Shown here in pieces: positions 1-37,889 of a stretch of DNA of 37,889 nucleotides. Position numbers and translations under genes: made by a program. The DNA lies in assembly GCA_002726235.1 (NCBI GenBank), contig PBSN01000007.1, positions 112,726 to 150,614 on the forward strand. Direction: 5' to 3'. Each line of letters opens with the position of its first letter. Positions within the stretch are counted from its first letter, which is position 1. The stretch comes from Nitrospiraceae bacterium (lineage in GTDB: Bacteria > Nitrospirota > Nitrospiria > Nitrospirales > UBA2166). Under the pieces are notes generated by a model, which searched no databases, was not told the DNA's origin, and worked only from the letters and a program-made list of their open reading frames with translations.

Positions 1-1
1 T

Positions 2-3000
2 GCCATCAAACGCACGGACCTTTCCAAGATTCGTACCTGTCTTGAGGTTTCATCCCTTGTTGAGATGCAAACGCGTTCCTATGCGGACTTTTTGCAATTG
101 AATGTGCCTCCAGAGAAAAAGGAGGATCGGGGGCTTCAAGCAGCACTAACGAGTGTCTTTCCCATCGCCGATTATAATCGCTCGGCTACGCTTGAGTTTG
201 TAAATTACTCTCTCGGGGACTCGAAATATAGCGCTCGGGATTGTATCGAGTACGGCATGACCTATGCCGCTTCACTGCGGATTCGTATCAGGCTCATCGT
301 TCTTCGTAAAATGGAACAAGAGGAGCCGCAGGAAGTTCGTGATGTACAGGAAGTTCGTGATGTAAAAGAACAGGAAATATATGTTGGTGAATTGCCGTTG
401 ATGACGGAACGAGGCACGTTCATTATCAATGGAACCGAACGCGTCATCGTCAGTCAGCTCCACCGGTCACCAGGTGTGACGTTCATGCATGACAAAGGGA
501 AAACATATGCGAGCGGAAAGGTTTTGTTTTCCGCCAGAATCATCCCATATCGTGGCTCTTGGCTTGATTTCGAGTTCGACACCAGAGATGTGTTGTACGT
601 GAGGATTGACCGAAGAAGAAAAATGCCTGCAACGGTTTTGCTGAAAGCCTTTGGCTACTCCACGGATGAAATTCTCAAGATGTACTATTCGGTAGAAGAA
701 ATCACGGTCGTAAAAGGGAAGCTCTTTCGGAAGTTGGATGTGGAAATACATGCTGGTATCCGCTCCCCAGCCGATGTTCGTGACAAGCGCTCGGATGAGC
801 TCATTGTGCGTGAAGGCCAAAAGCTGACGCGATCTAGTATTCAAAAGATGATTTCTGCGGGGGTAAAAACGGTTCCCATTGACCCTGAAGCGTTGGTGGG
901 GCGGACTACCTTGACTGAGATTGCGAATACGGCGAGTAAAGAGATTCTCGTCGAGAAAAACACCGTGATTTTGGAGGCCGCACTCGAGGTGTTGCGGAGT
1001 GGCAAGGTAAATGGTTTTAAAGTGATCTATGTTGCGCCCGCTGCCGTGCCGGTTATACAGATTACCTTGGCTGCGGAGAAGTCCAATTCCACAGATGAAG
1101 CCATGGTTGAAGTGTATAAACGGCTTAGGCCAGGCGAGACTCCAACCGTCGAGACTTCCCGCGCGCTCTTTGAGAACACTTTTTTTAACTCGAAGCGTTA
1201 TGATCTTTCGCCTGTTGGACGGTTAAAAATTAATAATCGGCTGGGGCTTGATGTTCCTCTCGGTGACCGGACCCTCATGGCTAAGGATATTGCCGAAGTT
1301 GTCCGCTATCTTGTTTCGTTGAATGAGGGCAAAGGGGATGTCGATGATATCGATCATCTCGGAAACCGGCGAGTGAGAGCTGTGGGAGAATTATTGGAAA
1401 ATCAGTTCAGGCTCGGTTTAGTGTGGATGGAGCGGAATGTCAGAGAGCGGATGACCCTGTCGGATTTGGAAATGGCTCTTCCTCACGATGTTGTAAATGT
1501 GAAACCGATTATTGCAGCCATCAAGGAGTTTTTCGCAAGCAGCCAGCTGTCACAGTTTATGGATCAAACGAATCCGCTTGCCGAAGTCACCCATAAACGC
1601 CGGCTTTCCGCACTTGGTCCAGGGGGACTCACTCGGGATAGGGCGGGATTTGAAGTTCGTGATGTCCATCCCTCTCACTATAGTCGGATTTGTCCCATTG
1701 AAACTCCTGAAGGGCCAAACATTGGTCTTATAACCTCGCTTGCAACATATGCCAGAATTAATCACTTTGGTTTTATTGAGGCTCCCTATCGTCGTGTGTC
1801 CAATGGGGTGCTTACGGATGAGGTAGAGTATTTGTCTGCGGTTGGAGGTGAACGGAACACCATTGCGCAGGCGAATTCTCAGGTAGATGGCAACGGACGC
1901 CTGAGTGCAGAAAGCGTGTCAGCGCGTTTTGAAGGAGACTTTGTTCTTGTTCCTCCCAAGAAGGTGGAATACATGGATGTTTCGCCAAAACAGGTAGTGG
2001 GCGTGGCTAGTGCGCTCATTCCTTTTTTGGAACATGATGATGCCAATCGTGCCTTGATGGGGTCCAATATGCAACGACAGGCTGTGCCCCTTCTTTATCC
2101 CAAAGCACCCGTCGTTGGAACTGGCATGGAACCGATTGTGGCACGAGATTCTGGGTATGTGATTCAGGCGAGCCGTGCTGGCGTGGTTGAAAGTGTTAGT
2201 GCAACTCGAATTGTTATAAGTGCGAAGTCCGAGGGCGCTTCGAAAAATGATGTTGGGTTGGATGTATATCATCTGTTGAAGTTTCAGCGGTCCAACCAGA
2301 ATACCTGTCTCAACCAGCGCCCAGTTGTTTATCGTGGGCAACAGGTGACAAAGGGACAGTTGCTTGCTGATGGACCGTCCATTCATTACGGGGATTTGGC
2401 ACTTGGAAACAACGTCCTCGTCGCATTTATGCCATGGGGAGGGTACAACTTCGAGGACGCGATTCTGATGAGTGAATCGCTGGTTCGCGAGGAAAGCTTT
2501 ACATCCGTTCACATTGACGAATTTGACATTGAGGCACGAGAAACAAAGCTTGGGAAAGAAGAAATTACTCGCGACATTCCCAATGTTGGGGAAGAAGCGT
2601 TACGCAATCTTGATGAGAGCGGGATCGTCAGGATCGGTGCCGAGGTAAAAGCAGGCGATATTCTGGTTGGGAAAGTGACGCCAAAAGGTGAAACTCAACT
2701 GACTCCTGAAGAGAAGCTACTGCGTGCCATTTTTGGAGAAAAAGCTGGAGATGTGAAAGATACCTCGCTGACCGTTCCTCCAGGGGCTGAGGGTATTGTT
2801 GTCAACATCAAGGTTTTTTCTCGAAGACGTTCTAATGATGATGATTGGGCCAAGCTTTTTGAGAATGAAGACCTGAAGGCACTCCAACGAGATCACCGAG
2901 ATGAAGTTCGGACTGTTGAAGAAGAGGGAAGTCGAAAAAGGCGTGTCCAATTGATTGGAATGCAGATAGGCCAAGATCTGATAGACCCTAAGTCTGGCGA

Positions 3001-3952
3001 AGTGCTTCTCAAAAAGAAAAAGTGTCTGACGGAAGAAATTGTTCAAAATCTCTCTGCTGAGAGTGTCAAAAATATCATTCCCAGTGATGCTTCGGATCAG
3101 GCTACGCTCGACGAGATTCATAACGCGACTAAAGGGCATGTCGAGCTTTTAACGGCCAGTTACGATGAGAAGGTTAGCCGACTGCGACGGGGCAGTGATC
3201 TTCCCCCAGGAGTCCTGAAACTGGTCAAAGTCTATGTGGCTATGAAGCGGAAGGTCTCTGTTGGGGATAAAATGGCCGGCCGACACGGAAACAAGGGGGT
3301 AGTTTCTCGCATTTTACCTGAAGAAGATATGCCCTATCTTCCGGATGGACGGCCGATTGATATTGTGCTGAATCCGCTTGGTGTTCCTTCGCGTATGAAT
3401 GTTGGCCAAGTGCTGGAAACACATCTTGGCTGGGCCGCCCAAGCACTAGGGTTGTACGTTTCCACGCCTGTGTTTGATGGGGCCACGGAACAGGAAATTC
3501 GGACGTTGCTGAAGAAAGCAAATCTTCCAGAGTCAGGTCAAACTCAGCTGTACGATGGTCGTACTGGCGAATCGTTTGCGAATAAGGTAACAGTCGGATA
3601 CATGTATATGCTGAAGCTTCATCATTTGGTTGATGACAAGATTCATGCGCGATCAATTGGACCGTATTCGTTGGTTACTCAGCAGCCTCTCGGAGGTAAA
3701 GCGCAGTTTGGAGGCCAGCGGTTAGGGGAGATGGAAGTATGGGCATTGCAGTCCTACGGTGCGGCATCAACCCTTCAGGAGTTCCTCACAGTGAAATCTG
3801 ATGACGTCCCAGGGCGGTCTCGAATCTACGAAGCCATTGTCAAAGGGGAAAACTTCCTTGAGCCTGGGTTGCCTGAATCGTTTAATGTGCTTGTAAAGGA
3901 ACTGCAGAGTCTTGGGTTAGACATTGATCTCATGAAGCGGTCCGATAATTGA
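2..3952 (+). CDS. rpoB: DNA-directed RNA polymerase subunit beta (5' end missing)
   Basis: This is the beta subunit of RNA polymerase, which with beta' forms the catalytic core. The frame is open from base 2. The 21 codons before the first internal ATG (base 65) read as a normal RpoB N-terminus ([11 protein letters not shown] then [11 protein letters not shown]), so the true start lies just left of the window. Visible landmarks are the [15 protein letters not shown] block, the rifampicin region around bases 1540-1640 ([22 protein letters not shown], with the Asp, His and Ser positions of drug-sensitive enzymes kept), [14 protein letters not shown], and the C-terminal [20 protein letters not shown]. 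It ends in TGA at 3950-3952. rpoC follows with about 20 bases between the rpoB stop and the preferred rpoC start. An in-frame duplication sits at bases 329-364 and is listed separately. Confidence 0.98.
329..364 (+). repeat. 18-bp perfect tandem duplication inside rpoB
   Basis: The unit caggaagttcgtgatgta occurs twice with no gap, at 329-346 and 347-364. It encodes QEVRDV twice, just before [14 protein letters not shown]. RpoB normally has one such stretch between a beta strand and the GELPLMT block, so this looks like a recent in-frame slippage or duplication adding six residues to a surface loop. Confidence 0.9.
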
Positions 3953-3960
3953 GTCTGCAC

Positions 3961-3975
3961 GGAGGCAAAACGGTG
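3961..3975 (+). promoter_or_regulatory. Ribosome binding site deciding the rpoC start
   Basis: GGAGG at 3961-3965 lies seven bases before a GTG at 3973-3975. The longer open frame begins with TTG at 3949, inside the end of rpoB and without a comparable site. The GTG is therefore the likelier rpoC start, and its protein begins with a normal-looking N-terminus (ETVSTLFDN). Confidence 0.75.
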
Positions 3976-6900
3976 GAAACAGTATCCACACTGTTCGATA
4001 ATAAGCCAAAAAACACGATTTCATTTGACTCTCTTCGTATAGGGATCGCGTCGGCTGACAAGATTCGATCATGGTCCTACGGTGAGGTGAAAAAGCCTGA
4101 AACGATTAACTATCGCTCATTCAAACCAGAAAAAGATGGGCTGTTCTGCGCCAAGATTTTCGGGCCGACAAAGGATTGGGAATGTAATTGCGGAAAATAT
4201 AAGCGCATGAAGCATCGTGGGATCGTCTGTGATAAATGCGGCGTTGAAGTGATTCAGTCTAAGGTTAGAAGAGAACGGATGGGTCATATTGAGTTGGCAG
4301 CGCCAGTGGCTCACATCTGGTTCCTTAAGGGGTTGCCAAGTCGCATTGGAACCCTGTTGGATATGAGTCTCAAAGTTCTGGAGCGGATTCTGTATTTTGA
4401 AAGCTATGTCGTGTTTGAATCAGGTGATGCGCCAGTAGAATTAGGGGAGGTTCTATCGGAAGAACGATATTGGGAGCTTTCCCAGGAACATACGCATGGA
4501 TTTAGGGCTGGCATAGGGGCTGAGGCGATCCGTGAGATGCTTGCGACCCTGGATATCGAGTCGCTCTGGAAGGACCTTCGCGAAAAGGTCAGAGGTCAGG
4601 TCTCCAATGCCGTAAGGAAAAAATATATCAAACGGTTGAAAGTGGTTGAAGACTTTCGTCGATCCAATAATCAGCCTGAGTCTATGATTCTCTCCGTGAT
4701 TCCAGTTCTGCCTCCGGAACTGCGGCCTCTCGTTCCCTTGGATGGTGGCCGTTTTGCGACGTCAGATCTTAACGATCTTTACCGGCGAGTGATTAACCGG
4801 AACAATCGGTTGAAACGCCTGCTCGAACTTCGAGCGCCAGGCGTGATCATCCGTAACGAAATGCGTATGCTCCAAGAGGCAGTTGATGCGTTGTTTGATA
4901 ACGGCAGACGAGGCCGCGCTATACGTGGGGCGAACAAACGAGAGCTCAAGTCGTTAAGTGACATGGTGAAGGGAAAGCAAGGCCGTTTTCGCCAGAATCT
5001 TCTCGGAAAGCGTGTCGATTATTCTGGTCGATCGGTTATCGTGGTTGGGCCGGAACTCCGTTTAAACCAATGTGGCTTGCCTAAAAAGATGGCGCTGGAG
5101 CTGTTTAAACCCTTTGTTTTGCACAAGCTTGAAGAGAGGGGAGCGGCCATTACCATTAAGAGTGCGAAGAAGTTGATTGAACAAGGAACAGCAGAGGTGT
5201 GGGATGTTCTTGATGAAGTGATCTGTGAGCATCCGGTGTTGCTCAATCGTGCACCAACGCTACATCGACTTGGACTTCAGGCTTTTGATCCGGTACTGGT
5301 TGAAGGGAAAGCGATCAAGTTGCATCCGTTGGTTTGCGCAGCCTTCAATGCTGACTTTGATGGTGATCAAATGGCTGTGCATGTACCCCTGTCGATCGAA
5401 GCCCAGATCGAGAGCCGTGTGTTGATGCTTTCTGTGCACAACATTCTGTCTCCAGCGAACGGGAGGCCTATTGCAGTTCCCTCTCAAGACATGGTGTTGG
5501 GGTGTTATTGGCTCACGAAGGAGGAAACTGGCGCGCAAGGTGAGGGGAAAGTTTTTTCTTCTCCAGAGGAAGTTCGGATTGCCTATGATGCCGGTGAAGT
5601 GGCGTTACACGCACAGGTTCGAGTGCGCATCAATGCTGCAATGGTTGATACGACCGTTGGACGCGTTCTTTTGGGAGAGATCCTCCCTCCTGGCATTCCG
5701 TTTTCTGCAGCAAATGTTCTCATGACTAAGAAGGCTGTCGGTGCATTGATTGACATGTGCTATCGCAATGTTCCTCTCAGGGATACCGTGGTGCTGCTCG
5801 ATAAAATCAAGAATCTTGGTTTTTCGTATGCGACAAAAGCCGCGATTTCTATTTGTATTGATGACATGTTGGTCCCGGCAAAGAAGCCAGCACTTATTGC
5901 CAAGGCCCAAAAAGACGTTTCAGATATTCAGGACCAATACGCTGATGGTTTGATCACGAGGGGCGAATGCTATAACAAAGTTATTGATATTTGGGCACAT
6001 GTGACAGAACTTGTCGCTAGTGAAATGCAGAAGGAGCTCGAAGGTAAGTCAAAAAGTGATCGAGGCGGCGCCTTCAATCCGATCTTCATGATGACAGACT
6101 CTGGTGCCCGCGGCAGTGGGCAGCAAATTCGGCAGCTCGGTGGAATGAGAGGCCTTATGGCGAAGCCGTCTGGTGAAATCATTGAAACACCCATTACCTC
6201 CAATTTTCGCGAAGGGTTGACCGTGCTCCAGTACTTTATTTCAACCCATGGTGCGAGAAAAGGATTGGCTGATACGGCGCTGAAGACTGCCAACTCGGGG
6301 TATCTTACGCGGCGTCTTGTTGATGTGGCTCAGGATGTGATTATTAACTCTGATGATTGTGAAACCATTGATAGTATTCAGGTGACTTCGCTTGTTGAAG
6401 GGGGTGAAATTATTCAACCCTTGGAGGATCGCATCTTAGGGCGGATTGCCGCTGGAGATATTCGTGATCCTTTGACCGGTGAGATCATTGTCCAAGTTGG
6501 TGAAGAGATTGACGAATGGCGTGTGAAAGCGATTACTGATACTGGAGTTGATCAAGTCAAAATTCGGTCTGTATTGACCTGTCAATTGCGTCGTGGTGTA
6601 TGCAAAAAATGTTATGGACGTGATCTTGCTCGTGGAAAACTGGTTGAAAGCGGAGAGCCAGTTGGTGTGATTGCCGCACAGTCCATTGGAGAACCAGGAA
6701 CCCAGCTTACGATGCGAACGTTCCACATTGGCGGCACGGCGAGTCGGGTTGTTGAGAAAACAGTACTCGAAGCAAAGAATTCTGGAACTCTCAAATATCT
6801 CAATCTGCGGACGGTAAAAAACAAAGAAGGTGATTGGGTTGTCATGAGCCGCAGTGGGAAAATTGCCGTGTGTGATAAAACTGGGCGTGAGCGTGAAAAA

Positions 6901-8106
6901 TATCCAGTTATTTATGGCGCCAAGATTAAGGTAAACGAAGGAGATGTGGTTGAACCTGGGCAGAAATTGCTGGAGTGGGATCCGTATTCTCTGGTTATGC
7001 TGACCGAAGTCGGAGGGCGGGTCGCGTTTGGTGACTTGATCGAAAACGTGACAATGAAGGAACTCCTTGATGAAGTAACAGGACTCTCTCGAAAACTGGT
7101 CATCGACATGCCTGGTGCCTCGTATCGTCCACGCATTTCGATTAAGGATGATTCTGGAAAAACTGCTAAGTTGCCTCAAGCATCCTCTTCGGCGAGGTAT
7201 CTGCTTCCATCCGGAGCGCATATTCTGGTTGAGAAAGGTGAGATGGTACATCCAGGAGATGTGTTGGTGAAGATTCCTCGTGAAACCACAAAAACAAAAG
7301 ACATTACTGGTGGCTTGCCACGGGTTGCCGAATTATTTGAAGCAAGAATGCCAAAGGAACATGCTATCATAAGCGAAATTGATGGAGTGGTTGAGCATGC
7401 TGGTTTAGTCAAAGGTATGCGCAAGGTCCTCGTCAAGAACGATTTGGGTGATGTTCGTGAGTACTATATTCCAAGAGGGAAGCATGTCAATGTGCACGAA
7501 GGAGATTGGATTCAGGCTGGTGAGCCGCTCATGGATGGTTCACCAGATCCGCACGATATTCTTGATGTATTAGGGCCAAAAGAACTCCAGAAGTACCTTG
7601 TGGATGGGGTTCAGAAAGTGTATCGGCTACAAGGGGTTGTTATCAATGACAAGCATATCGAGACGATTGTTCGGCAGATGCTTCGAAAGGTAAGGATTGA
7701 AGAATCGGGAGATTCTGATTTTCTGGCCGGTAGTCAAATTGATCGATTTGTCTTCCGTGATGAAAGTGAAAGAATCCGAGCAGAAAAAGGATCCCCGCCA
7801 ATCGGAAAACCGGTTCTCTTGGGCATCACGAAAGCCTCACTAAACACCGAAAGCTTTATCTCTGCCGCTTCGTTTCAGGAAACCACGCGAGTACTCACAG
7901 AAGCTGCGATTACTGGGAAAATTGATCCGTTGAGTGGATTGAAGGAGAACGTTATTGTCGGTCGGCTCATTCCAGCTGGAACGGGTCTAACGGGGTATCG
8001 TGATACACAGGTAATCACGCATGAGTCTTCGGCTGAGGAGCTGTTGGACGCTGGGGAAACCAACGAGAACGTTGAGGTGTTCCAAGCCGACCATGCTTTA
8101 GCGTAG
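3973..8106 (+). CDS. rpoC: DNA-directed RNA polymerase subunit beta'
   Basis: This is the beta' subunit, which holds the RNA polymerase active site. In order it shows the N-terminal zinc ribbon ([20 protein letters not shown], about bases 4190-4245), the catalytic NADFDGDQM with three Mg-binding aspartates (about 5347-5373), the [15 protein letters not shown] bridge and trigger region near 6110, the second zinc site [14 protein letters not shown] near 6580-6617, and [20 protein letters not shown]. It is about 1377 residues from the GTG start, a normal size for the compact beta' form. It is presumably transcribed with rpoB. The ribosomal genes rpsL and rpsG, which often follow rpoC, are absent; the next genes converge on it. 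Confidence 0.98.
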
Positions 8107-8186
8107 CCCGATGGCACTATAGGCCTCATCGTTTAGGGCACCGGCGACTTTGGTCTTGGGCCTACATTAAACTTCTCTCCAGTAAC

Positions 8187-8217
8187 TGGCCATTGCTCGC
8201 AACCGGGCCATTTTCTT
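8187..8217 (+). terminator. Candidate rho-independent terminator after rpoBC
   Basis: The arms TGGCC (8187-8191) and GGCCA (8206-8210) pair, and an inner TTGC/GCAA can extend the hairpin. TTTTCTT follows directly at 8211-8217. It lies about 80 bases after the rpoC stop and before the convergent gene ending at 8290, where a terminator would be expected. The internal mismatch keeps the confidence moderate. Confidence 0.5.
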
Positions 8218-8289
8218 CCGTGCTAAACACAATTGTGGCGTGTGATTTTGTGGTGCCGTTGCCCAAAGCTGGGAAATTTGTGTGTGCCA

Positions 8290-8856
8290 TTAGGTCGTGC
8301 CTTCCGGAATACTTCTTGTGGCCAAGCCAAATGGACTGTCACCATCAATGGTATGTAGCGTAATCTGTTGATCTCCGGTGAACTTAAATACCGATAGTCC
8401 GCGTTCACTCAGCGGGAGATCTTGTTCAGGTATATGCCATACACCTTCCCAATGGAGATGAACGGCATAATTGTGCTGTGCGATGAGTATTCGATCGACT
8501 GAAAATGTCAGTGAGATGCTGTCATAAAACTCAACATCGTGTTGTATCTCATTGAGGATTCGTGCAGATCCCTCTAGCGGTGTGAATAGGACGCTGATGG
8601 CGCTAAGGTCTTTGTTCTCGTAAGATGAACGAAGGGTCTCGACCGTGGCATCAAGGCGTCTGAGGCGGGAGGAGGCATCTTCGCTTTGAACATGAGGGGT
8701 GGATTTGCATCCTGGAATATACTCTTTGAGAAGGAATTGCATTCCGATAACCTCTGTAGGCTCACTTTCTTCAAACTCTTGATTTGGTGTAAGAGAGATG
8801 GAATACAGCGTGATAAGGCAAATGGTGATGCCACCTTGCAGGATGACGCGGATCAT
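8290..8856 (-). CDS. Membrane-anchored NTF2/SnoaL-like hypothetical protein
   Basis: About 188 residues. The N-terminus (MIRVILQGGITICLITLYSI) is one hydrophobic segment, suggesting an inner-membrane anchor with the rest outside the cytoplasm. From about residue 60 a helix (SRLRRLDATVETLRSSYENKDL) is followed by alternating strands ending in YAVHLHWEGVWHIPE and LSVFKFTGDQ. This resembles the cone-shaped NTF2/SnoaL fold, but I cannot assign a ligand or activity. I chose the ATG at 8856 because the membrane segment follows at once; a TTG at 8892 would overlap the end of the upstream moaB-like gene. It is last in a leftward run with moaB, a ferredoxin and a DUF3105 gene, and may be co-transcribed. 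The fold call is inference. Confidence 0.7.
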   Translation of the reverse strand: MIRVILQGGITICLITLYSISLTPNQEFEESEPTEVIGMQFLLKEYIPGCKSTPHVQSEDASSRLRRLDATVETLRSSYENKDLSAISVLFTPLEGSARILNEIQHDVEFYDSISLTFSVDRILIAQHNYAVHLHWEGVWHIPEQDLPLSERGLSVFKFTGDQQITLHTIDGDSPFGLATRSIPEGTT

Positions 8857-8872
8857 TGGGTTGTTTTTTGCC

Positions 8873-9376
8873 TTACCTACAAAGTTCTCCAACGATATGG
8901 CCGAGTTCTGGAAGGATTAGTTTTTTCATTGCCAAGCGGACAGCATTTTCCGATCCTGGGAGCGCAAAAACAACTGTTCCACTGGAAACGCCTGCGATGG
9001 ATCGACTCAGGATGGCAGATGAGCCAATCTCTTCATAGCTAAGGAATCTGAAGAGTTCGCCGAATCCATCAAGGCGTTTATCGAGCATTGTGCTCACCGT
9101 TTCATAGGTCGAGTCTCGTTTTGACACTCCAGTTCCCCCATTGATAAGGATTGCTTGTATCGCTGAGATGGCAATATTTTGGTCAATCGCGCTACGAATC
9201 TGAGAGGGTTCATCTTTGACAATTTCGTAGCGTTCAACAATATGGCCTTCAGTCTTTAGCAGTCGCATGATCAGTTTTCCGCTAATATCATTCTCTTGAG
9301 TTCGGGAATCGCTGCATGTGACGATGCCGCATCCAACGTGGGAAGGAGACTGTGCTTTGTGGTGTGTATGGCCCAT
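8873..9376 (-). CDS. moaB: MoaB/MogA-family molybdenum cofactor protein
   Basis: A 167-residue protein of the MoaB/MogA family, whose members adenylylate molybdopterin before metal insertion. The family motifs are clear: CGIVTCSDSR near residues 16-25, INGGTGVSKRDSTYE at 79-92 (nucleotide-binding loop with the acidic active-site region), and ALPGSENAVRLAMKKLILPELGH at 138 onward. A His-rich N-terminus (MGHTHHKAQSPSH) precedes the fold. The gene begins 20 bases after the ferredoxin gene and leads into the NTF2-like gene. No other molybdenum-cofactor gene is in the window. MoaB and MogA cannot be separated confidently by eye, so the symbol is provisional. Confidence 0.9.
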   Translation of the reverse strand: MGHTHHKAQSPSHVGCGIVTCSDSRTQENDISGKLIMRLLKTEGHIVERYEIVKDEPSQIRSAIDQNIAISAIQAILINGGTGVSKRDSTYETVSTMLDKRLDGFGELFRFLSYEEIGSSAILSRSIAGVSSGTVVFALPGSENAVRLAMKKLILPELGHIVGELCR

Positions 9377-9396
9377 CCTTTACTCTTTAGGGTCTC

Positions 9397-9723
9397 TTAG
9401 TCCCAAGAGTCATCAGGCATTCTCAGTCGGTCTACCGGTTCCCCTTTTCCAATGTGTTGATCAAGAATATCAGCAATATCCGTTTCTCCCACTTGCTGAT
9501 ACCACACACCGTCAGGGTAGATGACGACGGATGTTCCCCTATCACACGGACCAAGGCATGTTGCGCCTGTTACCACAGCTTTTCCCATGAGATTGCGTTC
9601 GATGAGTCCCATGGTGAGATTCATAAGGAGCTCTTCTGAGCTTTTCTCTCCGCAGGATCCTTTAGGATGGCCCGGTGGTCGTGTGTTGGTGCATACAAAG
9701 ATGTGGTATTGCGGTTTTGGCAT
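9397..9723 (-). CDS. Thioredoxin-fold [2Fe-2S] ferredoxin
   Basis: A 108-residue (2Fe-2S) ferredoxin of the Shethna/thioredoxin-like type, a small soluble electron carrier. The four cluster ligands fit the family spacing: Cys11 in FVCTN, Cys24 in GSCGEK, and Cys56 and Cys60 in ATCLGPCDRG. The following VVIYPDGVWYQQV and the acidic C-terminus are also typical. A strong AGGAGG ribosome site lies a few bases upstream of the ATG. It sits between the DUF3105 gene and moaB. Members of this family serve many redox enzymes, and its partner cannot be read from the sequence. A link to a molybdenum enzyme is only suggested by the neighbour. Confidence 0.93.
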   Translation of the reverse strand: MPKPQYHIFVCTNTRPPGHPKGSCGEKSSEELLMNLTMGLIERNLMGKAVVTGATCLGPCDRGTSVVIYPDGVWYQQVGETDIADILDQHIGKGEPVDRLRMPDDSWD

Positions 9724-9797
9724 TGGGTCTTCCTCCTACAGGGTGACGTGATTTGGATAGCTTCGCATGTCAGTCTTGAAGCCAGTCGTCCAGTGTC

Positions 9798-10436
9798 CTA
9801 TGGTGGAGGTAGAGTCATGCCTTCAGGTAATTGGGGTGTTGGGAATCGTCTCGGCGGGTGATGATCAATGCCGATATATGCCTCGATAAATCGAACGATG
9901 CGTTGTTTATCGTATGAGTCAAATGTATCAATGCGTTGCCATGCCGTCAGTGCAATCTTGGTATCCATGCCTGGATAGGGAGCGAGAACCAGGTGATGGT
10001 ATTTGCTGCGCAGGTATGGGTTTTTTTGTCTCACATGGTCTGGCACTTCTGCATTGGCTATTTGCTGGTATTGCGCAAAAACCGCTTCCAGATTTTCAAC
10101 AAGCTTGGGGCATCCTTCCGGGCAGTTGTATTGCATGATGACCCCACCGTCCTCGAGGTTGTGGACTTGAAGTTCCTTCGGAATTGGTTCCGAATGAATG
10201 GCCCATTTGGCCACGTACTTGAGATGATGGCCTGAGGTTGGAGGGTTAGTATTGTAGGGGGGATGAGGGTCGTCCACAGATTCAACATGGGCATTTCCAA
10301 GGGACGGGAATAATGTGCCGGGGGATGTATCGGCGTTGGCTACCGAGGTAACCAGAAACGCGGGATAGAGCAGGAAACCCACAAACATAGGAATCATAAG
10401 AATCAGGAAGTTCTTGTTAATATCGAGCTGAGGCAT
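9798..10436 (-). CDS. DUF3105 membrane-anchored protein
   Basis: 212 residues. A hydrophobic stretch at about residues 10-35 (LILMIPMFVGFLLYPAFL) ends in a possible cleavage site (VANA), so the remainder is predicted outside the cytoplasm. The DUF3105 signature follows: YNTNPPTSGHH (61-71), HNLEDGGVIMQY (92-103) and LVLAPYPGMD. The conserved His residues and a Cys pair (YNCPEGC) could bind metal, but the family has no established function that I know. GGGAGGAA lies about eight bases before the ATG, so the start is secure. It is the first gene of the leftward run DUF3105, ferredoxin, moaB, NTF2-like. Confidence 0.85.
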   Translation of the reverse strand: MPQLDINKNFLILMIPMFVGFLLYPAFLVTSVANADTSPGTLFPSLGNAHVESVDDPHPPYNTNPPTSGHHLKYVAKWAIHSEPIPKELQVHNLEDGGVIMQYNCPEGCPKLVENLEAVFAQYQQIANAEVPDHVRQKNPYLRSKYHHLVLAPYPGMDTKIALTAWQRIDTFDSYDKQRIVRFIEAYIGIDHHPPRRFPTPQLPEGMTLPPP

Positions 10437-10718
10437 CGTGTTCCGTTCCTCCCGCTATAATGATGATCAATCGGTGTCAGTCTGTCTTATCTTCTGCCGT
10501 CTAATCCAGCCTTCCGGAATACTACCACATATCTTTCGGAGAGGTCAGCAATCAACGGGCAGCAGGCAAGATCCGGATGGTGAGCAACTGATCATTGACG
10601 ACTGAATGCTGCTTGCTTTGTTCCTCAGGAGCACTGAGGGTAGCTATCGTGGCGTCTAATGAAATCGGTTTCACCTCTCCTTGACGCTCTTTTGCCTTAT
10701 TGTTACCCTGCCTTCCCG
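10437..10718. other. Intergenic region between divergent DUF3105 and tadA genes
   Basis: About 280 bases that must hold the promoters of the leftward run and of the tadA-tRNA run. A TATAAT hexamer occurs at 10456-10461, but I see no well-spaced -35 partner for either direction. No protein-coding signal was recognised. Confidence 0.4.
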
Positions 10719-11207
10719 ATGAATTCCCAGACTGCTGAGGATGAGATCTACATGCAATTGGCGTTGGAAGAAGCCGTGCGCTCGGTCTTTCATGGAGAAG
10801 TTCCAATTGGTGCTGTGTTGGTTCATAATCACACGATTTTGGCCAAAGCCCATAATTTTCGTGAGTTGTGGCAGGACCCGACAGCTCATGCCGAAGTTGT
10901 CGTGATTCGCAAGGCCGCTGCGAAGTTAGGGACGTGGAGGTTGACTGGGGCGTGCCTGTATTCGACACTCGAACCTTGTGCCATGTGTGCCGGCAGCATT
11001 ATTCACGCTCGTATTGCGCGTCTTGTGTTTGGAGCTTCTGATTCGAAAGCTGGAGCCTGTGGGTCTATCTTTAACATTCCGGCGGAACCACGTATGAATC
11101 ATAATGTTACGGTGGTAGGTGGAGTCTGTGCACGGGAAAGTCGCGACATGCTTCAGTCATTTTTTCGTGGTCGAAGGGAGCGAGGAATACCGGCAAACAT
11201 GCCATGA
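10719..11207 (+). CDS. tadA: tRNA-specific adenosine deaminase
   Basis: The enzyme deaminates the wobble adenosine of tRNA-Arg(ACG) to inosine. It has the cytidine-deaminase zinc motif: HAE (57-59, with Glu as proton shuttle) and PCAMC (86-90, two Cys ligands), plus EVPIGAVLV and the C-terminal LQSFFRGRRER typical of TadA. From the ATG at 10719 it is 162 residues, a normal size. An upstream in-frame ATG at 10659 would add 20 residues not typical of the family. Neither start has a clear ribosome site, so the start is chosen on similarity. It directly precedes two tRNA genes, a sensible grouping for translation functions. Confidence 0.93.
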   Translation: MNSQTAEDEIYMQLALEEAVRSVFHGEVPIGAVLVHNHTILAKAHNFRELWQDPTAHAEVVVIRKAAAKLGTWRLTGACLYSTLEPCAMCAGSIIHARIARLVFGASDSKAGACGSIFNIPAEPRMNHNVTVVGGVCARESRDMLQSFFRGRRERGIPANMP

Positions 11208-11238
11208 ATGGTTTGCTGGGTTCGGGCTAGTAGATAGA

Positions 11239-11327
<89 letters not shown>

Positions 11328-11394
11328 TTTGTGGTCTCATTTCCTGCCATGAGGTGTGGTATTATAGGGCCCCTATGGGGTATTTACGTTAGAA

Positions 11395-11481
11395 GGAGAG
11401 GTGCGAGAGTGGACGAATCGACGTGCTTGGAAAGCACGCGTGCTGGCAACGGCACCGTGGGTTCGAATCCCACCCTCTCCG
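11395..11481 (+). tRNA. tRNA-Ser, anticodon GGA
   Basis: The acceptor arms GGAGAGG (11395-11401) and CCTCTCC (11474-11480) pair. The anticodon stem CGTGC/GCACG encloses TTGGAAA, so the anticodon is GGA, reading UCC and UCU. It has a long class II variable arm. The first 26 bases and the whole T and acceptor 3' arms match the preceding tRNA-Ser, so the two arose by tandem duplication. CCA is not encoded here (GCCG follows), so it must be added after transcription. Confidence 0.95.
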
Positions 11482-11509
11482 CCGCCTGTTTAACCAAAAA
11501 CCAGAGCTA

Positions 11510-11609
11510 GGGCTGGGCCCTGTGCGACGAGCACCTGTGAACCCCGTGAGGTCCGGAAGGAAGCAGCGGTAAGCAGGGATGTTTGGGTGCCGCAGGATCA
11601 CCTGGCCCT
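11510..11609 (+). ncRNA. ffs: Signal recognition particle RNA, small bacterial (4.5S) type
   Basis: The universally conserved SRP domain IV is present: GGTCCGGAAGGAAGCAGC at about 11550-11567. It is flanked by sequence that folds into one long hairpin: 5' GGGCC (11515-11519) pairs with 3' GGCCC, and GCACC pairs with GGGTGC further in. A short T-rich run follows the 3' arm. The RNA binds Ffh and targets membrane proteins. The 5' and 3' ends are approximate. It lies directly before dnaX, a known conserved arrangement. Confidence 0.9.
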
Positions 11610-11622
11610 TTTCTTCCGAATT

Positions 11623-13374
11623 ATGAATTATCAAGTTTCTGCAAGAAAATGGCGACCGATGTCGTTTCCTGATGTGATTGGCCAGGCTCATGTCGTGCAA
11701 ACCCTTGTCCATGCGGTCGAAGGGAAACGTGTCGCCCACGCCTATTTGTTTTCAGGAATGAGGGGTGTTGGAAAGACAACGGTGGCGAGAATCCTGGCTA
11801 AGGCGATGAACTGTCACCAAGGTCCGACACCAACACCCTGTGCTGAATGTCAAAGCTGCGTCGAGATTGCAAATGGACAGTCATTTGATGTCATGGAGAT
11901 TGATGGTGCTTCGAATTCTGGGGTCGATGACGTACGGAGTCTCCGAGAGAATATCAAAATTGGGCCTGCAAAAGGCGCACGCCGGGTGTATATCATTGAT
12001 GAAGTGCACATGTTGACGACAAATGCATTCAATGCGCTACTGAAGACGCTTGAAGAACCTCCGGCACACGTCATTTTTATTTTTGCGACAAGTGAACTGC
12101 ATAAAATTCCGCTAACGATCCTCTCGCGTTGTCAACATTTTACTTTCCGTCGAATTCCTGTTCAGACCATTACCGATCATCTTCAACATATTGTGGCACA
12201 GGAAGCCATCACGATCAGTCCTCGTGGTCTTGAGATCACAGCAAAAGCCGCTGATGGGAGTTTGCGAGATGCATTGAGTTTACTTGATCAGATCGTTGCA
12301 TTTGCCGGGCAGGAAGTCGCTGATCATCAAATTGATACTGTACTTGGGAATATTCCTCACGAACTTCGCCGGGAAATGTTTCATGCTGTTGTGACCCGCG
12401 ATCCGGCCAGAGCACTTGAGGTAGTGTGGGCAGTGGGAGATCAGGGAGGTGATCTTCATCGGTTTTTGGGAGACCTCGTTGAGGATGTTCGATCTCTCAT
12501 CGTGCTGAAGATTTCTCCAAAGTCGCTGGGAAGGATTGATGTATCAGAGGGGTTGAATCGCGAAGCAGAAGAGGCCGTGAGGACATTAACTATTGATGAC
12601 CTGCAGCGAGTCTTTGATATTTTGACTCAAGCTCAAGATCATCTCAAGCATACTGAGTTTCAAAATTATGTCTTGGAGATGGCGGTCATCAAAGTGTGCC
12701 AACTTGCGGCATCGGAGTCAGTATCTCACATGGATATGACCAATTGTGCAAAGGATCAAATAACCACGTCGCGTACGCAGACCTCATTGGAGACACCCCA
12801 GGCAATAACGCGAGGACAGGTCTCGCGGACGACAAAGCCTTCGGTAGCTACTCGTCCGAAGTCCCAGCGTGTTACTGCCCCCGGTTTCTCACGACCTATA
12901 GGTTCAAAGGCACCAGTCATTCCGAATGATAAAAAGACTACGCGTATGTCTACGCTGACGATTGATTGGACAGAGCTTGTAGAACGGGTTGGTGTGGAAA
13001 AACCAAACCTTGCGACGTATCTTGAAGCGGGTGTTCCAGTTAAGGTCGAAAACGGGATCATTCTGATTGCTTTTTCAGAGAATCGAGATATGTGTCGTGA
13101 GGTGATGGCACGTGACGACAATCAACAATATGTTCAGAATGTGTGTCGGTCGCTGTGTGGAAGTGAAGTCGAACTGAAGTTTGTTCGTCTTGCGAAATCT
13201 TCCGAGCCTGTGAAAACCATTGGAGAATTGGGTCAAGAAAAACATAAGAAACAAGCCCAGAATTTGCGCGATCGGACCCTCGACCACCCCTCGGTGCGGA
13301 TGGTGTTGGACGAGTTCGGAGGACAAATCCAGGACGTATGCGAGGATCGTGCGCAAGAAGGAGAGTCGCAATGA
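11623..13374 (+). CDS. dnaX: DNA polymerase III subunit gamma/tau
   Basis: The clamp-loader ATPase, 583 residues. It starts MNYQVSARKWRPMSF, the classic DnaX N-terminus, at the ATG 11623; an earlier in-frame GTG at 11587 lies inside the SRP RNA and is rejected. Walker A is GMRGVGKTT. A zinc-binding Cys group follows (NCHQGPTPTPCAECQSC). Walker B is VYIIDEVHML, and the arginine-finger SRC motif is in LTILSRCQHF. Residues after about 380 are low-complexity linker and then a C-terminal tau-like domain. A T AAA AAG string at 12930-12936 could allow frameshifting (see findings). The stop overlaps the ybaB start as ATGA. No ribosome site is obvious. Confidence 0.97.
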   Translation: MNYQVSARKWRPMSFPDVIGQAHVVQTLVHAVEGKRVAHAYLFSGMRGVGKTTVARILAKAMNCHQGPTPTPCAECQSCVEIANGQSFDVMEIDGASNSGVDDVRSLRENIKIGPAKGARRVYIIDEVHMLTTNAFNALLKTLEEPPAHVIFIFATSELHKIPLTILSRCQHFTFRRIPVQTITDHLQHIVAQEAITISPRGLEITAKAADGSLRDALSLLDQIVAFAGQEVADHQIDTVLGNIPHELRREMFHAVVTRDPARALEVVWAVGDQGGDLHRFLGDLVEDVRSLIVLKISPKSLGRIDVSEGLNREAEEAVRTLTIDDLQRVFDILTQAQDHLKHTEFQNYVLEMAVIKVCQLAASESVSHMDMTNCAKDQITTSRTQTSLETPQAITRGQVSRTTKPSVATRPKSQRVTAPGFSRPIGSKAPVIPNDKKTTRMSTLTIDWTELVERVGVEKPNLATYLEAGVPVKVENGIILIAFSENRDMCREVMARDDNQQYVQNVCRSLCGSEVELKFVRLAKSSEPVKTIGELGQEKHKKQAQNLRDRTLDHPSVRMVLDEFGGQIQDVCEDRAQEGESQ

Positions 13375-13697
13375 CGAAATCCCCATTTGGAAACTTAGGT
13401 GGAATGATGAAGCAGGCCCAGGCACTTCAAGATCAATTAGCGAAGTTGAAGGATGAGGTGTCACACAAGACCGTTACGGCTTCTGCTGGGGGTGGAATGG
13501 TTGAAGCGACAGCCAACGGAGCCCAAGAGATTATTTCGATTCGGATCGATCCAGAGGTGATGAAGGCCCAGGATGTTGACATGCTTCAAGATCTAGTGAT
13601 TTCTGTGACCAATGAAGCGTTGAGACAATCACGTGAACTTATGGCAGATGAACTTAAAGGTTTGACTGGAGGAATCCAGATTCCAGGATTGTTTTAG
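13371..13697 (+). CDS. ybaB: YbaB/EbfC nucleoid-associated protein
   Basis: A 108-residue DNA-binding protein of the YbaB/EbfC family, which forms tweezer-like dimers. The N-terminal helix region (GNLGGMMKQAQALQDQLAKL), the TVTASAGGGMVEATANGAQEI hairpin core and the C-terminal GGIQIPGLF are all typical. The start is the ATG at 13371, overlapping the dnaX stop as ATGA and preceded by AAGGAG at 13358-13363; a longer frame from 13338 is not used. The order dnaX-ybaB is widely conserved. recR, its usual next partner, is not here; gltB follows instead. Confidence 0.95.
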   Translation: MTKSPFGNLGGMMKQAQALQDQLAKLKDEVSHKTVTASAGGGMVEATANGAQEIISIRIDPEVMKAQDVDMLQDLVISVTNEALRQSRELMADELKGLTGGIQIPGLF

Positions 13698-13715
13698 CGA
13701 TAAAGGGTACGAAAC

Positions 13716-16700
13716 ATGAGTGCGTCATTGCCAATGCCAGGCTTCCCACCAAAACAAGGCCTATATGATCCGCAGTTTGAAAAGGATGCGTGCGGCATCG
13801 GTTTTGTTGCCAATATCAAAGGGGTTCGATCCCACGAGATCGTTAGGCAGGGGTTAGAAGTGCTTGCAAACTTAACGCATCGCGGCGCGCAAGGCTGTGA
13901 TCCGTATACAGGGGATGGGGCGGGAATTTTGCTCCAAATTCCACATGAGTTTTTTTCACGAGCCTGTGCTGATGTTGGAATTCGTCTCCCTAGAGTTGGA
14001 GAGTATGGGGTTGGAATGCTGTTTCTTCCCCAGGACCATGAGGCTCGTTGTCAGTGCGAGACCTTGATAGAACAGATCATCAATGCGGAAGGGCAACGTT
14101 TGCTTGGATGGCGCGATGTGCCACTTAAAGAGAGTGGGATTGGTGAAGTAGCCCGTCAAACACAGCCTGCAATCCGCCAGGTTTTTATCGCACGCGGCGT
14201 ACTAGATGAGGGGCAATTTGAACGGAAACTATATGTGATTCGTCGTTGTATTGAGAATAGCATTCGAGATTCAGCCATTCGAGAGAAACATGTCGTTTAC
14301 ATTCCAAGTTTCTCGTGCCGTACCGTGGTGTACAAAGGGCTTTTGCTTCCGTCTCAGCTTTCCGCCTTTTACCAAGATCTCGGTGACTCCTCACTGAGCA
14401 GTGCTATTGCAATGGTACATTCAAGGTTTAGCACGAATACTTTTCCAGCGTGGCATTTGGCACATCCCTATCGCTACACCATACATAATGGTGAGATCAA
14501 TACTCTCAAGGGTAATGTAAATTGGCTTCATGCGCGTCAAGGGCGTTTGCAATCGGACTTGTTTGGAGATGACCTTTCCAAATTGTATCCCTTGATTGAT
14601 GGAACTCAGAGTGATTCTGCTAGTTTAGATAATGCCGTTGAATTTCTTGTGATGGGAGGACGGTCGCTGCCTCATGTGATGATGATGCTCATTCCGGAGG
14701 CGTGGAGCGGTCATCCTCACATGGACTTAGAGCGAAGAGGATTCTATGAATATCATTCGGCAATGATGGAGCCGTGGGATGGTCCTGCGGCCGTAGCGTT
14801 TACCGATGGGACTATCGTGGGTGGAACTCTTGATCGTAACGGTCTTCGCCCCTGTCGGTATGTGATCACCCGAGATGATGTTGTTGTGCTTGCGTCTGAA
14901 GCTGGCGTATTGCCATTTGACGCCGAAAGTATTCGAGTGAAGGGGCGACTGCAACCAGGAAAAATGTTTCTGGTTGACACTGGGCAGGGTCGAATTATCA
15001 ATGATGAAGAGATCAAAACACAAATCGCACAGCAAAAACCGTATCGAAAGTGGGTGTTGACGCATCGGGTGTCGTTGGATGAGCTTCCGGAACCGATGAA
15101 TGTGCCGCAGCCTGATCATGGCACGCTTCGGCAACGGCAACAGGTTTTTGGGTATACCGTGGAAGAGTTGAAGATGGTGCTGACTCCCATGGCGGTGACG
15201 GGTCAGGAGGCGATAGGATCAATGGGGACAGACACTCCTCTTGCAGTCTTGTCTGATCGTCCACAACTCCTGTTCAAATACTTTAAACAGTTGTTTGCAC
15301 AGGTGACGAATCCTCCAATTGATCCGATTCGCGAACAGTTGGTGATGTCACTGGTCACCAATGTTGGACCTAAGCCGAATCTTCTGGGGGAATCTCCAGA
15401 ATCGTGTCATCGGATTCGGGTACAACAGCCTGTTCTTACCAATGCTGAACTTGCGAAAATTCGAGCATTGTCTGATGGCTATTTCTGTGCTCGAACGCTT
15501 GATATGGTGTTCCCAGTCGCTGATGGTCCTGATGGGCTGGAGATAGCATTAGAGAAACTCTGTCAGGATGCGTCCAAAGGAATCCAAGATGGAATAAAGT
15601 TTCTTGTTCTCAGCGATCGCGGAATCAATGAGAAGTTGGCTCCAATTCCAAGCGTGCTGGCCATTGGTGCTGTTCATCACCATCTCATTCGGCAACGGAC
15701 ACGCACGAATGTTGGATTGATTGTTGAAACTGGTGAACCACGAGACGTGCATCACTTTGCGATGTTGGTTGGGTATGGTGCAGGGATGGTTAACCCATAT
15801 TTAGTATTCGAGACCCTTGTTGACCTCGTTCGCGAAGGTTATCTCCCCAGCGAAATTGATGTTGAAACGGCAGCGTCAAAGTTTATCAAGGCGACTAATA
15901 AAGGGTTGCTGAAAATCTTTTCGAAGATGGGGATCTCGACCGTTCAGAGTTATTGTGGGGCTCAGATCTTCGAGGCGATAGGAATACATCACGACGTCAT
16001 CGATCGTTATTTTACCGGAACGGCGTCACGCGTTGAGGGAGTTGGCCTTCGAGAAATTGCCAAAGAGTCGTTGCAACGTCATGCGGTTGCCTATGCGCTA
16101 GGACCTATTCGACTTCTGGATTTTGGTGGAGAATATCACTACCGCGTGGACAGTGAACATCATAACTGGAATCCGGAGACGATCACAACTTTGCAACGTT
16201 CGACGCAACAAAATAGCTATCGTGATTACCAGGAATTCAGTCGGTTGGCCAATGACGAACAGAAACAGCGATCGACATTGCGTGGGTTGTTCGAACTCAA
16301 GACCCTCTCAACTCCAATTCCACTTGACGAGGTTGAGCCTGCGACAGAGATCGTCAAACGTTTTACGACAGGAGCCATGTCGTTTGGGGCCATTAGCATT
16401 GAGGCGCACGAAACCCTTGCAATCGCAATGAATCGGATTGGTGGGAAGAGTAATACGGGTGAGGGAGGAGAGGATTCGGAACGATTCATTCTTCTTCCGA
16501 ACGGAGATTCGAAGAATAGCGCGATTAAACAGGTTGCGTCAGGACGGTTTGGTGTGACGGCAGAGTATTTAGTGAACGCAAAGGAACTTCAGATCAAAAT
16601 GGCGCAAGGGGCAAAGCCTGGTGAAGGCGGGCAGTTGCCTGGTCATAAGGTTGATGAGGTCATTGGACGTATTAGATATTCGACTCCGGGGGTACAGCTC

Positions 16701-18269
16701 ATCTCTCCCCCTCCTCACCACGACATTTATTCTATTGAAGACCTCGCGCAGCTTATTTTTGATCTCAAGAATGCAAATCCGTGGGCCGCTATCTCTGTAA
16801 AACTGGTTTCTGAAGTTGGTGTTGGGACAGTGGCTGCGGGTGTTTCCAAGGCCCATGCAGACAAAGTGCTTATTAGTGGGGACAGTGGAGGCACCGGTGC
16901 GTCGCCCATGTCGTCGATCAAATACGCGGGAATGCCGTGGGAATTGGGTTTAGCAGAAACGCATCAAACGTTAGTGCTGAATGACCTTCGTGGACGTATC
17001 CGTATCGAAACGGATGGGCAAATGCGGACTGGGCGTGACGTAGTCATCGCAACCCTTCTGGGGGCGGAGGAATTCGGATTTTCCACGGCACCACTGATTG
17101 TCGAGGGGTGTATCATGATGCGAAAGTGTCACCTCAACACGTGTCCGGTTGGTGTGGCTACTCAAGATCCTGAATTGCGGAAAAAATTCAAAGGGAAACC
17201 AGAGTACGTCGTAAACTACTTCTTTTTTGTTGCGGAAGAAATACGCGAACTTATGGCGCAGCTTGGGTTTCGCACCATGGGAGAAATGATTGGTCGGGTG
17301 GATAAGATTAGAGCGACCAACGCTGTTGACCACTGGAAGGCCAAGGGGCTGGATCTGAGCTCATTGCTTCATATGCCTGATGTGCCACCTGATGTGGCAA
17401 CGCATTGTGTTCAGGATCAAGATCACGGTATCGAAGATTCGGTGGATTGGGAGGTGCTGAGGCGTGTCAAATCGGCAATAGATGACAAAACACCGATCGA
17501 GATTTCGATTCCGATTCGCAATACTCAACGGACGATTGGCACGATTCTTTCAAGTCATATTGCTAAGCAATATGGTGCTGATGGGCTTCCTGACGATACC
17601 ATTCGAATTAGGTGTTACGGCTCCGCTGGACAGAGCTTCGGTGCATTTCTGAGTCGTGGAATCACTATGGTGATCGAAGGGGAATCAAATGATTATCTTG
17701 GCAAAGGACTTTCTGGGGGACGCATCATCGTTATGCCTCCCCAGGGGGTGACGTTTGTGCCGGAGGAGACGATTCTGATTGGAAATACAGCGCTGTATGG
17801 TGCGACAGCTGGGGAAGGATATTTCTATGGTACTGCAGGAGAACGCTTTGCGGTACGAAATAGTGGAGCCATTGCGGTGATTGAGGGAACTGGAGACCAC
17901 GGGTGTGAGTATATGACTGGTGGACGTGTGGTTGTTCTTGGACGAACCGGGAGAAATTTTGCTGCAGGGATGAGTGGAGGGATTGCGTATGTGTTCAATG
18001 AAGACGGTTGTTTTGAACAGCGGTGCAACCTTGAACTTGTGGAACTGGAGCAGGTTGCTAGTGAGGATGATCAGCAAGAGTTGTTGGCACTGGTGACACA
18101 GCACCTGACGTTTACGGGAAGCCAAAAGGCAAAGTATCTTCTTGAACAGTGGGATCGTGTGCGTTCAAAGTTCGTCAAGGTCATGCCGATGGATTATAAG
18201 CGTGTGCTTGAGCAACGTAAGCGACAAGCCTCAGTTGCCGACATCAAGGCAGTGGGTACACATGGCTGA
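13716..18269 (+). CDS. gltB: Glutamate synthase, large (alpha) subunit
   Basis: 1517 residues, the normal length. It converts 2-oxoglutarate plus glutamine to two glutamates. The N-terminal class II amidotransferase has its nucleophile Cys26 in KDACGIGFVA; processing of the 25-residue leader would expose it. The central part has RFSTNTFPAW and DRNGLRPCRY. The FMN barrel contains GGKSNTGEGGED, KPGEGGQLPGHKV and SGDSGGTGASP. The 3Fe-4S ligands are in CIMMRKCHLNTCPVG. The C-terminal beta-helix shows repeated glycine-rich turns (GGRIIVMPP, GGRVVVLG). AAAGGG stands eight bases before the ATG. It overlaps gltD by eight bases, so the two subunits are translated together. Confidence 0.98.
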   Translation: MSASLPMPGFPPKQGLYDPQFEKDACGIGFVANIKGVRSHEIVRQGLEVLANLTHRGAQGCDPYTGDGAGILLQIPHEFFSRACADVGIRLPRVGEYGVGMLFLPQDHEARCQCETLIEQIINAEGQRLLGWRDVPLKESGIGEVARQTQPAIRQVFIARGVLDEGQFERKLYVIRRCIENSIRDSAIREKHVVYIPSFSCRTVVYKGLLLPSQLSAFYQDLGDSSLSSAIAMVHSRFSTNTFPAWHLAHPYRYTIHNGEINTLKGNVNWLHARQGRLQSDLFGDDLSKLYPLIDGTQSDSASLDNAVEFLVMGGRSLPHVMMMLIPEAWSGHPHMDLERRGFYEYHSAMMEPWDGPAAVAFTDGTIVGGTLDRNGLRPCRYVITRDDVVVLASEAGVLPFDAESIRVKGRLQPGKMFLVDTGQGRIINDEEIKTQIAQQKPYRKWVLTHRVSLDELPEPMNVPQPDHGTLRQRQQVFGYTVEELKMVLTPMAVTGQEAIGSMGTDTPLAVLSDRPQLLFKYFKQLFAQVTNPPIDPIREQLVMSLVTNVGPKPNLLGESPESCHRIRVQQPVLTNAELAKIRALSDGYFCARTLDMVFPVADGPDGLEIALEKLCQDASKGIQDGIKFLVLSDRGINEKLAPIPSVLAIGAVHHHLIRQRTRTNVGLIVETGEPRDVHHFAMLVGYGAGMVNPYLVFETLVDLVREGYLPSEIDVETAASKFIKATNKGLLKIFSKMGISTVQSYCGAQIFEAIGIHHDVIDRYFTGTASRVEGVGLREIAKESLQRHAVAYALGPIRLLDFGGEYHYRVDSEHHNWNPETITTLQRSTQQNSYRDYQEFSRLANDEQKQRSTLRGLFELKTLSTPIPLDEVEPATEIVKRFTTGAMSFGAISIEAHETLAIAMNRIGGKSNTGEGGEDSERFILLPNGDSKNSAIKQVASGRFGVTAEYLVNAKELQIKMAQGAKPGEGGQLPGHKVDEVIGRIRYSTPGVQLISPPPHHDIYSIEDLAQLIFDLKNANPWAAISVKLVSEVGVGTVAAGVSKAHADKVLISGDSGGTGASPMSSIKYAGMPWELGLAETHQTLVLNDLRGRIRIETDGQMRTGRDVVIATLLGAEEFGFSTAPLIVEGCIMMRKCHLNTCPVGVATQDPELRKKFKGKPEYVVNYFFFVAEEIRELMAQLGFRTMGEMIGRVDKIRATNAVDHWKAKGLDLSSLLHMPDVPPDVATHCVQDQDHGIEDSVDWEVLRRVKSAIDDKTPIEISIPIRNTQRTIGTILSSHIAKQYGADGLPDDTIRIRCYGSAGQSFGAFLSRGITMVIEGESNDYLGKGLSGGRIIVMPPQGVTFVPEETILIGNTALYGATAGEGYFYGTAGERFAVRNSGAIAVIEGTGDHGCEYMTGGRVVVLGRTGRNFAAGMSGGIAYVFNEDGCFEQRCNLELVELEQVASEDDQQELLALVTQHLTFTGSQKAKYLLEQWDRVRSKFVKVMPMDYKRVLEQRKRQASVADIKAVGTHG

Positions 18270-19707
18270 TCCTCGAGGATTTCTTAAGTTTTCTCGTGAA
18301 GAACCTATTCGACGCCCGATTGAGAATAGGGTTCATGATTGGTGTGAGCTATATGAACCAATGGGCGAAGAAAAGTTTAAGACTCAAGGCGTGCGGTGTA
18401 TGGATTGCGGCGTGCCATTTTGCCAGAGCAAGACAGGATGTCCTGTGGGTAATCTCATCCCGGAATGGAACGATCTTGTTAATCGCGGTCGATGGCAGGA
18501 TGCTATGAAAGCGTTGCATGCGACGAACAATTTTCCAGAATTTACCGGGCGTCTGTGTCCTGCGCCTTGCGAGTCATCTTGCGTATTGGGTTTGATTGAT
18601 CAACCAGTGACAATTCGACACATTGAGCAAGAGATCGTTGATCGTGGATTTTCGAATGGCTGGATCGTGCCGATTCGTCCGTTATCTCAAACTGGAAAGC
18701 GTGTAGCAATTGTCGGATCAGGACCTGCCGGTCTTGCTGCGGCGCAACAGCTCGTGCGAGCCGGTCACACTGTTACGGTTTTTGAAAAGGCAGATAGAGT
18801 TGGTGGGTTGCTTCGATATGGGATTCCAGACTTTAAGATAGAAAAATGGGTATTGAATCGTCGTATTGACCAGCTGCAGGCGGAAGGCGTGATGTTCCAG
18901 GTGGATATCGATGTGGGGCGTACAATTTCTGTTGCGACGTTAAAGAAAGAATTTGATGCCGTGTGTTTGGCTGGTGGTGCGATGGTGGCCCGTGATTTAC
19001 ATATTCCAGGACGCGAATTTGCTGGGGTGCATCTGGCTATGGAATACTTGACTCAGCAGAATCGCCTTAATCAAGGAGATGATTTTGCTCTGGGTGATCT
19101 TATCACGGCGAAAGATAAGCGCGTTGTGGTCATTGGGGGTGGAGACACAGGGTCGGATTGTGTAGGAACTGCCCACCGCCAAGGCGCCAAAGATGTCTAT
19201 CAGTATGAGTTGCTGCCGGAGCCGCCACCAAATCGTGATTCCTCAACACCATGGCCTCAATGGCCAATGAAATTGAGGACATCCCATGCGCACGAGGAGG
19301 GTTGCAATCGTGAGTGGAGTGTCTCGACGACGCATCTTGGTAGTATAAACGACGCGGTCTCGATGCTTCATGCGTGCCGTGTTGAATTCAAACCGGATGA
19401 AAGTGGTCGCCCACAGATGATTGCAATATCTGGAAGCGAATTTGAGATTGGCGTAGACCTAGTGTTACTCGCCATGGGGTTCATTCATCCCGAGCGCAAC
19501 GGCTTGCTTGCTGATCTTGGAGTTACACTTGATTCGCGTGGCAATGTTGCCGTTGATGAGCAATATATGACGAGCGTTTCTGGAGTGTTTGCGGCGGGAG
19601 ACATGAAACGAGGCGCGTCTCTTATCGTGTGGGCAATTGCCGAAGGGCGCAAAGCTGCTGCGAATATTGATGCGTTTTTACGGGAAGGGCGTACGTGTTC
19701 ATCATAA
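18262..19707 (+). CDS. gltD: Glutamate synthase, small (beta) subunit
   Basis: 481 residues. It oxidises NADPH and passes electrons to GltB. N-terminal Cys groups bind 4Fe-4S clusters (RCMDCGVPFCQSKTGCPVG and LCPAPCESSC). The FAD site is VAIVGSGPAGLAAAQQL and the pyridine-nucleotide site is VVVIGGGDTGSDCVGTA. The C-terminal FAD loop is FAAGDMKRGASLIVWAI. The start at ATG 18262 gives MADPRGFLKF; a longer frame from 18142 would lie wholly inside gltB and is rejected. The eight-base overlap with gltB implies coupled translation. Confidence 0.98.
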   Translation: MADPRGFLKFSREEPIRRPIENRVHDWCELYEPMGEEKFKTQGVRCMDCGVPFCQSKTGCPVGNLIPEWNDLVNRGRWQDAMKALHATNNFPEFTGRLCPAPCESSCVLGLIDQPVTIRHIEQEIVDRGFSNGWIVPIRPLSQTGKRVAIVGSGPAGLAAAQQLVRAGHTVTVFEKADRVGGLLRYGIPDFKIEKWVLNRRIDQLQAEGVMFQVDIDVGRTISVATLKKEFDAVCLAGGAMVARDLHIPGREFAGVHLAMEYLTQQNRLNQGDDFALGDLITAKDKRVVVIGGGDTGSDCVGTAHRQGAKDVYQYELLPEPPPNRDSSTPWPQWPMKLRTSHAHEEGCNREWSVSTTHLGSINDAVSMLHACRVEFKPDESGRPQMIAISGSEFEIGVDLVLLAMGFIHPERNGLLADLGVTLDSRGNVAVDEQYMTSVSGVFAAGDMKRGASLIVWAIAEGRKAAANIDAFLREGRTCSS

Positions 19708-19814
19708 TGAAAGTGGAATGAGTGATATCTCCTAGGGTCTTGAAGAGTGACTCCTGAGTATTGATAGACTAACAACGTAAGTATCAACCTTCGAACCTTC
19801 CACACAGTGAGTCC

Positions 19815-20258
19815 GTGACGCATCAGATTTTTTCCTACGGAACTCTTGCTATTCCACACGTCATGGACGCCTTAACCGGGAGTATTCCCCCTACGGTTCC
19901 GGCACATGTGACCTCTTATGCGAGTTTTCTGCTCAAAGGCAAACCGTATCCCGGTATGTGCAGGCGCGAGGGTGTGGTAACGTCTGGACTCCTCTATCTC
20001 AATGTCGACGAGAAGTCTTTGCGTGTGATAGATGCGTTTGAGGATGACATTTATGTAAGAGAATCTATTGGGGTGATGATGGAATCTGGAGCGCTCACAA
20101 ATGCATGGGCATATCTCGTTCTAGAGGAATATGAGGAGCGACTTGGCGTGGAGTGTTGGGATCAAGATGTTTTTTTAGACAAGCATGGCGAGAGCTATAT
20201 TGCGATGTGCGCACGAGTGCACGATGATTTTTTTCACAAGCAAGGTTGGAAGGTATAG
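19815..20258 (+). CDS. Gamma-glutamylcyclotransferase/AIG2-like protein
   Basis: 147 residues with the GGCT-like fold motifs: FSYGTLAIPHVM at the N-terminus (the YGTL phosphate-type loop), then PYPGM, SGLLYLNV, and IDAFEDDIYVRE, where the acidic pair fits the family's catalytic Glu. Members cleave gamma-glutamyl-amines or gamma-glutamyl-amino acids to 5-oxoproline. The start is a GTG at 19815 with a poor ribosome site. It lies two bases before the glutathionyl-hydroquinone reductase gene, which suggests a shared role in glutathione or gamma-glutamyl metabolism. The exact substrate cannot be read from the sequence. Confidence 0.85.
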   Translation: MTHQIFSYGTLAIPHVMDALTGSIPPTVPAHVTSYASFLLKGKPYPGMCRREGVVTSGLLYLNVDEKSLRVIDAFEDDIYVRESIGVMMESGALTNAWAYLVLEEYEERLGVECWDQDVFLDKHGESYIAMCARVHDDFFHKQGWKV

Positions 20259-20260
20259 CG

Positions 20261-21217
20261 ATGAGTGCAGAAGCTCAGTTTCCTGACGAACAGTTTCTGG
20301 AAGGGGAATTCAAGCGACAGGATGATGTGTTTCGGGAATGGGTGACCGCTGATGGATCGTCGGGATATCCGGCTGAAGGTGGCCGCTACCATTTGTATGT
20401 GTCGTTAGCATGTCCGTGGGCTCATCTCACCATTATCGTTCGTAAGCTTAAGGGATTGGAGAAAGTCATTGGCATGTCGATACTCGATCCAATTCGTGAT
20501 AGCCGAGGATGGGCGTTTCGAGATGGTGATGGCCATTCCAAGGATCCCATAAATGGGTTTGAATTTCTTAGTCACGCTTATAATGCGACAGACCCTAGCT
20601 ACGCTAAGCGCGTAACCGTTCCGGTTCTTTGGGACAGAGTGACGAATCGAATTGTCAGTAACTCGGAAGACGATATCATGCGAATGTTCGATCACGAATT
20701 TGGGCAACTCACTACCTGCGATCTAGTTCTTTATCCGGAAAATTTGAGGGAAGAGATTGAAGCTCTCAGCAACACCATATATGAGAGCGTGAATGATGGG
20801 GTTTACCGTGCGGGGTTTGCAACGTCACAGGGTGTGTATGAGCGCGCCGTCAACCAACTGTTTCAAACGCTTGACATGATTGAGTCCCGTTTGTCGACAC
20901 AGCGGTATCTCTTCGGCTCGTGTATTGTCGAGACTGATTGGCGACTCTTCGTTACGCTCATTCGTTTTGACCCAGTTTATCATGGACACTTCAAATGCAA
21001 TTTTCGCCGAATTATCGACTACCAAAATCTTTTCGGGTACCTCAAGGATCTGTATCAAGTAGATGGTATAGCAGAAACCGTGAACTTTGATCATATCAAA
21101 CATCACTATTATATGACGCACGATAATATCAATCCCACGCGCCTTGTTCCTATCGGACCGTATCAAGATCTTCACGCACCGCATGGGCGTGATTCTTTGG
21201 GGCAACCTGTGCGATGA
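20261..21217 (+). CDS. Glutathionyl-hydroquinone reductase (YqjG/Ecm4 type)
   Basis: 318 residues, a glutathione-transferase-fold enzyme of the Xi class that removes glutathione from glutathionyl-hydroquinones. The signature active site CPWAH follows YVSLACPWAHLTI near residue 53, with Cys as nucleophile. VTVPVLWDRVTNRIVSNSED is the usual glutathione-binding segment, and NPTRLVPIGP near the C-terminus is also typical of YqjG. The start is the ATG at 20261, with GGAAGG at 20248-20253; a TTG-initiated extension inside the previous gene is unlikely. Its stop overlaps the next start as ATGA. Confidence 0.93.
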   Translation: MSAEAQFPDEQFLEGEFKRQDDVFREWVTADGSSGYPAEGGRYHLYVSLACPWAHLTIIVRKLKGLEKVIGMSILDPIRDSRGWAFRDGDGHSKDPINGFEFLSHAYNATDPSYAKRVTVPVLWDRVTNRIVSNSEDDIMRMFDHEFGQLTTCDLVLYPENLREEIEALSNTIYESVNDGVYRAGFATSQGVYERAVNQLFQTLDMIESRLSTQRYLFGSCIVETDWRLFVTLIRFDPVYHGHFKCNFRRIIDYQNLFGYLKDLYQVDGIAETVNFDHIKHHYYMTHDNINPTRLVPIGPYQDLHAPHGRDSLGQPVR

Positions 21218-22200
21218 AATCATATGGATCGAAAATCATCTCCGTGTGTTGCATTTTTTCGTTGGCGTTTATAATGGGGCATGGTGGGTCATATGCAAGT
21301 GACTCCATGATATCGATTTCACAGGAACGTTGGAAAATACAACACAGTGGGACGACTGCCAATCTTGCCAGTGTGGTGTTTGTCGATCGGGAGCAGGGGT
21401 GGGCGGTAGGGGAAGGTGGAACCATTATTCATACCACTGACGGAGGAAATAATTGGGTCGCCCAAACGAGCGGGATGAGTACAAATCTGATGAGCGTAGA
21501 TTTTGTCGATGAGAATCATGGGTGGGTAGTTGGAGATCACATGACGCTTCTTGCAACGATCGATGGTGGGCATCTCTGGACATCCCTCTTTGAGCCAAAG
21601 ACTGGGGCGATTCTTGGTGTTGATTTTGTGAATGAACGTCATGGATGGGCCGTGGGGACATTTAATCATGTTCTGCATACTATTGATGGAGGTACCACTT
21701 GGACTGAGCAAACGGTTTCAGATGTACATTGGATCATTGCCGTTAAATTTTTGAATCCACTGCAAGGGTGGGTTGCAAGTGTAGGGGGGCAAGTGTTTCG
21801 AACCATTGATGGTGGAACTAGATGGGAGCCTATTGAGATGGTGTGGTATGCACTTGATGGAATTCCTGTGAGGGTCAATGGATTAGAGTTTGTCGATCAT
21901 GCGCGTGGGTGGGCAAGTGGCGAGCGCGGCATGATTGCTACCACCTCGGATGGTGGAACCAGTTGGACATTCCAAGATTCCGACACACGTGTGGCAATTA
22001 CCAGCGTCGATTTTTTGAACCGTGATCTCGGGTGGGGAGTTGGAATGCAAGGAACGCTGATACATACGCGTGATGGAGGGAACACTTGGATGTATGATGG
22101 ACCTGTAACCGATCAGGATCTCTGGAGTCTCTTCTTTCTTACACCGTTACGTGGATGGGCAGTGGGGGAGAAAGGAACCATCCTTCAGTTTCGTGATTAA
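21214..22200 (+). CDS. Exported YCF48/BNR-type beta-propeller protein
   Basis: 328 residues. A signal peptide (KIISVCCIFSLAFIMGHGGSYA) precedes about seven repeats of the form V-D-F-V-D-x-x-x-G-W-A-V-G followed by I-x-H-T-x-D-G-G-x-T-W. These are the BNR/Asp-box and YCF48 repeats, so a seven-bladed propeller in the periplasm or at the surface is expected. In cyanobacteria and plants YCF48/HCF136 helps assemble photosystem II. Nothing here suggests photosynthesis, so its role is unknown; assembly or protection of another envelope complex is one guess. Its ATG overlaps the previous stop, and dut starts seven bases after it ends, so an operon is likely. Confidence 0.9.
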   Translation: MKSYGSKIISVCCIFSLAFIMGHGGSYASDSMISISQERWKIQHSGTTANLASVVFVDREQGWAVGEGGTIIHTTDGGNNWVAQTSGMSTNLMSVDFVDENHGWVVGDHMTLLATIDGGHLWTSLFEPKTGAILGVDFVNERHGWAVGTFNHVLHTIDGGTTWTEQTVSDVHWIIAVKFLNPLQGWVASVGGQVFRTIDGGTRWEPIEMVWYALDGIPVRVNGLEFVDHARGWASGERGMIATTSDGGTSWTFQDSDTRVAITSVDFLNRDLGWGVGMQGTLIHTRDGGNTWMYDGPVTDQDLWSLFFLTPLRGWAVGEKGTILQFRD

Positions 22201-22207
22201 CATTGAT

Positions 22208-22654
22208 ATGAAGGTATTGAAATTATTTTCTGAAGCAAAGGTTCCGATCAGATCGACCAGCGAAGCTGCGGGCTTTGATCTGTTTGCACGAGAGGCTACG
22301 CAGGTTCCGGGGAGCGTCTCCGAAGGCGGTCGAGTTACCATTGGACGAGCACTCATCCCAACAGGAATCGCTATCGCGATTCCTGTTGGATGCGTAGGAC
22401 GGATTGGATCACGATCGGGGTTGTCGGTGAGACATAATCTCGAAGTTGGTGCTGGATGGATTGATCCTGATTACCGTGGAGAAGTTATGGTTGAATTGAA
22501 AAATTTGGGGGCGGAACCTTTTCAAGTTGAGCAAGGCGCGCGTATGGCGCAATTATTTGTACTCAATGGTGCCAATATCAATATTGAAATTGTGGATACC
22601 CTGCCCAAAACTGAACGGTCAGATAGCGGATTTGGTTCGACCGGTACATTTTAA
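22208..22654 (+). CDS. dut: dUTP diphosphatase
   Basis: 148 residues, a homotrimeric dUTPase that hydrolyses dUTP to dUMP. All five motifs are present: AGFDLFA (I), GRIGSRSGLS (II), GAGWIDPDYRGEV (III, catalytic Asp), RMAQLFV (IV) and RSDSGFGSTG (V). I chose the ATG at 22208 (MKVLKLFSEAKVPI), which matches the usual N-terminus. A longer frame from 22151 would run into the previous gene. No strong ribosome site is visible, so translation may depend on coupling with the preceding gene. Confidence 0.97.
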   Translation: MKVLKLFSEAKVPIRSTSEAAGFDLFAREATQVPGSVSEGGRVTIGRALIPTGIAIAIPVGCVGRIGSRSGLSVRHNLEVGAGWIDPDYRGEVMVELKNLGAEPFQVEQGARMAQLFVLNGANINIEIVDTLPKTERSDSGFGSTGTF

Positions 22655-22696
22655 ACACAATGCAATAGAATCGAAGGATTGTTAGGCGAGGCTATC

Positions 22697-23059
22697 ATGT
22701 CAAACTCACAGCGTCTCCTGCTCATCATGGTGTTGATTGTGAGTGTGGGTGTTGTTGCCTGTACTGAAAAAGAGCAACTCCCCCCTCTGCACATGGCGGC
22801 CAAGGCTGGGATCCTTACCGAAGTCAAGCAACTGATCATCGGTGGCTACGACGTTAATCAGCGCGATGGAAAATATGGATCCACGCCGCTCCACCAGGCC
22901 GTCTTTTTTGGCCATAAGGAGATTGTCGAGTTTCTTATCGCAGAGGGCGCGAATGCCAATGCAAAAAATAGTGCAGGGTTTTCCCCGCTGTACTTAGCGA
23001 AAGAAAAGGGACATCATTTTATTGCCCAACTTCTTGCGGAGCACGGAGCTAGGGAATAA
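22697..23059 (+). CDS. Small ankyrin-repeat lipoprotein
   Basis: 120 residues. The N-terminus (RLLLIMVLIVSVGVVACTEK) is a lipoprotein signal, with the lipobox VVAC placing the lipidated Cys at about residue 22. The rest is three ankyrin repeats (LPPLHMAAKAG, STPLHQAVFFGHKEIVEFLIAEGANAN, FSPLYLAKEKGHHFIAQLLAEHG). It is probably a periplasmic or outer-membrane-attached protein-binding module; no partner can be named. The start is the ATG at 22697, with GAGG five bases upstream; an earlier TTG at 22679 is less likely. It is the last gene of the core block. Confidence 0.85.
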   Translation: MSNSQRLLLIMVLIVSVGVVACTEKEQLPPLHMAAKAGILTEVKQLIIGGYDVNQRDGKYGSTPLHQAVFFGHKEIVEFLIAEGANANAKNSAGFSPLYLAKEKGHHFIAQLLAEHGARE

Positions 23060-23279
23060 GGGTGGCGCACTTTGATGGATTTGATCCCCGACACAAGACT
23101 CCGAAGTCAGCTTGATGATACTGATCAAGAGTGATTGAGTAGGATTATGCATTGTAAACGGTGTGAGTACATGGTGTTTTAGAGAATTCGAGCCAAGACT
23201 GAGCACGACTACATTGGATTCTACACTGGGACCAAAATGTTACGGTCTGGGGGATAGCGGATAACAAAACCCCGCTTTA
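23060..23279. other. Intergenic boundary between core block and glycan region
   Basis: About 220 bases without a gene. CTTGAT (23111-23116) and ATCAAG (23124-23129) form a short inverted repeat, operator-like or a weak hairpin. Just before the next gene, AGCGG (23256-23260) pairs with CCGCT (23272-23276), and GGGG at about 23249-23252 could instead pair with CCCC at 23270-23273. Either structure ends next to the ATG at 23280 and could end upstream transcripts or limit translation. I see no integrase, tRNA or direct repeat that would mark an insertion end. Confidence 0.4.
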
Positions 23280-24320
23280 ATGGTGCGCTTAATGGATAAA
23301 CTTAAAATGCTATGTATAGTTAGGGATGCGTTAGTTTTTTCTCTAAACATCGCAAGTGCAATACTCAAGCTCTTAAAAAGAGTTTGGAACGAGTTGAATA
23401 AACTCCCTATTCGGATCGGAATATTTGCAGAATATCAGGCTAAAACACCCACTCTAACAGATCCTGGCCTATCCACTACCCTGAATGTTTCCGATGATAT
23501 CTATGAGCTCGCAGCGCACTATTACGATGATGGAGTTGTTGTTTTACACGACCAATCTTTTAAAAGGGAAATGCCAGATCTCCTAGCTGATCTAAAGAAA
23601 GAATTTTGTCCTATGGTGAAATACTTTGACCAGGCCCCAAATGTCTATAGCAGAAATTTTTTCTGGGATTCTCGAGGGCGGAGATGGTTTTTAAATAAGC
23701 CAAAGGGAGTTCTTCAACTCAGTGTCCCATACAGTGTTAATAATACTTACAATGCACGTCTTCATCCCATGTATTCTGAGCAACTCGATTTGTACAATAC
23801 GGATTCTCTTAAAAGAGATTTTCCTGTTTTCGAGAAGATTCTAGGTGACGAACTTTTACGGAAGTTTGTATCTTATGCTAATAAAACTAATCAGCTACCT
23901 TCCCATATAGTAATTGAAAGACGCATTCATGCTTCAATAGCTGATAGAGATGATTTCCTGCCCCATGTTGATATGAGCGAAGGTGTGTTCAAAAGCTTTA
24001 TCTATCTAAATGATGTTGGTCGCTTAAATGGCCCAATACATGTAAGCAAAGGATCTCATCATTGGGGTCTCTACCCGAGACTTCTAAAAGATATTTATTT
24101 AGGTCAAACAAAACATGCTTCTATACTTAAGACTGACATCGGAAGCAAATGGGGCATTAATCTTTTTGAGCCAATAGTGGGATCAGCAGGGGATCAGGTA
24201 TTGGTTTCTACCAATGCTCTTCATCATGCTTCTAGCCCTATGAAAAATCTAGAAAGATGGACAGTGCAGATCTATTACTACTCTAACTGCGCGTGGGCGA
24301 CAGATAAAAAGAAGCTCTAA
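23280..24320 (+). CDS. PhyH-like Fe(II)/2-oxoglutarate-dependent oxygenase
   Basis: 346 residues resembling the phytanoyl-CoA dioxygenase superfamily. The iron triad is visible: His229 and Asp231 in PHVDMSEG, and a distal His (315 or 316) in LHHASSPM. Arg326 in ERWTVQIYY fits the 2-oxoglutarate-binding Arg, and GPIHVSKGSHHWG is the usual double-stranded beta-helix segment. Such enzymes hydroxylate small molecules, lipids or sugar residues. A hydrophobic or amphipathic N-terminus (residues 10-36) may bind membrane. Start choice is uncertain: ATG 23280 or ATG 23292, neither with a good ribosome site. It converges on a GT-B-like gene, so a role in modifying the glycan is plausible but inferred. 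Confidence 0.75.
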   Translation: MVRLMDKLKMLCIVRDALVFSLNIASAILKLLKRVWNELNKLPIRIGIFAEYQAKTPTLTDPGLSTTLNVSDDIYELAAHYYDDGVVVLHDQSFKREMPDLLADLKKEFCPMVKYFDQAPNVYSRNFFWDSRGRRWFLNKPKGVLQLSVPYSVNNTYNARLHPMYSEQLDLYNTDSLKRDFPVFEKILGDELLRKFVSYANKTNQLPSHIVIERRIHASIADRDDFLPHVDMSEGVFKSFIYLNDVGRLNGPIHVSKGSHHWGLYPRLLKDIYLGQTKHASILKTDIGSKWGINLFEPIVGSAGDQVLVSTNALHHASSPMKNLERWTVQIYYYSNCAWATDKKKL

Positions 24321-24362
24321 GTAGATCTATTTAAAATTTCCTTGTGGGATAGAGTATCACTA

Positions 24363-24383
24363 GTGCGTTCTGACGTTACGCAC
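24363..24383. terminator. Hairpin between convergent genes, possible bidirectional terminator
   Basis: GTGCGT (24363-24368) and ACGCAC (24378-24383) form a six-pair G/C-rich stem with a nine-base loop. It lies between the PhyH-like gene and the convergent gene ending at 24388. No clean T run follows on either strand, so function is uncertain. Confidence 0.35.
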
Positions 24384-24387
24384 GCCG

Positions 24388-25815
24388 TTAATTCTTTCTT
24401 ATAAGACAAGCGTGGTCATAGGCCAACTTGGACAAAATCTGATCTACGGTTTTTCTTTTTGGAGGACAAAATTTCTGGTGGGTGAATATTTGAGGATCAT
24501 AACTCCCATCTTCCTCAATCCATCCAATCCCTTCTGACTTTCCATATACAAACTTCGGGTTGGCTAATTGTTGTAACTTTGTGATGCCAACAAACCCGAT
24601 GATAAATGCATAATCACAACTTGCGCGACCATCTCGGAGGGCGGATGATCCATACCCAGCCATTCCTAAATAAGCGCATATTATTTCTCGAATTGGCCTA
24701 GCGCAACCTACAATCATCGTGTCGATTCCCCTGTGTGTTAGGTGATCTCGCAACTGTTCAGGCCATTTTCCTGTTTCATCAGGGTGAACTCTCAAATGTA
24801 TAGTTTTCGCATTTGTTTCAGACAGGACAGTCTTAAAATCACGGTAAAATAAATACATTACATCATCAGAAAGCTTGTCAATGTTCAAGCGCCCACTCAA
24901 TGGTGATAGAACAGTGTCTTTTAGTGTTTTATGATGGTCGCACTGACAAGAGCCTCGTGATGGATATTGTGCGACATACACATCCGTATTCTTGAAAAGC
25001 AATGCGTGTGCGTCTGCTTCACGCTCATCAAACAAAATTAATGCGTTGGAACGGCCGGATCCCAATTGGGTCATGGAATCATATGGTCCGAGAGGAAACG
25101 TTTTGTGAACGATCAAGCACGGCAAAACAATCCGATTGACCATATAATCGATGTACGATCTGATCAGTTTTCGAGGATGCGTTATATTTATTTTTTTGAC
25201 TATAACCCAACTCCGTACTTGTCTGATAAAACGGTGTATTTGCTCTCTCACACGCAGAACGAAGCTTTTCTTCTCTGACAGAAGCATTTGCCTTTCAGCG
25301 TCAGCCAACATTTGTGGAGTGGTGTGCCATAGGTGTGCTCGAGAGGCGGATATCTTTGGCGCCTTGTGCCGCTGATATGCTGGAGCGTCTCCGCCAGAGA
25401 ACAACTGCTTTACAACCTCCTCATTGTACATAAATAAAAATGTGTTGTTGTGCCACATGCAAATTGAAATGCAGTGTTTTGGTAAAACACAGTCAAAAAT
25501 ATATCTTTCTGGTACCTGCATTTCCGAAGAGGTTAGCCATAGATCGAAATTATGCTTTCTCAGTATAGGTATTATCTTTGCCATGAAGAGGTGGAATTTA
25601 ATGCGGTGCTTGTCCTCTGGGAGCAGCACATATTGTTCTATTACGCCATCCTGCTTCCACCCATCAAGGAGTTTACTGAGGCCTGGAGGAGTAGAGTGGT
25701 TATACAACAGAATTATAATTTTAAACTGTTTCGTAAAGGCAGGAATTAATGGAGCAATAAATTCTATAAACGTACGAGATGCCCAATAAATCAAGAGTTT
25801 CTTTTTCTGTATCAT
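24388..25815 (-). CDS. GT-B-like putative glycosyltransferase, copy A
   Basis: 475 residues with no family that I can name surely. The N-terminal half starts with a Rossmann-like strand (KKLLIYWASRTFIEFIAPLIPAF). The C-terminal half has LRVHPDE (His344-Pro345) followed by a helix and GYGSSALRD (389-395). An HP motif followed by a Ser-Ser motif is how bacterial sialyltransferases and polysialyltransferases bind CMP, so transfer of a CMP-activated nonulosonic acid is my best guess; the NeuB-type gene nearby supports it. The EEDG string near residue 434 lies after HP rather than before it, so this is not a standard family member. It is a close paralogue of the gene at 30854-32224, in opposite orientation. 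Confidence 0.7.
   Translation of the reverse strand: MIQKKKLLIYWASRTFIEFIAPLIPAFTKQFKIIILLYNHSTPPGLSKLLDGWKQDGVIEQYVLLPEDKHRIKFHLFMAKIIPILRKHNFDLWLTSSEMQVPERYIFDCVLPKHCISICMWHNNTFLFMYNEEVVKQLFSGGDAPAYQRHKAPKISASRAHLWHTTPQMLADAERQMLLSEKKSFVLRVREQIHRFIRQVRSWVIVKKINITHPRKLIRSYIDYMVNRIVLPCLIVHKTFPLGPYDSMTQLGSGRSNALILFDEREADAHALLFKNTDVYVAQYPSRGSCQCDHHKTLKDTVLSPLSGRLNIDKLSDDVMYLFYRDFKTVLSETNAKTIHLRVHPDETGKWPEQLRDHLTHRGIDTMIVGCARPIREIICAYLGMAGYGSSALRDGRASCDYAFIIGFVGITKLQQLANPKFVYGKSEGIGWIEEDGSYDPQIFTHQKFCPPKRKTVDQILSKLAYDHACLIRKN
24496..24555 (-). repeat. Inverted repeat arm, 3' part of GT-B-like copy A
   Basis: By hand alignment this 60-base stretch on the minus strand matches 32054-32113 on the plus strand with three mismatches. 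It encodes KFVYGKSEGIGWIEEDGSYD. Together with the 25043-25152 arm it shows that the two paralogues are recent duplicates or are kept similar by gene conversion. Confidence 0.85.
25043..25152 (-). repeat. Inverted repeat arm, middle of GT-B-like copy A
   Basis: The reverse complement of this stretch aligns without gaps to 31460-31569, with 14 mismatches in 110 bases by hand count. It includes two perfect 17-base runs (TTGATCGTTCACAAAAC and CCATATGATTCCATGAC). The arms face each other across about 6.3 kb. Confidence 0.85.
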
Positions 25816-26202
25816 TTATTCTCGCACGTTGGATGTGTTGACAAAGCAATCGACTATGCTGAATAAGTACCGCTCTATCTGAAAGCCCAGCATTAACACG
25901 TGCGACACCATTTATCAAAGGCTAACGAAAAGATAGGGAGATGTTGAGGTATAGCTCAATGCGAATAAAAAAATCGCTGCTCTAATGCAGGATGTCGCTG
26001 TGATCTCCCGCCCAAATCATGCGTGGTCATGGCAGTCTAGCCTGTAGGGAATGATTGAATGCCTTCAATTTTACCGGAAAATAGTTTTACCCAATACGAG
26101 GATGCTACTTTGATGTAAAATTTGTTAGGACTGCTATTCGCTCGTCGGTATTCGTACAATCCACACTTAGGCGTTTCACAGTTATCCTCAGGACCAATTC
26201 TC
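25816..26202. other. Gene-free stretch between amidotransferase and GT-B-like copy A
   Basis: About 390 bases. A short leftward frame (25918 to 25721) overlaps the start of copy A but resembles nothing I know. No terminator, promoter or RNA was recognised, so co-transcription of copy A with the genes at 26.2-29.9 kb is uncertain. Confidence 0.4.
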
Positions 26203-28128
26203 TTAGTACCACCCTGTCAATGTTAGAAATGCTAGAGCAGAAAGGTCTGTTCGTTCCGCTGGGATTTCTTCACCCGCCAGGTAGTGGTCGACAATGCTGT
26301 TAATATAATTCAAATCAAAACACTCTGAAGAAAGCAGCGCTTCGTAGTTTCGATGCTTGAATCTCTCTTTGATTAGAGGTGTATAGGCCGATGCATAAAT
26401 AAATTCCCCAGCAAAGTTGAAGGTTGGATCTGTATCGTAGATATAAGAATGTGGGCCAACCTGCAGGTGCATTGGATAGTCAATTTTATTCTCAAGTATC
26501 CATTTAAGAGGATATTTCGTTGGCCGTATCTCGAGACCGCGACCACCGGACTCTGGCATCTCCGAGAGAAATTCGTGGAGCCGGCTGTCGTGGAATGGTA
26601 AGTTCATCTCGAATCCCTGTCTCTCAGCCGTGTATCCCAGGGTTGTGACGGTTCCACCTTGCCAGTGGAATGAACTGTACAGATGAATGTACCATGAATA
26701 TAACGTGGCCGGTGTTGCAACTTTGGCTGGTTCGTTTAAATATTTTGCTTCCATCTCCGAGCTATAAGATTCACGACCGGCCTTTGTGAACATGTTACAG
26801 TTCTCCAGAGACCAACCAGGCATGCGAAGGTCTCTGGTAAATATGCTTGCAAATAATTGGCGTGCACAACTCACGTGGTCGGTAGCCAGCTTGTCGAATA
26901 TCCCTCCTTGGTGCTGTCGCTTGAGGAGGTCATAAATCACATCTTCTTCAGCATTCCCCTTCAGCATCAACTGAAGGAAATTTGGCCCAAAAAGATAGGA
27001 TGCCATTTTGTCGCTATACTCGCGAAATGCCAGCACAGGATGGCCGTGAATCGTGGTGTGTTGACTAAATCCAAGATTGTGGATTCCATCACTGATCTCA
27101 CCAGAAAAGACCGCCTCGCCATTAGTTGTGGAGGCTATATGTTCGGATAGTAATGCCCATAAGTACATTGACAATCCGGAGAACATATGCGATCGCTGAA
27201 ATTCCTCCCATCGATCAACGACCTCCGGTCCCTTGTGCGCGTGGTCTATTTCGATGATATCAAGCGCTACCCCAAAATAATCTGTTACAGCCTTAATCCT
27301 CGTTAATTCAAAGGGATTGCTGATACCTGAACGTTCAGCAAAATTAAAACGACCTATGACCGCTCGAACCTTGTCTGGACCGTGCAGGTGGACCAACCCA
27401 GCAAGAATGGATGTTGAATCCCACCCTGATGACACATATACAACATTACCGTTTGGAGATGATCTCTTTTCTAGAGCATCCAAGAAAAGATCAGAATATC
27501 GGTGAAGATGCTCATTGCCAAAATCCTCATCCACGTTGACGATATAGGGCGGGACTTCGTAGAAACGGATCGTTTTTTTCTCCCAAAGGGCTATTTCGCT
27601 GACACCAAGGCGACTTACGCCAACGTAAAGTGTCTGACGTTTGGGTGGCCGAAATCCATATACAAGGAGAGAATGAGCCACTGCAACCTGATCGTACTTG
27701 ACAGTCTCTTCTCTGAAGGGAAGCATGCTCAGGTCAGACGCAAAAATGATTCCATCTCTTATCCTCTGGTAATAGAGATCAACTTTCCCGTAGCGATCGC
27801 AACAAACCTCTACTGACCCATTGTCATAGATCCTGACAAGGATATATCTTCCTTCGAGGTCTCGTACGCATTGTTCTGCTCGTTCTGAACAGACAAGTGA
27901 TTGAAACCTTAGGTCTCGTGTAGTCAGACGAGAGATGCCACCTGTCTTATCTCGTTGCCCGGTGACACTTCCACAGAACACTGCTCGGACTTGACTCCCA
28001 GCCTTGATTGGTATGGCCGTCGAGTCCCCTTGGACTAAGAATCCAGGCGCTTCATGCAGAGTGTCCAAGCCATCCCGATTCTTATACGCAGCAACTAAAT
28101 TAGTTCCTCCAATGATTCTAATTTTCAT
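26203..28128 (-). CDS. Asparagine-synthase-like amidotransferase, no N-terminal Cys
   Basis: 641 residues. The C-terminal part is an asparagine-synthase-type ATP pyrophosphatase domain with the PP-loop VSSGWDSTS at 232-240 and a later EISDG. The N-terminal part keeps pieces of the class II glutaminase fold (DLEGRYILVRIYDNG, CCDRYGKVDLYY, FASDLSMLPF). Residue 2 is Lys, not the catalytic Cys that must follow Met1, so it should not release ammonia from glutamine on its own. Related proteins in capsule and O-antigen loci amidate sugar carboxylates, and others form amides in peptides or antibiotics. GGAGC stands about six bases before the ATG. It lies 29 bases after the NeuB-SAF-SpsF gene, suggesting that it amidates that product; this is inference. 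Confidence 0.82.
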   Translation of the reverse strand: MKIRIIGGTNLVAAYKNRDGLDTLHEAPGFLVQGDSTAIPIKAGSQVRAVFCGSVTGQRDKTGGISRLTTRDLRFQSLVCSERAEQCVRDLEGRYILVRIYDNGSVEVCCDRYGKVDLYYQRIRDGIIFASDLSMLPFREETVKYDQVAVAHSLLVYGFRPPKRQTLYVGVSRLGVSEIALWEKKTIRFYEVPPYIVNVDEDFGNEHLHRYSDLFLDALEKRSSPNGNVVYVSSGWDSTSILAGLVHLHGPDKVRAVIGRFNFAERSGISNPFELTRIKAVTDYFGVALDIIEIDHAHKGPEVVDRWEEFQRSHMFSGLSMYLWALLSEHIASTTNGEAVFSGEISDGIHNLGFSQHTTIHGHPVLAFREYSDKMASYLFGPNFLQLMLKGNAEEDVIYDLLKRQHQGGIFDKLATDHVSCARQLFASIFTRDLRMPGWSLENCNMFTKAGRESYSSEMEAKYLNEPAKVATPATLYSWYIHLYSSFHWQGGTVTTLGYTAERQGFEMNLPFHDSRLHEFLSEMPESGGRGLEIRPTKYPLKWILENKIDYPMHLQVGPHSYIYDTDPTFNFAGEFIYASAYTPLIKERFKHRNYEALLSSECFDLNYINSIVDHYLAGEEIPAERTDLSALAFLTLTGWY

Positions 28129-28157
28129 GATAGCTCCATTATCAAATGACCAGTGGA

Positions 28158-29930
28158 TTAAATGGTTAATTGAGTATCTACGTCGAAATTCAAATATTTT
28201 TGCTTTTTATGCATGTTGATTTGTGCAACCTCGGGATTTTTCTTCAGCCATGCCAGGGCATCAGCAAGTGTAAAATAAGGATTTATGTCAGCAAAATGTG
28301 CATAGACTCTTGAGAAAAAGTCAAAATCCTCCTGATAATCCAACGTGATACGAAGGCACGGATCAAAGTCATAATCTGACGTTACGTGATGGATACTGAA
28401 ATAACGCTCATTCTCTAAATAGTATTCAAGGTATTCTGTATTAGATGGAATAACAGCAGTATCAAGGATTGTTTTAATTGCATTGATACTCACTACTTCT
28501 TTCCCTGTCCCAAATGGCATATTCGTCATAAGGGTGACATCACAGCAATGTTTGAGATGACTTTTCACCGCCTTGTCGATCATTACTTCATCGCATAAAA
28601 TTGCATCACCTGTAATGCGAACGAAGTGGTCAAGTCGATGTGCTGTAGCAGCTTCATAATATCGAGACGCAACATTGTCGAGGGATCCCCGAAATACCGG
28701 AATCCCTTCTCTTTGGGCGATCTGGGCTAGAAGATTATCGGACGGATCCGTCGATGTCGCTAAGACGATGCAATCCACAGATTGACAACGCTTCACCCGA
28801 TCAATCACCAACGCAATGCTTTCGCGCCCACAAATTTTCATCATAGCTTTATTCGGCAATCTACTTGACGAACAACGGACCACAATAATTGCCCCGACCT
28901 TACTGTTGAGGGTTGAGTATCGGCATAGTGCGCCTGCACTCATATTCCCGGTGAGCTGTTGTCCTACAACGCCTGCGCTCGAAACAGGGATCGCATTCAC
29001 GGGATCCTTCTTATATTCGATATCATTTTGGTGTATGACGTGACCCTTCGGTAAGTTTCGCCGCATGAAAGGACTTTTTTTGAACATTCTCCGGTATTGT
29101 CGTTCGTGTTCGTTGAGTATACCAACAGGCCGCAACAAAGGTGCTAATGTGCGAATCGATTGAACGAATTTACAAAAGCCAACCTTGCTTAGAGCAGATT
29201 GATAGTCCGTCCACTTATCCTCGCGGTTGATGGTGATATGTTTTTCAATGACGCACGCTCCTTTGGCTAGCGCCATTAGCGGCACAGTATATGCCTCTTC
29301 ACAACCACCATCGATATGATCAGAAAAGCCAATTTTTACCCCTAATGAGGCATATTTGACACTGAGATCGCTGACCTCGTCAAGTGAATGTGCTTCGATT
29401 GGTGTCGGGAACGTTTGCACTCCTGTCATTAAAATAGTTTGCCCGAGAAGGTTCTTGCATTTGAGGAAATTGAGAAGATTATAGATTTCGCTACGATGTG
29501 CACCACCAATGCCAATAATGACAGGCTTTCCTAACACGGCCACCTCAGCGATGAAGTAACTGTTCAATAGGTCTTCAGAGTGAATCTTGTATCCATCAAC
29601 TCCCAATTCTGTTGCCAACCTCAGGCTCTTGTATCCAAAAACGTCGGAAATAATGCTAAGTCCAAGCTCTCGGGCATGGTGAATTGCCTGACGCCACTGG
29701 TGCTCAGTCAGCTCAAGTTTCGCAAAAATATTCCAGGCATCCTCGCCTGGAATTGCACGTTCCTCAAGCGTAAAGACCTGAAACTTCACAATCTGGGCGC
29801 CACTTTCCGCAACAACATCGATTAGCTGTAGCAACTTACAGATGTCACCCCCGTGGCCGCAGGCAATTTCACCGATAACATATCCCTTGTGAGGAACTAG
29901 ATCATCAAATCGAATCATCGGATCTAGCAT
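28158..29930 (-). CDS. NeuB-SAF-SpsF fusion: sugar-acid synthase with cytidylyltransferase
   Basis: 590 residues in three domains. Residues 15-270 are a NeuB-type synthase that condenses PEP with a sugar: IGEIACGHGGD, AQIVKFQVF, YKIHSEDLLN, TFPTP, GFSDH (His205) and EKHITI (His231), the last two being the metal-binding histidines. Residues 285-340 look like the SAF (antifreeze-like) domain. Residues 345-590 are an SpsF-type cytidylyltransferase (VRCSSSRLPNKAMM, VLATSTDPSDN, VFRGSLDNVASRYYEA, VRITGDA). One chain would therefore make and CMP-activate a nonulosonic or related acid. Two possible ATGs (29930, 29918) lack clear ribosome sites. The missing NeuC-type and aminotransferase steps are not in the window. 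Confidence 0.88.
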   Translation of the reverse strand: MLDPMIRFDDLVPHKGYVIGEIACGHGGDICKLLQLIDVVAESGAQIVKFQVFTLEERAIPGEDAWNIFAKLELTEHQWRQAIHHARELGLSIISDVFGYKSLRLATELGVDGYKIHSEDLLNSYFIAEVAVLGKPVIIGIGGAHRSEIYNLLNFLKCKNLLGQTILMTGVQTFPTPIEAHSLDEVSDLSVKYASLGVKIGFSDHIDGGCEEAYTVPLMALAKGACVIEKHITINREDKWTDYQSALSKVGFCKFVQSIRTLAPLLRPVGILNEHERQYRRMFKKSPFMRRNLPKGHVIHQNDIEYKKDPVNAIPVSSAGVVGQQLTGNMSAGALCRYSTLNSKVGAIIVVRCSSSRLPNKAMMKICGRESIALVIDRVKRCQSVDCIVLATSTDPSDNLLAQIAQREGIPVFRGSLDNVASRYYEAATAHRLDHFVRITGDAILCDEVMIDKAVKSHLKHCCDVTLMTNMPFGTGKEVVSINAIKTILDTAVIPSNTEYLEYYLENERYFSIHHVTSDYDFDPCLRITLDYQEDFDFFSRVYAHFADINPYFTLADALAWLKKNPEVAQINMHKKQKYLNFDVDTQLTI

Positions 29931-30853
29931 GAGTGTTTAGGTCTGTGATGGTACGCATTGATCATTGCGTGACTTCTGATCTTGGTCGAAGCAGGAGTGA
30001 TTTACTCAAGATCTCCACAGTGCGTACCTGTTCTGCGGACAAATTTCTGGCAAAATTTTCTTTGCGGTTTTGACACACGGTGGGAGTACAGGTCAATGCC
30101 GTGTCCATTAGGTAGAGTTGGCGTAAAGTTCACTCTCACGGACAATGGTTTGATTCACACTCTTCATTGTGCCGAGTGGTCCGTTGTTCGTCAAGGCGAG
30201 CTATGTGGTCTTCTCAGAAATAATTCCTGCGAATAGCTTGGATTATCTAAGGTTTTACAATACATTACAGTACGCTTGGAATATGTTGTTTGAGGGGAAA
30301 TAAACGATTGCCGAGCAGGATGACTACGATAGCATATGGGATTTATTGCCATTGTGCTGAGACACCATTGGTTTTGCGAGACACATGTCGTGAGATGAGG
30401 TCACTCGCATGAATACTCTTGCAATACGCAGTCGTGCTTTCCACCGTGTACTCGTTGCCCGCCGCTTGCGTGACTTGGGAACATTCTGATCCTTTTGATG
30501 GTTGTTTTTGCGAGGTGTGGCCTGGACGGGTTTCTGGGAAACGACGACTTTGTCGTAGTGGATGTGGTCCAGGATGGAAGGTCGGGGGACGGCGCTTTCT
30601 GGCGAGGTGAAGCTAGTGTTTCGGATTTTTAGTGGAGGGGGAGTGGATGTTAACTCACTAACACCCTACAACGAAGAGTGAGAAAGATGACAATGCAACG
30701 GAGTCTAGCGAGTGTCCTTATTGGGAATGATAGCTTGCGAAACATGGTTCTCGGTGAGACGAGGAAGACTGTGTTGGCAATTGATCGAGTGCTGTCGTTA
30801 CATATTATTTTCTTAGTCTCGGGTTTTTCATCGGTACCTTCGGGTGGCATTTT
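29931..30853. other. 923-bp gene-free stretch between divergent genes
   Basis: This region separates the leftward NeuB-type gene from the rightward GT-B-like copy B and must hold their promoters. Short frames exist (29982-30236; 30419-30610), and a further frame across about 30480-30627 has an acidic stretch (GNDDFVVVDVVQDGRSGDG), but none resembles a known family or has a convincing ribosome site. The 30419 region is richer in G+C than the flanking glycan genes. An ACGAC TTT GTCGT hairpin lies near 30542-30556. It may be the debris of lost genes. Confidence 0.45.
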
Positions 30854-32224
30854 ATGAAGAAAATGCGGCTGCTGTTGGCCTTCGGAAACCCCTACTTATT
30901 CAGAGAAACAATTGCTCCGTTAATTCCAACGCTAGCTCAGGGATTTGAAATCTATATTCTCTTGGTAGATTTTCACACGCCGAAATCAACTATTGATCAG
31001 TTGAAATCATGGGAATCAGAAGGACGGATTATGGGATATGAGTTGGTTCCGAATTTTACCAATTCCGTGAAGCTGTTTTTTTTCCTAAAAAGGATGTTGC
31101 CTCGATTGCGTTCCCGTCATTTCGATGTGTTGCTAACCTCGGACGAAGTGCATACTTGGACTCGATGCCTATCGGAATGCGTGCTTCCCGATCAATGTGT
31201 TCGGCTGTGTTTTCAGTCGGCCCTTTCCTATTTGCTTAGGAATGCGGCGATAGAACAGTCGTTTTCTGGCGTGGACGTTTCAGAGTGTTTGCCAGAAGGC
31301 GTGAAAGAAAAACATAAAATGTCTCTGGTAGGGAGGGGAAGCCTTGTTTCGCGTGTGAGCGATCAAGTGCATCGTTTTATCAGAAAAGCATGGAGGTGGG
31401 TTACAGTTCGAGGGAAAAAGGATTCAAGGCCTTCTTTGCGTCGACTGGCTAGCCTTTACACCGATTATATTGTCAATCGGATTGTCGTTCCGTGGTTGAT
31501 CGTTCACAAAACATTTCCTCTCGGGCCATATGATTCCATGACTCACATTGGATCCGGTCGTTCCGACGCGTATATCTTTTGCGATGAAGTTGAAGCGAAA
31601 GTGTATGCTGCCATTGTCAAGACTCCACATATTCATGTGGCACAACATCCGGCCTATGGACAGTGCCGTTGCCAAGGCTTACAGAATTCCCGTTCCCGCA
31701 TTTTGGCACCGCTGTCGGGAGTCAGTGGTGCTCAGGAGATTTCAGAACGTCAGCTGTTTCTTTTTTATCGTGATCTTCGATGTGTATTGGTGGAGACTTG
31801 TGCACAGGCGGTACATTTAAGAATACATCCACGTGAAAAAGGTTCATGGCACTATCAGCTCAAAGGTTATCTTAGGGATAGGGGGATAGATGTGAGTCTC
31901 GTGGATGCTGAACAACCGCTTAGAGAAATTGTCTGTGACTACGTGGGAGTGGTTGGTGCTCTCTCGGGCGCGTTGCGAGATGCTCGTGCTTCGTGTAACT
32001 ATGCCTTTATTGTTGGATTTGTTGCTGTCTCCAAGGCGTATTACTGCAATCCAAAGTTTGTATATGGAAAGTCAGAAGGGGTTGGATGGATTGAAGAAGA
32101 CGGGAGTTATGATGCAGAAATTTTTTGTCGGTATGAATATATCCCACCGTCAAGAAAGAGTGTCAATGACATATTAAGGGATTCAGTGAGAGAGAAATTT
32201 GGCAAGGCATTTACGCCTTTCTGA
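30854..32224 (+). CDS. GT-B-like putative glycosyltransferase, copy B
   Basis: 456 residues, a close paralogue of the protein at 24388-25815. It keeps the N-terminal Rossmann-like strand (MRLLLAFGNPYLFRETIAPL), the VNRIVVPWLIVHKTFPLGPY block (207 onward), LRIHPRE (His325-Pro326) and GALSGALRDARAS. The Ser-Ser of copy A is Ser-Gly here, and about 20 residues are missing in the middle. If the family is CMP-sugar-dependent, as I suspect, the copies may differ in acceptor or linkage. GGGTGG lies six bases before the ATG. It faces away from copy A and is followed by a decayed region, so it seems to be transcribed alone. Confidence 0.7.
   Translation: MKKMRLLLAFGNPYLFRETIAPLIPTLAQGFEIYILLVDFHTPKSTIDQLKSWESEGRIMGYELVPNFTNSVKLFFFLKRMLPRLRSRHFDVLLTSDEVHTWTRCLSECVLPDQCVRLCFQSALSYLLRNAAIEQSFSGVDVSECLPEGVKEKHKMSLVGRGSLVSRVSDQVHRFIRKAWRWVTVRGKKDSRPSLRRLASLYTDYIVNRIVVPWLIVHKTFPLGPYDSMTHIGSGRSDAYIFCDEVEAKVYAAIVKTPHIHVAQHPAYGQCRCQGLQNSRSRILAPLSGVSGAQEISERQLFLFYRDLRCVLVETCAQAVHLRIHPREKGSWHYQLKGYLRDRGIDVSLVDAEQPLREIVCDYVGVVGALSGALRDARASCNYAFIVGFVAVSKAYYCNPKFVYGKSEGVGWIEEDGSYDAEIFCRYEYIPPSRKSVNDILRDSVREKFGKAFTPF
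31460..31569 (+). repeat. Inverted repeat arm, middle of GT-B-like copy B
   Basis: This is the partner of 25043-25152 on the other strand: 96 of 110 positions identical by hand alignment. Recombination between the arms would invert about 6.3 kb carrying the NeuB-type and amidotransferase genes and would swap the front halves of the two paralogues. Confidence 0.85.
32054..32113 (+). repeat. Inverted repeat arm, 3' part of GT-B-like copy B
   Basis: This is the partner of 24496-24555: 57 of 60 bases identical by hand alignment. The identity is higher than the proteins' overall similarity would require, which suggests recent gene conversion in this segment. Confidence 0.85.
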
Positions 32225-32493
32225 GTGTTATCGAGGAATGGTCCGCACGAAGTTTCATGGCTCTAAGAACTCGTTTTAGCGGGGCGTAAAATATGTGTGC
32301 TTTCAATGAATATGGGACGATTTAAGTTTGGACAGGAGCTGGAGGATCACCTGAAGCGCCTGATTTTTCCGCATGTGTTGTAGTGGTTTTGCTATGGGAG
32401 TACGGGAAAGAGTATGCCAAGGCTTTTTGCGCGCTTGAGGTAGAGCGTGTTCGGGTATGTTCTTGTCCGAAGGGTTGTTCTTCGGAGGACCCT
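32225..32493. other. Gene-free stretch after GT-B-like copy B
   Basis: About 270 bases. I see no terminator and no coding match. A frame opens at 32383 and runs into the short-chain-dehydrogenase fragment, but its first part (VLLWEYGKEYAKAFCALEVE) is not recognisable. Confidence 0.35.
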
Positions 32494-32622
32494 ATGCCTG
32501 AAAAGCCAGTTGTCTATTCTGTTAGCAAAGTGGGGCTTATTGGTTTGACCAGAGTCCGTTGCAATGTTCTTTATTCCGATGGTCTTGATACAGGTTTGCC
32601 TAAAGAGTGGGCAAGGAAATAA
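32494..32622 (+). pseudogene. Short-chain dehydrogenase fragment
   Basis: The frame reads MPEKPVVYSVSKVGLIGLTR and then VRCNVLYSDGLDTGLPKEWARK before a stop. The first part matches the catalytic Tyr-x-x-x-Lys helix of classical SDR enzymes (YSVSK). The second resembles their V-R-C-N-x-L-x-x-G-x-x-T segment. About ten residues that normally join these blocks are missing, and the N-terminal cofactor fold and C-terminus are absent. GGAGG at 32484-32488 stands before the ATG, so a short peptide could still be made. SDR genes are common in nonulosonic-acid clusters, so this is probably a relic of an earlier pathway member. Confidence 0.5.
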
Positions 32623-32787
32623 TTGACCTAATGTTCATGAGGCGCGTGGAGACTTCTGATGAATGCCAAGGTGTTTTGGTTTTATTTTTAGTGATACATC
32701 TAAGTATATGAATGAAGCATCATTGCATCTAGGGAGAGACAGCGCGGTTTATTGGTAATAAAACACATAAGTTGTGGAGAGAATTTC
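32623..32787. other. Leader region of the Gfo/Idh-AroE-DAHPS operon
   Basis: 165 bases between the SDR fragment and the operon's first gene. It is A/T-rich near 32690-32710 and probably holds the operon promoter; no clear -35/-10 pair is visible. Confidence 0.35.
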
Positions 32788-33837
32788 ATGAGAATCGGAT
32801 TTGTGGGCTGCGGAGCAATTTTTTCACATTATGCCAATGTGATTAAAGTACACATTCCCCAAATATCAATCACTGCTGTTTGCGATCTTGATAAGAGCAA
32901 AGGGGACAGTATTAACAATGCTAGCGGGGCTAAATTCTACACGAATATACACAACATGATTGCAGGGCAGAATCTTGATGCATGTTTTATTCTTACGCCA
33001 AGTGGTCTTCATTATGAACACAGCAAGATTTGTTTGAATGCCGGCATAAATACATTTGTCGAGAAACCTATTGCCCTAACTATTGAACATGCACTTGAGC
33101 TGAACAAATTGGCAAAAGAGAAAAACGTTGCATTGGGCGCCGTTTATCAAAACAGGTTTAACAAATCAATTCAATTAGCAAAGCAATTAATTGATGACGC
33201 TGTTTTTGGGAAAAGAGTACTTACTAGCGTAAGGCTTTTTTGGGCAAGAAATAATGACTATTACAAAGGCTGGAGAGGTACTTGGGCACTGGATGGAGGG
33301 GTGATGGCACAGCAGGCAATTCATCATCTGGATATGTTGCAATGGCTGAATTCACCTATCGAAAAGGTATATTGTATGGGAAAAACACTGATTAATAAAT
33401 TGGAAGCTGAGGATACTGCTATAGGCACTGTTCTTTTTCAGGACGGTTCGTTAGGCTCCTTTCAAGTGACCACAGCGGCCAGGCCAAAAGATTTAGAAGC
33501 ATCAATTACAATACTAGGGGAAAACGGATATATTGAAATAGGGGGTCTCGCATTAAATAAAATCAAAGATATCAATGTTCCCGATATGAAAATGGGAGGG
33601 AAAGATCTGATTGATGAACACAGCGAATCAGTAGAGAAAGGCTACGGCAATGGGCATATTGCATACCTAAAAAACGTTTATGAGAGTTTTGTATCTGGGA
33701 AAATTGTTGCACCAGTTTCAGGTGAGGATGCTGTTGATTCACTGAAGCTTGTGCAAGCATTGTATATGAGTAGTGAGAATGACCTGCCTGTACAATTTTC
33801 TAATAACATAAAATCAAGAAGACTAGGTGTCCGATGA
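32788..33837 (+). CDS. Gfo/Idh/MocA-family sugar dehydrogenase
   Basis: 349 residues. The Rossmann fold starts at once (MRIGFVGCGAIF). The family lysine is in VEKPIALT (EKP at 92-94), and WRGTWALDGGVMAQQAIHHLDMLQWL is the substrate-side signature. That last block resembles WlbA-type enzymes, which oxidise the 3-position of nucleotide-linked sugars with NAD; the exact substrate here is unknown. I chose ATG 32788 because GGAGAG lies six bases upstream and MRIGFVG is the normal start; a frame open from 32752 adds 12 unlikely residues. Its stop overlaps the next start as ATGA. The gene opens an A/T-rich operon. Confidence 0.9.
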   Translation: MRIGFVGCGAIFSHYANVIKVHIPQISITAVCDLDKSKGDSINNASGAKFYTNIHNMIAGQNLDACFILTPSGLHYEHSKICLNAGINTFVEKPIALTIEHALELNKLAKEKNVALGAVYQNRFNKSIQLAKQLIDDAVFGKRVLTSVRLFWARNNDYYKGWRGTWALDGGVMAQQAIHHLDMLQWLNSPIEKVYCMGKTLINKLEAEDTAIGTVLFQDGSLGSFQVTTAARPKDLEASITILGENGYIEIGGLALNKIKDINVPDMKMGGKDLIDEHSESVEKGYGNGHIAYLKNVYESFVSGKIVAPVSGEDAVDSLKLVQALYMSSENDLPVQFSNNIKSRRLGVR

Positions 33838-34871
33838 AACCCTTAAGTAGCCTTGTCAATAATACACTTGATGTTCAACCCACAGATTCATATTGCGGTA
33901 TATTTGGAGAAACGCCTTCGAGAGGAGCCCGTTCCCCCGTTCTATGGAATGCTTGTTTTGATGCCCTAAATATATCGTCCTATTTTTACCCATTTGATGT
34001 TCGTGCCGCTGGGTTAGAAAAACTAGTAGTGTATTTGAAGGATGATAAGAGGTTTTTGGGTGGTGCTGTTGCTGTGCCACACAAGGAAGCAATTATCCCC
34101 TTTTTGGATCATGTAGAAGAGGAGGCAAAGCTTATCGGTGCAGTGAATCTTATCTATCGCAAAGATGGGCTACTTTATGGTGCAAATACAGACGGTATCG
34201 GTGCGGTTGCTTCGGTAGCAGAATGTTTTGGCAAAGACATTGATGTATTTGCCAGAGATCAAAAAGTTACCCTGATGGGGACTGGTGGAGCTGCCAAGGC
34301 CTGTGCGGTATATTTTGCAAAATGTGTTGGTAAAAAAGGCCATATAACTATTATCGGCAGAGATGAAAACAAAGCAAAGTTATTGAGCGACAAATGCAGT
34401 GTTTTCAGCAATGCACGCTTTGGAACGTTTGATTTCCTTGAAGAAGACTTATCTGATTCCGATTTTCTGGTAAATTGCACTGTTATTGGATATGAAACCC
34501 ATGTTCAGGTTGGTGAAACCTATTTTTATAACGAGCCTTTTACACCGCTGTGGTCGATTCCGGAAAGTGGTTTTGACAGTGATACTTTGCAATCTCGAAA
34601 AGAATGGTTGACAAAGAATATTGCTGCAATACGGTCAAATTATTCAGGGTCATTTTCTATGTTGAGCAGGTTAAAGCCAACATCAGTAGTCATGGATGTA
34701 GTTTATCAGCCTGAGAAGACGCTTTTGTTAAATGTGGCAGGCATGCTAGGGCTTAATACTATTTCTGGCAAAAAAATGAATCTTCTTCAAGCGGCATATG
34801 GGTTGAAAAAAGCTTTTGCTGATCGTGGCATTTCTTTAAATGAGATAACCAATATAATGAAAAAGGTTTGA
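33834..34871 (+). CDS. AroE-like (shikimate/quinate dehydrogenase family) protein
   Basis: 345 residues, about 70 longer than typical AroE. Family features are [20 protein letters not shown] (substrate loop), VAVPHKEA with the catalytic Lys84, [14 protein letters not shown] with catalytic Asp120, the nucleotide loop MGTGGAAKA (148-156), and MNLLQAA near the end. In the substrate loop the first of the two carboxylate-binding Ser residues (S-x-S-P in AroE) is Ala, and the usual HN or HQ after it is WN. There is an insertion of about 60 residues in the second half. These changes point to a substrate other than shikimate. It overlaps the previous gene and is one base from the next, so it is part of an operon. 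Confidence 0.85.
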
Positions 34872-34872
34872 A

Positions 34873-35724
34873 ATGAAAGATGTATCAGAAAGCGATTTAA
34901 CAAATAACATACCATTGGTGGCGCTAAAGGAAGGTGAATCAACTAAGCCAGTTACAGTTGCGGGTGTTGAGTTTGGCGGGAATGATTTTGCCATTATTGC
35001 CGGCCCTTGTACGGTGGAAAGTGAAGAGCAAATAGTAGAGATTGCTGGTGCGGTGAAACAACGTGGTGCAAAGATGTTGAGAGGCGGAGCTTTTAAACCG
35101 CTCTCTTTCCCTTACCGCAGCGATTCATTTTTTGAACTTGGCGAGGTTGGTCTTGAGTATCTGAATGTCGCTAGGAAAACACACAACATTCCAGTAGTCA
35201 CAGAACTAATGGATATTAAATATCTGGACAAACTCTGTGAAAATGCTGATATGATCCAGATTGGTTCAAGAAATATGCAGAATTTCAGTTTGCTTGCGGA
35301 AGTTGGCGGGTCTGGTTTTCCAGTACTGTTGAAACGTCATTTTGGGTGTAGCTTGCGTGATTGGTTAGGCGCCGCAGAATATTTGGTGCATTACGGCTGC
35401 AAGGGAGTAGTCTTGTGTGAAAGAGGAATTACAGCGCCGCATACGCATGTTGTAACATCACGCTTTATTGTGGACTTACAGGTTGTACCTGCAGTTAAGG
35501 AACTTTCTCATTTACCGATCATTGTGGATCCCAGTCATTCCACTTTTCGAAGGAATTTTGTGCCACATGTTGCGCTAGGTGCATGCGGTGTGGGTGCGGA
35601 TGGTATCATCATTGATGTACATCCAACACCTGAAAAAGCTGCTGTCGATCCTTTAAATGCATTAACGTATGATGCTTTTGAGACTCTTGTCGGAAAACTC
35701 AATAACGTTAAAAAAGTTATTTAA
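34873..35724 (+). CDS. DAHP-synthase-like (type Ib/KDO8PS family) aldolase
   Basis: 283 residues, an alpha/beta-barrel that condenses PEP with a sugar aldehyde. The metal and PEP residues are mostly kept: AGPCTVES (Cys46), [15 protein letters not shown] (154-155), LCERG (182-185), IVDPSH (His222), and IIDVHP with Asp248 where Glu is usual. In DAHP synthase the erythrose-4-phosphate motif is KPRTSPYSFQG; here it is [11 protein letters not shown]. The KRG and CERGIRT loops are also changed (KRHFG, CERGITA). There is no N-terminal or C-terminal ACT or chorismate-mutase domain, so it should not be feedback regulated. AAAAGG stands six bases before the ATG. I infer a different aldehyde substrate and a product destined for the glycan. 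Confidence 0.88.
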
Positions 35725-35731
35725 TTAAGCT

Positions 35732-37072
35732 ATGGGAAAGAAGGTATCCATACTTATCCGTACAAAGAATGAGGGCCGGTGGATTAAACAATGTTTATCA
35801 AGTATACGCGGCCAGAGTTATAGGAATTTTGAAGTCATACTCATTGATAACATGAGTACTGATGCAACGGTAAAAAAAGCATCTTCCTATGATGTAAAAC
35901 ATGTAAACATTGAAAATTATAGGCCTGGCTATGCGATCAACCAGGGGATAAAGAATAGTACTGGGGACATCTTTGTTATTCTATCGGGGCATTGCGTACC
36001 AACCAATGAATTTTGGTTAGAAAACCTGATAAGTAATCTTGCAGATGAAAATGTAGCTGGCGTATATGGCAGACAGGAGCCTTTGTCTTTTAGCGCCGAT
36101 GCAGATAAAAGAGATCTGGCCATTGTTTTTGGATTAGATAAAAAAGTTCAGGAAAAGGATTCTTTTTTTCACAACGCCAATAGCGCATTAACAAGAGCAG
36201 TGTGGGAAGAATTCCCGTTCGATAATGAAGTCAATCATATTGAGGATCGACTTTGGGGTAAGGATGTTATTCGCGCAGGTTATAGGATAATTTATGAACC
36301 TGAAGCAAGCGTGTACCATTACCACGGCATACATCAGAACAATCATCCTGAAAGGCTGAAAAATGTTGTAAGCATATTGGAAGAACATGATGTTGTACAA
36401 AAACATGATCTTGAAAACGGTTGTGATTTTGCAACGATAGTCCCCATCAATGAGCCGCTGGATGAAATCAATGGATGTAGCTCTTTGCATTACATCGTGG
36501 ACACCATTCAGTCTTCTCAATACCTAAGCATGGCGAAGGCGGTTATAGCTACCAATATTCCGACAGTTATTCAGGAGGCTGAAAAACTGGGGTTTAATCA
36601 TATTTATCACCGCCCTGATCATCTTTCTGGCCCATTTGTCACATTGAACGCCGTAATTAAACATACTTTAATGGAGCATGACTTTCATGATGCTTTTCCC
36701 GATGCTGTTGTCTATTTGAGTCCCAAATTCCCTTACCGTCCTCATAAGGTCATAGATGGAATGATTTTAGATTTTATCGAGGGGGGGTATGATGTTCTTT
36801 TTCCAACATACAATGAAAGACGAACAGTATGGTTTAAAGATGACCAGGGCATCGTGCAATATGAAACAACCATGCCTACAGAACTGAAAAAGGGCATTGA
36901 AGTTGCTCTCACAAGTCTCTGCACCATTGCCCGTTCAGAGTATTATCTCGATAAAAAAGATAAAACGCAGATTGGCCTTTATGAAATTAATGATCCAATA
37001 TATTTGTATGCGACGGCGCTGGACTTAAAAAGCGATACTGGTAAGCACATAATGCAATATTTATTGAAATAG
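35732..37072 (+). CDS. GT2 glycosyltransferase fused to degenerate cytidylyltransferase-like domain
   Basis: 446 residues. The first 225 are a family-2 glycosyltransferase: VSILIRTKNEGRWIKQCL, LIDNMSTDAT (39-46), then ILSGHCVP (83-90) where many relatives have DxD, and IEDRLWG (170-176) as the acidic catalytic region. From about 232 a second alpha/beta domain resembles NeuA-type nucleotidyltransferases in layout (ATIVPIN, IVDTIQSS, VYLSPKFPYRPHKVIDGM) but lacks the basic G-S-K-x-x-x-K-N loop. It is therefore probably inactive or has changed ligand. The gene lies seven bases after the aldolase gene and three bases before an intact NeuA-like gene, so the two may act together. Confidence 0.82.
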   Translation: MGKKVSILIRTKNEGRWIKQCLSSIRGQSYRNFEVILIDNMSTDATVKKASSYDVKHVNIENYRPGYAINQGIKNSTGDIFVILSGHCVPTNEFWLENLISNLADENVAGVYGRQEPLSFSADADKRDLAIVFGLDKKVQEKDSFFHNANSALTRAVWEEFPFDNEVNHIEDRLWGKDVIRAGYRIIYEPEASVYHYHGIHQNNHPERLKNVVSILEEHDVVQKHDLENGCDFATIVPINEPLDEINGCSSLHYIVDTIQSSQYLSMAKAVIATNIPTVIQEAEKLGFNHIYHRPDHLSGPFVTLNAVIKHTLMEHDFHDAFPDAVVYLSPKFPYRPHKVIDGMILDFIEGGYDVLFPTYNERRTVWFKDDQGIVQYETTMPTELKKGIEVALTSLCTIARSEYYLDKKDKTQIGLYEINDPIYLYATALDLKSDTGKHIMQYLLK

Positions 37073-37075
37073 AAA

Positions 37076-37861
37076 ATGCACAAGTCGGCAGAGAACGTTA
37101 TATTAATTCCCGCCAGAAGTGGTTCTACCAGAGTCAAGGACAAAAATATTAGGCCACTAAATGGCAAGCCCCTTATTTCCTATGCTATTGCTTCAGCCAT
37201 TGCCGCGAAGTGCGGACCTGTATTTGTTTCTACGGACAGCGATAAATACGGCAACATTGCAAGGGCTTATGGCGCCGAAGTTCCCTATTTGCGACCAAAG
37301 TATCTCTCAACAGCCAAATCATCATCATGTTGGGTCATTGTTCATTTCCTGAAATGGTTTAAAAAAACTGAAGGTTTTATCCCAGAGTTTATTACCTTTT
37401 TTCCACCTACAAATCCGTTGCTGGATGCAAAAACACTCCGGAGGATGCTAAATCGCCTAAAAAAGGCAACGCAATTTAACTCGATCGTGACCTATACTGA
37501 ACCCAAAACTCATCCCTTTTTTATTATTTCCATTGGAGAAAGTGGGCAGATAAAGAACGATGCCGTAATGCTTAATGGCAACACGATTAATGATGTTGAG
37601 CGGACTCAAGAGTTCCCAAAGGTGTTTCAGGGTTCGCCGGCATGCAGAATTACACGGTCTCGATTTTTTATAGACCTGTTGAAGGAAAGTCATCGAGTTA
37701 ATTGTATTTCATACAATAAAACATACGATTACAAAAACTGTATTGGGCATTTGATATCTCAAGAAGAAGCAAGTGACATTGATACACCAGATGATTTTCA
37801 ACGGGTAGCTAATTATTTATCAGCTAAATCTTGGTCGAAAAAATCAGAGTCGCGGATGTGA
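37076..37861 (+). CDS. NeuA-like CMP-sugar (acylneuraminate) cytidylyltransferase
   Basis: 261 residues, complete. The CTP-binding loop ILIPARSGSTRVKDKNI (residues 9-25) is intact, with Arg and Lys residues in place. It is followed by GKPLISYAI, VFVSTDSDKYGNIARAYGAEV (49-69) and FPPTNPLLDAKTLRRML. The C-terminal part has SQEEASDIDTPDDF, as in other CMP-sugar synthetases. It couples CTP to a 2-keto acid sugar such as a nonulosonic acid. Which sugar is used cannot be read, but its place after the aldolase-like gene makes that product a candidate. The ATG is three bases after the previous stop. Only 28 bases follow to the window edge. Confidence 0.9.
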   Translation: MHKSAENVILIPARSGSTRVKDKNIRPLNGKPLISYAIASAIAAKCGPVFVSTDSDKYGNIARAYGAEVPYLRPKYLSTAKSSSCWVIVHFLKWFKKTEGFIPEFITFFPPTNPLLDAKTLRRMLNRLKKATQFNSIVTYTEPKTHPFFIISIGESGQIKNDAVMLNGNTINDVERTQEFPKVFQGSPACRITRSRFFIDLLKESHRVNCISYNKTYDYKNCIGHLISQEEASDIDTPDDFQRVANYLSAKSWSKKSESRM

Positions 37862-37889
37862 AAACTTTACGCGATGGCATGTAGATATC

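Follow-up and report, generated by a model that had tools for sequence, protein, structure and literature searches.

The window analysed, i.e. the whole stretch of 37,889 nucleotides from contig PBSN01000007.1 of the Nitrospiraceae bacterium assembly GCA_002726235.1, includes a run of five genes that lies within a low-GC island. The features are as follows.

32788..33837, + strand: WlbA-type Gfo/Idh/MocA dehydrogenase, 349 aa (Pfam PF01408/PF02894)
33834..34871, + strand: AroE (shikimate dehydrogenase) paralogue with an extra loop of ~50 residues, 345 aa (PF08501, 61 bits)
34873..35724, + strand: paralogue of type I-beta DAHP synthase (DAHPS), 283 aa, confined to the catalytic barrel; predicted to be a PEP-dependent ulosonate aldolase (PF00793, 181 bits)
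35732..37072, + strand: fusion of a GT2 domain (aa 1-225) with a NeuA-like domain that lacks the P-loop (aa ~230-446) (PF00535, 86 bits)
37076..37861, + strand: NeuA/PseF-like CMP-sugar-acid cytidylyltransferase with an intact P-loop, 261 aa (PF02348, 78 bits)
23280..37861, no strand assigned: low-GC glycan island around the cassette, which is outer context and not the cassette itself (GC by gene)

The original prediction of a tight operon at 32788-37861 was borne out, with all five open reading frames found in place on the + strand. The Gfo/Idh and AroE genes overlap by 4 bases, and gaps of 1, 7 and 3 bases separate AroE from the aldolase, the aldolase from the fusion, and the fusion from NeuA, respectively. 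Each of the five gene assignments is backed by Pfam and NCBIfam models; the second domain of the fusion is too degenerate for Pfam.

The source genome, a 1.87 Mb draft, has housekeeping AroG, KdsA and AroE on another contig (660, 405 and 277 bits, respectively). Hence, the cassette copies are extra paralogues, and a reading of the cassette genes as housekeeping duplicates was rejected, as the AroG, KdsA and AroE of the genome lie elsewhere. The earlier statement that no other shikimate gene is present thus holds for the window and fails for the genome, and the accompanying view that aromatic synthesis is unlikely stands, given that the cassette copies are paralogues and that housekeeping AroG and AroE are encoded separately.

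Genes of the island at 23280-37861 have 39-46% GC, as compared with 48-50% in the flanking housekeeping genes, and the island also holds a NeuB-NeuA fusion, Asn-synthase-like and PhyH-like genes. The cassette aldolase was not found in three searched genomes of the same genus (73-96% complete). The deviating GC content and the lack of the aldolase in the same-genus genomes suggest that the cassette was gained horizontally. The NeuB of the island (28158-29930, - strand) is fused to a cytidylyltransferase-like domain and scores far under the NeuB/PseI equivalog cut-offs. Two proteins without a Pfam match, encoded at 24388-25815 (- strand) and 30854-32224 (+ strand), share 43% identity and lie on either side of the NeuB-NeuA and Asn-synthase-like genes; they may be glycosyltransferases, as judged from an RxHP motif.

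When 84,980 species genomes were searched with a two-sequence aldolase profile, 80 loci were obtained. Profile HMMs derived from these loci were then used to score co-occurrence on the same strand and within 6 kb of the aldolase gene. The five families, whose co-occurrence had been proposed as a check on the operon, were found together at 58 of the 80 aldolase loci. Among the 43 loci with at least 6 kb of flank on both sides, 32 had all five families, and AroE-like, GT2, NeuA and Gfo/Idh genes were present in 40, 41, 41 and 32, respectively. The AroE reading frame lay no more than 300 bases from that of the aldolase at 62 of the 80 loci. As the same five families recur jointly at so many homologous loci, the five-gene run is far beyond chance; the cassette is widespread and not an operon of one genome, and the finding is larger than first stated.

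Loci with all five families belong to Pseudomonadota, Cyanobacteriota, Acidobacteriota, Chloroflexota and Omnitrophota, the set being found in bacteria of at least five phyla, and the hosts include members of the ocean plankton such as SAR11 and Prochlorococcus. The aldolase is present in 13 of the 297 SAR11-family genomes sampled. The commonest gene order, seen in SAR11, Prochlorococcus, Roseibium, Marinomonas and SAR86, is NeuA, GT2-NeuA-like, Gfo/Idh, aldolase, AroE, and the window cassette has the same genes in permuted order. In a second layout (aldolase, AroE, NeuB-like, GT2, NeuA, NeuA-like), which occurs in relatives from the same order as the window, Chloroflexi and Omnitrophota, GT2 and the P-loop-less NeuA are encoded by separate adjacent genes, and Maf/methyltransferase genes are added in relatives of the same phylum. 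Gfo/Idh is absent nearby or is not WlbA-type in a Thalassobaculum-like layout, in the same-order relatives and at a Chloroflexi locus; hence, these loci do not require the redox pair. The aldolase gene is solitary in Azospirillum and Nisaea, where the GT2, NeuA-like and NeuA genes are still grouped together at another site of the respective genome (with AroE in Nisaea).

The cassette lies on its own, between housekeeping genes, in Roseibium (L028; tRNA-Ser, L21 and MttB) and in Prochlorococcus (L036; hemF, ribonuclease D-like and tRNA-Cys), and no recognised glycan genes were found among the scanned flanking genes of the two loci. This implies that the cassette is self-sufficient from central metabolites; one would then expect a common metabolite as the substrate and a constitutively present surface molecule as the acceptor. 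Genes for Maf-type flagellin glycosyltransferases are neighbours at L019 and L110. Ties to glycan or flagellin-glycosylation loci are frequent, and the genes are thus linked to glycan loci as was anticipated, rather than scattered and unlinked.

Neither the AroE-like nor the DAHPS-like protein had relatives on viral contigs. Plasmids and phages gave only ordinary DAHPS-like matches of <60% identity, none of them close to the Roseibium protein, and the four plasmid loci that were read carry genes annotated aroF with KPRT. A search of the open-access literature, with subscription journals outside its scope, found no relevant publication on this gene combination or on related sugar acids in these bacteria.

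Several variants of the cassette were observed. At the SAR11 loci L125 (3247-6146) and L126 (11364-14271), a divergent cassette has genes for an asparagine-synthase-like protein and an apparent FMN-dependent 2-hydroxyacid dehydrogenase (names assigned by eye) inserted between those of AroE and NeuA, a hint that the product is amidated or oxidised further. L109, which is from the same order as the window, has two AroE paralogues in a single cassette (5473-6588 and 8957-10063). At L069, a gene of ~168 aa (11784-12287) lies between AroE and GT2; its product resembles part of a NeuB-like protein (41.6 bits), perhaps only the C-terminal SAF part.

The five genes probably constitute a portable cassette for the synthesis of a CMP-activated 3-deoxy-ulosonic-type sugar acid, composed largely of paralogues from the shikimate pathway. 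The PEP-dependent, CMP-activated ulosonic acid originally proposed is thus supported, as a pathway predicted from gene set and motifs. The gene set and its conservation, the active-site substitutions, the Gfo/Idh-AroE and GT2-NeuA-like fusions and the split from the housekeeping paralogues are direct observations. From them we infer the individual reactions and their order, the substrate, the product and the acceptor. The DAHPS paralogue would condense PEP with an aldehyde to give a 3-deoxy-2-ulosonic acid, the aldehyde being probably not erythrose 4-phosphate (E4P) and perhaps unphosphorylated. The WlbA-type Gfo/Idh dehydrogenase and the AroE paralogue would act as a coupled redox pair on a single hydroxyl or ketone, and the NeuA-like enzyme would make the CMP donor. 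Finally, GT2, joined with a catalytically dead NeuA-like domain, would pass the residue to a surface acceptor.

A profile of 16 cassette Gfo/Idh members matched 3q2i and 3q2k, which we take to be WlbA entries, over the full length with 296 and 295 bits, the next best match being at 116 bits; the WlbA-like assignment made at the outset is therefore supported. Neither the five genes nor the scanned neighbours of the stand-alone cassettes include partners of the Wlb/Wbp pathway. The AroE paralogue falls under all shikimate dehydrogenase equivalog cut-offs (143 against 200 for TIGR00507 and 146 against 252 for NF001319). The catalytic K84 and D120 and the ring-contact N105 and Q319 are conserved in it. 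The first Ser of the carboxylate-binding HSxSP motif is replaced by Ala (A32), giving GARSP in most members and, more rarely, AKSP; HSLSP is present in nine of nine housekeeping AroE. The 27 cassette AroE proteins are split from these nine with an SH-aLRT of 99. The model of the window AroE paralogue (mean pLDDT 96) has the AroE fold, and 5-ketofructose reductase 7cok is among its nearest solved relatives by both sequence and fold.

In Vicinamibacterales (Acidobacteriota; L023), a single open frame of 734 residues comprises Gfo/Idh fused to AroE. This fusion argues strongly that the two enzymes are coupled and says nothing of the order of the reactions. The ring position at which WlbA and AroE act is in both cases meta to the carbon that bears the carboxylate, with WlbA oxidising UDP-GlcNAcA at C3 and AroE reducing 3-dehydroshikimate. 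This position corresponds to C4 of an ulosonic pyranose; hence, C4 epimerisation is the most economical guess, and by analogy the pair might epimerise C4 by oxidation and re-reduction, an assignment that we hold as possible and rather doubtful. Alternatively, the pair may precede the aldolase and convert a free sugar or a polyol to an unusual aldose, to be extended with PEP and then activated by NeuA. The kinship with 7cok, an AroE-fold sugar enzyme, and the use of inositol and sugars by Gfo/Idh relatives are consistent with this order, which the fusion leaves free. However, the substrates of WlbA and AroE are both carboxylated and only the aldolase product would carry a carboxylate, and the four AroE-type residues that engage the ring hydroxyls are retained. 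An early action of the redox pair is accordingly thought unlikely.

The aldolase that would supply the carboxylated substrate of the redox pair scores 283 bits against TIGR01361, above the DAHPS cut-off of 267.75, and 88 bits against TIGR01362 (KDO8P synthase), below the cut-off of 314. It has no match to PF03102 (NeuB) or PF08666 (SAF), and is 42-50% identical to ordinary type I-beta enzymes. The PEP-binding residues R60, K65, R120, K141, R171 and H206 of Aro1A (PMC6362186) are matched by R70, K75, R133, K154, R184 and H222, all of which are conserved. In type I-beta DAHPS, E4P is bound by the KPR(S/T) motif, with R67 of KPRT as a ligand (PMC6362186). In the cassette aldolase, the motif is changed to KPL(S/T)FPYR, such that Leu replaces the E4P-ligand Arg and is followed by FPYR and a three-residue insertion that remodels the loop; the E4P site still has its Thr/Ser and Asp. 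KPL was found in 83 of 83 aligned members, a conservation that is partly ascertained among the 80 loci as the DNA search patterns included FKPL[ST]FPY; the ordinary references L103-L106 have KPRT. The proteins of SAR11 loci L125 and L126, which were found by HMM and in which AYKPL could not be matched by that pattern, also have KPL, together with AGPN. An HTH motif at residues 190-192 is new and conserved.

Metal-site residues of the window aldolase are C46, H222, D248 and D259. In 76 of the 83 members the metal Cys is replaced by Asn (N46), always together with E248, and the seven members with Cys, including that of the window, have D248. A Cys/Asn switch separates metal and non-metal KDO8P synthases (PMC3052366), and all reported DAHPSs are metalloenzymes (PMC6362186). 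In the tree, the KPL members form a single clade (SH-aLRT 99) apart from the four KPRT references, and two proteins from the same phylum as the window, with KPCTFPYR, are placed between them. The gene cluster of the latter includes NeuB-like, GT2, NeuA, NeuA-like and Maf genes and no AroE within the stretch examined. At L110, the gene for this intermediate aldolase (8979-9812, - strand) adjoins a NeuB-like gene whose product has, by eye, more usual NeuB motifs than that of L019. As judged by sequence, the aldolase lacks the KPR(S/T) motif that helps define DAHP synthase as a functional class, and the AroE paralogue the HSxSP motif of shikimate dehydrogenase.

The retained PEP residues, the change of the E4P-ligand Arg to Leu and the Asn in place of the metal Cys were counted in favour of an ulosonate aldolase that probably does not use E4P. 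Given its score above the TIGR01361 cut-off and the Thr/Ser and Asp kept from the E4P site, the enzyme may still act on E4P, in which case the cassette would yield and transfer plain CMP-3-deoxy-heptulosonic acid, the phosphate being removed by a host phosphatase. This is improbable in view of the lost phosphate-binding Arg and the remodelled loop, the absence of a phosphatase among the five cassette genes, and the loss of the metal Cys in most members of what would be a family of metalloenzymes.

The C-terminal domain of the fusion matches solved CMP-NeuAc synthetases by profile and its predicted fold agrees (TMt 0.79-0.81); the pTM of the fusion model is low (0.53), and the relative placement of the two domains was left unread. 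An ARxGS P-loop is present in none of 63 aligned rows of this domain (14 rows without the fused domain) and in 57 of 66 cassette NeuA members. The window NeuA has both the P-loop and a CTP_transf_3 domain; it scores 123 bits against the PseF model (cut-off 206), and the nearest solved NeuA are 9ftb and 6ifd. GT2 and NeuA-like are separate adjacent genes at L019, L109 and L110. The fusion described earlier is thus present, but its NeuA-like half is a P-loop-less pseudo-enzyme, which had been overlooked. This half would serve as a non-catalytic part for binding of the CMP donor or for docking. To our knowledge, GT2 enzymes are not known to use CMP-sugars; hence, the cassette GT2 may transfer another sugar.

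The PseF-like character of NeuA, the NeuB-like genes beside the set at several loci and the NeuB-NeuA fusion nearby in the window would also fit an ordinary locus for a nonulosonic acid of the pseudaminic or legionaminic type with mis-called accessory genes. We regard this as very improbable: neither the five-gene core nor the stand-alone cassettes include NeuB, the aldolase is without NeuB and SAF domains, and the core lacks an aminotransferase, an acetyltransferase and a dehydratase. The analogy drawn at first with an aromatic or aminoshikimate (AHBA-like) route, in which the genes would feed a shikimate-type secondary metabolite and whose clusters also have Gfo/Idh, DAHPS-like and AroE-like gene types, is scarcely credible and was rejected because the defining enzymes are missing, with no dehydroquinate synthase, PLP-dependent AHBA synthase or kinase in the five genes or the scanned L028 and L036 flanks. 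NeuA and GT2 are frequent partners, housekeeping copies of AroG and AroE are encoded separately, and the cassette has a relative of type I-beta DAHPS as its aldolase and a Gfo/Idh of the WlbA type, all of which speaks against this route.

For the ulosonic acid cassette preferred here, it follows that annotation as amino-acid synthesis probably conceals a glycan pathway in SAR11, Prochlorococcus and numerous further bacteria, because database models, with TIGR01361 above cut-off, name the aldolases DAHP synthase. The chances are nearly even that the product represents an undescribed class of surface sugar acid, formed by a shikimate-derived aldolase and a redox pair, transferred by a GT2 whose CMP donor is held ready by a dead NeuA domain, and spread as a mobile cassette across abundant ocean bacteria. 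If the ulosonic acid reading is right, the aldolase would be a third PEP-aldolase lineage in ulosonic acid biosynthesis and provide an independent metal/non-metal switch for comparison with KDO8P synthase, the GT2 would be a candidate CMP-dependent member, and the product would be a residue on the cell surface that may be encountered by phages and grazers of the most common bacteria in the ocean. As the five genes are small and self-contained, the whole pathway is open to in vitro work.

Like the CMP-nonulosonic acid pathways (NeuB/NeuA, PseI/PseF and legionaminic acid), the cassette combines a PEP-dependent sugar acid with CMP activation by a NeuA/PseF-like enzyme and transfer in surface-glycan or Maf flagellin-glycosylation loci, but it differs from them in its aldolase, a paralogue of DAHPS with no NeuB or SAF domain, in the pairing of WlbA-type and AroE redox enzymes, and in the fusion of GT2 to a P-loop-less NeuA-like domain. 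It shares the 3-deoxy-ulosonate logic and the same Cys-to-Asn metal/non-metal switch with the Kdo pathway (KdsA/KdsB), whereas the cassette aldolase lacks the KANRS/T motif, there is no KdsC-like phosphatase, and the genome has a separate KdsA. The barrel, the PEP-binding residues and the TIGR01361 score above cut-off are those of a type I-beta DAHP synthase, in contrast to the KPL(S/T)FPYR, the extra loop, the HTH motif, the Asn that mostly replaces the metal Cys and the lack of an aromatic operon. The Gfo/Idh protein is akin over its full length to WlbA (UDP-GlcNAcA 3-dehydrogenase of the 2,3-diacetamido-mannuronic acid pathway) and far nearer to it than to other solved structures, yet the cassette has none of the UDP-GlcNAc 6-dehydrogenase, aminotransferase, acetyltransferase or epimerase partners of that pathway. 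The resemblance to the AHBA (rifamycin-type) aminoshikimate cluster is one of gene types and superficial, since the cassette lacks AHBA synthase, dehydroquinate synthase and kinase and is tied instead to CMP activation and glycosyl transfer.
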